Source: a virus. From it: a DNA stretch of 57,662 nucleotides. The translations under genes and the position numbers were made by a program. Position 1 is the stretch's first letter; every line of letters starts with the position of its first letter. The notes under the pieces were generated by a model. The model was not told where the DNA came from and did no database searches. It saw only the letters and a list, made by a program, of their open reading frames with translations. Shown here one piece after another: positions 1-57,662 of the stretch. Where the stretch lies: positions 1-57,662 of the IMG/VR virus record IMGVR_UViG_3300031364_000002; one strand, written 5' to 3'.

Positions 1-144
1 TTGTTCTATTCTGAACATCCCTATTTATTCAGGAGAACGCTGCTATTCACTAGGGGTAGTGGATAGATTTGAAAGAAAAAAGGAAAGATTTTATTTTTGT
101 GAAGAGATTGGAAATATATTGAATGTAGGATTTGAGGACTCTCC
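1..144. repeat. Terminal direct repeat, left copy
   Basis: These bases match the last 144 bases of the window (57519-57662) in the same orientation, with one difference: T at 18 against C at 57536. A reading frame continues from the right copy into the sequence after the left copy. This is what an assembly of a circular or circularly permuted genome gives when its ends overlap. A true short terminal redundancy is the alternative. Confidence 0.95.
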
Positions 145-202
145 TATATGGGTAAAAGAATGGCTACTAAATCACAGATTTATGGAGGATGAGTATATAT
201 GA
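1..202 (+). CDS. Hypothetical protein, 3' part of gene spanning the junction
   Basis: This is the C-terminal part of an uncharacterised protein of about 90 residues whose start lies at 57448 at the other end of the window. Reading is in the frame starting at base 2. The joined protein is rich in charged and aromatic residues, with no signal peptide or membrane segment. The stop TGA (200-202) overlaps the ATG of the next gene in an ATGA arrangement, which supports real coding and translational coupling. The one mismatch between the terminal copies changes a codon from Thr (right copy) to Ile (left copy). No family is recognised. Confidence 0.7.
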   Translation, partial: CSILNIPIYSGERCYSLGVVDRFERKKERFYFCEEIGNILNVGFEDSPIWVKEWLLNHRFMEDEYI

Positions 203-510
203 ATATTTTTTCTTTGGGGGCTCATTACGCTAAAGTAATTTTTCCTATCTTTATTTTTGGGTGCCTTTGCCTGGGAGCTTTTATTAATTATATTATAGCT
301 ATTCCTCGACGTAGGAAATGGTTAGAAAACCAAATAGATGAACGAACAAAAGGTGAAATTACTCGATTAAAAACACAAATTAAAGAACTTATGAATAAAA
401 ATAACAATTTAACACAAGAAATAGATCAATTAAAAGTTAACCAGCGAGCAGCTATTGTTTTGTTGCACAAATCAGAAGATATTTTGACTATAAAGGAAAT
501 AGAAAAATGA
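199..510 (+). CDS. Small membrane-anchored coiled-coil protein
   Basis: The protein has 103 residues with one strong hydrophobic segment near residues 11-34, followed by basic residues (RRRK) and a charged heptad-like region (about 45-85) that looks like a coiled coil. The topology suggests an inner-membrane anchor with a cytoplasmic helix. The start overlaps the preceding stop, and the stop overlaps the next tiny gene (ATGA), so three genes form a coupled unit at the far end of the plus-strand block. Position and shape resemble accessory lysis proteins, but no conserved family is recognised, so the function is unknown. Confidence 0.65.
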   Translation: MNIFSLGAHYAKVIFPIFIFGCLCLGAFINYIIAIPRRRKWLENQIDERTKGEITRLKTQIKELMNKNNNLTQEIDQLKVNQRAAIVLLHKSEDILTIKEIEK

Positions 511-584
511 TTTTATGGATTATAATATTTACTTTTTTTGTGGGGTTCATTTTCGGAGTGGCTTGGGGGAGCAGAGATAAATAA
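507..584 (+). CDS. Tiny single-span membrane peptide (25 aa)
   Basis: A 25-residue peptide that starts MILWIIIFTFFVGFIFG and ends in a short charged tail (SRDK). Almost the whole length is one membrane span. The start ATG overlaps the stop of the upstream gene (ATGA at 507-510), so it is probably translated by coupling. It is the last plus-strand gene and converges with the minus-strand lysis genes five bases away. Tiny membrane peptides near lysis genes may act as holin-like or inhibitor peptides, but that is inference from position and shape only. Confidence 0.5.
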   Translation: MILWIIIFTFFVGFIFGVAWGSRDK

Positions 585-586
585 AA

Positions 587-606
587 ATTCTAGTGATCCT
601 TAGAAT
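587..606. terminator. Weak stem-loop between convergent gene blocks
   Basis: ATTCTA (587-592) can pair with TAGAAT (601-606) at the point where the plus-strand and minus-strand blocks converge. The stem is short and AT-rich and overlaps the 3' end of the minus-strand gene. It could act as a weak bidirectional terminator. No better candidate is visible here. Confidence 0.25.
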
Positions 607-1135
607 ATTGATGTAATCTACCGATGCCGTAAGCACTACTTGTCACTATTATTGCCCCACCCATCCACATAATAACCTTCTTGAATTGCTTCTCTTGCCA
701 AAATTTCAGCTGCTCTTTTGAGGTTGTCTCTGCTTTTTGCAAGATCGTCAATGAGCCGCTGTTTAATTTCTCTGTCTTGTTTTGATTGTTCTGTAAATTC
801 AATAATGTCTGATTCGAGTTTGTTAATATAAGCTGATCGTTTTCGTCGGTTTTTCTCAAGCTGGTTAATATACTCAGATCGCTCTTGTCTATTTGCTTCA
901 AGCTGTTTATTGTACTCTGAAATTTTGGCATAGTATTTAGCTCGCTCAACGTCAAGCTGTATTCGTCCTGAATTGTTTCTATTGAGCTGTCCAATATAAT
1001 TATTGAGTTCCCGAGCAATCTCAGTACCTTGTTTAACGTTTCTGGACTGTAGCAAATACCCTCCGGAAAACCCGAGACCGAGAAGCAAAATCCCAATAAA
1101 AATACAAACAATATTCTTTTTAAGTTTTGACACAT
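590..1135 (-). CDS. Secreted/membrane coiled-coil protein overlapping the spanin-like gene
   Basis: The protein has 181 residues. It starts with a signal-like segment (MCQNLKRILFVFLLGF then SVSG), continues with a long Leu/Ile/Ser/Asn-rich heptad region (about 35-145), and ends with a second hydrophobic span (IMWMGGAIIV) and a short polar tail. Its ATG at 1135 lies two bases before the GTG of another long ORF (636-1133) in a different frame, so the two overlap over almost 500 bp. A GAGGTG ribosome binding site fits both starts. A protein with a signal and a C-terminal anchor could be a spanin-type fusion protein. It may instead be an accidental frame, since overlapping coiled-coil frames can look alike. 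Confidence 0.5.
   Translation of the reverse strand: MCQNLKRILFVFLLGFCFSVSGFPEGICYSPETLNKVLRLLGNSIIILDSSIETIQDEYSLTLSELNTMPKFQSTINSLKQIDKSDLSILTSLRKTDENDQLILTNSNQTLLNLQNNQNKTEKLNSGSLTILQKAETTSKEQLKFWQEKQFKKVIMWMGGAIIVTSSAYGIGRLHQYSKDH
636..1133 (-). CDS. Rz-like inner-membrane spanin candidate
   Basis: The protein has 165 residues: an N-terminal membrane anchor (about 6-28, IVCIFIGILLLGLGFSGGYLL) followed by a long, highly charged coiled coil with repeated YINQLE-type heptads. This is the usual architecture of i-spanins, which link inner and outer membranes to finish host lysis. It starts at GTG 1133, directly next to the ATG of the overlapping frame at 1135. It follows the holin and endolysin in the lysis cassette, as expected. 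Identification rests on topology and position, since spanins are poorly conserved in sequence. Confidence 0.6.
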   Translation of the reverse strand: MSKLKKNIVCIFIGILLLGLGFSGGYLLQSRNVKQGTEIARELNNYIGQLNRNNSGRIQLDVERAKYYAKISEYNKQLEANRQERSEYINQLEKNRRKRSAYINKLESDIIEFTEQSKQDREIKQRLIDDLAKSRDNLKRAAEILAREAIQEGYYVDGWGNNSDK

Positions 1136-1143
1136 AATCACCT

Positions 1144-1371
1144 CTATTTCATGTTTTGTAGTCCACTCTGAATCTTTTTTTGTACAACATTTACCCCCAG
1201 ATAACCGGGGAAAACACTTGTCAGTGTTCCAAATGCTATTCCTAAAGCCATTGGGATTGATCCATGGGTGTGATATAGCCAAACAAGAGATCCCCCGAGA
1301 GCCACCCAGAGCGGGACACATATAAGCAACACTATGAATTTCCTTCCCTTATACATTTTTTCCGATTTCAT
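1144..1371 (-). CDS. Holin-like small membrane protein
   Basis: The protein has 75 residues, with a basic N-terminus (MKSEKMYKGRKF) and two hydrophobic segments (about 12-34 and 41-58) separated by a short polar turn. The ATG at 1371 is chosen over the GTG at 1377 because AAGAGG lies five bases upstream. It lies between the endolysin candidate and the spanin-like genes, the classical place for a holin that permeabilises the inner membrane. Holins have little sequence conservation, so the call rests on size, topology and context. Confidence 0.6.
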   Translation of the reverse strand: MKSEKMYKGRKFIVLLICVPLWVALGGSLVWLYHTHGSIPMALGIAFGTLTSVFPGYLGVNVVQKKIQSGLQNMK

Positions 1372-1380
1372 GGACACCTC

Positions 1381-2070
1381 TTATATCTGTAAAAAATATT
1401 TTGAGTCAAGGAAAATAACCGGGCCCTTCCCGAATAGAGGGATCCTATATGCTGGCACCGCATCTCTTACAATGTAATGCCTTCCGGCCTCTGAGATATT
1501 CCAGGACGATATCTGTTTCACCATGTTGACCGTAAAGCTTCTTAATGAAAGCCCCCATTTCTCGCAATGTGAGGCAACAAAATTCTCGTCAACAATTTTC
1601 CCGTCAGCGATATACTGAGCGTCAAATTCTCTCAACCATGAAACATTATCGATGGTTGCAGGGATCAATACATCTGTGTGAGTATGTAGCCCTTTCGCCA
1701 GCCCAATATCCCCTACATGAATACCAGGTAGTTGAGCCCCTTTCCGGCAAGACCCGGAGTCCACATCGTCCTTTTCGGACGAATAAGTATGAGCAACCTG
1801 AACCTCAATTTTAGCCGGGTCGGCAGGGAGAATGCGCAAAAGAGACCCAAGAGCATATCCCCTGGGGAGCATTTTCCAGAGATAAGCACCACCAAAAGGA
1901 TGTTGTAGTACATCTGGGCTACCACCTCGGTCAGTTCCTGGATGTATTGGCGATCCAAAAAAATCTTTACGAAGGCCGAAATCATCCCCCGTGAATGCTG
2001 CCCCGGGACGGTACGGCAATGTTGCCGGTTCCTGTTCTTCGATCCACTCGAAGGAATATGGCCTGTTCAT
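1381..2070 (-). CDS. Endolysin candidate, M23-like metallopeptidase
   Basis: The protein has 229 residues. The first 140 resemble an M23 (LytM-type) zinc peptidase: a His and an Asp four residues apart (His43, Asp47, in HPGTDRGG) and a downstream HxH pair (His129 and His131 in GLHTHTDV), which match the usual zinc ligands. M23 enzymes cut peptide bonds in peptidoglycan cross-links. The C-terminal third has no recognised domain. There is no signal peptide, so release would depend on a holin, and the next gene downstream is holin-like. AAGGAG precedes the start. A virion-associated peptidase is a less likely alternative. Confidence 0.75.
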   Translation of the reverse strand: MNRPYSFEWIEEQEPATLPYRPGAAFTGDDFGLRKDFFGSPIHPGTDRGGSPDVLQHPFGGAYLWKMLPRGYALGSLLRILPADPAKIEVQVAHTYSSEKDDVDSGSCRKGAQLPGIHVGDIGLAKGLHTHTDVLIPATIDNVSWLREFDAQYIADGKIVDENFVASHCEKWGLSLRSFTVNMVKQISSWNISEAGRHYIVRDAVPAYRIPLFGKGPVIFLDSKYFLQI

Positions 2071-2082
2071 TACAAATCTCCT

Positions 2083-2457
2083 TTATTTCGGAAGTGGTGG
2101 GCTTTCCCCTTTCAGGATTGCAAGTGCCAGCTTGGCGTGCTCTGCTATAGCAGGATTTGAATCTTTTATTTCCTCGGTCAAAAGATGTTCCTCATTCCAG
2201 ACATAAAAATCATAAAACATATCAAAATTCTCCCTTAGAGGAGCGACGGAATCCTCAACCGCGCCAGAAACAATCTCTGTCAAATCCTCTTTCCCCGAGA
2301 ATTCAATGCTTGTTCCAGCGATTTTTACACTTGAAACTATCCCCAGCGATCCCAAAATGACACACAATAAAACGATGATCAAAAACAGGATAAAAAACCC
2401 CTTTTCCTTGTTTTGCCCGAAAATGTTGTTCATGATGGCATACCCCTTATCGCTCAT
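2083..2457 (-). CDS. Single-span membrane protein of unknown function
   Basis: The protein has 124 residues with a strong hydrophobic segment at about 20-45 (rich in Ile, Leu and Val) and a soluble C-terminal part ending in Pro-rich PPLPK. The start at 2457 has an ideal AAAGGAGG ribosome binding site. Its ATG overlaps the stop of the upstream gene (ATGA), so translation is probably coupled. It lies between the fibre-associated gene and the endolysin. No family is recognised. A lysis-accessory or superinfection-exclusion role is possible but unsupported. Confidence 0.6.
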   Translation of the reverse strand: MSDKGYAIMNNIFGQNKEKGFFILFLIIVLLCVILGSLGIVSSVKIAGTSIEFSGKEDLTEIVSGAVEDSVAPLRENFDMFYDFYVWNEEHLLTEEIKDSNPAIAEHAKLALAILKGESPPLPK

Positions 2458-2805
2458 AATTTCCTCCTTTCTTTAATAGCTGCATATTCATTTTCTTTAA
2501 GCGCTTTCAGATCATTGTCGTCTGGCGTTTCTCCATTTACAAGGGCTAGGACTACAGCCCTGAGACTCCTTGTTGAAGACATATCTAATTTAGGCAATTT
2601 TCCAGCTGCCTCGATTGCCGCTTTTCCGTCTTCTATTGTTTTATCTGTTTTTTTTTGCTATGGCACCCTCTGTCAATGTATAGTCATTAGGGTTTTCTTT
2701 CTGATCATCCGTTAGTTCTAATTCAATTGTGTCAATATCAACCGGTTTCCCAGAACCAAATTCAATTCCGTTACGTCCCTCCCAAACATAATATTTTTCT
2801 ATCAT
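2454..2805 (-). CDS. Small fibre-associated gene with a frame change at an A9 run
   Basis: The reading frame starts at ATG 2805, overlapping the fibre gene stop (ATGA), and encodes 54 residues before a stop at 2641-2643. Just before that stop is a run of nine A (minus strand). A +1 (or -2) change of frame on the run opens a second frame of about 63 codons, rich in KAAIEAAGKLP-type sequence. It ends in an ATGA overlap with the next gene. Both ends fit tightly with the neighbours, so the fused product of about 115 residues is probably real. It could arise by transcriptional slippage or frameshifting, or the run may hold a sequencing or assembly indel. Confidence 0.55.
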
Positions 2806-3719
2806 AATTTTATACCTTCAACCTTTAACATCCATTCGTTAGATGCATAAGTAACCGAAAATGATGTGTCGGAAATATACCTAATATAAACTATATAAGA
2901 AGCACCAAATCCAACAGTAAGGCCATTATGAATGGTACCATTACAGTCTTGCCAATTGTTGAGTGTTATATCTGTTGTTGATAAATTATTTCCAGTAGAT
3001 TTAGACGTAAAACGGAGTGTGTCATAATCACTAAACTTATATCCAGAAGATAGCGTTTGCGTTCCACTCGTAGCTGTTCCTGTCCAAATAGTATCCATAG
3101 TTCCACTGGTAATTTTATTATCCACGTAAGTTTTAACCGCATTTTGGCTGGGAACCAAAGTATTGCTTGTGCCTAAATTTGTATTTGTAGATAAATGCGC
3201 CCCATCTAATAAATCAGCATTCATACCTGATCCTGGGCCATCTGTAGTCTCTGTCCATAATTTATACCATTGAGTCCAACCAGATGTTGCTCTATGCCTA
3301 ATATAAATATACCCGGGGTTGTCATTCATCGCATAACATATTTGCGTTCGGTAAGCTTGTGAACTGTAGGGGTGCATTAACGTATAGATGAAAGCCCATT
3401 TGCCCGTAACAGGAAAAGCGGGAGCAGATGTAACCTCATTAGTATCTATATTATAGATGCTGTTTACTGCAATATCATTTAAATCGTTACTGTATTCCTT
3501 GCATTTATCCGTTGTGAAAATTCTCCAAGGTAAATTTGTTAAAGTCGTTGAACCGTTTCCAATTTTGAAAGCTAACTCATCTGAATATCCTGGTATATTG
3601 CTGAATAAATATATCTCTCCGTCGGCTAATACTGAGGCCAAAGAAAGAGGAGTGCTGACCCCTGTTATTGTCCCCCAGTCTATAACGCTAAAAATTGGTC
3701 TTCTTTCTTCTGTAGACAT
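2802..3719 (-). CDS. Tail fibre protein
   Basis: The protein has 305 residues. The middle holds a pyocin-knob-like stretch (about 80-155, ending GWTQWYKLWTETTDGP), followed by the NADLLDGAHLS motif common in phage fibres, a short coiled region (PSQNAVKTYVDNKI) and a beta-rich C-terminus. Such proteins form trimeric fibres that contact the host surface. The gene is downstream of the tail-tip genes, starts immediately after the stop of the 609-residue tail protein, and is followed by a small gene overlapping its stop. The receptor cannot be predicted. Confidence 0.75.
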   Translation of the reverse strand: MSTEERRPIFSVIDWGTITGVSTPLSLASVLADGEIYLFSNIPGYSDELAFKIGNGSTTLTNLPWRIFTTDKCKEYSNDLNDIAVNSIYNIDTNEVTSAPAFPVTGKWAFIYTLMHPYSSQAYRTQICYAMNDNPGYIYIRHRATSGWTQWYKLWTETTDGPGSGMNADLLDGAHLSTNTNLGTSNTLVPSQNAVKTYVDNKITSGTMDTIWTGTATSGTQTLSSGYKFSDYDTLRFTSKSTGNNLSTTDITLNNWQDCNGTIHNGLTVGFGASYIVYIRYISDTSFSVTYASNEWMLKVEGIKL

Positions 3720-5549
3720 TTACGCAACCTCCGGTCGTTCCCTAATTTCCAATTTATATGTCATTTCTCCCGGGTCAAATTTTATACTAATCACCTGTCC
3801 TCGTATAGTACCAAAATAAGCCCGTCCTTTTTTAGTTGGAACTATTTTATTATATGTAAATTTTACAATATCCGTTGCAGAGGGGGTAAATTCCATAATA
3901 TCCATTGCAGCAGGGGTAAATTTTATTTTTGTTTTAGGATCCTGTTGCTCCTTGGCTGGAATCGATAAATCAACAGTTCCTGTTTCATATAATTCACGGG
4001 TGGGCTGAGCTAATTTTGTTATATGAAGAGGGATTGTATGAAGAGTCCTTACTGTTGATTGATCTTCTGCCCGAATTTCTGCAGCATCATTGGCATTTGA
4101 TTCAGTAATCAACAAACTCTCAATCTTTCCTTCCTCTTCAAAACCATAATTCCTAACTGCCTGTTCCTCATAATCAATATTTTCAACTGATGGGTACTCA
4201 TCAAGACCAAAATTCTCAGCATAATAAACCACCACACGAGAATAATATTTAGTAAAATCCCGATTGGATTCATGCTCAGTTTTTTTTATTTCTTCTGGCT
4301 GAATGGAAAAGGAATCAGTTCTGTTGGGATAATTCACATGTATCGTACTCCGCCCATCCCCTCCAATGTCATAAACAAACTGACGATTAGTTCCGTTCTG
4401 TAAATTCTCAACCCACTCATAAAACTTTTTTTGACTATTCATATAAAGATAAACATTATCAAGATAGGCTTTTTCACTCTCCCATTGGATTGTATTGTAA
4501 TTACTAGCATCATAGGCATATCCTAAATATTTTTCTTTCATAGCTGCCAAAATATCTGCTGGATTTGTTTGTGGCCTAAAAATTGCATCTACAACAATAT
4601 CCTCATAAGTTTCACTGTCCGAATATGTAATATAAAATTCTCCGTTTACAGCATCTTCCAACACAGTAGACAAGACAGTTTCTTCCCCATCCAATATCCC
4701 TCGTACTTCTAAAATGGAGGTGGCATCAGTAGCGAACTTCCATAAAATACTACCTGAAGAGGAAACTGAATCCATCCTGGAGCAAGGAGCACCTTTGATA
4801 AACCCATATCCTTCTGGGATTAGTTCTCCTTCTAGATCCTCATCCATATTCGGATAATCAACTATACTAAATTTTGAAAACGGAATTTTATTATTTTCAT
4901 AGAATCTCTTATCTGTGAATGATATTTTTAATCTTTTTAGAGTAACATTATCAGATGAAACTATTCCAGTATAAAACTCAAGTTCATTTCCATCTTTTGT
5001 CTCAAATAAAACAATCTGGGCCTCAGATCCCGGAACTGGTTCTATAATGAGATCATCCTCTTCCCCGTCAGACGCTACAATTTCCGCAGATGAAGACTGA
5101 AAAGCCATTTTTGATACCTCGAATGGGTCTACCTCTCTTGAAAAAGATGATGGATTTCTTAGTCTAGGCTGGAACTCAACATCGTTAATGTAATGCAATT
5201 TTTTATATGAAAACCCTGTTAATTTTCCCCAAATGCAAAAAGAGGTTGTAGAAAGACTATCAAAAAGAAAATGAACATACAGAGTATAGGCAGAAATATC
5301 ATAATAGAAAGAAGATTCATCAGAAAGACAATCAGCCAAACTTGTCTTTTTAGCATAAGGACTGGAATCTATTCTAACAGAGTTGATAACAATTTTAACA
5401 AGATTCATATATGAGGAATCCCACAATGAATAATAATCAGTATAACTGGCGGGCTTAACTAAAGTGCATTGGTATACCCCTTGACCCTGGGGGAGGAATG
5501 AAAGAGTCTCATCATAAGGTAATGATAATTTTAAGAGGGTGTCAATCAT
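3720..5549 (-). CDS. Large tail-tip / baseplate protein
   Basis: The protein has 609 residues, is acidic and beta-rich, and has no membrane segment. It lies between the fibre-like genes and after the tape measure, where siphoviruses carry tail hub or tail-associated proteins. The C-terminal part (RAYFGTIRGQVISIKFDPGEMTYKLEIRERPEVA) resembles the compact beta-domain endings of hub proteins, but no catalytic motif is evident. I therefore call it structural from position and size. The specific family is not recognised. Confidence 0.6.
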   Translation of the reverse strand: MIDTLLKLSLPYDETLSFLPQGQGVYQCTLVKPASYTDYYSLWDSSYMNLVKIVINSVRIDSSPYAKKTSLADCLSDESSFYYDISAYTLYVHFLFDSLSTTSFCIWGKLTGFSYKKLHYINDVEFQPRLRNPSSFSREVDPFEVSKMAFQSSSAEIVASDGEEDDLIIEPVPGSEAQIVLFETKDGNELEFYTGIVSSDNVTLKRLKISFTDKRFYENNKIPFSKFSIVDYPNMDEDLEGELIPEGYGFIKGAPCSRMDSVSSSGSILWKFATDATSILEVRGILDGEETVLSTVLEDAVNGEFYITYSDSETYEDIVVDAIFRPQTNPADILAAMKEKYLGYAYDASNYNTIQWESEKAYLDNVYLYMNSQKKFYEWVENLQNGTNRQFVYDIGGDGRSTIHVNYPNRTDSFSIQPEEIKKTEHESNRDFTKYYSRVVVYYAENFGLDEYPSVENIDYEEQAVRNYGFEEEGKIESLLITESNANDAAEIRAEDQSTVRTLHTIPLHITKLAQPTRELYETGTVDLSIPAKEQQDPKTKIKFTPAAMDIMEFTPSATDIVKFTYNKIVPTKKGRAYFGTIRGQVISIKFDPGEMTYKLEIRERPEVA

Positions 5550-6758
5550 TTAATATTGCCCCATCCTATAAACAGTAGCTCCTGAGTTTCCAATGACATA
5601 CAACCCTCCGTAAGGATCAAATTCTACTCCATAAGAGATTCCTGTTGTCCCATAAACAGAAAATGAAGAAAGTTCATCAGAAGAAATTCCGTCCATTATT
5701 CTTACATTTCCAAATGGTGAAGTATCATCCCCGACAATAATGATATACTCTCCATCCCATGCAATTCCATAGATTCTATAAGCACCAAAACGAATATCAT
5801 CAACAAGCTCAAAAGTATCTTTTGTATAAGTTTGGACTCGTGCACTTTCATTAACCCCAATATTATAGTCAAATCCAACCATCAAATAATCTCCAGTAAA
5901 GCAACAACCCCCTGTTAGGGTAGAAGTACCTGTTATGCTAATATTGAAAGAATTAGTAATTACCGTAGAAAACCCATCATAAATTCTTACAGTAAAACCA
6001 CTCTCGCCATATTTCCCTATCGTTACCATATTCCCATCTATGAAACAAATACCAAAAATATAAGTAAGCCCTAAATTTAAAACAGAAACCTGAGTAGTAG
6101 AATATCCATTCATTTTTCTAACATAAGAATTTTCTGAAACCCCATAAGCTGGACTATCAATTAAATATAAATTCCCTTGATACCTACAAATTCCACGCAA
6201 AGCATTAGTTCTTCCTGGAGAAATGTTGTCATAGAAAGCCGAAGAATTCCAGAATTGATTTATTCCATTAGAATATCTTCCGCTAAAATGAAAACCGTTA
6301 AGATCATCTGGGGTAACAGAAACCAACCCTGAGTGCCAACGTTTCACCCAATCTCCGACGCCTCGCCAGCAATAGGTATGACCAGTGAATCGATAACTAC
6401 CACAATACCAACCGTGCCGTTTTTTACTGTAGACTGGAACCGTGGAAGAAAATTCAAATACTTGATCAACATCATTAAAACACAAATGTACCCGTCCAGG
6501 GGAAAGCCCAGATTCAGAAATTGTTTGGTTTGTGGTAAGTTGATACAAAATTCCATTGGATTCTATAATTGACCCGGCCAAAACCTCCGGGGTTTCATAG
6601 GCAGAATCAGGATCGTTCCATGGAGTAGATAAAGTCACACTATTAAAACCCCGGGTTCCATGCTCAAGCCTTTTATTCTGGGCCTGGTAATCTCTTGGAA
6701 TTTTGGGAGTGTAGCTAGAGGAATACAACATTGGTGCTGTTATTTTATTTATGGCCAT
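5550..6758 (-). CDS. Tail protein with paralogous N-terminal domain and propeller-like C-terminus
   Basis: The protein has about 402 residues. The N-terminal 140 are clearly related to the next gene (6758-7231): both contain the pattern GS[VI][IV]E..G.LY, a VHLCFN/VYLLFN strand and HGWY/NGWY...YRFTGH. The remaining 250 residues contain repeated four-strand units (for example YLIDSPAYGV, YIIIVGDDTSP, GGLYVIGNSG) that look like beta-propeller blades. This suggests a receptor-binding or tip protein. The ATG at 6758 forms TAATG with the preceding stop. A GTG at 6767 in frame is an alternative start. Confidence 0.6.
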   Translation of the reverse strand: MAINKITAPMLYSSSYTPKIPRDYQAQNKRLEHGTRGFNSVTLSTPWNDPDSAYETPEVLAGSIIESNGILYQLTTNQTISESGLSPGRVHLCFNDVDQVFEFSSTVPVYSKKRHGWYCGSYRFTGHTYCWRGVGDWVKRWHSGLVSVTPDDLNGFHFSGRYSNGINQFWNSSAFYDNISPGRTNALRGICRYQGNLYLIDSPAYGVSENSYVRKMNGYSTTQVSVLNLGLTYIFGICFIDGNMVTIGKYGESGFTVRIYDGFSTVITNSFNISITGTSTLTGGCCFTGDYLMVGFDYNIGVNESARVQTYTKDTFELVDDIRFGAYRIYGIAWDGEYIIIVGDDTSPFGNVRIMDGISSDELSSFSVYGTTGISYGVEFDPYGGLYVIGNSGATVYRMGQY

Positions 6759-7231
6759 TACACCCACCCACCAATCGGAAACGTAGTTTCTAACCCATTA
6801 TTCCAGTTTAATATCTGTCTCTTGTTGCTATAAGTTGGGGTTGTTGAATCATATGTAGCAATATGTCCAGTAAATCGGTATCCTGATGTTGAATACCAAC
6901 CGTTTTTTCCTGTGTCCCAAGCTGGGGCAGTATTTGTCCATTCATATTTTTCCGAACCATCAGTATTGTTGAACAATAGATAGACAACCCCATTGCTGAT
7001 AGAAGTAGCATCAATAATTGTGTCTGAATTTGTCAGATAGAGTTCCCCATCACATTCGACAACAGAACCAGAAGCAACTTGAGGTACATCTGTCCCGGAA
7101 TCCCAATTTGTAAGAGAAACAAAATTAAGCCCCTTAATAATTACATTTTGAATAGCCACCTGTTTATTATAATCACCCCCCAAAGAAGAAGGAGTTGTTG
7201 AACTGGGGCTTTCATATTTTGTTATCGCCAT
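6758..7231 (-). CDS. Small tail protein, paralogue of the adjacent N-terminal domain
   Basis: The protein has 157 residues and is related over most of its length to the N-terminal part of the 5550-6758 product. They share the ...GYRFTGH... block and the preceding ECDGELY-type strand. It lacks the C-terminal propeller-like region. It probably shares a virion-attachment domain. GGAGAG precedes the ATG. The pair likely arose by tandem duplication, with one copy gaining or losing a receptor-facing domain. Function inferred from position. Confidence 0.6.
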   Translation of the reverse strand: MAITKYESPSSTTPSSLGGDYNKQVAIQNVIIKGLNFVSLTNWDSGTDVPQVASGSVVECDGELYLTNSDTIIDATSISNGVVYLLFNNTDGSEKYEWTNTAPAWDTGKNGWYSTSGYRFTGHIATYDSTTPTYSNKRQILNWNNGLETTFPIGGWV

Positions 7232-7977
7232 TATTTTCTCTCCTTAAAATCAAGAGTAAAATCTGAAAAATAGAGCCCATTTTCCCCTTTTTTCAGTTCA
7301 GGAGCTGAGGTGGTATTGCTACAAAATAGAGCCCGAAAACGGGAATCATCTTCCCATCTGTCTAAATAAACTGGTTTGTTTATTTGGATGGTTTTCAAAA
7401 ATAGTACCACATCATCATATTCATCAAATTCTACCCCATCAAAAGTACATTTGAACTTTTCCAAGGTTTCGCCATCCTGCTCAAACCCCACACCATAATC
7501 AGAAGATTCAAGATCAGAGGTAGTCGGAAAGGAAACTGTAGGATTTACAGAAAAATAGGGCATTTGATAATATTGCCCTGTATACAACCCACCAATATAT
7601 AAAGGGGTAGTTAAACCTATAATATCAAAAGTAATTTTTCTTACCCCCGAAACGGGAGTATTTAGATAAACAATTCCTGTAGGATATTCAGCATTAAAAA
7701 CAATATCATCCCATTCATATTCATAAGATCCAATAGAAACATCAGAAGAATTATAAAAAGTAATTGTAACTGTTTCAATATTATGCTCTCCAAAGGCAAA
7801 AGAAGACACAATTTTATCTTCAGTAAATTCAGCAGTAATCACAGAAACATTACTTGTAGCCTTAAATTTTGATTCAAGTGTATTATTGTAAACCCGTTCC
7901 ACTGGGTAGTTAGTGTTCTCATTAGTTGCTGAAAGAGTTATATCATCATTAAGTAAATTATCAAATAATACTCTCAT
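7231..7977 (-). CDS. Tail-tip protein, possible distal tail component
   Basis: The protein has 248 residues, is acidic and mostly beta-type, and starts MRVLFDNLLNDDITL. It directly follows the tape measure gene, the usual position of the distal tail protein in siphoviruses. The middle (TPLYIGGLYTGQYYQMPYFSVNPTVSF) looks like an exposed beta-sandwich segment. No specific family signature could be confirmed. It ends 1 bp into the next ORF (ATG overlap at 7231), which supports an operon of virion genes. Confidence 0.5.
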   Translation of the reverse strand: MRVLFDNLLNDDITLSATNENTNYPVERVYNNTLESKFKATSNVSVITAEFTEDKIVSSFAFGEHNIETVTITFYNSSDVSIGSYEYEWDDIVFNAEYPTGIVYLNTPVSGVRKITFDIIGLTTPLYIGGLYTGQYYQMPYFSVNPTVSFPTTSDLESSDYGVGFEQDGETLEKFKCTFDGVEFDEYDDVVLFLKTIQINKPVYLDRWEDDSRFRALFCSNTTSAPELKKGENGLYFSDFTLDFKERK

Positions 7978-7978
7978 T

Positions 7979-10330
7979 TCATTTGCCTTTTATCACAGAA
8001 CTTTCCTTCACTATGATTAATCTATTATCTAGTGCTATTTGTATAGGCCCGTATAATTTTTCACTCCCTATCTGAACAGTTAGATTAACCACTCCAACTC
8101 CGGAAGAACCCCCAAGTGAGCTTTCTTGGGTGACTTGAGAAGATTTTCCATTGGCAATATCAAAAAGTTCTTTCTGCTGTTCTGTGGTGATAACCATTTC
8201 TTTGCTGTTGGCATAAATTGGAATATTATCTCCAGAGTATGATACTCCCGGAACAACACCACCTTCCTGAAAGGAAGGTTTCGTAGATGCTACCACCGCC
8301 GCTTGAGTAATTCCCACCGCCGCTGTAATAATTGAGGCGGGAATTGCCAAATAAATTGGAAGGTCTTTATACTGTCTTACAATAGAAGAAGCCGTATCAA
8401 TTGCAATTTGAGCTATATTTGCTGCCTGCTGCCATCGGTATAGAGTCATTAAATTTTTCTTTTTGGAGGCAGTTAATTCCTCATCCCCAGCAGTCATAGA
8501 AGATATTAAATTTGTAAATATAGTACCAACAGATCCAGCATATATACTATAATAACTCAGTTCTTCCTGAATATGAGCTATATATTGATCGTGGTATTCT
8601 TGTTCTCTTTGTTTTTTATCTTCAAGAGCTTGAAGAGTTAATTGCTCTATATTCTCTTCCTCTGCTCGAATTGCCAGTCGCTCTTTAAATTCCTCAGATA
8701 GAGACCCTGAAGCCTCCTCTTGTATGGTTATCAAATCTCCATAAGTAGCAATTAATGTTTGAATGTTAAGATTTTCTGCTTTATACCCTTGGGCAATAAG
8801 ATCATCAAGAGCTCCCTGAACAGCTGACGCCTTTTCAGCACCCTTATCATATTCTAAACTGAGTTGTTTATACGCCTCAGCTGTTTCCCCTATAGCTTCC
8901 AATTGTCCTTTTAACCCATCTGTAATCGATTTATAATCATTTTCTCCTTTTAACCGGATTTTCTGTTGATCCTCCATAAGTGCTAGAATTTTCTCTTCTT
9001 CTTCCCGACGTCTTTCTGTGTAGGAAGCCATATCTTGGGTTCTGGTGGAGGCAATTGCCAGTATTTTCTCCCTCTGATTCTCAATATCAGCTTGAGCTTT
9101 TACGGCTTCAAGCATCTCCCCCTGAAGGATATTCTGTTCCTCAATTATTTTTGCCACAGCTGTAAAAGGAATTTCCATTGCCTCGGCTGCTATTTTCGTC
9201 TGTTCAACTGCATCGGCAGCGGTATAAACCCCAGTAAATGAAGTGGCAATCATATCAATCATATCGTGAAACTGAATTGCCGTAAGATTAGCTTCTGAAG
9301 CTATTTTTTTCAAATCATCAGAAAATTGTTCGAACTCTTCTGTTTTGGATGCATCAGCCTTGGCCTTAGCAAACTTCAAAAGAGCTATTGTAGCCCCTCC
9401 AAGTAAAACTATAAGACCTACTGGTCCAGATAAAGCCCCAGATAAAGCAACTACAGCAACTTTTATCCCTGAAATAGCAGATATTACTGAAGGCCCAATA
9501 GTCACAATACCAGTAATAGCCAAAATTAACTTTTTTGCTGAATCGTCAAGCCCTCCAAACCATTTTATCAACTCAGAAATTTTAGCTACAATCTGCGTGG
9601 CCAACGGAAGCAATTGTTGCCCTAATGTAACCATAAAATCCTGTAAATTCGCTTCCATAATCCGGGTTTGGTTGGCAAAAGAGCCCTCAGACCTAGCAAA
9701 ATCTCCAATTGCATTTTGACTTTGCTTTACTGCCATCTTGTAAGTAATCCAAGCCTTTTGCCCGCGGTCTAATTGATCCCAAACAAGTCCCTGATCAGCA
9801 GCGAATTTCTTGAGTTCTGTTTCTGTTAAGGCAATACCAAGTGATTTTACCTGCTCTCTCTCTCCCAAAAGAGCTTTTGTCAATGCAGCTGAAGCACCCT
9901 CAGCCCCCCCTTCATAGTTGGTAAATGAGGCCAAATTAACTGCGAGTTCATTTACAGCTGTAGATAAATCAAGGGAACTGCCTTTTGTAAGGCCAAAACC
10001 CTGAAGAAGGTCTGCTGTATCTGAAAGTAATTGCTGTGATTTTTGAGAGGACAAACCAAAAGAATCAGAAAGATTCGAAGCTGCAGCATTTGCAGCGTCT
10101 CCTATCCCCTTGAAAGTAACATTAAATTTATTTATAGTTTCTTCCGCATTGGAAGCGGCGGTTATTAATTTTTTACCAAAAAGGACCCCTCCAACAAGAG
10201 ATCCCACTCTAGTCATAGTACTGAGTAAGGCCTGACCAGACTTCTCTGAAGCTTTAACTTTTTTGTTGTAGTCAGTAGAGTCCCCAGTTATTCTCCAAAC
10301 CAGATCCCCCACCAGTACCTTCAAAGCCAT
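7979..10330 (-). CDS. Tail tape measure protein
   Basis: The protein has 783 residues and is the longest minus-strand virion protein. The N-terminus (about 30-250) carries the Ala/Ser-rich helical pattern of phage tape measures (SNAEETINKFNVTF, LSSQKSQQLLSDTADLLQGFG). Hydrophobic stretches follow at about 265-320 (LILAITGIVTIGPSVISAISG, then a Gly/Ala/Leu-rich span), then long charged coiled coils (about 330-590) and a second Ala/Ile-rich segment at 640-690. The tape measure sets tail length and is injected ahead of DNA. It follows the frameshifted chaperone pair, as is standard. Confidence 0.9.
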   Translation of the reverse strand: MALKVLVGDLVWRITGDSTDYNKKVKASEKSGQALLSTMTRVGSLVGGVLFGKKLITAASNAEETINKFNVTFKGIGDAANAAASNLSDSFGLSSQKSQQLLSDTADLLQGFGLTKGSSLDLSTAVNELAVNLASFTNYEGGAEGASAALTKALLGEREQVKSLGIALTETELKKFAADQGLVWDQLDRGQKAWITYKMAVKQSQNAIGDFARSEGSFANQTRIMEANLQDFMVTLGQQLLPLATQIVAKISELIKWFGGLDDSAKKLILAITGIVTIGPSVISAISGIKVAVVALSGALSGPVGLIVLLGGATIALLKFAKAKADASKTEEFEQFSDDLKKIASEANLTAIQFHDMIDMIATSFTGVYTAADAVEQTKIAAEAMEIPFTAVAKIIEEQNILQGEMLEAVKAQADIENQREKILAIASTRTQDMASYTERRREEEEKILALMEDQQKIRLKGENDYKSITDGLKGQLEAIGETAEAYKQLSLEYDKGAEKASAVQGALDDLIAQGYKAENLNIQTLIATYGDLITIQEEASGSLSEEFKERLAIRAEEENIEQLTLQALEDKKQREQEYHDQYIAHIQEELSYYSIYAGSVGTIFTNLISSMTAGDEELTASKKKNLMTLYRWQQAANIAQIAIDTASSIVRQYKDLPIYLAIPASIITAAVGITQAAVVASTKPSFQEGGVVPGVSYSGDNIPIYANSKEMVITTEQQKELFDIANGKSSQVTQESSLGGSSGVGVVNLTVQIGSEKLYGPIQIALDNRLIIVKESSVIKGK

Positions 10331-10333
10331 TTG

Positions 10334-10986
10334 TTAATACACCCCCATAGTTTTTGGCTCCCATATTCTAAGTGACTCTTTTTTAGGTATTTGTGATATA
10401 CTTATAGCCTCTTGGGTCATTGGCACATCAAGCCCTTTCATAAAATCCTCCCAGGATAAGGGGCGCCAGTATTTATTCAAAGCACTCCACAACCGATCCT
10501 GATGAAAAGTTACGGAGCTGTTCCTTTTTTTTTATTTTGCCCTATACTGTCTTTCTCCAGGGAAATTCTGAGAAAAGATTCCAACTCTATAGACTCTATC
10601 TGTTTGTACCAAAAATCAGGTTCAAACTCATATTTATTGGAGGTAAGAATTTCCTTGAGAATTTCCTCCCGGACTTTTATCATTTCAGCTGTAATAGTTT
10701 GCATCTTTTCTCTGAGTTTAGTTTCCTTTTTATTTCCTTCAATCCTGATTCGGGCCTGAGCTACCTTGCTTTTGAAAGAAACATCCTCTTTTCCATCGGG
10801 GCCATCCATATACTCTGCACAAGCTACAATTACTTCATCCTGAACCTGTTGCATATCTGCCGGGACTGACTGAAGTTCCTGAGTTAAATTAATCAGTTTT
10901 GCATGTAGCTGCTGAACATAGTTACTCACAAATCCAATTGTGAACCGTTTACCATCAAAATCAAAAATTACTTCTTTTCCTGCCAT
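10334..10986 (-). CDS. Tail assembly chaperone, -1 frameshift fusion (GT-type)
   Basis: Ribosomes translating the 158-residue frame meet nine A (minus strand, 10525-10533) just before GG. Slipping back one base on A-AAA-AAA opens a frame of 63 further codons that ends at 10334-10336, three bases before the tape measure ATG. The product would be about 217 residues. This is the lambda gpG/gpGT arrangement seen in many siphoviruses: the long form binds the tape measure and the short form coats it. Slippery run, downstream open frame and position all agree. Usage of the shift itself is inferred. Confidence 0.75.
10510..10986 (-). CDS. Tail assembly chaperone, short form (G-type)
   Basis: The protein has 158 residues, is highly charged and helical (KSKVAQARIRIEGNKKETKLREKMQTI), and ends just after the slippery A9 run with GTAP. 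The ATG at 10986 is chosen because GGGAGG lies nine bases upstream. An in-frame start at 11037 has no site. It sits between the tail tube gene and the tape measure, the invariant place of tail assembly chaperones. These chaperones are not part of the finished virion. Confidence 0.75.
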   Translation of the reverse strand: MAGKEVIFDFDGKRFTIGFVSNYVQQLHAKLINLTQELQSVPADMQQVQDEVIVACAEYMDGPDGKEDVSFKSKVAQARIRIEGNKKETKLREKMQTITAEMIKVREEILKEILTSNKYEFEPDFWYKQIESIELESFLRISLEKDSIGQNKKKGTAP

Positions 10987-11096
10987 TTTTAGTTTCCTCC
11001 CTAAAAAAATAGACCCCAGAATAATTACATTATCCACTATCCTCTCCTATCTCCGCTGGGGCCCACCCGAAGACAGAGAGGAGGGAGGACAAATTA

Positions 11097-11957
11097 TTAA
11101 GCGGCGTTGGAATCAACTCTCCAAGAGAAGAGCTGATCCTTATCAGTCCTGGTAGAATCCAAAATAGCCTCAAAAGTAAGGGGCATTTCTTCCACTCCGT
11201 CTTCATTGGCTCCCTTGAAATTGAACTGAAACCCTCCAGATGTTGGATTAACTGCATACAACTCAAGCTCTCTCACAAGCCCGTTGGAATCTGTATGAGT
11301 AATTTTGAGAGCATAGGCATTTAAAATTATTGTGGAGGATCCTCCAGTCATAGTGGTTCTTGCTACTGGGGTGTTGCTTCCAAAAACAACTTCAATATCA
11401 TAAGTTGTTGGGGATTCTGTACTCATATTAGCTGAGATAAAAGTTATTCCCCAGCCAGAGGGGGAACGGGAATCAGCTACCACTACATAATCTGTCCCTG
11501 CTGTAAGCGTTTCTGGAGTACCATCTGGATTAAGAGTGACACTTGTAAGTACAGGGGCCGATGAGGTTCTCACACTTCCGTTTGCTGTACTATTCATGGT
11601 AAGAGGATAAATAGCACCATCCTCCCATCCTGAACTTACAGTCAGATCCACAACATCAGAAATAGCACCCCCAGCAACATTAGTAATAGAAAACATTCCT
11701 CCAGACATTTTGTTGATACCTTCCGCCTGAAGGTTGATAAGAGTAAACCCACCTGACATTCTCATATTCCTAATTTGCTTGGATGTTTTTCCTGCATTTG
11801 CTGTTTCTACCTGATTTTCATCATATTCCAAAGTGTTGGTTACAGAGGAGTTAATTGCCCCGACATCGTACCAACTCCCCCCCGACTCATCCTGAACGGC
11901 CACCACAGCTCCATCAGGAAAGAAAATATAATCTGTTTTTGTAGTCTGAACAGGCAT
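11097..11957 (-). CDS. Major tail (tube) protein
   Basis: The protein has 286 residues, is acidic and Thr/Ser/Gly-rich with alternating beta strands, as in phage tail tube proteins. The start has a strong AGGAGG site at good spacing. The context is decisive: upstream lie head-to-tail completion genes (including an HK97 gp10-like gene), downstream the chaperone pair and tape measure. The repeat-like middle (SSAPVLTSVTLNPDGTPETL) suggests an extra surface domain. Many copies per virion are expected. Confidence 0.75.
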   Translation of the reverse strand: MPVQTTKTDYIFFPDGAVVAVQDESGGSWYDVGAINSSVTNTLEYDENQVETANAGKTSKQIRNMRMSGGFTLINLQAEGINKMSGGMFSITNVAGGAISDVVDLTVSSGWEDGAIYPLTMNSTANGSVRTSSAPVLTSVTLNPDGTPETLTAGTDYVVVADSRSPSGWGITFISANMSTESPTTYDIEVVFGSNTPVARTTMTGGSSTIILNAYALKITHTDSNGLVRELELYAVNPTSGGFQFNFKGANEDGVEEMPLTFEAILDSTRTDKDQLFSWRVDSNAA

Positions 11958-11969
11958 TGTTCATACCTC

Positions 11970-12407
11970 CTATCTGCTTTTTATTGTCACCTCTACAGGT
12001 GCGTTGTAATTATCATCTCCACCAGGCGAAGGAGGAATAACAACCTGCTTGGAACAAGTCATAAACCCCTCTGACTCTCCCAATAAATTTCTATTTAAAC
12101 AATCAATCCCAGCATTCTGAATATTCTTGGCGTCCTCTTCCTCTGGGCCTCTGCAATTTATGGTAAATATCTGCTCCCCATATGAAAGGGTAAGATCCTC
12201 CGGCTCCAAAAGGTAAAAATTAATGGTTTTCATGGAGCTGGTTACTTCATACTCATTACTACTATCTGTAGCTATTGTGGAGGGAACCAAGGTAGAATTC
12301 CAAATAAAATAAAAATCTACCCCTCCTATAATAGCAGAATCTAATAATCCCTGGAGAGTTACATCAGTTCGCAAGGCAGTGTACAAAAGAACAGAAATCT
12401 CACTCAT
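11970..12407 (-). CDS. Tail completion / tail terminator-type protein
   Basis: The protein has 145 residues and starts MSEISVLLYTALRTDVTLQGLL, resembling the N-terminal helix of tail terminator proteins. It is followed by a beta-rich core. It lies between the HK97 gp10-like gene and the tube gene, where the terminator protein that caps the tail is normally coded. It overlaps the preceding gene by four bases (ATGA). Assignment is by position and general shape. Confidence 0.6.
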   Translation of the reverse strand: MSEISVLLYTALRTDVTLQGLLDSAIIGGVDFYFIWNSTLVPSTIATDSSNEYEVTSSMKTINFYLLEPEDLTLSYGEQIFTINCRGPEEEDAKNIQNAGIDCLNRNLLGESEGFMTCSKQVVIPPSPGGDDNYNAPVEVTIKSR

Positions 12408-12853
12408 TTTGTATACCTTCTCTTCGGACCATTCTTAACTGCTTGCTTGATAAAATCCTGAACAATCGTAACAAGTTCTTGCTTTGTGGCTCCAGCTTTT
12501 CCTACAACCAAACCAGCTGGACGAATAGAAGGTTTTGGATCCATTTTCCTGGTTCCATACTCCAACCATACAGCTCTAGCCAAAGAGGATCCCACAAAAG
12601 CCTCATCTTTTGACGGATGCCTGCCCAAAGTTTCAGATGTAGTTTCCCCAGGGGAATCATTTATACCACCCCTTCTGGATGGGGTTTCCCACTGAATGGA
12701 ATTCCTGAATTGTCCTGTTTTAACTGGAGCTAATAATTTTGCCTGAGTAGCAGTAAGCATTCCTACTGCTATATTTCCATTCCCTATGGAATTCTTAGCT
12801 CCTTTGATAGGATCCCCATAGGTTATTAACTCAGACTTTTTCCCAGAACTCAT
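12404..12853 (-). CDS. HK97 gp10-like head-tail joining protein
   Basis: The protein has 149 residues. The central APVKTGQFRNSI and the later AVWLEYGTRKMDPKPSIRPA are the two recognisable blocks of the HK97 gp10 (minor tail / neck) family. Members act at the head-tail connection or early tail assembly. It overlaps both neighbours by four bases in ATGA arrangements. The C-terminus is basic (GPKRRYTK). Confidence 0.8.
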   Translation of the reverse strand: MSSGKKSELITYGDPIKGAKNSIGNGNIAVGMLTATQAKLLAPVKTGQFRNSIQWETPSRRGGINDSPGETTSETLGRHPSKDEAFVGSSLARAVWLEYGTRKMDPKPSIRPAGLVVGKAGATKQELVTIVQDFIKQAVKNGPKRRYTK

Positions 12854-13188
12854 GTTTTTTTCCTCACGAAAACCTGAAGTACTTCCCCCTGATAGGCAAT
12901 ATCATCTGAAAAAACAACAATATAATCTGAATCAGAAATATGAATCCTGTCCTTTTCTGCTACATCTAAACCAGGATCCATAATCAAAATACCGTTCAAG
13001 GTTGTTTCAAATCTATCCTCAATAATCTTTTCCGCATGAGAATTACGATACAGGAAAGTTTTTCCCCCGGTAACCACCCCTACCTCAGTCTTAGTTGTTT
13101 TCCCAGTAGATGGATCAGTGACATTTTTTTCCCGAAATGAGTTAAAAGTTAAATTCATCTCAACGGAAAAATAATCAAGTATACTCAT
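12850..13188 (-). CDS. Head closure / stopper-type protein
   Basis: The protein has 112 residues and is mostly beta-rich (TFLYRNSHAEKII, GILIMDPGLDVAEKDRIHISDSDYIVVF). The pattern of a short barrel with a conserved DRI...D.Y.V segment resembles head-tail stopper proteins that plug the portal channel. It lies between the DUF4054-like connector and the gp10-like gene, the expected order. It overlaps both neighbours by four bases. The call rests on order and shape. Confidence 0.6.
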   Translation of the reverse strand: MSILDYFSVEMNLTFNSFREKNVTDPSTGKTTKTEVGVVTGGKTFLYRNSHAEKIIEDRFETTLNGILIMDPGLDVAEKDRIHISDSDYIVVFSDDIAYQGEVLQVFVRKKT

Positions 13189-13541
13189 AACAAACCCAGC
13201 AATCCATAAGTACCAGACACATAAGGTAGCGGTTGGCGACTCTTCATCAACTCTGTCAAAAATCTTCCGTAAGAGGTAGCCAATAAATTCTCCTGACCAC
13301 CACCAGCTGTATATTGAAGTGTAATGGGCCCTATACGTTTAGCACTAATATTTCCAGGGGCCCCGTTCTGGCGAGAAAAAAGAGTCATCATATGAGCTGC
13401 ACGATAAGCTACAGCAAGATCATAATTGGATCCGAAAAAGGAAGCACTTGTCTGCTGCTGAGCCAATATAATTACATCAGCTTTGCTGGAATCTTCAGAG
13501 AATTGAGGGGCAATTGTATCAAGGATAGATGAGGCACTCAT
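13185..13541 (-). CDS. Head-tail adaptor, DUF4054-like
   Basis: The protein has 118 residues. It starts with a helical region and continues with AVAYRAAHMMTL and a Gly-rich loop (TAGGGQENLLATSYGRFLTEL), features of DUF4054 / gp6-type connector proteins that bind under the portal. It is followed by stopper, gp10-like and tail terminator genes in canonical order. The start codon lies downstream of GGTAGGA. Confidence 0.7.
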   Translation of the reverse strand: MSASSILDTIAPQFSEDSSKADVIILAQQQTSASFFGSNYDLAVAYRAAHMMTLFSRQNGAPGNISAKRIGPITLQYTAGGGQENLLATSYGRFLTELMKSRQPLPYVSGTYGLLGLL

Positions 13542-13546
13542 TTACT

Positions 13547-13987
13547 TTATCCTACCTTCTTTCCTGCCTTCCCATAATTTTCCACGGCCTCAATTTGATT
13601 CATAAGAGCCAGCCGGATAGAATCACGAGACTCCCGTTTTTTCCAGGAAAGCAGAGTTTCCATATTGTAAGTTTTTTTTACAATATCCTCAGAATCTCTA
13701 AGGCTCATCTCCCGAAAGTTTTTTACTTTCTTTATCCGAGTACGATAAACAGAATATTTTTTCCCTTTCTCATTCTCCCACTCTTCTGAATACTCTTCAA
13801 TCTCAGGAGATCCATGTTCAATTACCACTCCCAGCTCAATCTTATCTTTTACAAGATCCCGGGAATTGCTCCAATCCCCAGCTGGAACTTCATTATTTCC
13901 TGGAATGAGATGGATGTTTTTCACCACTACATTCCTGACCACCATAGGAACTATCAAAAGTCCCACTTTTGTATTCTCAACAATCAT
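13547..13987 (-). CDS. Hypothetical protein in the head module
   Basis: The protein has 146 residues. The N-terminal half is beta-rich (VVKNIHLIPGNNEVPAGDW) and the C-terminal half is charged and helical (FREMSLRDSEDIVKKTYNMETLL). It lies between the capsid gene and the adaptor. The N-terminal segment resembles small beta proteins next to capsid genes in other phages, some of which bind the virion surface, but no family could be confirmed. AGGAAGG precedes the start. Confidence 0.55.
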   Translation of the reverse strand: MIVENTKVGLLIVPMVVRNVVVKNIHLIPGNNEVPAGDWSNSRDLVKDKIELGVVIEHGSPEIEEYSEEWENEKGKKYSVYRTRIKKVKNFREMSLRDSEDIVKKTYNMETLLSWKKRESRDSIRLALMNQIEAVENYGKAGKKVG

Positions 13988-14027
13988 TTATTTCCTTCCT
14001 TCCTTCCTGTTTTGATTGTTTCAGGGA

Positions 14028-14957
14028 TTAAATCCCATCCCCATAAGCCACAGCTGTGGGGTAATATACAATAACACCAGCACATTCAGAATGGCATGGC
14101 ACTACATACTCCATACCGTCCTTATCTGCCTCAAACTGCTCAAACGGCTGAGGAATTTCAAGGGTCAGATGATCCGGATCCCGGGTATAGGCCATAAATC
14201 TATCAGTAGATGAGGCTCCAGCTTCATCAAGTTCATTTACCCAATCTACACTCACTCCTGGGTTGTTATCCAGGAAAAACTTGAGAATGGTACTGGAATC
14301 TCCATCTGTCATCCGAGTAGTTTTTATGAGCCGATATTGAGCTATGGGGAGTATGATCTGATTGGGCTCTTCCCTTCCATTGGTAGCCTCAGAAACTGCT
14401 GATATAATACCAGCCATATCGGCAATAATTTCATCAGGAGTCTTTGTCACCCAAGTTTTAGTGGAAGCAGCCCCTGCCGGAACTGTGTACTCTGTAATTC
14501 CTGGATAGTCAATTAGACCCTGGATGTTATAATCAGAATCCCCATCCCAAGCAAGTCCATCAACTTTCTCATCATTGGCTCTCTTAGCCGTGTTAGCTCT
14601 CCGCTGCTCAAGGGAAAGACCAGCCATAGCTGCCCGCCGAATTTCCGGTATGGAGTACCCATAAGACACCCCAATCCCAAAAACTTTCACGGTCTCTTCA
14701 GTACCGTAAATATCAACACGGGGAAAATCCTTGGCATAATCAGCAATAATTTTTGCTGTACCTATCTGGGAAAAACTCCTGTAGACAATATTGACCGCTC
14801 CGGAAGGAGCTTCAGTGCTCACCGGAATAAGGGTCACCGCTTTGAGGTTTTTGTATTTAGTATCATAAGTCCTGGTCTTTACATACTCAACCTGCCTCTG
14901 GAAAAAGGCACTTTCTTTTGAATCCAACCTCATGGATCCTTCCGCAATTGAAGCCAT
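14028..14957 (-). CDS. Major capsid protein, DUF2184-type HK97 fold
   Basis: The protein has 309 residues. Its sequence pattern fits the DUF2184 / encapsulin-like capsid group: an early region KTRTYDTKYKNLKAVTLIPV, SYGYSIPEIRRAAMAGLSLE in the spine-helix region, and the end ECAGVIVYYPTAVAYGDGI. It has no long N-terminal delta domain, so scaffolding is probably supplied by the upstream protease/scaffold fusion. AAAGGAG lies before the start. High expression is expected. Confidence 0.85.
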   Translation of the reverse strand: MASIAEGSMRLDSKESAFFQRQVEYVKTRTYDTKYKNLKAVTLIPVSTEAPSGAVNIVYRSFSQIGTAKIIADYAKDFPRVDIYGTEETVKVFGIGVSYGYSIPEIRRAAMAGLSLEQRRANTAKRANDEKVDGLAWDGDSDYNIQGLIDYPGITEYTVPAGAASTKTWVTKTPDEIIADMAGIISAVSEATNGREEPNQIILPIAQYRLIKTTRMTDGDSSTILKFFLDNNPGVSVDWVNELDEAGASSTDRFMAYTRDPDHLTLEIPQPFEQFEADKDGMEYVVPCHSECAGVIVYYPTAVAYGDGI

Positions 14958-14971
14958 ATCTCACTCCTTTC

Positions 14972-15700
14972 CTAATCGCTCTGACCGGCAACAGTCATCC
15001 GAACAATACCAGCAGCGCTTATATCCCCACGAAATCTAGCAGAAGTTGTGAACCCACTGTCCCCAAACTGCCCTATATAAGTACCAGAGGTAAGCACATA
15101 AGCTGGGGTGTTGGATTCAACAGCTTCCCCAGCAGAGCCATAAACTCCACCATCAACAATTACATTGGCACATTCCTGATACTTGTACATAGCATTTTCA
15201 GCATATTCTTTTTGAGTAAACAGGGTAACCCCTACAAAAGTAAGCTCATTACTGTAATCATAAGTAACAGCTACTGTCGCCTGGGATTCGCCTCCTGTGA
15301 CCGCTGCGGAAGCGGCTATTGTAGCACCTTTGGTCACAACAAAAATAGTACGATTAGTTGTATCGGTCGTATCCAACTCTGCTGAATATCCCGCTGCTAC
15401 TAAAGCAGCTATGATCAAATTCATAGTAGTTAGGTGATTGGTATCAAAAACTACTGCATCCAGAGCCGTTCCCTGAATAGTAACCACTGTAGAATTCAAT
15501 GTAATAAGATCTGCTGAAAACACCAGTTTAGCTCTGTCGTTGTGGAATTTGTAGATGGTTTTATCATCCCCATCGTATCCAAACACAGGCCTTCCAAATT
15601 CTATGCCATTAGCCTCTCCAACAACCCAACTTTCAACCTCAGACTTGAGCCCATGTTTCAAACCGGCAATTGCCACATCTATAGTATCATAAGCACCCAT
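14972..15700 (-). CDS. Capsid-associated structural protein, possible decoration protein
   Basis: The protein has about 242 residues if translation begins at MGAYDTIDV, which has AAGGAG upstream. An in-frame ATG 42 bases earlier would overlap the protease/scaffold gene and has no site. Both ends fit the alpha/beta pattern of capsid-accompanying proteins. The middle (about 70-145) is a Thr/Ala-rich insert that looks like a small beta domain. It sits between the scaffold and capsid genes, a common place for decoration proteins. Confidence 0.6.
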   Translation of the reverse strand: MGAYDTIDVAIAGLKHGLKSEVESWVVGEANGIEFGRPVFGYDGDDKTIYKFHNDRAKLVFSADLITLNSTVVTIQGTALDAVVFDTNHLTTMNLIIAALVAAGYSAELDTTDTTNRTIFVVTKGATIAASAAVTGGESQATVAVTYDYSNELTFVGVTLFTQKEYAENAMYKYQECANVIVDGGVYGSAGEAVESNTPAYVLTSGTYIGQFGDSGFTTSARFRGDISAAGIVRMTVAGQSD

Positions 15701-15704
15701 ATTT

Positions 15705-17276
15705 TTACTCCTTATCCCTTTTCCAGGCATCAGCCATATCATTAGCCATATTCTGCCTGGCTTTTGCTGAGCTTACCTGATTTTTATCTTCCAGAGGAGG
15801 ATCAAATGAATCCTTTCTCTGCTGGGCCTGGGCCTCTCCTCTTTCCTGAAGGAATTCCACAGCTCCATCAAATCGAGCATTTAAATACTCTGCCGAACCA
15901 CCATCAAGTTTGGCCTGATCAGATTTTGGAAATGCCTTGAGAATTATAGTTTTCTTAAGCTCATCCCCTTCCATCCCATCCTTGACCTCCACTTCCGCTA
16001 ATTTCGCAGAGGCCAAAAGATCAAGTCTGTCCTGAACCCTCTTGTCAATCTCATCCTCTGTAAACTTTTTCCCTTCCAGGTCTTTGAGAGATTCATTGGC
16101 AGTATCCAGCTTTCCAGCCAGTGTGTCTTTTTCGGCTGAAAGGGAGTTTTTATCTGCCTTCAGAGTTTCAATCTCACCGGCCTGGTCTTCTACCTGCTTG
16201 TTGAGGGTATGAATTTGACGGGCAATATCTTTGTCCACCTCATACTCCACCCCATCAATAATAATTTTAGCCATAACAACATTCTCCCTGTTATTATTCT
16301 CATCAACAACGGCAACGCCGTCAAAACGATGATCCAATTTAAATCGGGCATCATCCCCAGCCCGTCCCTTATCCACAATAGCTACATGATTATAGCGAAT
16401 ATCCCGTTGAATAGCATCATAAACCGATCCACACCAAGTCCCAGAGCTGAATTCAATCTTAGCCCTATATCCACAAGAAATTCCCCGCTTTCCTCCCTGA
16501 ACCTCCCCAATAGCTTCTCCATCAGTAATAGTTACAGGGCCAGAAAGATGATATTGATCTTGGAGGATAGAATCCCCAACAAAACCTACCTGATACTTTT
16601 TTACATTATCCACAGTCACAGCTTCTTTTGGATGATTATTGGTAAGAGGCAGCATCTTAAGAGATTCAATAGAATCATAGGAAAAAACTTCCTCTGGGGG
16701 GCGTAGTTCCCGACGGGTGGAACCATCCTCCAAAATATAGACAAAAACTCCTACATTGGTAAGAATGGCCCGCCCCTTCATTAGCCCGTCTTCAGTTACC
16801 TTCATCGGCTGGGACATATAATTTTCCTCATCAGGAAAAGGAAGATAATCAACCCGAGAAACTCTATCCTCTATTCCATCCATACTCTTTTTCTTCTTGG
16901 TGGGGCAAGAATCAGGATCTCCATCATCTTCATCAAGCCCTAATTTTTTATTGATTGCTACCAAAAGAGCATCAGCCGCTTCCATAATGGAATTCTCTTC
17001 CTGCTGGGCTGCTCTGGATTTAATAGCAATTACTCCCCGCCGGTAAATTTCCCCATCCTTTCCAAACGGATATTTGTACCGGACTTTTGTTTCCTCCTCA
17101 GCTTCCGTATCTTCTGCCAGAAAATACTTGCCATAATTCTCCCAATTGTCCCCGTTTTTACCCAAGAGTTTATTCCCATCTGCTGCCGTAAATTTCCAAG
17201 CTCCATCAGTATTGATCTTCCCGGAGGAAATTAAACTGGTAGCAAACTTCTTAGAAGCAGATCGTACTTTTAACAT
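15705..17276 (-). CDS. Prohead protease (DUF2213) fused to scaffold-like coiled coil
   Basis: The protein has 523 residues. Residues about 50-125 (KYPFGKDGEIYRRGVIAIKS) resemble the N-terminal part of phage prohead protease substrates. Residues about 140-325 match the DUF2213 family (LTNNHPKEAVTVDNVKKYQVGFVG, then RGISCGYRA and YNHVAIVDKGRAG), thought to be the maturation protease. From about 335 a coiled coil and acidic tail look like scaffold. The fusion explains the lack of a separate scaffold gene. Upstream is a 570-base gap with a small gene, repeat A and a terminator-like hairpin. Confidence 0.75.
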   Translation of the reverse strand: MLKVRSASKKFATSLISSGKINTDGAWKFTAADGNKLLGKNGDNWENYGKYFLAEDTEAEEETKVRYKYPFGKDGEIYRRGVIAIKSRAAQQEENSIMEAADALLVAINKKLGLDEDDGDPDSCPTKKKKSMDGIEDRVSRVDYLPFPDEENYMSQPMKVTEDGLMKGRAILTNVGVFVYILEDGSTRRELRPPEEVFSYDSIESLKMLPLTNNHPKEAVTVDNVKKYQVGFVGDSILQDQYHLSGPVTITDGEAIGEVQGGKRGISCGYRAKIEFSSGTWCGSVYDAIQRDIRYNHVAIVDKGRAGDDARFKLDHRFDGVAVVDENNNRENVVMAKIIIDGVEYEVDKDIARQIHTLNKQVEDQAGEIETLKADKNSLSAEKDTLAGKLDTANESLKDLEGKKFTEDEIDKRVQDRLDLLASAKLAEVEVKDGMEGDELKKTIILKAFPKSDQAKLDGGSAEYLNARFDGAVEFLQERGEAQAQQRKDSFDPPLEDKNQVSSAKARQNMANDMADAWKRDKE

Positions 17277-17300
17277 ATTCTTTCAACCTCTTATCCCAAT

Positions 17301-17332
17301 AAAAAAGGCGGCCAGATTTATACCTGGTCGCC
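17301..17332 (-). terminator. Terminator-like hairpin in the leader of the protease/scaffold gene
   Basis: On the minus strand a GC-rich stem (GGCGACCAGG pairing with CTGGCCGCC, 17307-17332) is followed by six T. It has the form of an intrinsic terminator. It lies between repeat A and the start of the 15705-17276 gene, so transcripts from repeat A or from the terminase operon must pass it to reach the capsid genes. It could separate the packaging and capsid transcripts or act as an attenuator. Confidence 0.75.
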
Positions 17333-17461
17333 TCCGTGTCTCGGTTGGCAATTGTTTCTGATTTCACGTCTTTTGTATATAATATAGTACCAACTCAAAA
17401 AAAAGTCTAGTACCAAAATAAATTGAGCTTTATAGCGTCCTCCTACCCAATCTTTTTTCCT

Positions 17462-17626
17462 CCAAAGGTATAGTTTTACCACCCATATCTAGTGGTGTCT
17501 TAAATCACCGTTATTTGGCTCAGTAAATCCTTATATAGTAGGTAGATAGGTACTACGTACCTATTACTACACTGTATATAGAGGGGAGTACACTATATAT
17601 AGTGGTTTATGGTGGAAAAATAATGG
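17462..17626 (-). promoter_or_regulatory. Repeat A, copy 1: duplicated upstream element
   Basis: This 165-bp non-coding block is the reverse complement of 43761-43925 with three mismatches. Both copies point towards their downstream operon. It contains a 14-bp palindrome (CACTATATATAGTG, 17591-17604), a dyad TAGGTA-N5-TACCTA (17547-17563) and TAAAACTATA near its downstream end. No good sigma-70 pair was found in it, so an activated or phage-specific promoter, an operator cluster or an origin are the options. Confidence 0.85.
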
Positions 17627-17652
17627 GTTTTCAATAGTAGTTATTCATTTTT

Positions 17653-17829
17653 CTATCCCATCCGCATCTCTTTTCCCTCAGCTCCCGGTTTGAGGGGAAA
17701 ATGTTTCCTCTTTTCTGACACTACTGCTACCCGGTTCGTATTCTCATTAAGCTCTATAGTCACTCGCCCAAACTGGATATGCTCAGCTTCCTCTTGGATG
17801 TATTTCATCAGATTGTCATTTATTTTCAT
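17653..17829 (-). CDS. Small DUF2292-like protein (58 aa)
   Basis: A 58-residue protein with the pattern IQ...I.FGRVTIEL followed by NTNRVAVVSEKRK. This resembles the small DUF2292 group (a short helix followed by a beta hairpin) of unknown function. The ATG at 17829 lies after AAGGAAGGGG and immediately follows the Mu F-like gene. The stop is 27 bases before repeat A. It is the last gene of the packaging transcript on this strand. Confidence 0.65.
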   Translation of the reverse strand: MKINDNLMKYIQEEAEHIQFGRVTIELNENTNRVAVVSEKRKHFPLKPGAEGKEMRMG

Positions 17830-17844
17830 AGCAGTACCCCTTCC

Positions 17845-18942
17845 TTATTCCACCCATCTACCATATTTATTTTGTTTCATCCCATGATCCTTAGCCCACT
17901 CAGGGAAACTCTTATACTCAAATATCTCATATTTACCAGTTGATGGATTTTTCCCCCTCCTCACTGAGGGTTCAATACCAGAAACTTTTTCCCCTACACT
18001 ACACCGGCAATTAACATTCTGAGCAGCAGAACTAAACCCCCCAGGCCACATTGCTTCCTCCCCGTCCGGAGCAGTGAAAGGTTCATCAATTCCCCGTTCC
18101 TGTCCATCAAGTCCCTGATGCTCTGACCGAGTATTTGTATCGAGAGTAGATATCCAAAATCGAATGATATCTACTCCCTGATTGGAAGCCCATTTTTCCG
18201 CCGAATAATTCCCGGCGTTTAGGTTCCTGGTTCCCTCCGTCCGGACAATATTCATAGCAGATGCCTTGGCCCCAGAATAATGAGTAACTCCGTCAACAGT
18301 TGCTTGGGATCCAATTACTTTTTTAATATCCTTGGCTATTTTTGTATAACTCTCTCCCCGCTGAAATCCAGAGGAAAGAATTTGCCTTATTTTCTGAAGT
18401 TCCAACTGGCGGTTATTAACCAATAAATCTGTCAGGGTTCCGTTTTTAGGAGTATAAGCCCTCAAACTTCCCCATGTTTTTTGTATTTTCTCCCTGGCAG
18501 ACTTAGATATTTCTGTCCAAACATCCTCTGTCCCATAAACACTCCATTCCATCAGCCAGGGATTCATAATGGAATAGGAAAGTTTTACCGGTAAATCGTC
18601 AGCCAGCCAGGTAAAGGTATATTGTTGTCTATAAAAATTATTAGAGTTAGCCAGCTTCTGTGATTCCTGAAGGAGATATCCAGCCTTCAACGAATATCCA
18701 GTATAAGCCGCTTCAATCTGCCTTTGTAATTTATTAAGCCGATCAAACTCAATCATTACATTGTAATAATCTGCTGGATCTGTTGTACTCAAATATTTTT
18801 TATACACCTTTTGTAACTGAGCAGATATATCCTTGTAGGCATTATCATATTCTTTCATCATATCTTTGGCCAATTTATTCATCTCTGCTTCAGTAAGTTT
18901 GTATCCTTCTGAGGTAAAATCATCCCAGTTTTTTATAGACAT
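17845..18942 (-). CDS. Mu F-like / SPP1 gp7-type head morphogenesis protein
   Basis: The protein has 365 residues. The C-terminal region contains the family signature with conserved Cys residues and an HQGLDGQ motif (about 265-320, ending FSSAAQNVNCRCSVG). The helical N-terminal half is typical. Members are minor head proteins carried inside the capsid and bound to the portal. It overlaps the portal gene stop, in the usual portal-gp7 order. Confidence 0.85.
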   Translation of the reverse strand: MSIKNWDDFTSEGYKLTEAEMNKLAKDMMKEYDNAYKDISAQLQKVYKKYLSTTDPADYYNVMIEFDRLNKLQRQIEAAYTGYSLKAGYLLQESQKLANSNNFYRQQYTFTWLADDLPVKLSYSIMNPWLMEWSVYGTEDVWTEISKSAREKIQKTWGSLRAYTPKNGTLTDLLVNNRQLELQKIRQILSSGFQRGESYTKIAKDIKKVIGSQATVDGVTHYSGAKASAMNIVRTEGTRNLNAGNYSAEKWASNQGVDIIRFWISTLDTNTRSEHQGLDGQERGIDEPFTAPDGEEAMWPGGFSSAAQNVNCRCSVGEKVSGIEPSVRRGKNPSTGKYEIFEYKSFPEWAKDHGMKQNKYGRWVE

Positions 18943-20438
18943 TATTTTAACCTGTCAAGTGTACCGGAATCTTTTTCCGGTATACCCACCCGCTCCCTTT
19001 GATACTCTTTTCTCCCCTCCATCTCAGACTTGAATGAGTCAGTAGTTCCAGCCAACCCCATTTTTCTGAGGAGGTTAAAAGCAGCTTTGGGGGAGAGTTT
19101 TCCCTCATCAAGAGCAAGTTGAATATCATCAAGTGCATCAACTGTTTGCTTTACTACCTGGATGGAATTCTCTGCTCCCTCTCCCTCAATCTCCGTCTCA
19201 ATATTATACCCACTCTCAAACCGACTCTGCCGAACCTCCTGGGGAGCGTATACCCCATATTTCATATAAATTTCATCGGTCTTGGCCTGGGTCTGTCGAT
19301 TGTCTACAATCTCTTTTTGAGTAGGCTCTTTTAGGGGATTAAAAGTGAAAGTCACCTCATTCTCGCTTCCCCCCTGGGGCTGGGCAATCAAATCTATAAG
19401 AGTCTGCAAGCAGGGGCGCAGCTGAGTCTCCTGTTTCACATGCACTTTACTATAATAATTTTCTAAATCTGAATCTCCCGTAGCATTCATTCCCGCTGGA
19501 CTTCTACCAAACAACCTAGTAACTGGAATTTCAGCTACAGCTGATAAAAACATCATAAACCGATCAATAAGATCAGAGAGCCCAGCCACTGACACCGAGT
19601 TCCTTCCGAACTCCTCCCCATCAGCCAGAAATACAGCATTAATCAAACTTTTACTGGCAGCCATAATATCCATTCTCTGATAAATAGCCTTCTCATTATT
19701 ATTGGCCAATAGCTCAAGTAAATTTTTAAGTTTATAGACTGCCACTGCAAACTCAAGAGTCAGCTGAGTTACTCCCTGTTCCATTGCTCCAAAATTACTG
19801 AGCCTCTCATACACAGGCTGAAGGGCAGAAATCCCCCAATAGCGATAAGTAAAAGAAAGAGCTGTCCCTTCCACATCTGGAATCCATTCTCCCATTATTT
19901 TCAAACATCGAGAAGTGTGAACTCTTAAATAACCACCTCTGAGTTTTCTGATTCGGTATACCTCTATATCTTCAAAATATGGACTGGAGGGATCCTCATT
20001 AAGATCAGAAACATCGGTCTCAATTCTACTGGCAGGATATACCTTTAATCCTGTAACCCCACGAATATTTTTTCCCAACGGTTTTTCCAAATCCTTTACC
20101 CCATCATCAACTAGCATCAAAATTAAACAACCACGATACAACCTGGACATAGACAAAGCCTTATTGAAAACAGATTGAGCCTTCAGATATTGGAGCTGTT
20201 TTTTTACATATTCATCAGCGTCATCATTAATGGTTATCCACATACGTGTCATATCTTCCGGAAAAGAATTCACAATCTTCCTCCCAAGCCCCTCCCCAAT
20301 ATAAAGACTACTCAGCTCCTGATCACTCATAAATTTATATGTACCCCAATGAGTATCTTCAGTAGCATCCCCCCGGGAACCAATGCCTTTAAGTAGATTC
20401 CTCCATCCATCCATTCTCTCTTCAGGATTTCGTATCAT
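18942..20438 (-). CDS. Portal protein (DUF1073-like)
   Basis: The protein has about 498 residues. Features of the DUF1073 portal group are the N-terminal WRNLLKGIGSRGDATEDTHWG, LGRKIVNSFPEDMTRMWI (about 50-65) and AEIPVTRLFGRSPAGMNATGDSDLENYY (about 320-345). It forms the dodecameric DNA channel at the capsid vertex. The ATG at 20438 is chosen because AGGAAGGAG lies seven bases upstream; an ATG at 20495 has none and would overlap a zinc protein. The Mu F-like gene overlaps its stop. Confidence 0.85.
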   Translation of the reverse strand: MIRNPEERMDGWRNLLKGIGSRGDATEDTHWGTYKFMSDQELSSLYIGEGLGRKIVNSFPEDMTRMWITINDDADEYVKKQLQYLKAQSVFNKALSMSRLYRGCLILMLVDDGVKDLEKPLGKNIRGVTGLKVYPASRIETDVSDLNEDPSSPYFEDIEVYRIRKLRGGYLRVHTSRCLKIMGEWIPDVEGTALSFTYRYWGISALQPVYERLSNFGAMEQGVTQLTLEFAVAVYKLKNLLELLANNNEKAIYQRMDIMAASKSLINAVFLADGEEFGRNSVSVAGLSDLIDRFMMFLSAVAEIPVTRLFGRSPAGMNATGDSDLENYYSKVHVKQETQLRPCLQTLIDLIAQPQGGSENEVTFTFNPLKEPTQKEIVDNRQTQAKTDEIYMKYGVYAPQEVRQSRFESGYNIETEIEGEGAENSIQVVKQTVDALDDIQLALDEGKLSPKAAFNLLRKMGLAGTTDSFKSEMEGRKEYQRERVGIPEKDSGTLDRLK

Positions 20439-20565
20439 CAGAACGCTCCTTCCTCTTTGACCAGTAAAAATTACATTTTCGACATTCATACACATTATTC
20501 TTATGAATGCATTGGGAACACTCCCCCTCTTTAATTCTAACTATTTTTGTATCATCCTTTTTCAT
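20422..20565 (-). CDS. Small zinc-ribbon protein between terminase and portal
   Basis: A 47-residue protein with two CxxC pairs (Cys16/Cys19 and Cys28/Cys31) separated by eight residues, then WSKRKERSDDTKS. It likely binds one zinc ion. Its ATG lies two bases after the terminase stop and its 3' end overlaps the portal start by 17 bases, a tight packing that supports real coding. Similar tiny zinc proteins beside terminases exist, but a function is not known to me. Confidence 0.65.
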   Translation of the reverse strand: MKKDDTKIVRIKEGECSQCIHKNNVYECRKCNFYWSKRKERSDDTKS

Positions 20566-20567
20566 AA

Positions 20568-22070
20568 TTACCAACTGTACAATAATTTTGGATCGTACTC
20601 AGCCACCCCACTATGCTCATACACTCCTGTTAAACAATCCGGAGCGTCGTCATGATCATTGGCTCGAAATAATCGCTTGAAATAAAGGAGGGCTGTAGCA
20701 AACTCTGGCCATCGGCTTACCCAATTTATAGGAAATAAAATATTTCTCTGAACTGCTGGTGAATTTGTTAAAATTCGGGATTCTTTATTTCCTCCCTGAA
20801 AAAACCAATTAATGACAATTTTTCCCTTAGTTAACCTATCCACAGCTCGGGCAAATCCACGCCCACCATTATTACTTTCAACATCCCCCTCCTTAACCTT
20901 CCATTTGATCAAAATCTGAGCAAGCTCTGGCTCTGTTATCTCCTGGGGTTCTTGGGTGTAATACACCTCAAGCACATACACCACTCCATCAAGTCCCACT
21001 CCATAAATAATTGCACATAGGAAATCTTTTCCGGTATCAGCAGTATCTACATAAAATGATAATTTTTTAAACTTCGGAATTTCCGTATAAGTGCTAAAAT
21101 GGGAATACAACAACCCCTCAAGTGGACGGGGATCCCCCTGATATAAACTCCCAAACTTTTCAGGATCTCTTTCCCGAGCTCTTTCCAGATCCTTCAATCG
21201 GTGCATCTCTGGCCAAAGTGCCTCTCCAGCCTTTCTGGGATCTATAATACTCGGGGGGCCTGTTTTAATAGCCTCAAAATTAATTTTGTACCAAGCATCT
21301 TCCTCCGGGCTATCCAACTGACGTAAATCCTCAATAGGAATAATAGTTTCCTTCCCAGAGAGATACCCCACAAGATCCCCTGCATTCCACCTGGTAAATA
21401 CTATTAGCTGTTTTGAATTATTATGTAGACGAGTAGTCACCACAGATTCGTACCAATCTATTACTGCAGCACGAACCACAGGACTATTACCCTCAGCATA
21501 ATCTTTATACAAATCATCAAGGTCTGCAAAATCAACTTTATCCCCTGTAAGTGGACCACCTCTACCCACAGCTTTAAAACTTCCGCCATGATCCACAATC
21601 TCAAACTCTTCCGTATTCCTCAAATAATTGCCCTCTGCTGTATAAGCCACCCTGGATCTATTGAGTTTTGTCATAGGAAAAATTTTCCGGTATTCTTTTG
21701 TGTCGATAATTCGCTGCACTACCCGATTAAATTTACGAGCAAAAGTGGCTGAATAAGAGCACAAAGCAATTTTCAACTCTGGATCCTTACCTAACATGTA
21801 GGATGGGAGACGCCTAGATGACCCCTCACTTTTACCATGCTGTGGGGGCATAGTAACTATCAATTTAGTTAAATTTCCTTCAGCAAATTTTTGTAGTATG
21901 GAATAATAAACTTGGTGAAACCAAGCAGGTTTAAAAGCTGGAAAAGTGTAATGGGTGAAATCAAGCAGATACCGTCGAGATAGAATTATCCGAGCAATAT
22001 CTGGATCAGGATTCAGGGCATCTACTTGCCTTGATAATTGCTCTGAGTGCTTTGTCCGATAGGTGCTCAT
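20568..22070 (-). CDS. terL: Terminase large subunit
   Basis: The protein has 500 residues and is the ATP-driven DNA packaging motor and nuclease. The Walker A-like motif is MPPQHGKS (residues 74-81), the acidic Walker B region is near residue 180 (KVDFADLDDLY), and the C-terminal RNase H-like nuclease begins at YVDTADTGKD (about 345). The start overlaps the small terminase gene by 65 bases, so the genes are coupled. The packaging mode (headful or cos) cannot be decided, although the circular assembly would fit headful packaging. Confidence 0.95.
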   Translation of the reverse strand: MSTYRTKHSEQLSRQVDALNPDPDIARIILSRRYLLDFTHYTFPAFKPAWFHQVYYSILQKFAEGNLTKLIVTMPPQHGKSEGSSRRLPSYMLGKDPELKIALCSYSATFARKFNRVVQRIIDTKEYRKIFPMTKLNRSRVAYTAEGNYLRNTEEFEIVDHGGSFKAVGRGGPLTGDKVDFADLDDLYKDYAEGNSPVVRAAVIDWYESVVTTRLHNNSKQLIVFTRWNAGDLVGYLSGKETIIPIEDLRQLDSPEEDAWYKINFEAIKTGPPSIIDPRKAGEALWPEMHRLKDLERARERDPEKFGSLYQGDPRPLEGLLYSHFSTYTEIPKFKKLSFYVDTADTGKDFLCAIIYGVGLDGVVYVLEVYYTQEPQEITEPELAQILIKWKVKEGDVESNNGGRGFARAVDRLTKGKIVINWFFQGGNKESRILTNSPAVQRNILFPINWVSRWPEFATALLYFKRLFRANDHDDAPDCLTGVYEHSGVAEYDPKLLYSW

Positions 22071-22740
22071 AGTCTATACCCACTTCTTTCCCCTCTTTGT
22101 TAAGAGTTTTGAAGAGAATTTCCATTCTGTCTGAGGCAAATAATCCCGGAACTAATTTTTGAAGCTGCTCCCTGGCCCGATCCCGGTTGACCAATTTAAT
22201 AAAAATAGTAGTAACATCAGCTTCTTTTCCGTGTTTGCGGGTTTCTATCCCCTCTACACAACATCTATATTTGGGAGGGATTTGATCCCAAGAGGAAAAC
22301 GCCGGGGATCCATCTGGATTAACAAACATTTGAGGATCATAAGTGGCCTGAACTACGAGCTGATCAATAATGGACTGCTGTACATCCTCACGGACTTTGC
22401 TTTCCATATCAGCTCTGATCTTTAAAATAGCCTCATGCACACGAGCTTTCCTGTAGAGTCTGTCCCCACCACAATAAAGTGAGTCCTGCGATATTTCCCT
22501 ATCTACTATTAGCTTACCTTTGCTGCTCACTTTTACACTACAATAAGCTCGGCGGTAGGCATCGCTTTTATTCCCCCCATTATAGCAATAATACCAAGCA
22601 AAAGCTCTCTCTTTTAATCCCAAATTCCTTACTATGTCCCCATTTTTCCCCCCATTGACAATATCTTTTATACTATCTAGGTAGGGAGTGAGCTTTTTTA
22701 TAGCTAGAGGGGATAATTCAATTTCTCTTAGTCCGTCCAT
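22006..22740 (-). CDS. terS: Terminase small subunit
   Basis: The protein has 244 residues. The region from about 45 (LKERAFAWYYCYNGGNKSDAYRRAYC) has the helix-turn-helix pattern of terminase_2-type small subunits that bind the packaging site, followed by helical oligomerisation sequence. It is adjacent to and overlaps terL. A near-consensus promoter lies so close upstream that the predicted transcript would begin about three bases before the ATG, with no ribosome binding site visible. The mRNA may be leaderless. Confidence 0.85.
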   Translation of the reverse strand: MDGLREIELSPLAIKKLTPYLDSIKDIVNGGKNGDIVRNLGLKERAFAWYYCYNGGNKSDAYRRAYCSVKVSSKGKLIVDREISQDSLYCGGDRLYRKARVHEAILKIRADMESKVREDVQQSIIDQLVVQATYDPQMFVNPDGSPAFSSWDQIPPKYRCCVEGIETRKHGKEADVTTIFIKLVNRDRAREQLQKLVPGLFASDRMEILFKTLNKEGKEVGIDYEHLSDKALRAIIKASRCPES

Positions 22741-22749
22741 AATATTTAT

Positions 22750-22778
22750 ATTATAGGACTAAATAAAAAATAAGTAAA
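22750..22778 (-). promoter_or_regulatory. Sigma-70-type promoter for the packaging operon
   Basis: On the minus strand TTTACT (22773-22778) and TATAAT (22750-22755) are 17 bp apart. The -10 is perfect and the -35 matches four of six positions. It lies just downstream of a strong terminator and upstream of terS, so it would start the late packaging transcript. The expected start point is about 22743. Confidence 0.7.
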
Positions 22779-22784
22779 TAGCAC

Positions 22785-22832
22785 AAAAAAGGGGGGCTTG
22801 GCGAAAAGGAGATAGAAACCCCAAGCACCCCC
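22785..22832 (-). terminator. Intrinsic terminator ending the small-gene cassette
   Basis: On the minus strand a GC-rich stem (GGGGG..GCTTGG pairing with CCAAGCCCCCC) is followed by six T (22785-22790). It would stop transcription from the early-type cassette at 22989-27451 before the terminase promoter. Between it and the first cassette gene (22833-22988) only a doubtful 29-codon frame is visible. Confidence 0.8.
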
Positions 22833-22988
22833 ACAAGAATTATATAGGAAAAACTTTCCTATAGTATTTTTTTTAATCAAAACCACTCATCACCAAAATA
22901 GTCCCGGTCCAATTCGTTCGATATTTTCCACCTTCTTTGCCCCCTCTTCAACAGCCTGTCTGAATTGTTTCATGCCCATTATTAATTT

Positions 22989-23180
22989 TCATGGTATTTC
23001 CTCCTCAATACAGGGGAGTTCCCAAAAATCACTTATTGCTTCTCTTGTTTCACGATTAAAATCAACACAGGCCTCTCTCACTTTTTTTGAATTGCTTGGA
23101 TATTCTCTAGTTCTCCGACAAAATTTTTCCAAACTCAGATACAAATTTATCTGTAGCTTCTCAATATTTTCAAATAACAT
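22989..23180 (-). CDS. Hypothetical small protein (63 aa)
   Basis: A charged, mainly helical protein of 63 residues (LFENIEKLQINLYLSLEKF, then a Glu-rich end). It is the last credible gene of the minus-strand small-gene cassette. No domain or conserved motif is recognised. Coding is supported mainly by operon position and the lack of a better frame. Confidence 0.45.
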   Translation of the reverse strand: MLFENIEKLQINLYLSLEKFCRRTREYPSNSKKVREACVDFNRETREAISDFWELPCIEEEIP

Positions 23181-23229
23181 TTAAAACCCCCATAATCTAA
23201 AATTAAAAGAGATAGCAGCCAGCATCTAC

Positions 23230-23565
23230 TTAATATTTATCTATTGTTTTCCCATTATCATTCATCAGATAAACCGAACCAGCCGCACAGGCAAGCCTGA
23301 ATTGATCACCCTTATTGTTAGTAAACTCCACCAGAGAAAAATACAGACGATCTTCAACACACCAGGATTTATCAAACATTCTATCAAAATGTTCTGTCAT
23401 GTTGATGGCAGTACCAGTGCCTCCTTCATACCAAAGCATCCCAGTTGCTTTTTCAAAATAATGTTTGTTTGATATGAATGAAGTTATCATCAAGTTTGAA
23501 ATATTCTCAAAATATTTCCATGTTCCAATTTCTTCTTTCCCACAAATTCCAATCTTTAAAACCAT
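23230..23565 (-). CDS. Hypothetical protein (111 aa)
   Basis: A protein of 111 residues with mixed alpha/beta character and two regions of interest: KIGICGKEEIGTWKYFE and the end AAGSVYLMNDNGKTIDKY. It has a good AGGAGG upstream. No family is recognised. It is in a run of short genes that resembles phage early (host-takeover) genes, but no specific role can be given. The 160 bases before it hold no convincing gene. Confidence 0.55.
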   Translation of the reverse strand: MVLKIGICGKEEIGTWKYFENISNLMITSFISNKHYFEKATGMLWYEGGTGTAINMTEHFDRMFDKSWCVEDRLYFSLVEFTNNKGDQFRLACAAGSVYLMNDNGKTIDKY

Positions 23566-23727
23566 TTCTTCCTCCTACTACTACTTCTTTATACTGGCTG
23601 CTATCCCAACAATTTGAATTTATATACCAAAACATAAACAATTAGTATTATCAATAAAATAATAATTATACTTTTTTTCTCTCCATTTCGATTATCCGCC
23701 CTCCCCTAAAATTCTTACCGCCTCCAT

Positions 23728-23973
23728 TTAATCTATACATTTTTTTATGAACTGGATTAAATCGACTGAAATGTTTTTGTTTGGATCTATACCAGTTCCG
23801 TTGCATGCTGGACAATCATATACACATTCACATGGATATTCTGAACATTGAGCTTCAGGGTCTTCTAATAAACCACTGCCACCGCATTCAGGGCAATCAT
23901 AGAACCTTTTCTCGACATCATTCTTGTGTGCCTCTTTTATTTTCTGTTCAATCCATTCTCTGGTCATTTTCAT
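23728..23973 (-). CDS. Small DnaJ-type zinc-finger protein
   Basis: The protein has 81 residues. After a charged helix it has two DnaJ-like zinc repeats: CPECGGSG and CPACNGTG, separated by a Cys-containing linker (CSEYPCEC). In DnaJ these bind zinc and substrate. Here there is no J domain, so it may act as a standalone zinc protein. Small proteins with this zinc repeat are frequent in phages. Function is unknown. Confidence 0.65.
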   Translation of the reverse strand: MKMTREWIEQKIKEAHKNDVEKRFYDCPECGGSGLLEDPEAQCSEYPCECVYDCPACNGTGIDPNKNISVDLIQFIKKCID

Positions 23974-24002
23974 TCCTCCATTAACTGAATATCAAGACGC
24001 TT

Positions 24003-24251
24003 CTATACAGATTTTGGTTCCGGAAGTTCAAGAAAGTCGTGGACTGAGATATATTCATTTGAATGGTTTTTGAAGTATTTATAATAAATTCCAGTCCTTA
24101 CTATTCTTTTTTCTATGTATATGTATACAAATTCACCCCAATTGCGTAAGACGCCACCATAAGCAACACCAAGATTCCTTGCTTTTTTAGAAACGGCTTC
24201 TTTCTCTTCATCCGTAAATGCAAACAGTTTATAGTCCTTCATATTTTCCAC
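24003..24251 (-). CDS. Hypothetical small protein (82 aa)
   Basis: A protein of 82 residues with many aromatic residues (WGEFVYIYIEKR, IYYKYFKN) and a short C-terminal extension. It overlaps the start region of the next upstream gene by 13 bases. No family recognised. It is probably one of the small early-type genes. Confidence 0.5.
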   Translation of the reverse strand: MENMKDYKLFAFTDEEKEAVSKKARNLGVAYGGVLRNWGEFVYIYIEKRIVRTGIYYKYFKNHSNEYISVHDFLELPEPKSV

Positions 24252-24544
24252 TCCTTGACGATATTAACGATTCCCCAAGCCGCTGTGCTCCGATCTTCTG
24301 GTGTCTCGGCATTATACCAACAATGATAAACGCCTCCATCCATACAACAATCCCCGGTGGTGGCAAGCGGGCAACCAGTACAGGCATACTCAAAAAACAA
24401 CTCACAGAGAGGGCATTTGAGCTCCAAGTCTTTTATTTTTTCATAGAGTATTTTCGGTAATTCATATTTCCTGCGTATCTCTGGATGTTCCGCAAGATAC
24501 GTCCAGACCTCAATAGTTAATTCTTTCGATTCTTTTTCAGTCAT
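24239..24544 (-). CDS. Cys-rich zinc-binding protein (101 aa)
   Basis: The protein has 101 residues. The central part contains at least seven Cys in CPLCELFFEYACTGCPLA and GDCC, consistent with a zinc or iron-sulfur site. The later segment (GVYHCWYNAETPEDRSTAA) is rich in aromatic residues. Similar Cys-rich small proteins are common in phages and have no firm function. N-terminal MTEKE is shared with the gene starting at 25175. Confidence 0.6.
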   Translation of the reverse strand: MTEKESKELTIEVWTYLAEHPEIRRKYELPKILYEKIKDLELKCPLCELFFEYACTGCPLATTGDCCMDGGVYHCWYNAETPEDRSTAAWGIVNIVKEWKI

Positions 24545-24547
24545 TCT

Positions 24548-24817
24548 TTACTCCTTGCTCTTATCTTTACGAGCAGCCTCATAGATGCAATCCATCCTCC
24601 ACCCGAACCACTCCTCAACCTGGTCCTTTGACTCCTTTAGATATGATCCAGTTCGTTTTCGATATTCCTTGATTAGTGGTATCTTGATATTATCATTACC
24701 ACTCAGGAGGATATCAACTCCCATCTTTTTCAAATCCTCATATAGACACCTACTGGCTCCGTTCGTTCGATGTGCCTCAATAACCACCTCAATTCCGAAA
24801 ATGTTTATTGTCATCAT
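24548..24817 (-). CDS. Hypothetical protein (89 aa)
   Basis: A protein of 89 residues with a short beta start (TINIFGIEVVIEAH) and a charged helical C-terminus (SKDQVEEWFGWRMDCIYEAARK). It overlaps the upstream gene by about 29 bases. No known family. Coding is supported by the tight packing of genes and by the absence of stops. Confidence 0.5.
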   Translation of the reverse strand: MMTINIFGIEVVIEAHRTNGASRCLYEDLKKMGVDILLSGNDNIKIPLIKEYRKRTGSYLKESKDQVEEWFGWRMDCIYEAARKDKSKE

Positions 24818-25175
24818 TACTCTCCTCTTCTATCCTAATTTGTTCCAACATTTTGTGATAATAAAACTCAAAAACGTTGTCTTGGTACTCAGACCCCTCA
24901 TGACGCCAACCACCATCCAATCCAAAATAAAACACAGTGATTCCATCAAACCCTAACCAATAAGAATATTCCCCAGAACCAACCTTATAGGATAACCCCC
25001 CATTCCATGAGTCACATTGGAGAAAAGTTCCCTCATCAGGAAATCTAAATATTTCCCATGAGCCATGTTTCTTGGGGAAACTATTACAATTCTCACGGAA
25101 TAGATCCCGCAATTTGCGTTCTGATTCCGTAATGTGTGCTCGGCAAGACCCCATCTGTGCTTCTTTTTCAGTCAT
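24789..25175 (-). CDS. Hypothetical protein (128 aa)
   Basis: A protein of 128 residues, acidic at the end. It starts with MTEKEAQMGSCRAH and has a central aromatic-rich, probably beta region (GEYSYWLGFDGITVFYFGLDGGW). The end is Asp/Glu/Asn-rich. No family is recognised. A GAGAGGATAG-type site lies upstream of the ATG. It is in the small-gene cassette led by promoter B1. Confidence 0.55.
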   Translation of the reverse strand: MTEKEAQMGSCRAHITESERKLRDLFRENCNSFPKKHGSWEIFRFPDEGTFLQCDSWNGGLSYKVGSGEYSYWLGFDGITVFYFGLDGGWRHEGSEYQDNVFEFYYHKMLEQIRIEEESNDDNKHFRN

Positions 25176-25197
25176 TTTTCTATCCTCTCAGGTTTTC

Positions 25198-25470
25198 TCA
25201 GCTGGGTGAATTTTCTTTATATCCTAAACAGCGGGAACAATCAGAACAGTGGAAACAATCAGAACAGTGGAAACAGCGGAAACAGCGGGAACAGTCAAAA
25301 CAACAGGAACAGCGGAAACAGTGGAAACAGCGGAAACAGCGGGAACAGTCACAGCAATTAGAGCAATTGATCATAGTTTTAGACAATTCTACTGCCTCTG
25401 TTTTCGTGAATTTATCACAGTCCCATTTATTATTATTTTTATCAGTCCAATACCCATCAATTTTTTTCAT
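25198..25470 (-). CDS. Protein with Cys at every third residue (Cys-x-x repeat)
   Basis: The protein has 90 residues; the ATG at 25470 is chosen because AGAGGAG lies upstream. After an N-terminal part (DGYWTDKNNNKWDCDKFTK) come residues 36-81 with a strict three-residue period: Cys is at 36, 39, 42 and so on to 81 (16 in register, with extra Cys at 40 and 56). The other positions are mostly Ser/Phe then Arg/His/Asp. The DNA shows the matching 9-base repeats. It may bind several metal ions or form a beta-helical fibre. I do not recognise a defined family. Confidence 0.7.
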   Translation of the reverse strand: MKKIDGYWTDKNNNKWDCDKFTKTEAVELSKTMINCSNCCDCSRCFRCFHCFRCSCCFDCSRCFRCFHCSDCFHCSDCSRCLGYKENSPS

Positions 25471-25514
25471 CTCTTTTCTCCTCTTGCCGGACTCGTGATC
25501 GGCGCTGTTGTTTA

Positions 25515-25532
25515 ATGCCGCTATGGCGGCAT
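25515..25532 (-). other. Intergenic GC-rich hairpin
   Basis: A perfect seven-base-pair stem with a four-base loop (ATGCCGC/GCGGCAT) between the Cys-repeat gene and the next upstream gene, just after its stop (TAGATGAC follows). A nearly identical hairpin follows the next gene at 25906-25923. It lacks a T-run, so it may protect mRNA ends or be a processing site rather than a terminator. Confidence 0.65.
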
Positions 25533-25539
25533 ATGTCAT

Positions 25540-25860
25540 CTAATACCTGCCTAATTGAGCGTCTCTCAAAAGTTTTGATTCCTCTCCTGGTCGGTGCTCT
25601 AATAACCGATCATACAGATTCCTGCCTTTTACCAGTTTTCCACAAACGCTGAACGTATGCTGACCTGTTTTGTCTCCATAATGACTCGATAAAACAAATC
25701 CTTCAATTATCTCATTGGTGGATTTATCTACATACTTGACATAGCACCCTTCTCTGATAGGCCCGTTTGATTGTATAAAATCAAATTTTTCTTCGGCTTC
25801 TCTCATTTTCTCAGCATATGCGGCTTTCTGTGCCTTGTTTGGTTTCCATCTGTATGACAT
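25540..25860 (-). CDS. Hypothetical basic protein (106 aa)
   Basis: A protein of 106 residues. The N-terminal part is helical and basic (RWKPNKAQKAAYAEKMREAEEKF). The middle (GCYVKYVDKSTNEIIEGFVLSSHYGDKTGQHTFSV) looks like a small beta barrel, possibly nucleic-acid binding, but there is no firm family match. GGAGGAG lies upstream of the ATG. Its stop is followed by the intergenic hairpin module. Confidence 0.6.
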   Translation of the reverse strand: MSYRWKPNKAQKAAYAEKMREAEEKFDFIQSNGPIREGCYVKYVDKSTNEIIEGFVLSSHYGDKTGQHTFSVCGKLVKGRNLYDRLLEHRPGEESKLLRDAQLGRY

Positions 25861-25905
25861 CGTTTTTCTCCTCCTGGCCTGGCTTCAGGCTGGCTATGCA
25901 GTTTA

Positions 25906-25923
25906 ATGCCGCCGGAGCGGCAT
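25906..25923 (-). other. Intergenic GC-rich hairpin, second copy
   Basis: Stem ATGCCGC/GCGGCAT with a four-base loop, closely matching 25515-25532 in stem, spacing from the stop codon (TAGATGAC) and following TTAAAC on the minus strand. Towards the next gene come GCCAGGCCAGGAGGAG-like bases that also appear before the gene at 54408. These repeated modules mark the gene boundaries in this cassette. Confidence 0.65.
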
Positions 25924-25930
25924 CCGTCAT

Positions 25931-26353
25931 CTAAATACGAGGAATGTATTTTTGGCCAACAACACTCGACGCGTTCTTCCCTATCAGTCCGAGCTGACGA
26001 AGCCGGAGTGCAACCCGATGATTTATCTCAAATGGGCCGCTTAACCCGGCCCTTACAGCACCGAGCTTGTCAACCTTTATCCCTAACGATCCCAGAAAGG
26101 CTACGAAATTCAGATACCTGTATTCCCGGAAGTCCTTGCTATACGTGCAGGCGTAAAATGAAAAACGCCTGTTTCCGCTTGGACGGGAAATACTTTCAAG
26201 GCGGCAAATCATGCGCCCAGACGACACAGCGTCAATCCACCGTCGGGCGTCCTTCAGGAACGTCTCTCTATCGTAGTACTCCTCTGCGTTTACGAGTTTT
26301 TCAATTTCCGCTTCTTGCGCGTCGGTAAGATCGCACCTAATTTTGTATGACAT
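25931..26353 (-). CDS. Hypothetical protein (140 aa)
   Basis: A protein of 140 residues. The ATG at 26353 has a GGAGGAG site seven bases upstream and is preferred over an in-frame start at 26392. It begins with SYKIRCDLTDAQEAEIEKLVNAEEYYDRETFLKDARRW, likely helical, followed by a mixed alpha/beta middle. No family recognised. Base composition is more GC-rich than the replication genes, as in the rest of this cassette. Confidence 0.55.
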   Translation of the reverse strand: MSYKIRCDLTDAQEAEIEKLVNAEEYYDRETFLKDARRWIDAVSSGRMICRLESISRPSGNRRFSFYACTYSKDFREYRYLNFVAFLGSLGIKVDKLGAVRAGLSGPFEINHRVALRLRQLGLIGKNASSVVGQKYIPRI

Positions 26354-26385
26354 ATCTAATCTCCTCCTTTGACTGTATAGAGACA

Positions 26386-26448
26386 GTGCCATGGCACAAC
26401 TAAATCACCAGGAGGGCCAAAGGCGTGCAATCCTGTTGGTTCCTCCTG
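26386..26448 (-). other. Intergenic palindrome and long-range hairpin
   Basis: GTGCCATGGCAC (26386-26397) is a perfect 12-bp palindrome. CAGGAGG (26409-26415) can pair with CCTCCTG (26442-26448) as a hairpin; on the minus strand the upstream arm looks like a ribosome binding site. It separates the 232-residue gene from the 140-residue gene. It fits the pattern of structured spacers in this cassette. Confidence 0.5.
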
Positions 26449-26463
26449 AGTGTGGATGACTGA

Positions 26464-27162
26464 TTATACAACTTCAAGCGGTGTCAGGTTGGTATACGCA
26501 GTTTTCCCATTACTGTACTCCACCGAGTGACCAGATACTTGGCATTTAAATATTACTTTTTTTGCCAACAGTAATTGTGAGCCATCCGGGAATACTGCTT
26601 CCTTCGCCTTATCGATGGATCTGTAAACATAATAACCGCCACCGTGGTCATCAGCCGCTCTCTGCGTCATCCGCTTCCCGGGGATATATTCTGTTTCCCC
26701 GTCGTAGATGGAGTAAAATTTTCCCCCTACCGTGGCTACCTGTTTGTAAGCAATTTTGCTACTACTGGCAGAGGTTTTGATTTTGATTTGTTTAGACCCA
26801 TCGATGACTGCAATAATGTCGCCTACCTCGTCAACTGTTTTGGCGAGTTTTACAATGCGCGGTTTCCAGCTGTCTAGTTTCTCAACCACAGCAGTTTTGC
26901 TGTTGATCCGCTTGCGATCAATACGGTAATACGATTTTCGAGGGTGATTTCCGTATTTGTCACACTCCGTTTCTCTCTGCTGTACAATTACAGTGTTTTT
27001 TGTAACATCGTAAATACTGTAATTCAACGCTGATCCGCGATGTTTCTGGTCAACGTCGCAGTATTCGTGCGGTAACTGTCCACTCTTAAGCGCGAGGGAC
27101 AAAATCGCCCTTCCTTCATTGGCGCCATCGCCTGTTAATTCCCCGTAGTATCCTCTGGTCAT
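26464..27162 (-). CDS. Hypothetical protein (232 aa)
   Basis: The largest protein in this cassette, 232 residues, with many Lys/Tyr and beta-type segments (NYSIYDVTKNTVIVQQRETECD, YKQVATVGGKFYSIYDGETEY, GGGYYVYRSIDKAKEAVFPDG). It has no signal peptide or membrane segment. GGAGG lies upstream. No domain is recognised. Its position as the second gene after promoter B1 suggests early expression. Confidence 0.6.
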   Translation of the reverse strand: MTRGYYGELTGDGANEGRAILSLALKSGQLPHEYCDVDQKHRGSALNYSIYDVTKNTVIVQQRETECDKYGNHPRKSYYRIDRKRINSKTAVVEKLDSWKPRIVKLAKTVDEVGDIIAVIDGSKQIKIKTSASSSKIAYKQVATVGGKFYSIYDGETEYIPGKRMTQRAADDHGGGYYVYRSIDKAKEAVFPDGSQLLLAKKVIFKCQVSGHSVEYSNGKTAYTNLTPLEVV

Positions 27163-27230
27163 AATTGACCTCCATGAGATAATTTGTTTCTGGCCTGCCT
27201 TATCAATGCCGTGCGGCCATTCACGGCAGA

Positions 27231-27246
27231 CGCCGGTTATCCGGCG
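27231..27246 (-). other. Intergenic hairpin CGCCGG/CCGGCG
   Basis: A perfect six-base-pair stem with a four-base loop, preceded on the minus strand by GCCGAAA. The same GCCGAAACGCCGG...CCGGCG module follows the first gene of the other cassette (53529-53552). After it come GATAAGGCAGGCCAG bases, again shared with the spacer at 54380-54400. It links the two promoter-B cassettes. Confidence 0.65.
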
Positions 27247-27259
27247 TTTCGGCTATTAC

Positions 27260-27451
27260 TTACTGTCTACAAAACTCACTCCACAGATCAGGTGTATCCA
27301 GCTTGTTGCCGTCATCATCAAACAAACCGCCGCCGACTCCGCTTGTGTGAGATCTAAAATCGACGCGAATTTCCGGATGGTTTTTTCCAACATACGCCAC
27401 AAATTCCTGGCCGTATCCGTTACAATTGTCTTCTAAAATAACTAATGTCAT
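27260..27451 (-). CDS. First gene of the minus-strand cassette, small protein (63 aa)
   Basis: A protein of 63 residues (starting MTLVILEDNCNGYGQEFVAYVG) that begins within the duplicated promoter element B. Its first six coding bases are identical to those of the gene at 53219, then the sequences diverge. The site AAGGAGATTAGAG precedes the ATG. No family recognised. Placement directly after a near-consensus promoter suggests strong early expression. Confidence 0.6.
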   Translation of the reverse strand: MTLVILEDNCNGYGQEFVAYVGKNHPEIRVDFRSHTSGVGGGLFDDDGNKLDTPDLWSEFCRQ

Positions 27452-27546
27452 CTCTAATCTCCTTTTCCTTAACCTTATATAGGTATTATATACCTACTCT
27501 AAATAAAAAGCAAGAGAATATTTGACTATTTTTAAAAAAAATTATA
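27446..27546 (-). promoter_or_regulatory. Promoter element B, copy 1
   Basis: 101 bases identical to the reverse complement of 53124-53224, covering upstream A/T-rich sequence, a sigma-70 promoter on the minus strand (TTGCTT 27508-27513, 17-bp spacer, TATAAT 27485-27490), leader, ribosome binding site and the first codons. A dyad TAGGTA-N5-TACCTA (27480-27496) overlaps the -10 and could be an operator. The A/T-rich upstream part may be an UP element. Confidence 0.9.
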
Positions 27547-27573
27547 GACTTTTAGAAATAGCGGGATTATACT
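27545..27573 (+). promoter_or_regulatory. Divergent plus-strand promoter candidate
   Basis: TAGACT (27545-27550) and TATACT (27568-27573) are 17 bp apart on the plus strand; four and five of six consensus bases match. It faces away from promoter B1 and would start the replication block, giving a leader of about 165 bases before the ATG at 27746. Confidence 0.5.
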
Positions 27574-27626
27574 AATCAAGAAAAGTCAGGGGGACTAAAA
27601 ACAGGAGGGGAGAAGAAATCCAAACT

Positions 27627-27745
27627 AAAAAATGGCCTCCAATGGGATGGCCCCACAACAGTCTTTGGTCTGGATTCTTCTTTCTGTCCCCCAGAATAAT
27701 GAATTTATCCTTCTGTTGTGGAGCTTTTCAATTGGAGGCTTTTTT
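27627..27745 (+). promoter_or_regulatory. Structured 5' leader with ribosome-site-sequestering hairpin
   Basis: GCCTCCAAT (27635-27643) pairs with ATTGGAGGC (27731-27739), and CCACAACAG (27653-27661) pairs with CTGTTGTGG (27713-27721), with a smaller internal stem possible. The distal arm contains the GGAGG ribosome binding site of the gene at 27746 and is followed by six T. The structure could act either as an intrinsic terminator or as a translation block, so it may be a regulatory switch for the replication operon. Confidence 0.7.
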
Positions 27746-28057
27746 ATGTCCTATCTAATAAATGCTATCAGCCCTTGTGGAAACTGGATACTTAACAAAA
27801 AACTAACTCAGGAAGTTGGGGCTGAAGCAGCCCTCATAATGACTGAATTAAGCAACCCCAATGAAACCATGAAGGAAACCCCTATCCAGAAAATTCTATC
27901 CATCAGAATTGGTATCTCAGAAGAAAAAGTAATTTTCCTCATCAAGAATCTTGTCAATAAAAAATTACTAACCTGGGATCAAAAAGCTGAAAAGATATGG
28001 GTAAACGTAGAAAAACTTGATACTTTACTATCTGGAGATGATTATGAAGATGCCTAA
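27746..28057 (+). CDS. Winged-helix-like small protein at the head of the replication operon
   Basis: A protein of 103 residues starting MSYLINAISPCGNW; ATG 27746 has GGAGG within the leader hairpin. Residues about 20-90 contain helices and a hairpin similar to a winged helix (AALIMTELS, IQKILSIRIGISEEKVIFLIKNLVNKKLLTW). The N-terminal part of the next protein is also winged-helix like. It may regulate or help load the initiator. No specific family is recognised. Confidence 0.6.
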   Translation: MSYLINAISPCGNWILNKKLTQEVGAEAALIMTELSNPNETMKETPIQKILSIRIGISEEKVIFLIKNLVNKKLLTWDQKAEKIWVNVEKLDTLLSGDDYEDA

Positions 28058-29588
28058 TCCCATTACATCAGACCAATATAGACTATTCAGTGTCCCTGTA
28101 TGGAAAAAATTTGGAGTAGGAACAGCTCTTGTTTTGGGAGAGCTTTTTGACCGATATCAGCAACTAAAACAAAACCAAAAATTGGTATACAAAGATGATG
28201 AGTTCTATTTTTTTTACCCAGAAAAAAAATTAGCAGAATTTGTAGGATTCACCCCCCGATCAGTCAGGACATATGTAGCTAATTTGAAAGCTGCAAAAAT
28301 CGTAACAATTCATAAATTGGATGCTTCAACAAAGAATTACTATCAATTCAGTGAAAAAGTACTCAAAGAACTCATGATGGAATACGATGAAAAATATGGA
28401 AAAACATCAAAATCAGAGGAAAAGATTTCCCCTGTAATTTTTAAAGAAATTCCTGAAAAAATAGAGGAAAAGATTTCCCCCATTGAACAAAACCATAGGA
28501 AACCGATTTCCTATCCTATTATAAAAGTAACTAAATTCGTATTAACTAACGTTAATACTAAGGGACTTCTCAGTGAAGTCCCTGATATTGATGAAAAAAT
28601 TTCATCTTGGGAGGATAATCCCTTTCATGAAATTATAGAGTATGCTTTCCAAAGAAATTCCTTTACAAACCAATTACCTACCCAAAGAGGAGAAATTACA
28701 AAAACTCTTCAGAAAGCTTTAATTTATCTCCAGGAAATAAGATCAGGTAAATTTATTTCAAAACATACATGGGACAAAAAATGGTGGTCTTCCCAAAAAA
28801 TAGATGGAGTAGATTTGCATTCTATGGGGATAGACTCCATTAGAAACATAATTGGCCGGGCGGTGGCCAGGTATAGCCGCCTTTTTGAAGAACCTTATTG
28901 GCCAGTAAATAAAAAAACCCTTACACATGATTTCGCCAATTTTTTGTATAACCCCCACACCGGAAAATCCTGGTTTTTATACTGTCTTGCTCACCGGCCA
29001 GAACAGGTACAGGAACGGGTAAAAGAAAAAAATATAGAAAATTTCAAATCTCAGATTGATCTTAGAAATATAAAGTCTGTGGAAGAGTGTCTTGAAAAAT
29101 TTAGAGAGGGGTGGAGTACTGGGGATCTTGAAAATTGGTGGAGATCCCTGAAATATATTCAGAATTGGTATAGAGCCAAAAAGAAATTTTTATCTACAAA
29201 AAATCCAGCAGATAACTGGACCCCCCAATTTGGTAGTGAGGAACTATTTTTTGATCGGGTAAATGAATTTTTTGTGGAGTGGAAAAGCCTTAGCCCTTGT
29301 GCTATAGCTCCAGATGCCGGGGGATGGGAGAGGTTTGAAGAGTGGTGCTGGAAAGAATTTGGGGTAAAGTTTGAGTTTAAAGCTGAAAGAACTCCTGTGA
29401 AAAAAGCAAAAAAGAATGGCCCTACATTTGAGGATTTGACTGAGGAGGAGAAAAAAGAGGTTCAGGAACTGAGAGCAGAAATTGAGTGGGAAATTCTGAG
29501 AGGTAATAGAGCTGGAGATTCCTCCTATGAGGCTACAATTCAATTAGCCATAAAACAGATAATATCTAAACGTCAGAAAAAACTATAA
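28044..29588 (+). CDS. Replication initiator-like protein with winged-helix N-terminus
   Basis: A protein of 514 residues. Residues about 10-110 look like a winged helix (FGVGTALVLGELFDRY, PEKKLAEFVGFTPRSVRTYVANLKAAKIVTIHKL), as in phage replisome organisers. The centre (about 215-390) is a conserved-looking helical region. The C-terminus is acidic with a KKAKKNG stretch. It lies upstream of primase and helicases, so origin binding and replisome recruitment are likely. The start at 28044 has GGAG six bases upstream and overlaps the previous stop. Confidence 0.6.
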   Translation: MKMPNPITSDQYRLFSVPVWKKFGVGTALVLGELFDRYQQLKQNQKLVYKDDEFYFFYPEKKLAEFVGFTPRSVRTYVANLKAAKIVTIHKLDASTKNYYQFSEKVLKELMMEYDEKYGKTSKSEEKISPVIFKEIPEKIEEKISPIEQNHRKPISYPIIKVTKFVLTNVNTKGLLSEVPDIDEKISSWEDNPFHEIIEYAFQRNSFTNQLPTQRGEITKTLQKALIYLQEIRSGKFISKHTWDKKWWSSQKIDGVDLHSMGIDSIRNIIGRAVARYSRLFEEPYWPVNKKTLTHDFANFLYNPHTGKSWFLYCLAHRPEQVQERVKEKNIENFKSQIDLRNIKSVEECLEKFREGWSTGDLENWWRSLKYIQNWYRAKKKFLSTKNPADNWTPQFGSEELFFDRVNEFFVEWKSLSPCAIAPDAGGWERFEEWCWKEFGVKFEFKAERTPVKKAKKNGPTFEDLTEEEKKEVQELRAEIEWEILRGNRAGDSSYEATIQLAIKQIISKRQKKL

Positions 29589-29592
29589 TAAT
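29578..29592 (+). promoter_or_regulatory. Shared motif AAAAACTATAATAAT, copy 1
   Basis: This 15-base motif contains a perfect -10 (TATAAT) and recurs at 34278-34292 and 44908-44922, each time at the end of one gene and 13-19 bases before the next start. No -35 match is seen. It may be a phage-specific promoter. The recurrence in AT-rich DNA could also be chance or a translation-coupling signal. Confidence 0.4.
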
Positions 29593-29606
29593 TAACAGGA
29601 AATACT

Positions 29607-29825
29607 ATGAAATTTATTCCTTTGATTGAAATAAATGAACTTCAAGAAAAACGTCATCATAAATGTGGGCCCCGTTGTTGGTATGCCAAAGGTAAAAAAT
29701 GCAGTTGCTCTTGCGGGGGTAAAAATCATGGAATTTTGAATAGGGAGAATGGAAAAAATGAGAATGGAAAATCAAATGAAAGTAATGGAAATAATAAAAA
29801 TCAATCAGAATCACTATTTGGGTAA
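29607..29825 (+). CDS. Small Cys-rich conserved-type phage protein (72 aa)
   Basis: A protein of 72 residues with a central motif CGPRCWYAKGKKCSCSCGGKNHG. This motif occurs in many small phage proteins and resembles a zinc site; function unknown to me. The C-terminal 30 residues are low complexity (Asn, Gly, Lys, Glu). It ends within the next gene's N-terminal region, in another frame. Confidence 0.65.
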   Translation: MKFIPLIEINELQEKRHHKCGPRCWYAKGKKCSCSCGGKNHGILNRENGKNENGKSNESNGNNKNQSESLFG

Positions 29826-30297
29826 TGGGAGGTTGACTCATATTTTAATGAAAGAAATGGACTGTTCAACGGGTTGTATATATAATATTTTGAATAGCTT
29901 ATGGTCAAAACATTTAATTGGGAAACCTGGTTTGAATTGGTCAGGAGTGTATTTGACAAGAGATGGAGAAAGGATGTTATCCATTTATTTGAGGCAGTCC
30001 TCTCAGCCACTACTTAGTAAAAATTCTATGATACAACAATTGACTCCCCGTCCTTCCCTTGAAAATTTTATGAAGGTAATAGAATTTAAATTGAGCCTTA
30101 ATGATCATAAAGTTCATTGGAGTAATCTTAATTTTGATGATCTTTTGAGTGGGTTAAAAGAGGAGTTGAAAGAATTGGAAATAGCAATAAATCATCAAGA
30201 TTTCAAAGAAGCTATTTTTGAAGCTGCTGATGTAGGGGCTTGGGCTATGATGATGGCAGATGTATGTTCAGGAAAATTAAAAGAGGAAGAGGAGTGA
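29749..30297 (+). CDS. Winged-helix / MazG-like fusion protein
   Basis: A protein of up to 182 residues. The N-terminal half (about 10-80) has a winged-helix pattern (GRLTHILMKEMDCSTGCIYNILNSLWSKHLIGKPGLNWSGVYLTRDG). The C-terminal half has MazG-type nucleotide pyrophosphohydrolase features: EELKELE..., then EAADVGAWAMMMAD, giving the ExxE...ExxD metal-binding layout. MazG enzymes hydrolyse NTPs or (p)ppGpp-like molecules. The fusion to a DNA-binding domain is unusual. The start is uncertain since several ATG codons follow closely. Confidence 0.6.
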   Translation: MEKMRMENQMKVMEIIKINQNHYLGNGRLTHILMKEMDCSTGCIYNILNSLWSKHLIGKPGLNWSGVYLTRDGERMLSIYLRQSSQPLLSKNSMIQQLTPRPSLENFMKVIEFKLSLNDHKVHWSNLNFDDLLSGLKEELKELEIAINHQDFKEAIFEAADVGAWAMMMADVCSGKLKEEEE

Positions 30298-30355
30298 GCT
30301 CCAATTTACTAACTACAAGTTGGAACGGAAGTAATCATGGACGGATATCTTAATT

Positions 30356-31297
30356 ATGAGTTTTGATGCTTATCAATTTTTAAACGATTTTCATATTGAT
30401 TATACAGATTCTGGACCCCATTCCTCCCATGGATGGGTCAATATTAATTGCCCCTATCCAGGGTGTAAAGATGATAATTATCATGGGGGATTCAATCTTC
30501 AGGAAGGATATTATCATTGTTGGAAATGTGGTGGGCACCCTCTTGATAAAATAATTCATTTTTTGTTAGGAGTGAAATATGAGGAAGCGGAAAGAATAAA
30601 ATGGCAGTACACAGGTCGTTTTCTCCAATTAAAAATCCTCAATAAAAAGATAAAATCTGTTTCCTCCATTGAGTTACCTGGAGAGAAATTAGGAAAAAAA
30701 CATAGAGAATATTTGAGATCTAGGGGATTTTCCCCTCAGAAAATTGAGCAGTTGTATCATATATCAGGAACAAATTGGGCATCCGCTGGGTTTAAAAACA
30801 GAATTATAATCCCTGTTTTCTCCCACGGAAAATTAGTCTCTTATCTTGGACGGGACATTACAGGAGAAAACCCCCTTCGTTACAAAGGTTTGTCTCCGGA
30901 GGAAAGCATAATTCACTACAAAAGACTATTATATGGATTTGATGAATGTATTTCTTCGTTGGGTGGATTAGTTGAGGGGCCTTTTGATCAGTGGCGAATG
31001 GGCCCGGGGTTCGTTTGTAGTTTTGGTACAGCTCTAACAGAATATCAAATTAAGTTATTGAGTAGTTTTGATAAACTTTTTATTCTGTTTGACCCTGAAC
31101 CTTTTACTCAAAGGAAAGTAAAAAAATTAGCTTCCAGGTTGGCCTCATTAGGTACCAAAGTTGAGTTAATTCAGTGGGGAAATGATAAAGATCCCGCAGA
31201 ATTTAGTGAAACTGAAGCAAAGGAAATTAGAAATGATTTAGGATTTACGAGAGTATACAAGCCCTTACAAATTTCAGGTTTGAGGGGAAAAAGATGA
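30356..31297 (+). CDS. DNA primase (zinc finger plus TOPRIM-type)
   Basis: The protein has 313 residues. It begins with a CHC2-like zinc-binding region (Cys32, Cys37, Cys55, Cys58; CPYPGC and CWKCGG), continues with the linker and catalytic core (FKNRIIIPVFSHGKLVSYLGRD) and a TOPRIM part (LVEGPFDQW and LFILFDPE). It makes RNA primers for the replisome. A nine-codon ORF (30337-30366) overlaps its start and may couple translation. It overlaps the next gene by four bases. Confidence 0.85.
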   Translation: MSFDAYQFLNDFHIDYTDSGPHSSHGWVNINCPYPGCKDDNYHGGFNLQEGYYHCWKCGGHPLDKIIHFLLGVKYEEAERIKWQYTGRFLQLKILNKKIKSVSSIELPGEKLGKKHREYLRSRGFSPQKIEQLYHISGTNWASAGFKNRIIIPVFSHGKLVSYLGRDITGENPLRYKGLSPEESIIHYKRLLYGFDECISSLGGLVEGPFDQWRMGPGFVCSFGTALTEYQIKLLSSFDKLFILFDPEPFTQRKVKKLASRLASLGTKVELIQWGNDKDPAEFSETEAKEIRNDLGFTRVYKPLQISGLRGKR

Positions 31298-32916
31298 GTT
31301 ATTATACTCCAGTTGTGAAAACAGTCTCTTTACAGGCAGAAACTACAGAATTAATAATCCAGTGGAAATGTATGGACTCAAAAATATTTTTTAAAATTAA
31401 GAGCCAGGTTGAGTCAGTTCCGGGAGTGTACTGGGATGGTAGCAAAAATTGGTATGCCCCAGATACAATTCAAAACAGAGAACTACTTAAACGATTTGGC
31501 TTTCTGCTCCCTGTTGGTTATAACAAAAATTGGGTGCCCCCTTGGAAAGGAAAAATCATTCCAAAGGAAATTTCTGAACCTCTTAGAACATATCAAGTTG
31601 AGGGGGTTCAGTTTATTGATTACTTACAAGGAAAAGGGTTACTGGCTGATGACATGGGTCTGGGAAAAACTGTCCAGTCCTTGTCCTATCTCCGATTACA
31701 TCCAGAATTTAGCAGAGTGCTAATTATTACTGAAGCCTCACTAAAACTCCAATGGAGGGAAGAGGTGAAAAAATGGGGGGAAAGAACACCTATTATTTTG
31801 TTCGGAAAAACCCCTTATGAATTACCAGAGGGAATTTTTATCATAAATTGGGATGTTATCCACGATTGGGAGTTAGAGTTAATACAAAATCCTTGGGATT
31901 TTATAATTGGAGATGAAATACAAGCTATTGGAAATATGAAATCTCTTAGGAGCCGGACATTTATGAAATTAGCCCGGAGAAATTCCAGGGTTTTGGGGAT
32001 GTCAGGTACTCCCTTTAATAGTAAAACAGTAAGGTTTTATCCAATTTTGTCCATTTTGGATCACAGGCATTTTTATAGTTCCTGGAATTTTAAGCAGCGA
32101 TATTGTGATCCAAAATATACCCCTTTTGGATTGACTTTTGACGGAGCTTCTAACACAGAAGAATTAAGAGCTCTCATTCAACCAATTATGTTGAGACGCA
32201 CAAAAAAAGAGGTAGCAAAGGATCTTCCAAGAAAGATTAGAATTGCACTACCTTTAGAAATTAAGGATATTGAAAAATACAAAGAGGCGGAGAAAGCTGT
32301 TTTTGGATCTATATCAGATTTTTCAGATAATATTCGGGATAAAGAATTGGCTGATCTTCAATATTCAGCTTTTCAGTACAAAAAAGATGTGATGATTAAA
32401 TGGATCCAAGAATTTTTGGACAAAGATCAAAAGCTGATCTGCTTTGCATTTCATCGGAAAGTAGTGGAGTATGTTCATGAGAAATTTAAAAAAAATTCAG
32501 TGATGATTTATGGAGGTATATCCACGGGAGAGAGGCAAAAAAGAATAGATAAATTTATGAATTCTTCCTCCACAAATTTATTGATAGGTAATTTTCGCTC
32601 GGCTGGAATAGGTCTAAATTTGACAGCAGCTACCGCCGTTTGCTTTTTGGAGTTGAGTAGCCAACCTGAAATACATATGCAATGTGAAGACAGAATTTGC
32701 CGGATTGGTAGCACTTTTGATCGAGTGTTTGCTTACTATCCTTTTGTAGCTGGAACCATAGAGGAAGAGTGGGTAAAAGTGTTGGATAACAGAATGAAAA
32801 ACTATAATAGAATTATGGAGGGCCGGGAAACTCGTCGGTCTGAAATGATAAGAGAAATAATTAAGCATGCACGGAGAAAACATGAAGCTCACCTCAAAGA
32901 AAATTTATCTGAATGA
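31294..32916 (+). CDS. SNF2-family helicase / translocase
   Basis: The protein has 540 residues. The N-terminal ~90 look like a HARP domain (WKCMDSKIFFKIKSQVESVPGVYWDGSKNWY), as in SMARCAL1-type fork-remodelling enzymes. The SF2 motor follows: Walker A at DDMGLGKT (119-126), GDEIQAIG (motif II), MSGTPFN (III), and the C-terminal motifs GGISTGERQ, FRSAGIGLNLTAAT and QCEDRICRIGS. Such enzymes in phages probably help fork restart or recombination. It overlaps the primase gene. Confidence 0.85.
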   Translation: MSYYTPVVKTVSLQAETTELIIQWKCMDSKIFFKIKSQVESVPGVYWDGSKNWYAPDTIQNRELLKRFGFLLPVGYNKNWVPPWKGKIIPKEISEPLRTYQVEGVQFIDYLQGKGLLADDMGLGKTVQSLSYLRLHPEFSRVLIITEASLKLQWREEVKKWGERTPIILFGKTPYELPEGIFIINWDVIHDWELELIQNPWDFIIGDEIQAIGNMKSLRSRTFMKLARRNSRVLGMSGTPFNSKTVRFYPILSILDHRHFYSSWNFKQRYCDPKYTPFGLTFDGASNTEELRALIQPIMLRRTKKEVAKDLPRKIRIALPLEIKDIEKYKEAEKAVFGSISDFSDNIRDKELADLQYSAFQYKKDVMIKWIQEFLDKDQKLICFAFHRKVVEYVHEKFKKNSVMIYGGISTGERQKRIDKFMNSSSTNLLIGNFRSAGIGLNLTAATAVCFLELSSQPEIHMQCEDRICRIGSTFDRVFAYYPFVAGTIEEEWVKVLDNRMKNYNRIMEGRETRRSEMIREIIKHARRKHEAHLKENLSE

Positions 32917-34279
32917 AGAATTACAGGTCTTGACCTGGTGTATAGTCAGTACAGAATTACTCCAACAGATTCATCTTGTAGGCAATCCAGAATTATTTGA
33001 GTCCACATATTCTCAGTTGGTAGCAGGGTGGGTGTGGAATTATTTCAAAATAGCAAAAGAATCCCCAGGAAGAGAAGTCCAAAAAATTTATTTGCGGGAG
33101 AGGAAAAACATAAAAGATGAGGAAGATTTGGAACTTATTGGGGAATTTCTTACCAATCTTTCAAAAACCTGGGAAAAAACATCTGTTTTTAATTTACCTT
33201 TTGCTACGTCTCAATCTATTGAATATTTTAAAAAACGGTCACTTCAGCGATTAAGTGAAAAATTAGAGGTAGCGCTTGAGTCGGGAGATGTGAGATATGC
33301 AGAATCTCTTGTTGGAGGGTTTAAGCGGGTTGAACGTCCCTCCGGGGAAGCCGTTCAGATATTGAGAGACTCAACAAAAGTGATAGAGGCTTTTACCCTG
33401 ACTGATGAAATTATGTTTAGTTTTCCTGGGGATCTTGGAAAAACCGTGGGGCCTATCGTACGTGGAGATTTTGTAGCAGTTCTTGGGGCTATGGGCCGTG
33501 GAAAATCCTGGTGGTTGCTTTATTTTGCAGTTCAGGCCTCTATCATGGGATTTAAAAGCATATTTTATTCATTGGAAATGACGGAACCACAGGTGGTTAG
33601 ACGGGCCTGGCAGATGATTCAGGGGGTAGGGAGATATGAAAATACTGTAAATTATCCTCATTTTGTGGAAGGGGAAGAAGAAGGAAAGTGGGAGATAGAG
33701 CATGAAGAGAAAAAAATTAATTCTATTGATGTAAATTCTGTTGAGGGAATAATGAAAAAAATGAGGCTTAGTTTGAGAGGAGCAGATTTGCGAATTGAAA
33801 CAATGCCTTCTATGACTGCTTCTCTTGCTGATATTGAAAATTCTTTAACAAATTTGGAAGTGTATGAAAATTTTGTACCGGATATTATTGTAATAGATTA
33901 TGCAGATATTATTGTCCCGGAACGGTATAACCGGGAAAATCGACAAGAGATAGATTTAATATGGAAAACGCTTCGGGGGTGGGCTCAAAAAAGAAATTGT
34001 TCTGTCATCACTGGAAGTCAAACTAACAGGGAAGCTCTCGATAGAGATGCCAAAGGGAAAAATATTGCAGAGGACATACGAAAATTAGGGCATGTTAGTA
34101 AAATGATAGCCTTGAATCAAACAGAAAAAGAGTATGAGGCAAATATCATGAGAGTAAGCTCTTTGAAAGAGCGGGATAAACGCCGGTGGATATCTCAAGC
34201 CTGTGTTTTACAGTGTTTAGATATTGGACGCCCTTATTTAGATAGTCGAATGGTAGGGGATGTGGAATATGAACGTTAA
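32882..34279 (+). CDS. Replicative DnaB-like helicase
   Basis: The protein has about 465 residues. The N-terminal helical domain is followed by a RecA-type core with Walker A (GAMGRGKS, about 205), the ATP-site region after a large acidic insertion (GEEEGKWEIEHEEKK), Walker B (IIVIDYADII, about 340) and VITGSQTNREALDRDAKGK. The start at ATG 32882 has CGGAG upstream, inside the previous gene's end. It is the fork helicase of this replication module. Confidence 0.85.
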   Translation: MKLTSKKIYLNEELQVLTWCIVSTELLQQIHLVGNPELFESTYSQLVAGWVWNYFKIAKESPGREVQKIYLRERKNIKDEEDLELIGEFLTNLSKTWEKTSVFNLPFATSQSIEYFKKRSLQRLSEKLEVALESGDVRYAESLVGGFKRVERPSGEAVQILRDSTKVIEAFTLTDEIMFSFPGDLGKTVGPIVRGDFVAVLGAMGRGKSWWLLYFAVQASIMGFKSIFYSLEMTEPQVVRRAWQMIQGVGRYENTVNYPHFVEGEEEGKWEIEHEEKKINSIDVNSVEGIMKKMRLSLRGADLRIETMPSMTASLADIENSLTNLEVYENFVPDIIVIDYADIIVPERYNRENRQEIDLIWKTLRGWAQKRNCSVITGSQTNREALDRDAKGKNIAEDIRKLGHVSKMIALNQTEKEYEANIMRVSSLKERDKRRWISQACVLQCLDIGRPYLDSRMVGDVEYER

Positions 34280-34292
34280 AAACTATAATAAT
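34278..34292 (+). promoter_or_regulatory. Shared motif AAAAACTATAATAAT, copy 2
   Basis: Identical 15-base motif to 29578-29592 and 44908-44922. It overlaps the stop of the DnaB-like gene and lies 13 bases before the ATG of the PLP-enzyme gene, so it would sit at the head of the modification cluster. Confidence 0.4.
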
Positions 34293-34305
34293 AATAGAGG
34301 GTAAA

Positions 34306-35127
34306 ATGATAACAATTTCAGGCACTCCTTGGGAAAAACACGATGGGATTTGGGTAAAAAGAGAGGATTTGTGCAGCCCTTATCCTGGGCCCTCATTTTC
34401 CAAAATTAGAGGGGTAGAGCAACATATAATAAAATTGATGAATTCCTCATTTCCTCCCACCTCTATTGGAGTTGTGGATTCTCGACACAGTAAGGCTGGG
34501 TGGGGAGTTAGCTATATTTGTCAACTTATGAAAATTCCGGTTACTGTATTTTACCCTATCCTGAAAGGGGAAACAGAATTAAGACCATTTCAAAAAATGT
34601 GTGATAAATTAGATGCTGGATTGGTAGGGTTACCAGCTACTAAAAGTGCAGTGTTGTTTTATCAGGCTCGCAAACTATTTCAAAATTGGGATTCTTATGG
34701 GTATCTAATGCCAAATGGATTGAAATTAAGAGAATCTGTTTTAAGTACTGAAAAAGAATTGTTAAATTACACTCCAGAAAATTTATTGAGAGGAACCTGG
34801 ATTATTTCAATATCCTCCGGGACAATTGCTGCAGGAGTGCTTTCTGGGTTGACAAAATTTAAATTTAAGGGTAAAATTTATCTCCATATGGGTTATAGTC
34901 GTAGCAAAAAAGCTGTTAAGAATTATTTAAATTCTATTGGGCATAATCTACAATGTGAAGATTTAGATTTAGAGCTTATTGATGAGGGATATAATTACAA
35001 GGATCGGGTAGATAATAAATGTCCTTTTGCATGCAATCCTTATTATGATCTTAAGGCATGGAAATGGGTTACAAAATATAGAAATAAATTTGAGTCCCCA
35101 ATAGTATTTTGGAATATAGGTAGTTGA
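34306..35127 (+). CDS. PLP-dependent fold-type II enzyme
   Basis: A protein of 273 residues. It resembles the tryptophan synthase beta / ACC deaminase group: WVKREDLCS, then SFSKIRGV with probable PLP-binding Lys33, and SISSGTIAAGVLSGL (about 165-180) as the phosphate-binding Ser/Gly loop. It is shorter than typical family members (about 330), with an unusual Cys-containing end (NKCPFACNPYYDLKAW). Substrate is unknown; amino-acid elimination, replacement or ligand-transfer chemistry is possible. It leads a cluster with two radical SAM enzymes. Confidence 0.75.
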   Translation: MITISGTPWEKHDGIWVKREDLCSPYPGPSFSKIRGVEQHIIKLMNSSFPPTSIGVVDSRHSKAGWGVSYICQLMKIPVTVFYPILKGETELRPFQKMCDKLDAGLVGLPATKSAVLFYQARKLFQNWDSYGYLMPNGLKLRESVLSTEKELLNYTPENLLRGTWIISISSGTIAAGVLSGLTKFKFKGKIYLHMGYSRSKKAVKNYLNSIGHNLQCEDLDLELIDEGYNYKDRVDNKCPFACNPYYDLKAWKWVTKYRNKFESPIVFWNIGS

Positions 35128-35128
35128 A

Positions 35129-36184
35129 ATGAAAAGATTGAAAACAGGATTGAGTATTAGGGGAGATAGTTATTATTGTCCACTTTCTTTTCAACTTGAT
35201 ACCTACTGGAATTGTACCAATAAGTGTGAGCACTGTTATTTACGTCGTTTGAATAGAACCTGGGGGGAGGATTTACGACCTTTAGATTTAAAAGAATTCC
35301 ACAAAAAAATTGTTAATGGAATGAAAAACTCTAATCCAAAAACCTCATTGGGATGGGCTATTAAACAAAAGAAAACAATCCGGTTAGGAAACAAAACTGA
35401 TCCTTATCAACCAGCAGAAGAGGAATTTGAGGTTACAAAACAAGTTATAAAATTGTTATTACACTACAACTTTTCTTTTGTAATCCAGACAAAATTTACA
35501 GAGCTTGTTAATCGGGATTTAGAGATATTGAAAAAAAAGCCAGATTGGGTATCTGTTATGCCTATAATCACTCCAGGATTAGAAAGGGATTGGGAGTTAT
35601 TCGAGCATGGAACCACAACTAATCCTATAGAGCGTTTAAAACACTGTCAAACCTATATGAAAAACAATATAAACGTGGGGGTAAACGGAGAGCCTTTTAT
35701 TCCCGGTTATCATACAATTCAAAATTTTAGAGATACTATGAAAGTGTTGAAACAATATAACATAAAAAGTTATAATACTTACCATCTACATTTTAATGAT
35801 CTTGTAGCTAAAAACTTCCTAAGAATTGGGTTGGATATTGAAAAAATCTGGTATATGAATCAGGACATTCAATGGAAAGCAATTTTGAGGAAATTGATAA
35901 ATATCGCTGCTGAATATGATATAATATTGGGTTGTCCAGACTTTGTAAATTCTGGAGGTTATCAAGAAACTGTGAATACGTGTTGTGGTTTATCAGTCCC
36001 GAACCCTTGTACTTTCAATGTAATTCAATGGAAGAAATTATTTATAGCGGGGAAGACTTCAAAGGAGATTGTGGAGAAAACCTATGACCACATTGGTAGT
36101 AAAGAAGATGCCTTGGGTATAATAGAGGGGACTACTAAGAATTTCTATACATTGAAAGACATAGATCTAAAGGAAAAGATATGA
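35129..36184 (+). CDS. Radical SAM protein 1, COG1533 / SPL-like
   Basis: A protein of 351 residues. The radical SAM [4Fe-4S] motif is Cys29-x3-Cys33-x2-Cys36 (WNCTNKCEHCYL). LGNKTDPYQPAEEEFEVTKQVI is characteristic of the COG1533 group, to which spore photoproduct lyase-like proteins belong. The barrel continues to about 250. Additional Cys residues occur near the C-terminus (GCPD, TCCG, PCTF) and may bind a second cluster. The group acts on nucleic acids or other targets; the substrate here is unknown. The next gene overlaps its stop. Confidence 0.8.
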   Translation: MKRLKTGLSIRGDSYYCPLSFQLDTYWNCTNKCEHCYLRRLNRTWGEDLRPLDLKEFHKKIVNGMKNSNPKTSLGWAIKQKKTIRLGNKTDPYQPAEEEFEVTKQVIKLLLHYNFSFVIQTKFTELVNRDLEILKKKPDWVSVMPIITPGLERDWELFEHGTTTNPIERLKHCQTYMKNNINVGVNGEPFIPGYHTIQNFRDTMKVLKQYNIKSYNTYHLHFNDLVAKNFLRIGLDIEKIWYMNQDIQWKAILRKLINIAAEYDIILGCPDFVNSGGYQETVNTCCGLSVPNPCTFNVIQWKKLFIAGKTSKEIVEKTYDHIGSKEDALGIIEGTTKNFYTLKDIDLKEKI

Positions 36185-36918
36185 ATAATTTATTAAAAAT
36201 TACTTATGATAATGATTTAGTTTTGAATATTCCAAAATTGGAAAATTTAAATCAACAAATATCAGCTAACATAGGTCAAGTGTTTTTTATCAAATCTCAT
36301 AATTCTGATATCAGAAAAGAAATGGGGGCTCTAAAAGCAATGAGTATTTACCTGAAAAATAATGGATTTTCATTAAAAGAAAAAACATTTATGGATGTTA
36401 TGGCTGGTTGCGGATTTTCTGGTAGAATATTTAACAAATATCTTTTTCCTGAAAAAATAATACTCAATGATTTAGATTCAACTTGTGTTTCTATTTTGAG
36501 AGAAAATTATACTGACAAAGAAATCACTAACCAGAATATTTTTGATATAGATTTTCAGGGCATAATTCCATTTATAGATTTCAATAATTTTACAATTAAA
36601 AAAAGTTTATTCTGGGAATCTGTATTTGCCCACATTAAAACAGATTGGGCTTTGTATACAGATAGTGCCTGTTATGGATTTGGAATGGGTAATTTGAAAA
36701 GTTATGGAGTTGAAACAGAAATAGAATATTATGAAAAATGTGTCAATCCATTTATATCCAAATATGGATTTTACGTACAAGCTATTTGTAATTTTGGTCA
36801 TGCTTCTGTGATATTGATTACAAAAACAAAATTAAGTAAAATTGATATAATACCTACATTAAACATAACCTGGAAAACAGAAGAAATTAAAACATCTATA
36901 TTTTGGGAATTATTGTAA
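36181..36918 (+). CDS. Rossmann-fold methyltransferase-like protein
   Basis: The protein has 245 residues. The SAM-binding motif is FMDVMAGCGFSGRIF (70-84), followed by an acidic strand end (ILNDLDSTC). In the place of the catalytic NPPY/DPPY motif it has YTDSACYGFGMG (about 158-169), which differs from known DNA methylases. It could methylate or otherwise modify a base or an intermediate, or use the fold for a non-methyl transfer. It overlaps radical SAM gene 1 by four bases and lies just before radical SAM gene 2. Confidence 0.65.
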   Translation: MNNLLKITYDNDLVLNIPKLENLNQQISANIGQVFFIKSHNSDIRKEMGALKAMSIYLKNNGFSLKEKTFMDVMAGCGFSGRIFNKYLFPEKIILNDLDSTCVSILRENYTDKEITNQNIFDIDFQGIIPFIDFNNFTIKKSLFWESVFAHIKTDWALYTDSACYGFGMGNLKSYGVETEIEYYEKCVNPFISKYGFYVQAICNFGHASVILITKTKLSKIDIIPTLNITWKTEEIKTSIFWELL

Positions 36919-36929
36919 GGAGGTCAGAT

Positions 36930-38330
36930 TTGGATTATTGGGATTATAGAAAAGAAGCAAGTAAATTAATTCCCCGTTTGGCTTTGTTGCCTAGCAAGGA
37001 TCACTACCATCAAAAAGAAAAAGGAAGAAAGAGTAACTATAAGCAATTTGATATTCACCAAAAAAAGCTGGTTAAAATAGAAAGATTGCTAGATACAGAA
37101 AATATCAATAGTTTTTTAGAGGTATCTTTAAGAGCACAAAGTTGCCCAATGCCTCTCAATGCAGATGTTTGGGACGGATTGAGATGTCCTTTTGCATGCA
37201 AATATTGTTATGCAGATTATTTCAAACATTCTTTGTACACTTCCTTTTTTGATAATGGAAAAGAAATTGGAGTTCGACATTGTAAATCTGAAGTATGGAA
37301 GGGACAACTTGATGGGTTATTTCCTCACCGGGGAGAGCCTACTTCTGGTGAAAATTCAGTATTAAATGCAATAAGAATTGGCATCCCAATACGATTAGGA
37401 ATTAGATATGAAGATTTCATTCCATCCGAAAAAAAGTATGGAATTTCTCTAGAATTGTTAAAATATTTAGCAAAAGCATCCTATCCCACCATGATAAATA
37501 CTAAAAGTGCACTTGTAGGAGAGTCAGAATATGTAGATGCTCTATCCTCAAATCCGGCAGGGGCTGCTGTTCATATAACTATGATTTCTTCAGATGAAGA
37601 ATTAATTCACGCTATAGAACCAGGGGCTCCATCTTTTAAGGATAGGTTAATAGCAGCAAAAAATTTAATTCAAGCGGGAGTTCGGGTAGTAGCTCGAATT
37701 GAGCCCTGGATGTTATTTATCAATGATGAAAAGAGCAGAGTGCAGGAATATATTGGATTGATCAAGAGTGCAGGAATTCAACACTTAACTTTTGATTCAT
37801 ATTCTTATTCAGCTTATTCCAAAGGACTAGCTGAAAATTTTAAGCAGATAGGATTCGATTTTGAAAGGATGTTTTTGCTTAGTGCAGATAGTCAGTGGCT
37901 TTCCTCTTTTCTGCTCGGAAAATTTATGAAAGAATTTCAAAAAGAAGGATTGAATTGTAGTACTTTTGATCAGGGAAATGTACCTGTCAACAATGACTGG
38001 ATTTGTTGTTCCGTTGGGGATTATTTTAAAACAGGATTTAATTGGGGGTCTGGAGTAATTGCTATAAAGTTCATACAGTCCAGAAATGGGTTACCAACCA
38101 GGTGGAGTGATTTTGAAGAATTTGTTGTAAAAAAGGGAGGGTGGTTATCCTCCTCATTAAAAAAAGAAGTACAAATGCTTTGGAATGGGCAAGGAAATGC
38201 TGCCTGGCCTATATATTGGGGGCAAGGAATCGTTCCGGCTGGTCAGGATGAAAATGGAATAGTTTGGAAGTTTAACAAACAAGATGATTTTAGAAGTGAA
38301 TATTGGAGGTTTTTAACTTATGACAATTGA
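36930..38330 (+). CDS. Radical SAM protein 2, COG1533-related
   Basis: A protein of about 466 residues. The cluster motif is Cys86-x3-Cys90-x2-Cys93 (LRCPFACKYCYADYF). Barrel features follow: IRLGIRYEDFIPSEKKYG, YPTMINTKSAL, AVHITMISSDEELIHAIEPGAPSFKDRLIAAKNL and RIEPWM. The C-terminal 150 residues include a Cys cluster (DWICCSVGDYF). TTG 36930 is chosen because AAGGAGG lies six bases upstream; the reading frame is open from 36903. It is longer than radical SAM 1 and probably acts on a different substrate or step. Confidence 0.75.
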   Translation: MDYWDYRKEASKLIPRLALLPSKDHYHQKEKGRKSNYKQFDIHQKKLVKIERLLDTENINSFLEVSLRAQSCPMPLNADVWDGLRCPFACKYCYADYFKHSLYTSFFDNGKEIGVRHCKSEVWKGQLDGLFPHRGEPTSGENSVLNAIRIGIPIRLGIRYEDFIPSEKKYGISLELLKYLAKASYPTMINTKSALVGESEYVDALSSNPAGAAVHITMISSDEELIHAIEPGAPSFKDRLIAAKNLIQAGVRVVARIEPWMLFINDEKSRVQEYIGLIKSAGIQHLTFDSYSYSAYSKGLAENFKQIGFDFERMFLLSADSQWLSSFLLGKFMKEFQKEGLNCSTFDQGNVPVNNDWICCSVGDYFKTGFNWGSGVIAIKFIQSRNGLPTRWSDFEEFVVKKGGWLSSSLKKEVQMLWNGQGNAAWPIYWGQGIVPAGQDENGIVWKFNKQDDFRSEYWRFLTYDN

Positions 38331-39042
38331 TGCTACTACAGAAAGAGTGTTTTCTCAAGCAGTTGCTTTGGCTCAACAAGGCAGAATGAAAAGTTCAATC
38401 CATGTAGGGTTTCACGAAGTGTATATTTTAAATATGGATAACACAATTTTAATCCAAAATAAAATTCTTCAAGAGTTTGATCTGCCTTTTAGTTTCTATG
38501 CCAATGATTATGAAAGCAAGCATTTACGTTTGGATAGGGAAAACCATGTAATTTTTTTGTCCAATTCTGGTGGATATAAAAGAAAGAAAACTGTACCTGC
38601 ACCCAAAATGGATTTTGGTCAAATATCCAGAGATTGGATGGGATATCCTGATATTAAAAAAGATTATTCAATTACCTTATCTGATTCAGCTATTTCTCTG
38701 TTGGATGATAATTTGTCCCATGTGGAATTTCATAAAATTGAGTCTGATTCTATTGTGATGGTTCAAAAAGATATTTACTCAGGTGCCCGAATTGAAATTC
38801 AAGAATTGTCTTCTGGATTTAAGATTGAACTTGGTAATCAAAATTTTGAGTTAAATCCAATAGGAATTAGAACTGTAGATTTGAAAGCTCTTTATTTGTT
38901 TGATTCCACCTATACTTTTTATTTCCAGCCAGGCCAAAATTATGTATATTTAGAGGGTAGTGGAGGAAATATCAAAGTAATTTTGGCTACCTGCTTGTAT
39001 GATGAAATTTCCTATTTGGCCAAGGTAAAAGGAGATAAATGA
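38320..39042 (+). CDS. Possible sliding-clamp-like protein
   Basis: A protein of 240 residues made of alternating beta strands with short helices. Segments such as HVEFHKIESDSIVMVQKDIYSGARIEIQEL and FYFQPGQNYVYLEG...IKVILATCLYDEISYL resemble the repeated half-domains of PCNA/beta-type clamps. A second protein with clamp-like features is coded at 39939. It may tether cluster enzymes to DNA or be a clamp paralogue, but this is structural inference. It overlaps the radical SAM 2 gene by 11 bases, with GGAGG upstream. Confidence 0.4.
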   Translation: MTIDATTERVFSQAVALAQQGRMKSSIHVGFHEVYILNMDNTILIQNKILQEFDLPFSFYANDYESKHLRLDRENHVIFLSNSGGYKRKKTVPAPKMDFGQISRDWMGYPDIKKDYSITLSDSAISLLDDNLSHVEFHKIESDSIVMVQKDIYSGARIEIQELSSGFKIELGNQNFELNPIGIRTVDLKALYLFDSTYTFYFQPGQNYVYLEGSGGNIKVILATCLYDEISYLAKVKGDK

Positions 39043-39043
39043 A

Positions 39044-39190
39044 ATGGGGGGAAAAAGTCGGAAAACAGGTCAAATTAGTAAACAACTAATTGATAGATTG
39101 TTAAATCAATCGGGGAAATCTTGTGGAGGAGGAGCTAAAAAAGATAAAGAAGAAAAAGATCCCTTTCATTTGATGGAAAGTAAAAAATGA
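39044..39190 (+). CDS. Small basic protein (48 aa)
   Basis: A 48-residue protein starting MGGKSRKTGQISKQLIDRLLNQ with a Gly/Lys-rich middle (SGKSCGGGAKKDKEEK) and ending DPFHLMESKK. GGAG lies upstream and the stop overlaps the next start (ATGA). It may be a DNA-binding or peptide partner in the modification cluster. No family is recognised. Confidence 0.55.
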   Translation: MGGKSRKTGQISKQLIDRLLNQSGKSCGGGAKKDKEEKDPFHLMESKK

Positions 39191-39942
39191 GTGAAGTTAA
39201 TTTTTGGAAATACTTTACTTCTCATTCCATTTATCCCAATTTTTATTGCTCACCAGAGTATTGGAAAAAAGGAAAATTTAAAATTGTAGATACCCCGAAC
39301 CTGTTTGAGGTAAGATCCCAGGAAGGATGGTTACTAATTCCTAGATTTGAAAAGGAAATATTTAATTTTTCAGAACCTTTTTATGCTGGATTTTCAGGAT
39401 TTTACTGTGGAAAATTTTTGGATTATCAATTCATATATGATCCCAAAAATTTTAGGGAATTATCGGGAGGAGAATGGAGAAAAATTCGTCACAATTTGAC
39501 AATAAGCAAAAGGGAACTAAATGAATCTTTAGGAATTGTGCTAACAGGTAGGAATTGCAGTTTATCTTCTTTTAAAGATTTTATGTTAACCTGGCAAAAT
39601 TTAAAACAGGAGTCTGAATTATATGATCCAGAAATTATGGTAAAATTTCTGATAAACGGGGATCATCGGTTATTGTTTATGGGTTTGGATAGCAAAAAAA
39701 TCTATGGAATAGCTGTTTTTGATCTAACTCCAATTTTTATCAACTTTAGGTATTGCGAAGTTTTACCTGGAATTACTGGTTTGAGTGATTATTGCCGGGT
39801 AGAATTTTACCAATGGATAGATAAACATTATCCGAATAAATTGGTAAACGATGGGGGGAGTTTGGATAAACCCTCTCTGTATAAATATAAACAATTTTTG
39901 AATCCCATGAGTGTATCTAAAATAAGGAGTTTGTTAAAATGA
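39187..39942 (+). CDS. GNAT-fold, DUF2156 / FemAB-like acyl- or aminoacyltransferase
   Basis: A protein of 251 residues. The C-terminal half fits the DUF2156 / lysyl-phosphatidylglycerol-synthase-C type of GNAT fold: GIVLTGRNCSLSSFKDFMLTWQNL, a central strand block (FMGLDSKKIYGIAVFDL), and VNDGGSLDKPSLYKYKQFLNP, similar to the N...L....L...K....P ending of the family. Such enzymes transfer aminoacyl groups from aminoacyl-tRNA or acyl groups from CoA. In this DNA-linked cluster, transfer to a modified base is an attractive but untested idea. It overlaps both neighbours by four bases. Confidence 0.6.
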   Translation: MSEVNFWKYFTSHSIYPNFYCSPEYWKKGKFKIVDTPNLFEVRSQEGWLLIPRFEKEIFNFSEPFYAGFSGFYCGKFLDYQFIYDPKNFRELSGGEWRKIRHNLTISKRELNESLGIVLTGRNCSLSSFKDFMLTWQNLKQESELYDPEIMVKFLINGDHRLLFMGLDSKKIYGIAVFDLTPIFINFRYCEVLPGITGLSDYCRVEFYQWIDKHYPNKLVNDGGSLDKPSLYKYKQFLNPMSVSKIRSLLK

Positions 39943-41003
39943 ATATTAACAGGGTAGATTTAGTAAACAAATTGAAACAGTGTATGCCTGGTATTGAAAC
40001 AGGCAACAGCCTGTTGGAGGGGGCAGATACTTTTTATTTTGAAGGTAAGAGAATTCATACTTTTAATGACATAATAAGTGTATCTGTAGATATATCAGGA
40101 ATTGTATCTGGAGATTTAACTGGATCTGTAAGTGCTAAAGAATTTTATAAAATATTGACTAAATTCAGGGAGAGTGATATCACAATAGATCCTGAAGATA
40201 AACAATGGATTTTACGTAGTGGAAAAGCAAAAAGTACATTGAAATTTAGAGAATCTGTTATTTCAAATATGGTGGCAGAACTCAAATTGGATAAATTGAC
40301 CTGGAAAAATTTACCTGATAATTTTCTGGATGGACTAAAGCTGTGTAGAATTCCAGGGAATCACACAGCATTTAATGGAGTAGCAGTGGATAGGAATGGG
40401 ATGTACTCCACTGATAAAATAAGAGTAAACAAATTCAATCTATCAAATGATATGGAACGGTTTTGGATAGAAGAAAAGGCTCATGGGGAAATTCTAAAGT
40501 TTGATGAGATGAAAGAATACAGTCTCAGTGATTTCTGGATTCATTTTAGATCAACTGCTGGGGATTGTTTTTCTGTTAGGAGAAAAAGAGATACAGAAAA
40601 AGGAATTTGCAGATATCCTTTTACTCAAATAGATACTATAGTTTTTAGGGCCTCCGAAAACAGACAAGAAATTGGTACTGATTTACCACAAGAATTGGAG
40701 GAAGTACTATCCAGAGCATCAGTATTTTCTTCAGATTTTGATGGGCATTCCGTAGTTCATTTGGTTTTGTCTGGTAAATTTATTGAATGCTCTTCAAGCA
40801 AAACAAGTGGATCCTACTCAGAAAAAATTAAGTGGAAAGCAGATTTTAAAGAGGAATATCAAATGGATTTGGCAGCTGGATTTCTTTTTGAGTCTCTTAA
40901 ATTATCCCCCAAATTTTCTGTGGCAAATATAGGAGATTCTCAATCCCTAGTATTTTTTGGAGATAATTTTATTCATGTAATGGCCCTCATAAAGTCAGAG
41001 TAA
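39939..41003 (+). CDS. DNA polymerase sliding clamp, DnaN-like
   Basis: A protein of 354 residues, close to the length of bacterial beta clamps. The pattern of three repeated domains is suggested by ADTFYFEGKRIHTFNDIISVSVDI, SAKEFYKILTKF, then NHTAFNGVAVDRNGMYSTDKIRVNKF and the final FLFESLKLSPKFSVANIGDSQSLVFFGDNFIHVMALI. The clamp encircles DNA and raises polymerase processivity. The clamp loader gene is at 43989. It lies immediately before the polymerase gene. Confidence 0.75.
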   Translation: MNINRVDLVNKLKQCMPGIETGNSLLEGADTFYFEGKRIHTFNDIISVSVDISGIVSGDLTGSVSAKEFYKILTKFRESDITIDPEDKQWILRSGKAKSTLKFRESVISNMVAELKLDKLTWKNLPDNFLDGLKLCRIPGNHTAFNGVAVDRNGMYSTDKIRVNKFNLSNDMERFWIEEKAHGEILKFDEMKEYSLSDFWIHFRSTAGDCFSVRRKRDTEKGICRYPFTQIDTIVFRASENRQEIGTDLPQELEEVLSRASVFSSDFDGHSVVHLVLSGKFIECSSSKTSGSYSEKIKWKADFKEEYQMDLAAGFLFESLKLSPKFSVANIGDSQSLVFFGDNFIHVMALIKSE

Positions 41004-41007
41004 AAAA

Positions 41008-43542
41008 ATGGAAGGATTTATGGATTTAGGCCTGGGGGAGCAAAAATCCAGGCCCCACTATAAAAAACAAGGCTCAGGATGTGATGGGTGTGGTTTATAT
41101 AGGTACTGCCAATCTCCACAAATGCCCCCAACAGGTAAGGGAAAAAAGAGAATTCTCATTGTGGGGGAAGCTCCAGGGAAGATGGAAGACCAAAAGGGAA
41201 TTCAATTTATAGGAAAATCTGGTTATCTCCTTCGTGAGACTCTCTCAAATTTAGGATACGATTTGGAGAGGGATTGCTGGAAAACAAATGCACTTCTCTG
41301 CCAACCTCCGGAGAATAGGGATCCTACTCCTTTTGAGCTCAATGAATGTAAAAAGTTTCTTCATTCTCTGATTAAATCCAAACAACCAGACATAATAATT
41401 CCTATGGGTAAATTTGCTCTAAATGCTTTAATTGGTCATAGAATTACTGGGAGGCTGAAGGGAACTAAATTCTCCAAATTTGTAGGAACCCAAATCCCGG
41501 ATCAGGAATTAGGGGTTTATATATGCCCAGTAAATCATCCCGCTTATATCCTCCGTAATGAGAGGGATACAGTAATTTGTCAAAATTGGAAAGCTCAGAT
41601 AAAAAGTGCTTTTGAATTATCAGGTAGTAGACCAGAAATTGTTGACTATTTTTCCAAGGTAGTAATAACAACAGATCCAGACAAAGCAATAGAATGGATT
41701 AGTTTTATAAAACAGAACTGGAAAAAGTTTGCTTTTGACTATGAAACCACAGGAAGGAAACCTCAAAGGGAAGGTCATAAAATCTGGACTACATCTGTAT
41801 CTAATGGAAAAGTGGCTTATGCCTGGCCTATGTATAAGGCCCAAGAAAAATTGAAAAGAGCTTGGATTGATCTTTTAGAATCTGATGTAGGACTTATTGC
41901 CCATCATACTCAGTTTGAGCATATTTGGTCCCGGGTAATTCTTGATGCTCATCCAAATAATTGGATCTGGGATACCATGACTGGGGCTCATATGGAGTAT
42001 AATAAACGTCCAAACAATTTAAAATTTAGGACATATGAGAATTTTGGGGTTATTGGGTATGATGACGAAATAAATCAATTTTTGAGTAAACCAAAACCAG
42101 GGGAGGATCCTAAATCAGCAAATTCTTTCAATCGGATTGATGAAGCACCTCTTCCAGATTTACTAACCTACAATGCTCTTGACTCTCTGTTTACCTACAA
42201 ATTGTATCTGAAACAAAGCAGAATTCTCGATGGAAAAAGAAGGGCTGCAGCTGACTTCTTTTTTTCCGGAGGAATTGAATTGGCAAATACTCATATAAAC
42301 GGAATAAAAGTTAAAGATTCTCTATTGAATCATCATATAAATCGATTAACTACCAAAAAGGATGAGCTTTACAATAAAATTTTTGAATTCCCAGAGGCAA
42401 AAAAAGCAGGGAGGAAATTTAAACCAACAAGCAATCCAGAATTGAATCGATTATTATACAATACTTTGGGGTACAAAGGAACTGGAGTGGATGACAAGGC
42501 ACTGACTGCTATTGGTACACCCTTTGTAAAGAGTATTTTGGAGTACAGAAAAACAGCAAAATTAGTGGATACGTATCTTGATGGATTTAGACGGGAGGTT
42601 GTAGACGGATTTATTCACCCTTATTTCAATCTAAATACTGTTGATACTTTTCGCTCCTCTTCAGATACTCCAAATTTTCAAAATATACCAAAAAGGGATA
42701 AAAAGGCAATGAAAATTGTCCGTTCTTTTTTGATCCCCAATAATGGGAGAATTATTGAATATGATTACAAGGCCCTTGAGGTAGTTATAGCTGGTTGTGT
42801 TTACAAGGATCCTAATTGGTTGTCTTATTGTAGAGACACTTCCAAAGATATGCACCGTGATACTGCCATCGAAATTTTGTATTATCAAGGATTATGGGAT
42901 AAATTGGAGCCCTCAATAGCAAAAACCTGTCGGCAGGCCTCAAAAAATGGTTATGTTTTCCCATCAATTTATGGATCATCAGGAGAAAATGCAGCTTACG
43001 GGATGTGGGAACAGCTACCAGAAGAGACAAAAAAGCATTTAAAAAAACATGGGATTTATGGAGTACAGGATTTTGTTAATAGAATGATTGAGTATGAAGA
43101 TGAATATTGGAACAAACGATATCCAGTATATGGCCACCGGCGGAATGAGGCCTATAAATTATATGAGAAAAAAGGATATGTTGATACTGTTACTGGTTTT
43201 AGATGTTATGGGCCTCTCGATTTCACTCAGGTGGTAAATTACAAAGTTCAGGGCCCCGCTTCTCATGTAAAATTATGGACCATGGATAAGGTAAGTAAGC
43301 AGTTGAGAGCAGAAGGAATGAAAAGTTATCCCCTGGGGGAAATTCATGATGCTATTCTTTTTAATACAAATTCAGATGAAGAGGAAAAACTTGATCAGAT
43401 TGTTTGGAGATTTGGGACTCAGGAAGTAAGAGAAGAGTGGAAATGGATTATAGCCCCTTTATTATTAGAAAAAGACAGGAGTGAAATTAATGGCCGTTGG
43501 TCAGATATGGAAAGCTGTGGGTATTTGGAGGGAAAACAATGA
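41008..43542 (+). CDS. Uracil-DNA glycosylase / family A DNA polymerase fusion
   Basis: The protein has 844 residues. The N-terminal 200 form a family 4-type iron-sulfur uracil-DNA glycosylase: CDGCGLYRYC, LIVGEAPGKMEDQKGIQFIGKSGYLL, NALLCQPPENRDP and PVNHPAYILRN. Residues about 230-400 form a 3'-5' exonuclease (FAFDYETTGRKP, HHTQFEHIW, YNALDSLFTYKLY). From 430 the family A polymerase follows: SSDTPNFQNIPKRD, IIEYDYKALEV, and GEIHDAILFN near 785. The domains would edit uracil during replication. Confidence 0.85.
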   Translation: MEGFMDLGLGEQKSRPHYKKQGSGCDGCGLYRYCQSPQMPPTGKGKKRILIVGEAPGKMEDQKGIQFIGKSGYLLRETLSNLGYDLERDCWKTNALLCQPPENRDPTPFELNECKKFLHSLIKSKQPDIIIPMGKFALNALIGHRITGRLKGTKFSKFVGTQIPDQELGVYICPVNHPAYILRNERDTVICQNWKAQIKSAFELSGSRPEIVDYFSKVVITTDPDKAIEWISFIKQNWKKFAFDYETTGRKPQREGHKIWTTSVSNGKVAYAWPMYKAQEKLKRAWIDLLESDVGLIAHHTQFEHIWSRVILDAHPNNWIWDTMTGAHMEYNKRPNNLKFRTYENFGVIGYDDEINQFLSKPKPGEDPKSANSFNRIDEAPLPDLLTYNALDSLFTYKLYLKQSRILDGKRRAAADFFFSGGIELANTHINGIKVKDSLLNHHINRLTTKKDELYNKIFEFPEAKKAGRKFKPTSNPELNRLLYNTLGYKGTGVDDKALTAIGTPFVKSILEYRKTAKLVDTYLDGFRREVVDGFIHPYFNLNTVDTFRSSSDTPNFQNIPKRDKKAMKIVRSFLIPNNGRIIEYDYKALEVVIAGCVYKDPNWLSYCRDTSKDMHRDTAIEILYYQGLWDKLEPSIAKTCRQASKNGYVFPSIYGSSGENAAYGMWEQLPEETKKHLKKHGIYGVQDFVNRMIEYEDEYWNKRYPVYGHRRNEAYKLYEKKGYVDTVTGFRCYGPLDFTQVVNYKVQGPASHVKLWTMDKVSKQLRAEGMKSYPLGEIHDAILFNTNSDEEEKLDQIVWRFGTQEVREEWKWIIAPLLLEKDRSEINGRWSDMESCGYLEGKQ

Positions 43543-43742
43543 TAAAATCTACAGGGGTGGGTAGATTTTTAGTTGAGTGTGATGGAGGGTGTGGAGAGAA
43601 AAAGGAATATGAGGCAAAAGAATGGAACAATCTTGTTTTTCAAATGGCAGAAGATAATTGGTATTGTAAAAAGGATGGGAAAGACCTCAAGTTTTATTGT
43701 GAGGATTGCCGAATGAATATTCAAGATAGTGAAAACTCATGA
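43539..43742 (+). CDS. Small zinc-binding protein (67 aa)
   Basis: A protein of 67 residues with Cys pairs in ECDGGCGEKKE and a second set in NWYCKKDGKDLKFYCEDCR, probably one or two zinc sites. The ATG at 43539 overlaps the polymerase stop (ATGA), with GGAGGG upstream. It is the last gene before the repeat A2 gap. Similar zinc proteins are frequent in phage replication regions. Function unknown. Confidence 0.6.
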   Translation: MIKSTGVGRFLVECDGGCGEKKEYEAKEWNNLVFQMAEDNWYCKKDGKDLKFYCEDCRMNIQDSENS

Positions 43743-43760
43743 ATTCTCTGACCCAAATTT

Positions 43761-43925
43761 CCATTATTTTTCCACCATAAACCACTATATATAGTGTATT
43801 TCCCTCTATATACAGTGTAGTAATAGGTACGTAGTACCTATCTACCTACTATATAAGGATTTACTGAGCCAAATAACGGTGATTTAAGACACCACTAGAT
43901 ATGGGTGGTAAAACTATACATTTGG
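43761..43925 (+). promoter_or_regulatory. Repeat A, copy 2: duplicated upstream element
   Basis: The inverted copy of 17462-17626 (165 bp, three mismatches), here on the plus strand ahead of the clamp loader operon. It contains CACTATATATAGTG (43783-43796), the TAGGTA-N5-TACCTA dyad (43824-43840), and TAAAACTATA near 43909-43918. It fills the 246-base gap between 43742 and 43989. It probably drives clamp loader, SSB and recombination genes. Unlike copy 1, it has no terminator-like hairpin downstream. Confidence 0.85.
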
Positions 43926-43988
43926 TAGAGTAAAAGCAGTCCTATGAGGCTCTATATAAACAAGAATTTTTGAGGAAAGGAAGAAAAA

Positions 43989-44909
43989 ATGAATTTATAC
44001 AGAAAATACAGACCGGCTACCTTTGGAGATATAATTGGGAACCAAGCAGCGGTAGAAAGCCTTGAAAAGCAGCTTAACAAAAAAGATCAACCTCATTCTT
44101 TTTTGATTTCTGGTCCATCCGGTTGCGGAAAAACTACCTTGGCCAGAATAGCAGCCAATATTATTGGGGCTTCTGAGTTGTCAATTCAGGAGATAAATAC
44201 AGCGAATAATAGAGGAATTGATACAGCCCGAACCATTATAGATAATAATCAATACAGTTCCCCTGATGGAAAACCTATAGTATATATAATTGATGAAGTA
44301 CATCAAACAACTAAAGACTGGCAAAATGCTATGCTTAAACCCTTGGAGGATACTCCCAATCATGTGTATTTTTTTCTGTGTACTACCGATCCCGGAAAAT
44401 TACTCAAGGATATAAAAACAAGATGTACCTCTATTTCAGTCAAACCACTGATCGAGTCAGATTTGTATAAATTAGTTAGAAAAGTGCATCTAGCAGAAGA
44501 GGGAAATTTATCAAAAGAAATTCTTCACTTAATAGCAAAAAATTCAGACGGATCTGCTAGGACAGCGCTTGTTTTGCTAGAAAATGTTATTGAAATGGAA
44601 GATGAGGAAAAAATTAGAGAGGTAATAAATTTGGGAACGGATGCCAACTCCCAGACTATTGATCTATGCCGATTATTACTCAAGAGGGCTCATTGGAAAG
44701 AAATTTCCGTGGTATTACGGGGATTAACTGGAGAGGATCCAGAAAAAATCCGAAGAGCTGTTTTAGGTTACATGAATGCTGTTTTGCTGAAAACTTTTAA
44801 TAATCAAGCAGTAAATGTGATGGAGTGTTTTCAAGAGCCTGTTTACAATACTGGATTTCCAGGGATTACTCTGAGTGCTATTCAGTCATCATCTGAATAT
44901 AGAGAGTAA
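43989..44909 (+). CDS. Clamp loader subunit, DnaX-like AAA+ ATPase
   Basis: The protein has 306 residues, starting YRKYRPATFGDIIGN. Walker A is GPSGCGKT (42-49), Walker B with sensor YIIDEVHQTT (about 99-108), and CTTDPGKLLKDIKTRC as sensor 1/arginine-finger region. It lacks a zinc-binding module, as in phage and archaeal small subunits. It opens and loads the sliding clamp (gene at 39939). The start has AGGAAAGGA upstream. Confidence 0.85.
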   Translation: MNLYRKYRPATFGDIIGNQAAVESLEKQLNKKDQPHSFLISGPSGCGKTTLARIAANIIGASELSIQEINTANNRGIDTARTIIDNNQYSSPDGKPIVYIIDEVHQTTKDWQNAMLKPLEDTPNHVYFFLCTTDPGKLLKDIKTRCTSISVKPLIESDLYKLVRKVHLAEEGNLSKEILHLIAKNSDGSARTALVLLENVIEMEDEEKIREVINLGTDANSQTIDLCRLLLKRAHWKEISVVLRGLTGEDPEKIRRAVLGYMNAVLLKTFNNQAVNVMECFQEPVYNTGFPGITLSAIQSSSEYRE

Positions 44910-44922
44910 AAACTATAATAAT
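44908..44922 (+). promoter_or_regulatory. Shared motif AAAAACTATAATAAT, copy 3
   Basis: The third copy of this 15-base motif overlaps the clamp loader stop and precedes the gene at 44942 by 19 bases, with a GGGAGG ribosome site in between. See 29578-29592. No -35 match is present. Confidence 0.4.
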
Positions 44923-44941
44923 AGTAGAGAGGGAGGAATTT

Positions 44942-45415
44942 ATGAGTTTTGAAGATGATGTAAAAATTAACAAATACAAATTGGATGTAGCCTGTGAGGA
45001 ACAACCTTGTCTTATACTCTCCTATGAGGAGCCATTAGCCAGTTTGAAGGGGGATAGGGACAGGCTTTATGATCGTCTTAATCTGGTAACTGCTGAGTTG
45101 GAATTGGAAATTAGAAAAAATCCGCCTGAAGGGGTAAAACTCACAGAAGGGACAGTAAAATCTTTGGTTTTATCCTCTCCTAGAGTAACCAAAATTCAAA
45201 CAAAACTTAATGAAACAAAAAAAGAAATTTATCAGTATGAAGCTGCTGTAAATGCTTTTGAACACAGGAAGCGGATGCTTGATAATTTAGTAAAACTATG
45301 GACCTCAAATTATTACTCTGACCCTGACCGGTATGTATCCCCATCGGATGAAGCCGGTAAAGATATAAGGGGAAATCTCAACAAGGAAAGAAGGCAGGAG
45401 GAAAAAAATGCCTAA
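44942..45415 (+). CDS. Coiled-coil protein, possible recombination mediator
   Basis: A protein of 157 residues, mostly charged and helical (DRDRLYDRLNLVTAELELEI, TKLNETKKEIYQYEAAVNAFEHRKRMLDNLVKLWTSNYYSDP). The end of this helix resembles those of small phage proteins coded before SSB, some of which may act as recombination or helicase mediators (UvsY-like). That assignment is inference from context. It overlaps the SSB gene by eight bases. Confidence 0.5.
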   Translation: MSFEDDVKINKYKLDVACEEQPCLILSYEEPLASLKGDRDRLYDRLNLVTAELELEIRKNPPEGVKLTEGTVKSLVLSSPRVTKIQTKLNETKKEIYQYEAAVNAFEHRKRMLDNLVKLWTSNYYSDPDRYVSPSDEAGKDIRGNLNKERRQEEKNA

Positions 45416-46571
45416 AACAAAAAAGCGGCGGGTTTCATCAGCCCGGTATGATGAATCCTACAACACAAGAAACAAAGGGGGATTTGACAGACCGGATATT
45501 ATTGATTGGAAAAAGGTAGCTGATGCCTTGGGAGTGGATTCCATAAAGTTCATGGAATTCAAAAAAGGCCCTAATCGAGTCAACATTATCCCGTTTGAAG
45601 TAAAAACAAAAAATCACCCTCTTGTCCACAGTGGAAATTTGGAGGTAGGGGATCTTGATTATGGACTGGATATTTGGGTTCATAGGAGCATCGGGGAAAG
45701 TGAAGGGGATTATATTTGCCTCAAACAGAATTTTGGAAAAAGATGCCCTATATGTGAAGCAGCAAATGCTGCCTATAAAGCCAAAAATACTGATATGGGA
45801 AAAGCACTCAAGGCAAGCCGGAGGATGTATTACAATGTCCAGATAATAGACCACGGAGAGGCAAAAGATTCTTTGGAAGTGCTCAGAACTAGTCATTTCT
45901 TTTTTGAAAAAGAGCTGATTGAGGAAGCTACAGAGATGGGAGATGGAAAAGCCCCTGTAGATTTTGCTGATATTGAAAACGGAAAAATGATCAAGTTCCG
46001 GGGATCGCAGGAAAAATTCAACGGACAGGAATTCATTAAACCTAAAGCTTTTTCTTTGGTGGAACGGGAAGAAGAGTTGGAGGAGGGTATCATTGATGAA
46101 GCTGTAAGTTTTGATCAATTTCTGATTATTCCTACAGTTGAAGAACTGGAAAAAGTTCTCCATGGGCTCCCTGAAGAAGAGGAGTACGATGATGATGAGG
46201 AGGAGGAAGAAGAAAAAGAAAAATCATCTAAAAAGTCTCACAAAACAGAAGTTGAGGAGGAAGAGGAAGAAGAAGAGGAAGAAGAAGAGGAAGAAGAAGA
46301 GGAAGAAGAAGAGGAAGAAGAAGAGGAAGAAGAAGAGGAAGAAGAGAAGTCCTCTATCCCAAAAAAGAAATCCAAACCCAAACCTAAGAAAGAAGAAGAA
46401 CCAGAAGAGGAAGAGGAAGAGGAAGAAAAATCCTCCAAAAAACCTACCTCTAAGAGCAAGTCCAGTAAGGGTAAATGCCCACATGGGCATAACTATGGGG
46501 AAGATGCTGATAATTTCGATGATTGTGAAAAGTGTGATCTTTTTGATGATTGTTGGGATTATGCGGAATAA
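45408..46571 (+). CDS. Single-stranded DNA-binding protein with zinc site and long Glu tail
   Basis: The protein has 387 residues. The N-terminal half contains a gp32-type OB-fold core with a zinc-like site (CLKQNFGKRCPICEAANAAY, about 104-123). From about residue 253 the tail is almost all Glu (DNA repeat at 46254-46348), interrupted by Ser/Lys-rich blocks. The last 30 residues hold several Cys/His (KCPHGHNY, DCEKCDLFDDCWDY). The acidic tail probably binds partner proteins, as in gp32 and SSB. The N-terminus is basic. Confidence 0.7.
   Translation: MPKTKKRRVSSARYDESYNTRNKGGFDRPDIIDWKKVADALGVDSIKFMEFKKGPNRVNIIPFEVKTKNHPLVHSGNLEVGDLDYGLDIWVHRSIGESEGDYICLKQNFGKRCPICEAANAAYKAKNTDMGKALKASRRMYYNVQIIDHGEAKDSLEVLRTSHFFFEKELIEEATEMGDGKAPVDFADIENGKMIKFRGSQEKFNGQEFIKPKAFSLVEREEELEEGIIDEAVSFDQFLIIPTVEELEKVLHGLPEEEEYDDDEEEEEEKEKSSKKSHKTEVEEEEEEEEEEEEEEEEEEEEEEEEEEEEEEEKSSIPKKKSKPKPKKEEEPEEEEEEEEKSSKKPTSKSKSSKGKCPHGHNYGEDADNFDDCEKCDLFDDCWDYAE
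46254..46348 (+). repeat. Glu-coding microsatellite in the SSB gene
   Basis: A run of about eight imperfect copies of a 12-base unit (GAGGAAGAAGAA type) that encodes only Glu. Replication slippage could change its length between phage particles without a frame shift, since all steps are multiples of three. Long ORFs on the opposite strand and in other frames here are shadows. Confidence 0.8.
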
Positions 46572-46593
46572 TCTCAAAATAGAACTATAGGAA

Positions 46594-46620
46594 AAGGAGG
46601 GGAATTATTTTCCCCTCCTT
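46594..46620 (+). terminator. Strong hairpin between SSB and recombinase genes
   Basis: AAGGAGGGGAA (46594-46604) pairs with TTCCCCTCCTT (46610-46620) around a five-base loop. It is GC-rich and stable but has no T-run after it. It may be an attenuator or a processing/stability element between the heavily expressed SSB and the recombinase. The AAGGAGG arm could be masked as a false ribosome site. Confidence 0.5.
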
Positions 46621-46637
46621 GTAAAAGGGAACTAAAA

Positions 46638-47867
46638 TTGAACGGAAATGAGATTGAAAAAGTAATAAAATCTGATAATCAGAAAAAAAAGTCTTTAAGG
46701 GCCAAAACTGGATGTATTCTTATGGATATTTTAGTTGGTGGGGGTAGTGGGGAGGGGTATCCTTTTGGTCGTATAATTAATATTGTTGGAGATAAAAGTT
46801 CAGGAAAAACCTTTTTGGCGCTTGAGATAATAGCAGCCTGTTATCACCGATATGGGAATCGATTGAAATGGGTATATGACGATTGTGAAAGTGGATTTAG
46901 TTTTGATACGAAATACCTTTATGGATTTGAAATTATGCCTCCTGATGAAGAGGATCGTTTCCGATCCAGGCGAGTGGAGGATTTATATAATCACTACAGA
47001 GAATTCAAAGACTCACTTGAGAAAAAAGAGTACGGAATTTATGTGGTGGATTCCCTCGATGGGCTCACCTCTAGGGAGCAGGAAAAGATTGGAACCAACC
47101 GATTTTCTAAATATGAAGAAGGTAAGGATTTTGATCAAGGAAGTTACAAAATGGGAAAGGCAAAGTTTTTGTCCCAGGATTTTTTCCCAGAAGCAGCTGA
47201 ATGGACAGAAGAAAAAAATATTCTCCTTGTTATTATTTCCCAAACAAGGGATAAAATTGACTCTCTTTTTAAACAACAAACCCGATCTGGGGGGAAGGCT
47301 ATGGATTTTTATGCACATACTGTTTTATGGCTTTCTCACGTTAGAGATATTGAAACAAAGGGGAGACCCATTGGAGCTATTGTCAAGGCCTTCAATAAAA
47401 AATCTAAGACCCCACGTCCACGTAGATCCATATTTTTCTCTTTTTTGTTTGATCTAGGACTAGATGATATTGGAACCTGTGTCGATTTCCTTTTTGAGTT
47501 ATGGACGGAAAAGGGTGATATTAGCAAAGGGAAAGCTTCTCAAATTATTTGGGAGGAAAATAATCCGAAAACCTTAAATAATTTGAAAGTATGGATGGAA
47601 GAAAAAGGAATTCTAGAAGAATATCGGGGGGAAAGCAATAGAAGGCTCAAACTAAAAGAAATTGATGAGTTTATCTCCTCGAAAGCTAATCTCAAAGCTG
47701 AGTTTGACTCAAGTTTTGGGGAGCCAAAAACAAGAGAAGAATTAATATCTTGGATAGAAAAGGATTCAGCCAGAATAAAAGAGTTGCACTCTCGGGTAAG
47801 AGAAAAATGGGAGTCAATTGAGGATAGTATAAAACCAGATAGAAAGAAAAAATATGGAACCAATTAG
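46638..47867 (+). CDS. RecA/UvsX-like recombinase
   Basis: The protein has 409 residues. Walker A is GDKSSGKT (51-58), preceded by GCILMDILVGGGSGEGYPFGRI, typical of UvsX/RecA-like enzymes. Walker B-like YVVDSLDGL is near 139-147, and LVIISQTRDKI at about 197. The C-terminal half is charged (RGESNRRLKLKEIDEFI). It drives strand exchange in phage recombination-dependent replication. The only plausible start is TTG 46638 (AAGGGA upstream). An SSB gene precedes it and SbcCD follows. Confidence 0.8.
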   Translation: MNGNEIEKVIKSDNQKKKSLRAKTGCILMDILVGGGSGEGYPFGRIINIVGDKSSGKTFLALEIIAACYHRYGNRLKWVYDDCESGFSFDTKYLYGFEIMPPDEEDRFRSRRVEDLYNHYREFKDSLEKKEYGIYVVDSLDGLTSREQEKIGTNRFSKYEEGKDFDQGSYKMGKAKFLSQDFFPEAAEWTEEKNILLVIISQTRDKIDSLFKQQTRSGGKAMDFYAHTVLWLSHVRDIETKGRPIGAIVKAFNKKSKTPRPRRSIFFSFLFDLGLDDIGTCVDFLFELWTEKGDISKGKASQIIWEENNPKTLNNLKVWMEEKGILEEYRGESNRRLKLKEIDEFISSKANLKAEFDSSFGEPKTREELISWIEKDSARIKELHSRVREKWESIEDSIKPDRKKKYGTN

Positions 47868-48006
47868 AATTACTCCATTAGAGCTAATAGTGTGTGTAGC
47901 TACAGGGCTTCTTTTGTGGAATTTGGTTAAAAAATTATGGTTTTTAATTGAGGAACTTTTATATAGAATTGTTGACTTTATTCAAGATAGGAGATCCCGA
48001 AAATGA
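47854..48006 (+). CDS. Small membrane protein (50 aa)
   Basis: A 50-residue protein with one hydrophobic segment (LELIVCVATGLLLWNLV) and a basic C-terminus (QDRRSRK). It begins inside the recombinase gene's end in another frame and its stop overlaps the next start (ATGA). No family recognised. It may be an accessory membrane peptide, but the shape alone does not give a function. Confidence 0.55.
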   Translation: MEPIRITPLELIVCVATGLLLWNLVKKLWFLIEELLYRIVDFIQDRRSRK

Positions 48007-48236
48007 AAAATGAATCGATGATGAAAAATTTAGGAATTACAAAACAGGAATTATACAATGTTTGGAATACCTATTCAGAATTGGTACGTACAAAAGGAGC
48101 TTCAAAAGATACAGCGGTCGAGATACTTTTAAGTTCAGGCATCATGAGAAGAGAGCATTCAATTTTTTTCTCTTCTGTTGGGCTTGAGGTATTCACTGAG
48201 GAAATTGCCTTGGAATTTGATAGGGGTAGAAAATGA
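48003..48236 (+). CDS. Hypothetical protein (77 aa)
   Basis: A protein of 77 residues, largely helical (NLGITKQELYNVWNTYSELVRTKGASKDTAVEILLSSGIM). The middle could be a small helix-turn-helix but the signal is weak. Overlaps both neighbours by four bases, so it is a coupled member of the recombination operon. No family is recognised. Confidence 0.5.
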   Translation: MKNESMMKNLGITKQELYNVWNTYSELVRTKGASKDTAVEILLSSGIMRREHSIFFSSVGLEVFTEEIALEFDRGRK

Positions 48237-48727
48237 CCTACATTGGAATAGACAATGGAACTACTGGATCAATAGGAATAATTCACTCAGATCGTTCCTA
48301 TGAATTTTTTCAGACCCCATCCCGTATAGAGCAAGATTATACCAAAAAGAAACAAAATGTAGGACGTGTAAATATTCAGGAATTTTGCAATTTGATAACT
48401 TTATCTGCAAAAGGCCAAGAGAAAGTTATTGTTTTAATTGAACGGCCTTTTGTAAATCCGGGTGGTTTTCGCTCTTCCCTTGCAGCTGTCCGATGTATGG
48501 AAGCAGAATTTGTTGTTTTTGAGTTGCTCGGAATTCCCTATATTATGGTAGATTCAAAATCTTGGCAGAAGGAACTACTTCCCCAACCTTGTTCCAAGGA
48601 ACAATTAAAAAAAGCCTCAAGAGATATAGGGTTGCGGCTATTTCCAGGTGTGGAGGATATGATAAAAAAGCAAAAAGATGCAGATGGAATTCTTATAGCC
48701 GAATGGGGGAGGAGACACAATCTATGA
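48233..48727 (+). CDS. RuvC-like Holliday-junction resolvase
   Basis: The protein has 164 residues with an RNase H fold: YIGIDNGTTGSIGI (first acidic Asp), VLIERPFVNPGG (Glu), and a C-terminal KDADGILIAEWG (Asp). These are the usual catalytic acids of RuvC-type nucleases. It would resolve junctions made by the RecA-like protein before packaging. It lies between recombinase and SbcCD genes. It overlaps the previous stop. Confidence 0.75.
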   Translation: MTYIGIDNGTTGSIGIIHSDRSYEFFQTPSRIEQDYTKKKQNVGRVNIQEFCNLITLSAKGQEKVIVLIERPFVNPGGFRSSLAAVRCMEAEFVVFELLGIPYIMVDSKSWQKELLPQPCSKEQLKKASRDIGLRLFPGVEDMIKKQKDADGILIAEWGRRHNL

Positions 48728-48786
48728 AGGTTATTGATTTGGAAGACATTGAACAATTATATAAGGGGTTTTGTAAGAATGATTAA
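48724..48786 (+). CDS. Micro-ORF bridging RuvC-like and SbcC-N genes
   Basis: Twenty codons (MKVIDLEDIEQLYKGFCKND) that start in the ATGA overlap with the RuvC-like stop and end just inside the start of the SbcC N-terminal gene. The arrangement suggests coupled translation across the three genes. It may not make a functional peptide. Confidence 0.35.
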   Translation: MKVIDLEDIEQLYKGFCKND

Positions 48787-49990
48787 AAAATTAAATCTTT
48801 CTAATTTCCAAACTCACAAATGTACAGAAATAAGATTTCATCCAGGAATAAATGTTTTTAGGGGTACTTCTGATCATGGAAAATCTGCAATTATTAGGGC
48901 TATTCGATGGCTGTATGAGAATCGACCCTTGGGGGATGGGTTTGTCTGCAATCAAATTGGAGAGGATGAGGCTTGTGAAGTTCAGATTTTAATGGGTTCC
49001 GGAGAAAAAATTCGACGGCTAAAAAAGAAAGGGCAAAATGAGTACTTTCTGAACGACAAGGAATTTGAAGTTGCTGGCAGAGAAGTTCCTACTGAGATAG
49101 TAAAAGTATTAAATTACAGCGATGTAAATATTCAGCTTCAGTTTGATCCCCCATTTCTTGTACTTTCCCCTCCTGGGGAGGTGGCCAGGTTTTTTAACTC
49201 GGTGGTAAAAATTGATTATATAGATAGAGTTTTGTCTCTTGCAGCTTCAAAAAAACGAAAGAACAATGAGAATTTGAGAAATAAGACTGAGCTACTTGAG
49301 GAATTAAAAAAGAAAGAAGATAAATTTAATTGGATAAAGAAAGCAGAAGAAATTTACATCAGAACTACTAAATTAACAAAAGAGAAAGATTCTATCAAAA
49401 GCCAGTTAGAAAAAATCTTTTCTGGTATTCAGAATATTCAGTACGCTGTAAGGATAATAAATCAAAATCAGATCAAAATCGAAGCAGAAGACATTTTAAA
49501 ATCGATTGAGAAAAGAGTTGAGAAATTTGAAAAGTGTAAATCCATAATTTCTAGTGGAGAAAATCTTGTGTGCTCTTTTAATAACAAAGAATTAATAGTA
49601 AAAAATAGAAATAATGTAAATAAAGCTGAAAATTTATGGAAAGAATTGAAGGAAATAGAGACAACTAAAGAGAATACTGAATCAAAAATTACAAAAATTA
49701 GGTTTAATTTTACTAATTATGAAGGACTGATTAGAATATCTAATGAATACAAAACAGAAAAACTAATAGAATCAGAAAAAATTACAAAAAATTTGATTGT
49801 TTTTATTGAAAAAAAGAGTGTAATGATAAAGGTAATAGGAATTTTACAGAAATTTATAGACGAATTCTCTGATCTATCAGAAGAAATAAACATCTCTTCT
49901 GAAACAATTGAAAAATTAAGTAAAGAACTACCAAATATCTGCCCCACTTGTGGGCAGCCTTGGCCAAAATATAAAGGGGAGATCGTATGA
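48779..49990 (+). CDS. SbcC / Rad50-like ATPase, N-terminal half ending at the zinc hook
   Basis: The protein has 403 residues. The Walker A region is GTSDHGKS (29-36) after a typical SbcC start (KKLNLSNFQTHKCTEIRFHPG). A long coiled coil runs from about 165 to 380. The last residues carry a zinc-hook CPTC motif (Cys388, Cys391) and then stop: normal Rad50/SbcC proteins continue into a second coil and the C-terminal ATPase half. Here that half is a separate gene (51273-51881). It would pair with the SbcD-like nuclease at 49987. Confidence 0.8.
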   Translation: MIKKLNLSNFQTHKCTEIRFHPGINVFRGTSDHGKSAIIRAIRWLYENRPLGDGFVCNQIGEDEACEVQILMGSGEKIRRLKKKGQNEYFLNDKEFEVAGREVPTEIVKVLNYSDVNIQLQFDPPFLVLSPPGEVARFFNSVVKIDYIDRVLSLAASKKRKNNENLRNKTELLEELKKKEDKFNWIKKAEEIYIRTTKLTKEKDSIKSQLEKIFSGIQNIQYAVRIINQNQIKIEAEDILKSIEKRVEKFEKCKSIISSGENLVCSFNNKELIVKNRNNVNKAENLWKELKEIETTKENTESKITKIRFNFTNYEGLIRISNEYKTEKLIESEKITKNLIVFIEKKSVMIKVIGILQKFIDEFSDLSEEINISSETIEKLSKELPNICPTCGQPWPKYKGEIV

Positions 49991-50853
49991 AATTTATAGT
50001 TACTGCTGATTGGCACTTACGATCTGATTTGCCACGTTGTCGTAGAGATAAGAATTGGATAGAAACTCAAAAAAAGATTCTGGATTGGCTCTATAAAATC
50101 TACAAAGAATCAGAATCTACTTTGATTTATGTAGTGGGAGATGTTTTTCACACCTCCTCTGAGTGGGGAGTTCTATCATTAGTTTTAGCTGAAATATCTA
50201 AATTTGACAATATAATAATCATTCCCGGGAATCATGATTTGAAATATCATACCCAAATTAAGAACACCCCTTTTGAAATAGTCCAGTGGTGGAACAATGG
50301 AAAAATAAGATGGGGTTTTACTGAGCAGAATGAAGTTGAATTGTCTGATATAAACAACCTTATTATAGATCCTGTTCAGCTCATTCATACGCTTGTGTGG
50401 AAAAAAGAATCCGACAGACCTCATCCAGATGCCGGAGGGATTGTATCTGATGAACTTTTCAAAAGGTATCCAAAAGCAAAATGGATTCTTACTGGAGATA
50501 ATCATCAATCTTTTCACATAGAAAAAGAGGGGAGCCATATAATAAATCCCGGATGTCTTATCCGTCAAAAAGCTAATGAAATTGACTATGTCCCCTGTGT
50601 GTATTTAGTTGATACTGAAGCAGAAGCAGTAAAAAAAATACCAGTTCCTGATGATGAAAGTATTTTTGATGACACCTATCTGAAGGAGTCAAATGAGAGA
50701 GAGGAGCAAATTGCTGCTTTTGTATCCTCATTGAAAAACAATAGTAGTATATCTCTAAGTTTTAGAGATAATGTAGAAGATCATTTGAAAAAAGGGAACA
50801 TAGATCAGGGTACAAAAGACTTGATTATAGAAATAATGGAGGAATGTAAATGA
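49987..50853 (+). CDS. SbcD / Mre11-like nuclease
   Basis: The protein has 288 residues. The calcineurin-like phosphoesterase motifs are visible: TADWHLRSD (Asp8, His10), VVGDVFHTS, IPGNHDL and TGDNHQSF, then HIINPGCLIR. Mre11-type enzymes process DNA ends with Rad50-type ATPase. It overlaps the SbcC N-half gene by four bases, lies between the two halves of the split ATPase, and has a helical C-terminal extension. Confidence 0.85.
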   Translation: MKFIVTADWHLRSDLPRCRRDKNWIETQKKILDWLYKIYKESESTLIYVVGDVFHTSSEWGVLSLVLAEISKFDNIIIIPGNHDLKYHTQIKNTPFEIVQWWNNGKIRWGFTEQNEVELSDINNLIIDPVQLIHTLVWKKESDRPHPDAGGIVSDELFKRYPKAKWILTGDNHQSFHIEKEGSHIINPGCLIRQKANEIDYVPCVYLVDTEAEAVKKIPVPDDESIFDDTYLKESNEREEQIAAFVSSLKNNSSISLSFRDNVEDHLKKGNIDQGTKDLIIEIMEECK

Positions 50854-51098
50854 CTGCTAGAAGACTCGAAGAAATAAGAGACAAAATTGAAGAAGCCAAG
50901 GATAAAAAAGCCAAGGCTGAAGGGGCTTTGGAAAACCTCAAAAAGAGTATGAAAACAGAATTCGGAGTGGATTCTATTGATGAACTGAAAAAGCTTCTGG
51001 AAGAAAAAAAAGGGGAAGCAGAACGGCTTGAAGTTCGAATAGATAAATTATCTACCTCCCTGGAGGAGCTAATAGATTGGGATCGGGAAGATGACTAA
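50850..51098 (+). CDS. Small coiled-coil protein between the split SbcC halves
   Basis: An 82-residue, almost fully helical protein (DKIEEAKDKKAKAEGALENLKK...LKKLLEEKKGEAERLEVRIDKLSTSLEELID). It overlaps the SbcD-like stop. It could represent part of the second coil arm of the split Rad50-like protein or an adaptor. No other family is recognised. Confidence 0.55.
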   Translation: MTARRLEEIRDKIEEAKDKKAKAEGALENLKKSMKTEFGVDSIDELKKLLEEKKGEAERLEVRIDKLSTSLEELIDWDREDD

Positions 51099-51112
51099 AG
51101 GAGATAATAATT

Positions 51113-51286
51113 ATGAACGTAGAGATAAAAGATAAACCAAAAATTGTAGACAAAAAAGTCACCTGTAAGAATTGGAGAAAAATAAGAAAGCAAGCCCTAA
51201 AATCTTACAAAAAAGTGTGGAAAGTTATAGACAGAAAACGGCAACTACAGGCCCGTAATAGGAATTATTTCAATGGAGCTATCTAA
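51113..51286 (+). CDS. Small basic protein (57 aa)
   Basis: A 57-residue, strongly basic protein (KNWRKIRKQALKSYKKVWKVIDRKRQLQARNRN) with a good AAAGGAG site. It overlaps the start of the SbcC C-half gene by 14 bases. A nucleic-acid contact is likely from charge alone. No family recognised. Confidence 0.5.
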   Translation: MNVEIKDKPKIVDKKVTCKNWRKIRKQALKSYKKVWKVIDRKRQLQARNRNYFNGAI

Positions 51287-51881
51287 AGTTAAATCTAGAA
51301 TAGATGAAGCCAAAGGAGAAAAAAAGGTTCTTTTTAATTCCATAAAAAATACTGAGTTAATAATTCTAGAGACAAAAGAACGATCAAAAAGTATAGATAA
51401 AGCTCAAGCTTTTTTTCAAATGGTAGCTAAAGAGACTCAAGACAAACTCGTTTTTCACATTGAACATATTGTTCAAGAGGCCATAGAAGCATGTTGGCCA
51501 GACACTTATACTTTTAAGTGTGAATTTGAACCGGGTAGGGGGAAAATGGAAGCTAGGCTATTTTTGCTACAAGACGGAAAGGAAATTGATCCCCGGGATT
51601 CTGTGGGGGGAGGCCTGGTGAATATAACAGCTATTGCTTTGAGATTGGCTGCTTGGAGCATGGGAAAAACAGATAATGTTTTAATTATGGATGAACCGTT
51701 TACTGCTCTGAGTGTAGATTTGCAACCAATAGCTGCTGAGATAATTAGTCAAATAACAAAAGAATTAGGGGTACAAATAATTATGGTAACCCATAACACA
51801 TCAATGATTGAGAAAGCAGATCGAATATTTACAGTAACAAAAAATGAAAAAACAAGAATATCCAAAGTAAAGGAGGAATAG
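51273..51881 (+). CDS. SbcC / Rad50-like ATPase, C-terminal half
   Basis: The protein has 202 residues. A coiled segment (about 1-55) leads to the ABC signature loop (DSVGGGLVNITAIALRLA, about 107-124), Walker B with catalytic acid (NVLIMDEPFTALS, about 135-147) and the switch His (VTHNTSM). These are missing from the 403-residue N-half, so the pair should form one ATPase in trans. Four genes separate the two halves in reading order only by SbcD and two small ORFs. It would use ATP only with its partner. Confidence 0.8.
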   Translation: MELSKVKSRIDEAKGEKKVLFNSIKNTELIILETKERSKSIDKAQAFFQMVAKETQDKLVFHIEHIVQEAIEACWPDTYTFKCEFEPGRGKMEARLFLLQDGKEIDPRDSVGGGLVNITAIALRLAAWSMGKTDNVLIMDEPFTALSVDLQPIAAEIISQITKELGVQIIMVTHNTSMIEKADRIFTVTKNEKTRISKVKEE

Positions 51882-51884
51882 GAA

Positions 51885-52169
51885 ATGATACTCAAAAATG
51901 TAAGCTGCCCTTGTGGAAGGGGGTTTGATGAAAAAAATAAAAATGTATGGGTAAAAGAAGATGGATTTGATGAAGGAAAAGGAAAACGTCTTGTTTGTGT
52001 ATACTGTGGTCATGTATTTCATCAATTTTACGTTCCACAATATAAAAAAGGTCCTCACGAAGAATTTATAAGAAAACATCCAAAAGATCATCTCTCTAAG
52101 AAGCAAAGAAGAAAACAAAGAGAAAAACAGAAAGAAGACCTCAAAAAAGCTCTTATCTATTCAAAATAG
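51885..52169 (+). CDS. Small zinc-ribbon-like protein (94 aa)
   Basis: A protein of 94 residues with CPCGRGFDE near the start and CVYCGHVFHQFYV in the middle, which could form one zinc ribbon. The C-terminal 35 residues are highly basic (KKQRRKQREKQKEDLKKA). It probably binds nucleic acid. No specific family recognised. The start has AGGAGGAATAGGAA upstream. Confidence 0.55.
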   Translation: MILKNVSCPCGRGFDEKNKNVWVKEDGFDEGKGKRLVCVYCGHVFHQFYVPQYKKGPHEEFIRKHPKDHLSKKQRRKQREKQKEDLKKALIYSK

Positions 52170-52205
52170 TATAAGAGCCCCTATGCTTTCTATTAGGATG
52201 GTAAA

Positions 52206-52436
52206 ATGATAAAGAAAACAAAGAAGATAAGCCTAAATGAAGACATGCTAGAAGTATTTATTGCTTATTCAGACTCCAAAAGAATAACTCTCAGCCAGTT
52301 TGCTGAATCTGCCATGGCAGGAGAAATTAGGCGGCGATGTAAAGAAAAAAAGAAATGGATTAAAGCCTTGGAACTAGCTGAGGAAGCGGCTTTGGATTCT
52401 CTTGTAGATCGGCTAAAAGAGAGAAGAAAAATTTGA
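52206..52436 (+). CDS. Ribbon-helix-helix-like DNA-binding protein (76 aa)
   Basis: A protein of 76 residues: a basic strand (KKTKKISLNEDML) followed by two helices (EVFIAYSDSKRITLSQFAESAMAGEIRRR), an Arc/MetJ-like arrangement. It may be a transcription regulator of the neighbouring methyltransferase or of the phage. A further helix carries many charged residues. It overlaps the methyltransferase start (TTGA). Confidence 0.55.
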   Translation: MIKKTKKISLNEDMLEVFIAYSDSKRITLSQFAESAMAGEIRRRCKEKKKWIKALELAEEAALDSLVDRLKERRKI

Positions 52437-53128
52437 ATAATAAGATTAATGTTGTTCACTTGATTGATAATCTCCTATTTATGAAAAACTTGGAAACTAA
52501 TGCTTTCGATTTGGTTTTGGCAGATCCCTGGTATGGAATTGGTATGTTAAAAAATGATAATACTGGATTTGCCAAAAGGAGACACCATCAGATATTAGCC
52601 AAAGGAGTAGACGATAGTGCCTTTCAAGATAATATTCCTCCTGAAGAATTTTTTACCGAATTAAAAAGAGTATCAAAATATCAAATTATTTGGGGTGGGA
52701 ATTATTTTGGGGACTATCTTGGAAAATGTGTTGCTCCTATCATATGGGACAAGGGAACTGGAAAAAATTATTTTGCTGACGGGGAAATGGCTTGGACTTC
52801 CTTTCTGGATGGGTGCTTAAGAATATTTCATCATCAGTGGTGTGGTTTTTATAAAGAATCCGAACAGGGAGTAAAAACCATACACCCCTGTCAGAAACCA
52901 ATAGAATTGTATCATTGGATATTTAAAAAATTTAGTAAAAGATACCATATTAAATCTGTTTTTGATCCCGGAGTAGGGTCTGGTTCATCCCGAATTGCGG
53001 CTTATGACTATCAATTGGATTATACAGGTTGTGAAATAATTCCGTCAACGTGGAAAGCCCAGGAAGAGCGTTTTAAAACCTATATCAAAACAAATCCATT
53101 TAATCTTTCTTATCCAGATAAATTATAA
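52433..53128 (+). CDS. DNA methyltransferase (N6-adenine or N4-cytosine type)
   Basis: A protein of 231 residues. The catalytic motif is ADPWYGIG (about 34-41; DPPY-like). The later block FDPGVGSGSSRIAAYDYQLDYTGCEI (about 182-207) is the SAM-binding FxGxG site, so the catalytic motif comes first, as in beta-class enzymes. It probably protects phage DNA from restriction or marks it. The start is TTG 52433, overlapping the previous stop. No restriction partner is seen. Confidence 0.75.
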   Translation: MNNKINVVHLIDNLLFMKNLETNAFDLVLADPWYGIGMLKNDNTGFAKRRHHQILAKGVDDSAFQDNIPPEEFFTELKRVSKYQIIWGGNYFGDYLGKCVAPIIWDKGTGKNYFADGEMAWTSFLDGCLRIFHHQWCGFYKESEQGVKTIHPCQKPIELYHWIFKKFSKRYHIKSVFDPGVGSGSSRIAAYDYQLDYTGCEIIPSTWKAQEERFKTYIKTNPFNLSYPDKL

Positions 53129-53224
53129 TTTTTTTTAAAAATAGTCAAATATTCTCTTGCTTTTTATTTAGAGTAGGTATATAATACCTATATAAGGTTA
53201 AGGAAAAGGAGATTAGAGATGACA
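53124..53224 (+). promoter_or_regulatory. Promoter element B, copy 2
   Basis: Identical over 101 bases to the reverse complement of 27446-27546. On the plus strand it has TTGCTT (53157-53162), a 17-bp spacer, TATAAT (53180-53185), the dyad TAGGTA-N5-TACCTA (53174-53190) across the -10, an AAAGGAGATTAGAG ribosome site and the first codons of the ParB-like gene. It begins the second small-gene cassette. Confidence 0.9.
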
Positions 53225-53527
53225 ATAGCCCTAGTACATACGCAGTATGACAACAAACACCTTGACGAGGTAAAAAACCTAATGATGTCATTAGGCACGC
53301 CTATTATACATGCCGTATGGATGGAGTGCTATCAAATGTATGCAGCTCTCGACGGATGCCATAGGCTGAGAGCAGCTCAGATGCTTGGCATTACTCCTAT
53401 TATAGAGGAGGTAGAGTATAGCGATGACATGGCCTCTACCGTTACAGGATACGATGGCGACGATGATTATATGATCTCAGAGATTTGTGATGATTGTATC
53501 AAATCATCAATCCTATATTTCAAATAA
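53219..53527 (+). CDS. Short ParB-like (Srx/ParB fold) protein
   Basis: A protein of 102 residues whose core is DGCHRLRAAQMLGITPIIEEV (45-65), the ParB nuclease-like motif (GxxR region). Full-length ParB proteins are much longer; this holds only the catalytic-like core. Short ParB domains in phages may act as CTP-binding or DNA-modification factors. It is the first gene after promoter B2. It shares only its first two codons with the gene after promoter B1. Confidence 0.65.
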   Translation: MTIALVHTQYDNKHLDEVKNLMMSLGTPIIHAVWMECYQMYAALDGCHRLRAAQMLGITPIIEEVEYSDDMASTVTGYDGDDDYMISEICDDCIKSSILYFK

Positions 53528-53534
53528 GCCGAAA

Positions 53535-53583
53535 CGCCGGAGAGATCCGGCGGTAAACGACAATGTCGGGCACAAGTCCGACA
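53535..53583 (+). other. Two intergenic hairpins after the ParB-like gene
   Basis: CGCCGG (53535-53540) pairs with CCGGCG (53547-53552), and TGTCGG (53564-53569) with CCGACA (53578-53583). The first stem, with its preceding GCCGAAA, matches the hairpin at 27231-27246. No T-run follows. Both lie just before the AGGAGGAG ribosome site of the next gene. Confidence 0.65.
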
Positions 53584-53597
53584 GGAGGAGATTAGAG

Positions 53598-54338
53598 ATG
53601 GAACAAAAATTAATTTTTGTTGATGTTGTAAATGACTCAATTACTCTAAAATGTATGCCTGTTTTAGATCCTGATTTTACAACATTGGCCACCACGATCT
53701 GTTCGAAAGCCAAGACAACTTACAGCGTTTGTACTATGTTGTCTTGGCAATATAATATGGCGTGGTGGCAAAGCTTGTATAATAGAGTTTTCTATTTTGG
53801 GGGAGTTCCTGAAACGGAAAAAAATAAAGCTATTTTTACATCATTTTTTGAAACGCAATATTATCCTATAGATTTTTTAAATAGCGAAACACCCACTATT
53901 GTATCTCAATTTTTTAGGACTATGCAAGCGATTCAGTACGGCAATCTTGACCTGTATCAACAAAGATTAATCATGGTTAAAGTTGATGAGTCTTTACTGG
54001 ATGAACACCTGGTGATATCCTCGGTTGGATATCATGGAGAAGAAGTTATTTGTGAGGAAGACGATATATGCAAACCTGACGAGTTTGACGTATTTAATAC
54101 AAGATTGGAGGGGGTTTACTATACCTATGATAGATTCCCTTTTTCCCCTCAAATTAATTTAAAGGCTCCTGCTAATGGGGTTCTTAAATTTTGGAAAAGC
54201 ATAATCCTGAAGGAGTATAATAATTACTATGGCCATACGGCTACTATTCTTTTTGGGGATGGGTACAGCATATTAAATACATTTTTAAAAAAGAGGAGGA
54301 AAGAAATAAATTTTGAAGAATATAGCTTTGTAAAATGA
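53598..54338 (+). CDS. Hypothetical protein (246 aa)
   Basis: A protein of 246 residues. The ATG at 53598 is chosen because ACAGGAGGAGATTAGAG lies upstream; the frame is open earlier. It is acidic in the middle (ICEEDDICKPDEFDVFN) and rich in Tyr/Phe (LYNRVFYFGG, SFFETQYYPIDFL). No motif or membrane segment is recognised. It is the second gene after promoter B2, parallel to the 232-residue gene after B1, but the two do not look related. Confidence 0.55.
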   Translation: MEQKLIFVDVVNDSITLKCMPVLDPDFTTLATTICSKAKTTYSVCTMLSWQYNMAWWQSLYNRVFYFGGVPETEKNKAIFTSFFETQYYPIDFLNSETPTIVSQFFRTMQAIQYGNLDLYQQRLIMVKVDESLLDEHLVISSVGYHGEEVICEEDDICKPDEFDVFNTRLEGVYYTYDRFPFSPQINLKAPANGVLKFWKSIILKEYNNYYGHTATILFGDGYSILNTFLKKRRKEINFEEYSFVK

Positions 54339-54364
54339 GTAAAGATATTGACAATGTTTGGATA

Positions 54365-54376
54365 CCGCTTCGGCGG
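54365..54376 (+). other. UUCG-type hairpin in spacer
   Basis: CCGC (54365-54368) pairs with GCGG (54373-54376) across a TTCG loop, a very stable small hairpin. It is followed by GATGAGGCAGGCCAGGAGGAG, partly shared with spacers at 27186-27205 and 25866-25880 (minus strand). It belongs to the repeated spacer modules of the promoter-B cassettes. Confidence 0.6.
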
Positions 54377-54407
54377 CACTGATGAGGCAGGCCAGGAGGA
54401 GAAAAAA

Positions 54408-55079
54408 GTGAAAACAGAAATTCTTAGCATAGATGGAAACATTCTTTACTCCGGAAATTTTAAATCAGATAAAGAATGCCTAGAAGATGCCACCAAACAC
54501 CATATCAATCTTTATAGAGCAAATCTTTATAGAGCAGATCTTCAAGAAGCTTATCTTCAAGGAGCACTTCTACAGGATGCAGATCTTCGAGAAGCAAACC
54601 TACAGGATGCAGATCTTCAAAGAGCTTATCTTAAGAATGCAAATCTTCAAAATGCAAACCTTCAAAGAGCAAAGCTTCAGAACGCACATCTTCAAAATGC
54701 AAGTCTTCAGAATGTAGATTTCTATAGAGCTTATCTTCAAGAAGCTTATCTTCAAGGAGCACTTCTACAGGATGCAGATCTTCGGGATTCGAATTTTCGG
54801 GATTCAAATCTTCAGGAAGCAGATCTTCAAAGAGCAAATCTTCAGAATTCAAATCTTCAAAGAGCAGACCTTCAGGGAGCACTTCTTCAGGGAGCAAATA
54901 TTGATTTTTCAGTTTTGCCTCTTTGTTGCGGAAGTCAGTTCAAAGCAGACGAACGAATCTGCAAACAAATTCTTGCTCACGCAAAACGTATCATGGAGCT
55001 TTCCAAGGAGGGATCTACCGAGCTACACGAGCTGATGGCCGAATACATCAAAGGCTGGCACAGGGAGAGCGAATTTTAA
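54408..55079 (+). CDS. Pentapeptide-repeat protein
   Basis: A protein of 223 residues. GTG 54408 is chosen because AGGAGG lies seven bases upstream. After a short N-terminal domain (EILSIDGNILYSGNFKSDKECLEDAT) come about 27 repeats of A(N/D)LQ-type pentapeptides, forming a right-handed beta-helix. Some pentapeptide proteins mimic DNA and inhibit gyrase, so a host-takeover role is possible but unproven. A related shorter protein is coded at 55655. The gene contains an exact internal 52-bp duplication. Confidence 0.75.
   Translation: MKTEILSIDGNILYSGNFKSDKECLEDATKHHINLYRANLYRADLQEAYLQGALLQDADLREANLQDADLQRAYLKNANLQNANLQRAKLQNAHLQNASLQNVDFYRAYLQEAYLQGALLQDADLRDSNFRDSNLQEADLQRANLQNSNLQRADLQGALLQGANIDFSVLPLCCGSQFKADERICKQILAHAKRIMELSKEGSTELHELMAEYIKGWHRESEF
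54538..54589 (+). repeat. Internal 52-bp direct repeat in pentapeptide gene
   Basis: These 52 bases are repeated exactly at 54733-54784, 195 bp (13 pentapeptide units) downstream. The distance is a multiple of 15, so the frame and repeat register are kept. It suggests a recent internal duplication. Recombination between copies could delete or add 13 repeats. Confidence 0.75.
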
Positions 55080-55114
55080 AATTAGCTGTCAATAAAACTA
55101 GCAGAGGAGGAATC

Positions 55115-55306
55115 GTGACGGATACAGAACGACTTGATAAATTAGAATCGCTTTTGCAGGAATCGACGCATGATGGTATATCGATAATGACAATTGACTC
55201 CGGAGGGATATTTTTAATGAACAGAATATCTGATGAGTTTAAGAACCTTCGTTTTGGTAAAAACCTGCGCGGCGCTATCGATAATTTTGTGAGCAAGGGG
55301 GAATAA
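55115..55306 (+). CDS. Hypothetical protein (63 aa)
   Basis: A protein of 63 residues starting at GTG 55115, with GAGGAGG upstream. It begins MTDTERLDKLESLLQESTHDG, is acidic at first and then basic at the end. It may be helical and dimeric. No family recognised. It follows the pentapeptide gene directly. Confidence 0.5.
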   Translation: MTDTERLDKLESLLQESTHDGISIMTIDSGGIFLMNRISDEFKNLRFGKNLRGAIDNFVSKGE

Positions 55307-55465
55307 ATGGATAACCGATACGACCTTATTTTCGGTAAATTCGGTCAATATTTTTACGACAACAAAACAGAAGAAAATTTAATCCTGGAGGATGTGGTAA
55401 ATTTATTGAATGACGGAGAAAAGAAAAGAATTGAATCTAAAGCGCAAAAAAAGGAGCCTATATGA
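55307..55465 (+). CDS. Hypothetical small protein (52 aa)
   Basis: A 52-residue charged protein (DNRYDLIFGKFGQYFYDNKTEENL...) ending in KAQKKEPI. The start directly follows the previous stop; AAGGGGG lies upstream. The stop overlaps the next ATG (ATGA). No family is recognised. Confidence 0.5.
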   Translation: MDNRYDLIFGKFGQYFYDNKTEENLILEDVVNLLNDGEKKRIESKAQKKEPI

Positions 55466-55638
55466 CTTCTGAGGAATTATTTGATTTGGAAATTGGCAAT
55501 GGATTAGGTTGCGGTGATGTTTATTTTACAAGAGTGCCTGGTGGGTGGGTGGTTTACCGTTGGGACATGCTAAATGATGACGCAAAAGATGTTGGAACAT
55601 ATATTCCAGAACCAGGAACAAATGCCGAAAGGTCATAA
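55462..55638 (+). CDS. Hypothetical small protein (58 aa)
   Basis: A 58-residue protein, acidic start (TSEELFDLEIGNGLGCGDVYF), a Trp/Val-rich centre and a short tail. AAGGAG lies upstream of the ATG. It looks like a small alpha/beta domain. No family recognised. Confidence 0.5.
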   Translation: MTSEELFDLEIGNGLGCGDVYFTRVPGGWVVYRWDMLNDDAKDVGTYIPEPGTNAERS

Positions 55639-55654
55639 GAGGAGGTTTGCAATA

Positions 55655-55864
55655 ATGATAAAAATTTGTAACATAAGCGGAAGAATTCTCTACTCTGGAG
55701 ATTTTGAATCAGATAAGGCATGTCTGGAGGATGCAGTCAAAAACAATGTTGATCTTTATGGAGTTAATCTTTATAAGGCTGATCTTCGGGGAGCAGATCT
55801 TCGGGGAGCAAAAGGAGTTTTTTTGAATGAAGAGAGAAATTCACAACATAAGGGGAAGGGGTAA
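55655..55864 (+). CDS. Short pentapeptide-repeat paralogue (69 aa)
   Basis: A 69-residue protein whose N-terminal 35 residues (KICNISGRILYSGDFESDKACLEDAV) clearly match the start of the 54408 product (EILSIDGNILYSGNFKSDKECLEDAT), followed by only a few repeats (ADLRGADLRGA) and an unrelated tail. It may be a truncated paralogue or an N-terminal-domain partner of the long protein. GAGGAGG precedes the ATG. Confidence 0.65.
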   Translation: MIKICNISGRILYSGDFESDKACLEDAVKNNVDLYGVNLYKADLRGADLRGAKGVFLNEERNSQHKGKG

Positions 55865-55869
55865 AAAAA

Positions 55870-56391
55870 ATGATAAATGTTAAACAATATGAGCCTATGT
55901 TGAATAGTCAAGCTGCCTTTTATGCTAAAAAATACAAACTAGATTTTGATGAGGTAAAATCTCAGGCCTATCTCATATTTTGTGAAACTCTGGAGAAATA
56001 TGACAATAGAAAAGCATCATTCACCACCTTTTTGTATGCCAGACTTCATGATCTAAATAGACTAGCCTATTCTGAATCTGCTTCTAGAATATTTTATGAC
56101 TCTGGAGAAACAGATTTTGATAAAATTCCCTTTACTTATTTTTCCAATTATTCCCCTGTTGAAAAAGCAAAAGGAAAAATCAGCCCGGATGCTTTTACCA
56201 CCATAAAAGTTATTGCTTCTGGACAACTCTACAAACCAGAACACCAGCATGGAAGGGGAAGAGCCGGGAGTATGGGGGAAATTTCAAAACGATTTAATTG
56301 GTCCACTGAATACACCAAACGTATTTTTGAAGAGATAAAAATTTGGTGGAGAAAAGAATATCCTATTATTGAAGGTTTGCAATTGTGTTAA
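55870..56391 (+). CDS. Sigma-70-like (region 2-type) factor candidate
   Basis: A protein of 173 residues. The N-terminal half (DFDEVKSQAYLIFCETLEKYDNRKASFTTFLYARLHDLNRLA) matches the pattern of sigma region 2, which binds core RNA polymerase and the -10 box. The C-terminal part (MGEISKRFNWSTEYTKRIFEEIKIWWRKEY) resembles region 4, a helix-turn-helix. It may drive phage promoters such as repeat A or the AAAAACTATAATAAT motif, but no direct evidence is available. It overlaps no neighbour. Confidence 0.65.
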   Translation: MINVKQYEPMLNSQAAFYAKKYKLDFDEVKSQAYLIFCETLEKYDNRKASFTTFLYARLHDLNRLAYSESASRIFYDSGETDFDKIPFTYFSNYSPVEKAKGKISPDAFTTIKVIASGQLYKPEHQHGRGRAGSMGEISKRFNWSTEYTKRIFEEIKIWWRKEYPIIEGLQLC

Positions 56392-56418
56392 TAGCAACAA
56401 TAACATTTTGGAGAGTAT

Positions 56419-56625
56419 ATGATAGTAGATGTTTATTTTGACTATGGTCACGGAAGAGCTAAAATAAGATTATTTCAAGTGGAAAGTACTATGGTAGCCC
56501 TTCAAAAAGTCACTGAACTTATCCATAAAATGAGAATTTGTGAGGGGGATTCTATTGAATCTCCATTTATATCCAAGGCTATCAAAGTAAAGGAGAAGAT
56601 TGGTGAATATAAGTGTAAGAATTAA
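56419..56625 (+). CDS. Hypothetical protein (68 aa)
   Basis: A 68-residue protein starting MIVDVYFDYGHGRAKIRLFQVESTMVALQKVTELIHKM, likely beta-alpha-beta. It overlaps the next gene start. No family recognised. The site TTTTGGAGAG lies upstream. Confidence 0.5.
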   Translation: MIVDVYFDYGHGRAKIRLFQVESTMVALQKVTELIHKMRICEGDSIESPFISKAIKVKEKIGEYKCKN

Positions 56626-56854
56626 TTCCTGTTTAGACTGTAGGCATAGAGATCATTCTGGGGCCTTTACACCTGGAGGGGCTATCCCAATATGTCAACA
56701 TCCACATCATCCTAAAAATGCGGAAGTTCCTGGGGTATGTGACTTTAATGATGTTAAAACAAAGGAGATAGCCCAAAAGATATTTGCCCCAAGAACATTA
56801 GAAAAAGGGGTGATTCCTAGTTGGTGCCCACTAAAGATGGGGTTACCATATTGA
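56603..56854 (+). CDS. Small zinc-binding conserved-type phage protein
   Basis: A protein of about 83 residues with a pattern of Cys/His pairs: CLDCRHRDHSGAF, then CQHPHHP and CPL. Such small zinc proteins are found in many phages and their role is unknown. GTG 56603 fits best, seven bases after GGAG; TTG 56600 in frame is an alternative. It overlaps the preceding gene by 23 bases in another frame. Confidence 0.6.
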   Translation: MNISVRINSCLDCRHRDHSGAFTPGGAIPICQHPHHPKNAEVPGVCDFNDVKTKEIAQKIFAPRTLEKGVIPSWCPLKMGLPY

Positions 56855-56920
56855 AATTCCGCATCCAACTATGGATCCTATAAGACATAATTAGAACTGT
56901 AAAACAAGGAAAAGAGAATT

Positions 56921-57148
56921 ATGAAAGAAAAACGAAAAAAGGTGCATCCAACTGACCTTAAAAAATTATTGAAAGAGACAGAATCTACCCAAGTACATGC
57001 AGCCCAACTTCTGCGAAGAGATCCACGTACGATAAGAAAATGGATAGCCGGAAAATCTTTTATTTCCTGGGATGAATTTTGTGCTCTCACGATACTTCTG
57101 AAATTAGAGACGGGGGCCCTTGTGGATTATACAGATATTCCAAAGTGA
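56921..57148 (+). CDS. Helix-turn-helix protein (75 aa)
   Basis: A 75-residue protein with a clear helix-turn-helix pattern (TDLKKLLKETESTQVHAAQLLRRDPRTIRKWIAGKSFISWDEF). The family resembles small Cro/DUF1870-like DNA-binding proteins. It may regulate phage transcription, for example through the TAGGTA-N5-TACCTA dyads, but this is speculation. AAGGAAAAGAG lies upstream. Confidence 0.6.
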   Translation: MKEKRKKVHPTDLKKLLKETESTQVHAAQLLRRDPRTIRKWIAGKSFISWDEFCALTILLKLETGALVDYTDIPK

Positions 57149-57154
57149 TAAATT

Positions 57155-57451
57155 ATGAGCAAAATTAGATTTATATTTGAAATAGATCCAGAAGCCATTA
57201 AAAACGCTCCAAAATTTCTAAACAGAGAAGAAGATCTGGTTTATTTCAACTCAAACAAATCAATAAAGGAACTTGGAGGAATAATAGCTAAAAAGGCCAT
57301 CCAGAGGGCTCCAAATGAACAATTCATATGGGGAGAATTACTAGTAGAAGCAATCCAGGAAGGAAAACTTGATCAGTCGGATATTGTAGCTTTTGCTATG
57401 GTAGGAGTACCCACAATACTTGAGGCAGGAGGATTTTTGAAGAAAAAATGA
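57155..57451 (+). CDS. Hypothetical protein (98 aa)
   Basis: A 98-residue protein starting MSKIRFIFEIDPEAIKNAPKFL, with a basic middle (AKKAIQRAPNEQ) and a hydrophobic end (VAFAMVGVPTILEAGGFLKKK). No membrane span is clear. It overlaps the next gene start by four bases (ATGA). No family recognised. Confidence 0.55.
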   Translation: MSKIRFIFEIDPEAIKNAPKFLNREEDLVYFNSNKSIKELGGIIAKKAIQRAPNEQFIWGELLVEAIQEGKLDQSDIVAFAMVGVPTILEAGGFLKKK

Positions 57452-57662
57452 CCGAATTTGAAAAAACTCAAAGAGTTGTTTTGTCCTATTCCTGGGAAAT
57501 TACAAAAAGACTAAGAATTTGTTCTATTCTGAACACCCCTATTTATTCAGGAGAACGCTGCTATTCACTAGGGGTAGTGGATAGATTTGAAAGAAAAAAG
57601 GAAAGATTTTATTTTTGTGAAGAGATTGGAAATATATTGAATGTAGGATTTGAGGACTCTCC
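57448..57662 (+). CDS. Hypothetical protein, 5' part of gene spanning the junction
   Basis: Starts at ATG 57448 (overlapping the preceding stop, ATGA) and encodes MTEFEKTQRVVLSYSWEITK, continuing to the window end inside the terminal repeat. The remainder is at 1-202. The joined protein of about 90 residues is open throughout, which shows that the two ends are joined in the real genome. No family recognised. Confidence 0.7.
   Translation, partial: MTEFEKTQRVVLSYSWEITKRLRICSILNTPIYSGERCYSLGVVDRFERKKERFYFCEEIGNILNVGFEDS
57519..57662. repeat. Terminal direct repeat, right copy
   Basis: Matches bases 1-144 with one mismatch (57536). See the left copy. Removal of one copy gives a unique genome length of 57518 bases, if the sequence is a circular overlap. 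Confidence 0.95.

Follow-up and report, generated by a model that had tools for sequence, protein, structure and literature searches.

What chemistry do two radical SAM enzymes, a PLP enzyme, a methyltransferase-like protein, a second sliding clamp, a small basic protein and a predicted aminoacyl transferase carry out when they are encoded side by side among the replication genes of a phage? We asked this of a viral DNA of 57,662 nucleotides (IMG/VR record IMGVR_UViG_3300031364_000002, referred to here as the window). To our knowledge, all amino-acid-derived hypermodifications of thymine proceed via 5-hydroxymethyluracil. The newly described carboxymethylcytosine depends on a C5-methyltransferase (PMC12783734). 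Judged by its gene content, the cluster most likely puts an amino-acid-derived group on DNA bases and would bypass every known starting step.

Organization and distribution of the cluster

The source is a virus of bacteria, and the cluster sits amid its DNA-copying genes. In the window all seven genes are on the plus strand, overlapping or almost abutting, and they are packed tightly with DnaB on one side and the replicative clamp and PolA on the other (Table 1). An earlier note on this DNA had named seven genes of these types between helicase and clamp; profiles, predicted folds and coordinates agree with it. This IMG/VR contig is linear, and one end of it may be missing.

Table 1. Genes of the cluster and of its immediate surroundings in the window.
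Feature	Position	Strand	Basis
DnaB-like replicative helicase (context)	32867..34279	+	Pfam DnaB_C, phrog_19
PLP fold-type II enzyme	34306..35127	+	Pfam PALP, phrog_7093, M6 gp52 homolog
rSAM1, COG1533/PA0069-type radical SAM	35129..36184	+	NCBIfam, conservation, hhalign to M6 gp53
MTL, MTase-fold protein	36181..36918	+	20-member alignment, PDB profile matches
rSAM2, COG1533/PA0069-type radical SAM	36930..38330 (ORF open from 36903)	+	NCBIfam, hhalign, homologs
clampL, second protein with predicted sliding-clamp fold	38320..39042	+	AlphaFold, Foldseek to PCNA
48-aa basic protein, proposed clamp adaptor	39044..39190	+	Recurrence by D2156, N-terminus near-invariant
D2156, transferase with predicted DUF2156/FemX/MprF fold	39187..39942	+	AlphaFold, Foldseek, HMM match to 2HQY
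Replicative sliding clamp (context)	39939..41003	+	phrog_947 DNA polymerase processivity factor, E = 1.5e-12
Family A DNA polymerase, PolA (context)	41008..43542	+	tblastn to phage DNA polymerase I

A core of the two radical SAM enzymes, clampL, the small basic protein and D2156, sited in the replisome operon, is common to 63 IMG/VR contigs (the lineage). Because the gene order recurs in 63 distinct contigs, the clustering is far beyond chance. The middle of the locus is an exchangeable cassette that holds a PLP enzyme, a methyltransferase, an aldo/keto reductase (AKR), a flavoprotein with weak similarity to MnmC, or CmoA. Among the 43 complete regions, 21 encode PLP, 16 MTL and 11 AKR, and the first and last of these are almost mutually exclusive (Fisher p = 0.004). 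TET-associated DNA glycosyltransferases (TAGT) occur in a few relatives. No phage of the INPHARED set has a close homolog of the core, no cultured relative was present in a 50,697-record phage set, and the literature outside subscription journals yielded no description of the gene set.

A PLP enzyme shared with phage M6

In profile searches the PLP enzyme matched Pfam PALP (E = 4e-6) and phrog_7093 (E = 5e-61). It shows 43.7–44.6% identity over 99% to the PLP enzymes of Yuavirus/Vojvodinavirus, and its identity to gp52 of Pseudomonas phage M6 is 44%. Lys33 is probably the Schiff-base lysine and SSGT171-173 the phosphate loop. In M6, gp52 has as neighbours gp51 (ADDT), gp53 (a COG1533 radical SAM enzyme) and gp54 (5hmdU kinase), and the DNA contains 5-NedU, 5-(2-aminoethyl)dU (PMC6449724). 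The window thus shares with the M6/YuA-like pathway a PLP enzyme that adjoins a COG1533-type radical SAM enzyme and is, as far as its sequence tells, itself an M6-type thymidine-hypermodification enzyme. In a tree, it clusters with M6-like PLPs (support 100/100), while 26 other lineage PLPs form a separate group. Among the loci listed, the window gene lies 5' of rSAM1 and the other lineage PLP genes 3' of it. This grouping, together with the differing position, indicates a transfer of the PLP gene between the lineage and M6-type systems, and such a transfer suggests a shared kind of intermediate. Since the window enzyme groups with M6-type PLPs, both routes probably end in amino-acid nucleosides of a similar kind.

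Two divergent radical SAM enzymes

Direct PDB profile searches gave nothing useful for rSAM1, rSAM2 or clampL, which were identified via NCBIfam and AlphaFold/Foldseek. Both radical SAM enzymes are of the COG1533/PA0069 type (NCBIfam, E = 1e-17 for rSAM1 and 1e-11 for rSAM2) and conserve the CX3CX2C motif. The motif of rSAM1 is C29-C33-C36, and C17, C269, C285 and C286 are also invariant (54 homologs); rSAM2, numbered from 36903, has C95-C99-C102 together with C81, C352, C368 and C369 (48 homologs). Translation of rSAM2 likely starts at TTG 36930, downstream of the Shine-Dalgarno-like AAGGAGGT, in agreement with the N-termini of its homologs. The two proteins are related to each other (hhalign E = 6e-20) and to M6 gp53 (E = 3e-12 for rSAM1, 3e-11 for rSAM2). 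They are divergent from gp53, with which the late cysteines of rSAM1 align only in part. Spore photoproduct lyase and the PA0069/Rv2578c families (COG1533) share the sequence family and the CX3CX2C motif. However, rSAM1 and rSAM2 score far under the cut-offs of these families, carry extra invariant cysteines on both sides of the motif and are paired paralogues of one operon. A scan of a genome collection with rSAM2 recovered no more than three MAG contigs; all were short, their labels named three phyla, and they gave no host assignment.

Enzymes of known routes are undetected or rare

M6-type loci encode ADDT and 5hmdU kinase, and often also an enzyme of the thymidylate synthase type. Missing precursor genes in the window (TS, ADDT, 5hmdU kinase, TET/JBP or TGT) were considered and rejected, as profile searches of the whole record found no PF00303, PF18724, PF18748, PF12851 or PF01702; the lack of hydroxymethylase, kinase and 7-deazaguanine genes pointed out in the earlier note is thereby borne out. 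ADDT (amino acid:DNA transferase, PF18724) and 5hmdU DNA kinase (PF18748) were each found in 0 of 49 lineage records; searches of this kind did pick up both in M6 and in the M6-like cluster L012. The TS-family dUMP hydroxymethylase (PF00303), detected in M6, is not present in the window, and 19 of the 21 lineage records searched lack it. The other two are L027, where TS lies in the operon and matches very strongly over its full length, like ordinary TS, and one more record. Tet_JBP dioxygenase (PF12851) was found in none of 15 records and the TGT/DpdA transglycosylase of 7-deazaguanine Dpd modification (PF01702) in none of 18. The M6-like counts come from six-frame searches; a simple gene caller misses genes in these GC-rich loci. 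Because the records are linear metagenomic contigs, the absences are only statistical.

These counts bear on a conventional 5-hydroxymethyl-dU pathway, in which 5hmdU would be made and activated by the host, by enzymes encoded off the contig or by analogues that escaped recognition, with the final steps on the base left to the radical SAM and PLP enzymes as in M6. The homology to gp52 and gp53, the linear contig and the two records with thymidylate synthase are all in keeping with such a pathway. We nevertheless consider it unlikely, given that ADDT, 5hmdU kinase and TET/JBP are missing from every record searched and TS from nearly all, that M6 and L012 are ADDT- and kinase-positive, and that the L027 enzyme resembles an ordinary TS.

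MTL and its association with CmoA

MTL is a Rossmann MTase (profile match to Mtf1, E = 3e-5), and its PDB profile matches are SAM methyltransferases. The altered catalytic motif attributed to it earlier is confirmed by a 20-member alignment, in which the DPPY expected after β4 is replaced by DF(N/D)xFT. The SPPC motif of C5-MTases does not occur in the MTL alignment, which has DFNNFT/DSACYGF. As a further likeness to the M6/YuA-like pathway, the MTL family is also found inside the M6-like clusters L012 and L018; a collection scan recovered only two loci, both already known. CmoA (TIGR00740) is absent from the window and occurs in only 2 of 50 records (L079 and L141), where it adjoins MTL. Phage CmoA has been linked to DNA carboxymethylation, and Synechococcus phage S-B43 has a CmoA-CmoX-CmoY 5-carboxymethylcytosine system (PMC12783734). 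The CmoA homolog abutting an MTase-fold gene in L079 and L141 resembles that arrangement, with a post-replicative carbon handle as the common theme, but MTL is no C5-MTase with an SPPC motif and the window has no CmoA.

A predicted second clamp, a small basic protein and a predicted transferase

The AlphaFold model of clampL (pLDDT 90.5) has a PCNA/sliding clamp fold (Foldseek to PCNA, E = 2.6e-9, prob 1.00, TM about 0.56). The gene is present in 53 of the 63 lineage contigs; the remaining ten are fragments of at most 10.7 kb. The 48-aa basic protein begins MGGKSRKTGQISKQLI, with an almost invariant N-terminus (MGGKSRK) and a variable C-terminal half. It is encoded in 48 of 50 loci with D2156, which it almost always adjoins. 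Its C-terminus carries an LF/LLD-type motif in 10 of 18 cases, compared with a 1% background, and we propose from this pattern that it may be a clamp adaptor. Counting against tethering, a motif by which MTL and the small protein could be held to the clamp is present in only about half of the sequences.

D2156 is predicted (pLDDT 93.4) to have the GNAT-like FemX/LPG-synthase (DUF2156) fold of aminoacyl-tRNA-dependent transferases. Its best Foldseek matches are 2HQY (E = 1e-8), MprF, A-PGS/L-PGS, FemX and Sbb17, and an HMM match to 2HQY (E = 5e-4) adds sequence likeness to FemX, MprF (LPG synthase) and DUF2156 transferases, from which it differs in being a small stand-alone protein encoded in the replisome operon of a phage. 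The fold also serves lipids, peptides and small molecules, which counts against a DNA-modification reading.

The cluster might make a metabolite, or the MGGKSRK protein might be a RiPP-like precursor processed by the radical SAM, PLP and FemX-fold enzymes. A short peptide with a conserved N-terminus and a variable C-terminal half next to radical SAM enzymes would fit, as would the match to the small-molecule enzyme Sbb17. However, what is conserved is the basic N-terminus; in the tail, whose end often resembles a clamp-binding motif, there are no conserved modifiable core residues, and we rejected the RiPP reading on that ground. The fixed position between two clamps and PolA, the occurrence of PLP and MTL in DNA-hypermodification loci and the co-occurrence of CmoA and TAGT also make a peptide or small-molecule pathway decidedly improbable. 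To RNA (tRNA) as the target we give very little credence. CmoA and the flavoprotein do have RNA-modification relatives, and the transferase fold binds tRNA; yet the replisome operon has a dedicated clamp, the PLP partner is known from DNA hypermodification and the window has no tRNA genes.

Discussion

We think it probable that the cluster carries out a post-replicative, replisome-coupled and clamp-tethered hypermodification of DNA bases that is independent of 5-hydroxymethyluracil. An undescribed post-replicative route without hydroxymethylase or kinase was the suggestion of the earlier note, and we infer the same from the M6-type PLP, the gp53-homologous radical SAM enzymes, the occurrence of MTL in M6-like clusters and beside CmoA, and the absence of ADDT, 5hmdU kinase and TET and rarity of TS. 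The window differs from the M6/YuA-like pathway in that ADDT, 5hmdU kinase and a TS-type enzyme were not detected, in having two distinct radical SAM enzymes, D2156, a second clamp and the putative MGGKSRK adaptor, and in the embedding of the cluster between DnaB and clamp/PolA.

We infer the following order of steps. ClampL would ride freshly replicated duplex and, together with the basic adaptor, concentrate the enzymes on DNA. There rSAM1 and rSAM2 could build or rearrange a carbon-linked substituent of the base, most likely at C5 or the 5-methyl of thymine. D2156 may deliver an aminoacyl group from aminoacyl-tRNA, in place of the ADDT of M6, which presumably uses a free amino acid. The PLP enzyme would then work on the amino-acid adduct, perhaps by decarboxylation, as has reportedly been proposed for M6, and MTL might draw on SAM or Cx-SAM to attach a one-carbon or a carboxymethyl unit. 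These steps would yield a base of the aminoalkyl type, which may protect against restriction. More tentatively, and with some doubt, we suggest that a radical SAM start on a normal base, an amino acid from aminoacyl-tRNA, a dedicated second clamp with adaptor and exchangeable finishing enzymes combine to give phage-specific products.

If this is correct, the cluster would open a third way into elaborate DNA chemistry, needing neither 5-hydroxymethyluracil nor a C5-methyltransferase, and the route would be widespread (63 contigs) yet absent from the GenBank phages searched. Its modularity would let gene content predict different bases, and the PLP enzyme shared with M6 would point to a concrete product class that can be tested by LC-MS.

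Organization of the cluster and its lineage

In this linear viral record (IMG/VR; 57,662 bp), DnaB is followed by a PLP fold-type II enzyme (PLP), a radical SAM enzyme (rSAM1), a methyltransferase-fold protein (MTL), a second radical SAM enzyme (rSAM2), a second sliding-clamp-fold protein (clampL), a 48-aa basic protein, a transferase (D2156), the replicative clamp and PolA. As the earlier note had described, the seven genes between helicase and clamp lie together; all are on the plus strand, overlapping or separated by gaps of about one base. The most likely start of rSAM2 is TTG 36930, downstream of AAGGAGGT, because homologues begin MNYWDYRK there.

Elsewhere, the window encodes an N6/N4-type DNA methylase away from the cluster (52433-53128; Pfam N6_N4_Mtase E=2e-5, slightly short of the cut-off), a gp32-like single-strand binding protein in which a very long run of glutamates precedes the C-terminus (45408-46571) and a small ParB-like protein whose ALDGCHRLRAAQ motif was recognized by eye (53219-53527); phage CmoX genes reportedly have ParBc proteins in their vicinity. 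The large terminase (20568-22070) is nearest (44-50%) to those of Porphyromonas, Parabacteroides, Bacteroides and Elizabethkingia phages, hinting at a Bacteroidota host.

Profile scans with rSAM1, rSAM2 and clampL gave 63 distinct contigs (the lineage), usually ordered DnaB, (K-rich protein u0), rSAM1, cassette, rSAM2, clampL, small protein, D2156, clamp, PolA. ClampL is encoded by 53 contigs, the other ten being fragments of ≤10.7 kb, and D2156 by 50. Among 43 complete regions, the cassette contains PLP in 21, MTL in 16 and an aldo/keto reductase (AKR) in 11; one region holds both PLP and AKR (Fisher p=0.004, uncorrected for ancestry). A DAO-type flavoprotein, a second GNAT-like protein, DUF362 and CmoA also occur. 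TET-associated DNA glycosyltransferases (TAGT) are found in three tabulated loci and in L035; the TAGT-bearing L008 and L044 records yielded no TET/JBP gene. Exchange of this kind is reminiscent of the varied end products of DNA-hypermodification clusters.

Features flanking the cluster and accessory genes in compared loci (L)
Feature	Position	Strand	Remark
DnaB	32867-34279	+	5' flank of cluster
Replicative clamp	39939-41003	+	3' flank of cluster
PolA	41008-43542	+	after replicative clamp
TAGT (PF20691)	L008:11409-12227		below cut-off; in or beside cluster
TAGT (PF20691)	L044 (G009:C1:12034-12624)		in or beside cluster
TAGT (PF20691)	L028 (G025:C1:16755-17351)		in or beside cluster
CmoA (carboxy-SAM synthase) homologue	L079:7448-8161		overlaps MTL-like gene, between rSAM1 and PLP
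CmoA (carboxy-SAM synthase) homologue	L141:6216-6935		overlaps MTL-like gene, between rSAM1 and PLP; TIGR00740 E=3e-40

Relationship to phage M6

PLP (Pfam PALP, phrog_7093) matched 66 phage records by tblastn, mainly Pseudomonas Yuavirus and Bordetella phages, at ~44% identity over 99%. In M6 the order is gp51, an amino acid:DNA transferase (ADDT); gp52, PLP; gp53, a COG1533 radical SAM enzyme; gp54, the 5hmdU kinase; gp55, a kinase helical-domain protein; and gp58, a thymidylate synthase (TS)-family enzyme. Lee et al. 2022 reportedly identified gp53 as an isomerase of the radical SAM type and gp52 as a PLP decarboxylase, with glycine-derived thymidine as substrate. M6 DNA contains 5-(2-aminoethyl)deoxyuridine, derived from 5hmdU after kinase action (PMC6449724).

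The window PLP is of the gp52 type. With those of L004, L005 and L006 it nests among M6-like PLPs (100/100; root position not fixed), separate from 26 other lineage PLPs, and in these four loci PLP lies upstream of rSAM1, but downstream in the other loci listed. Grouping and position together indicate that the gene probably moved between the two systems at least once; the best account of such a move would be that the two produce a similar amino-acid nucleoside.

Both radical SAM enzymes are divergent kin of the gp53 family (hhalign 3e-12 for rSAM1, 3e-11 for rSAM2) and to each other (6e-20), with rSAM1 NTCCG aligning on gp53 DQCHG. Their nearest NCBIfam models, like that of gp53, are the COG1533-type PA0069 and Rv2578c proteins, in agreement with the initial assignment. 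Conserved cysteines are C17, C29-x3-C33-x2-C36, C269, C285 and C286 in rSAM1 (54 homologues) and C81, C95-x3-C99-x2-C102, C352, C368 and C369 in rSAM2 (48 homologues); the extra ones may bind a second iron-sulphur cluster. The L007 rSAM1 motif has a one-residue deletion. In L028, L033 and L128, a DUF362 protein and a second rSAM2-like enzyme replace rSAM1. An additional rSAM2-like enzyme lies near M6-like ADDT-PLP-gp53 clusters at L009:8298-9659, L010:6032-7279, L011:1255-2745 and L014:5374-6795; these clusters are possible intermediates between the systems.

The precursor genes differ. ADDT and a gp53-type enzyme accompany PLP in nearly all examined loci outside the lineage, whereas neither ADDT nor 5hmdU kinase was found in 49 lineage records, by a search type positive for M6 and the M6-like L012. 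TGT was found in none of 18 records and TET/JBP in none of 15. The kinase and TGT results agree with the proposed lack of kinase and 7-deazaguanine genes in the records searched. The proposed lack of a hydroxymethylase fits 19 of 21 records; two encode TS, and one of these matches strongly over its full length, as an ordinary TS would. The records are metagenomic fragments, but several span 60-170 kb, and truncation alone is therefore unlikely to account for all absences.

Links to DNA

The core occupies a fixed place in the replisome operon and has a clamp of its own. Structure prediction upheld both fold assignments: clampL is a PCNA fold (pLDDT 90.5; Foldseek 2.6e-9) and D2156 a DUF2156/MprF/FemX fold (pLDDT 93.4; 1e-8), a group whose characterized members are mostly aminoacyl-tRNA-dependent transferases. 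The small protein, with its near-invariant start MGGKSRK.G.VS..LI, occurs in 48 of 50 D2156-bearing loci, almost always adjoining D2156. Downstream of D2156 in L107 (16019-16930) is a 303-aa GNAT-like protein, with only a sub-threshold NCBIfam match (XF1762), which we take to resemble phage Mu Mom.

Profile searches place MTL among Rossmann methyltransferases with DFxxFT where DPPY is expected, the altered motif noted earlier, and homologues adjoin PLP in the M6-like L012 and L018. Just two of 50 records carry CmoA; in each it overlaps the MTL gene, and MTL there is a CmoA-associated transferase family other than C5-MTase. In phages, CmoA provides the carboxy-SAM used in DNA carboxymethylation, and no N6/N4-type carboxymethyltransferase candidates beside CmoA were reported (PMC12783734). 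LF/LLD-type C-termini, resembling clamp-binding peptides, end 10/19 MTLs (background 6%) and 10/18 small proteins (background 1%); the motif, though not universal, suggests that both could be tethered to a clamp.

Proposed mechanism and significance

Replisome location and clamp, M6-type PLP, MTL in M6-like loci, CmoA-MTL overlap and clamp-binding-like ends each link the cluster to DNA, and from its sequence we class it as a probable variant form of phage DNA hypermodification. We infer that clampL would ferry the enzymes along new DNA, rSAM1 and rSAM2 would build a substituent on the base, D2156 would hand over an aminoacyl group, PLP would trim the amino acid and MTL would alkylate. In phages with AKR, this enzyme would convert a carbonyl to an alcohol, a possible acceptor for a glycosyltransferase. 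The target is most likely thymine, by analogy, because PLP is of M6 type; cytosine is possible.

Among 50,697 phage records, rSAM2, clampL and D2156 had no match and rSAM1 only weak partial ones, and our literature search found no paper on this gene set. If the radical SAM chemistry begins on an unmodified base, it would constitute a new entry route.
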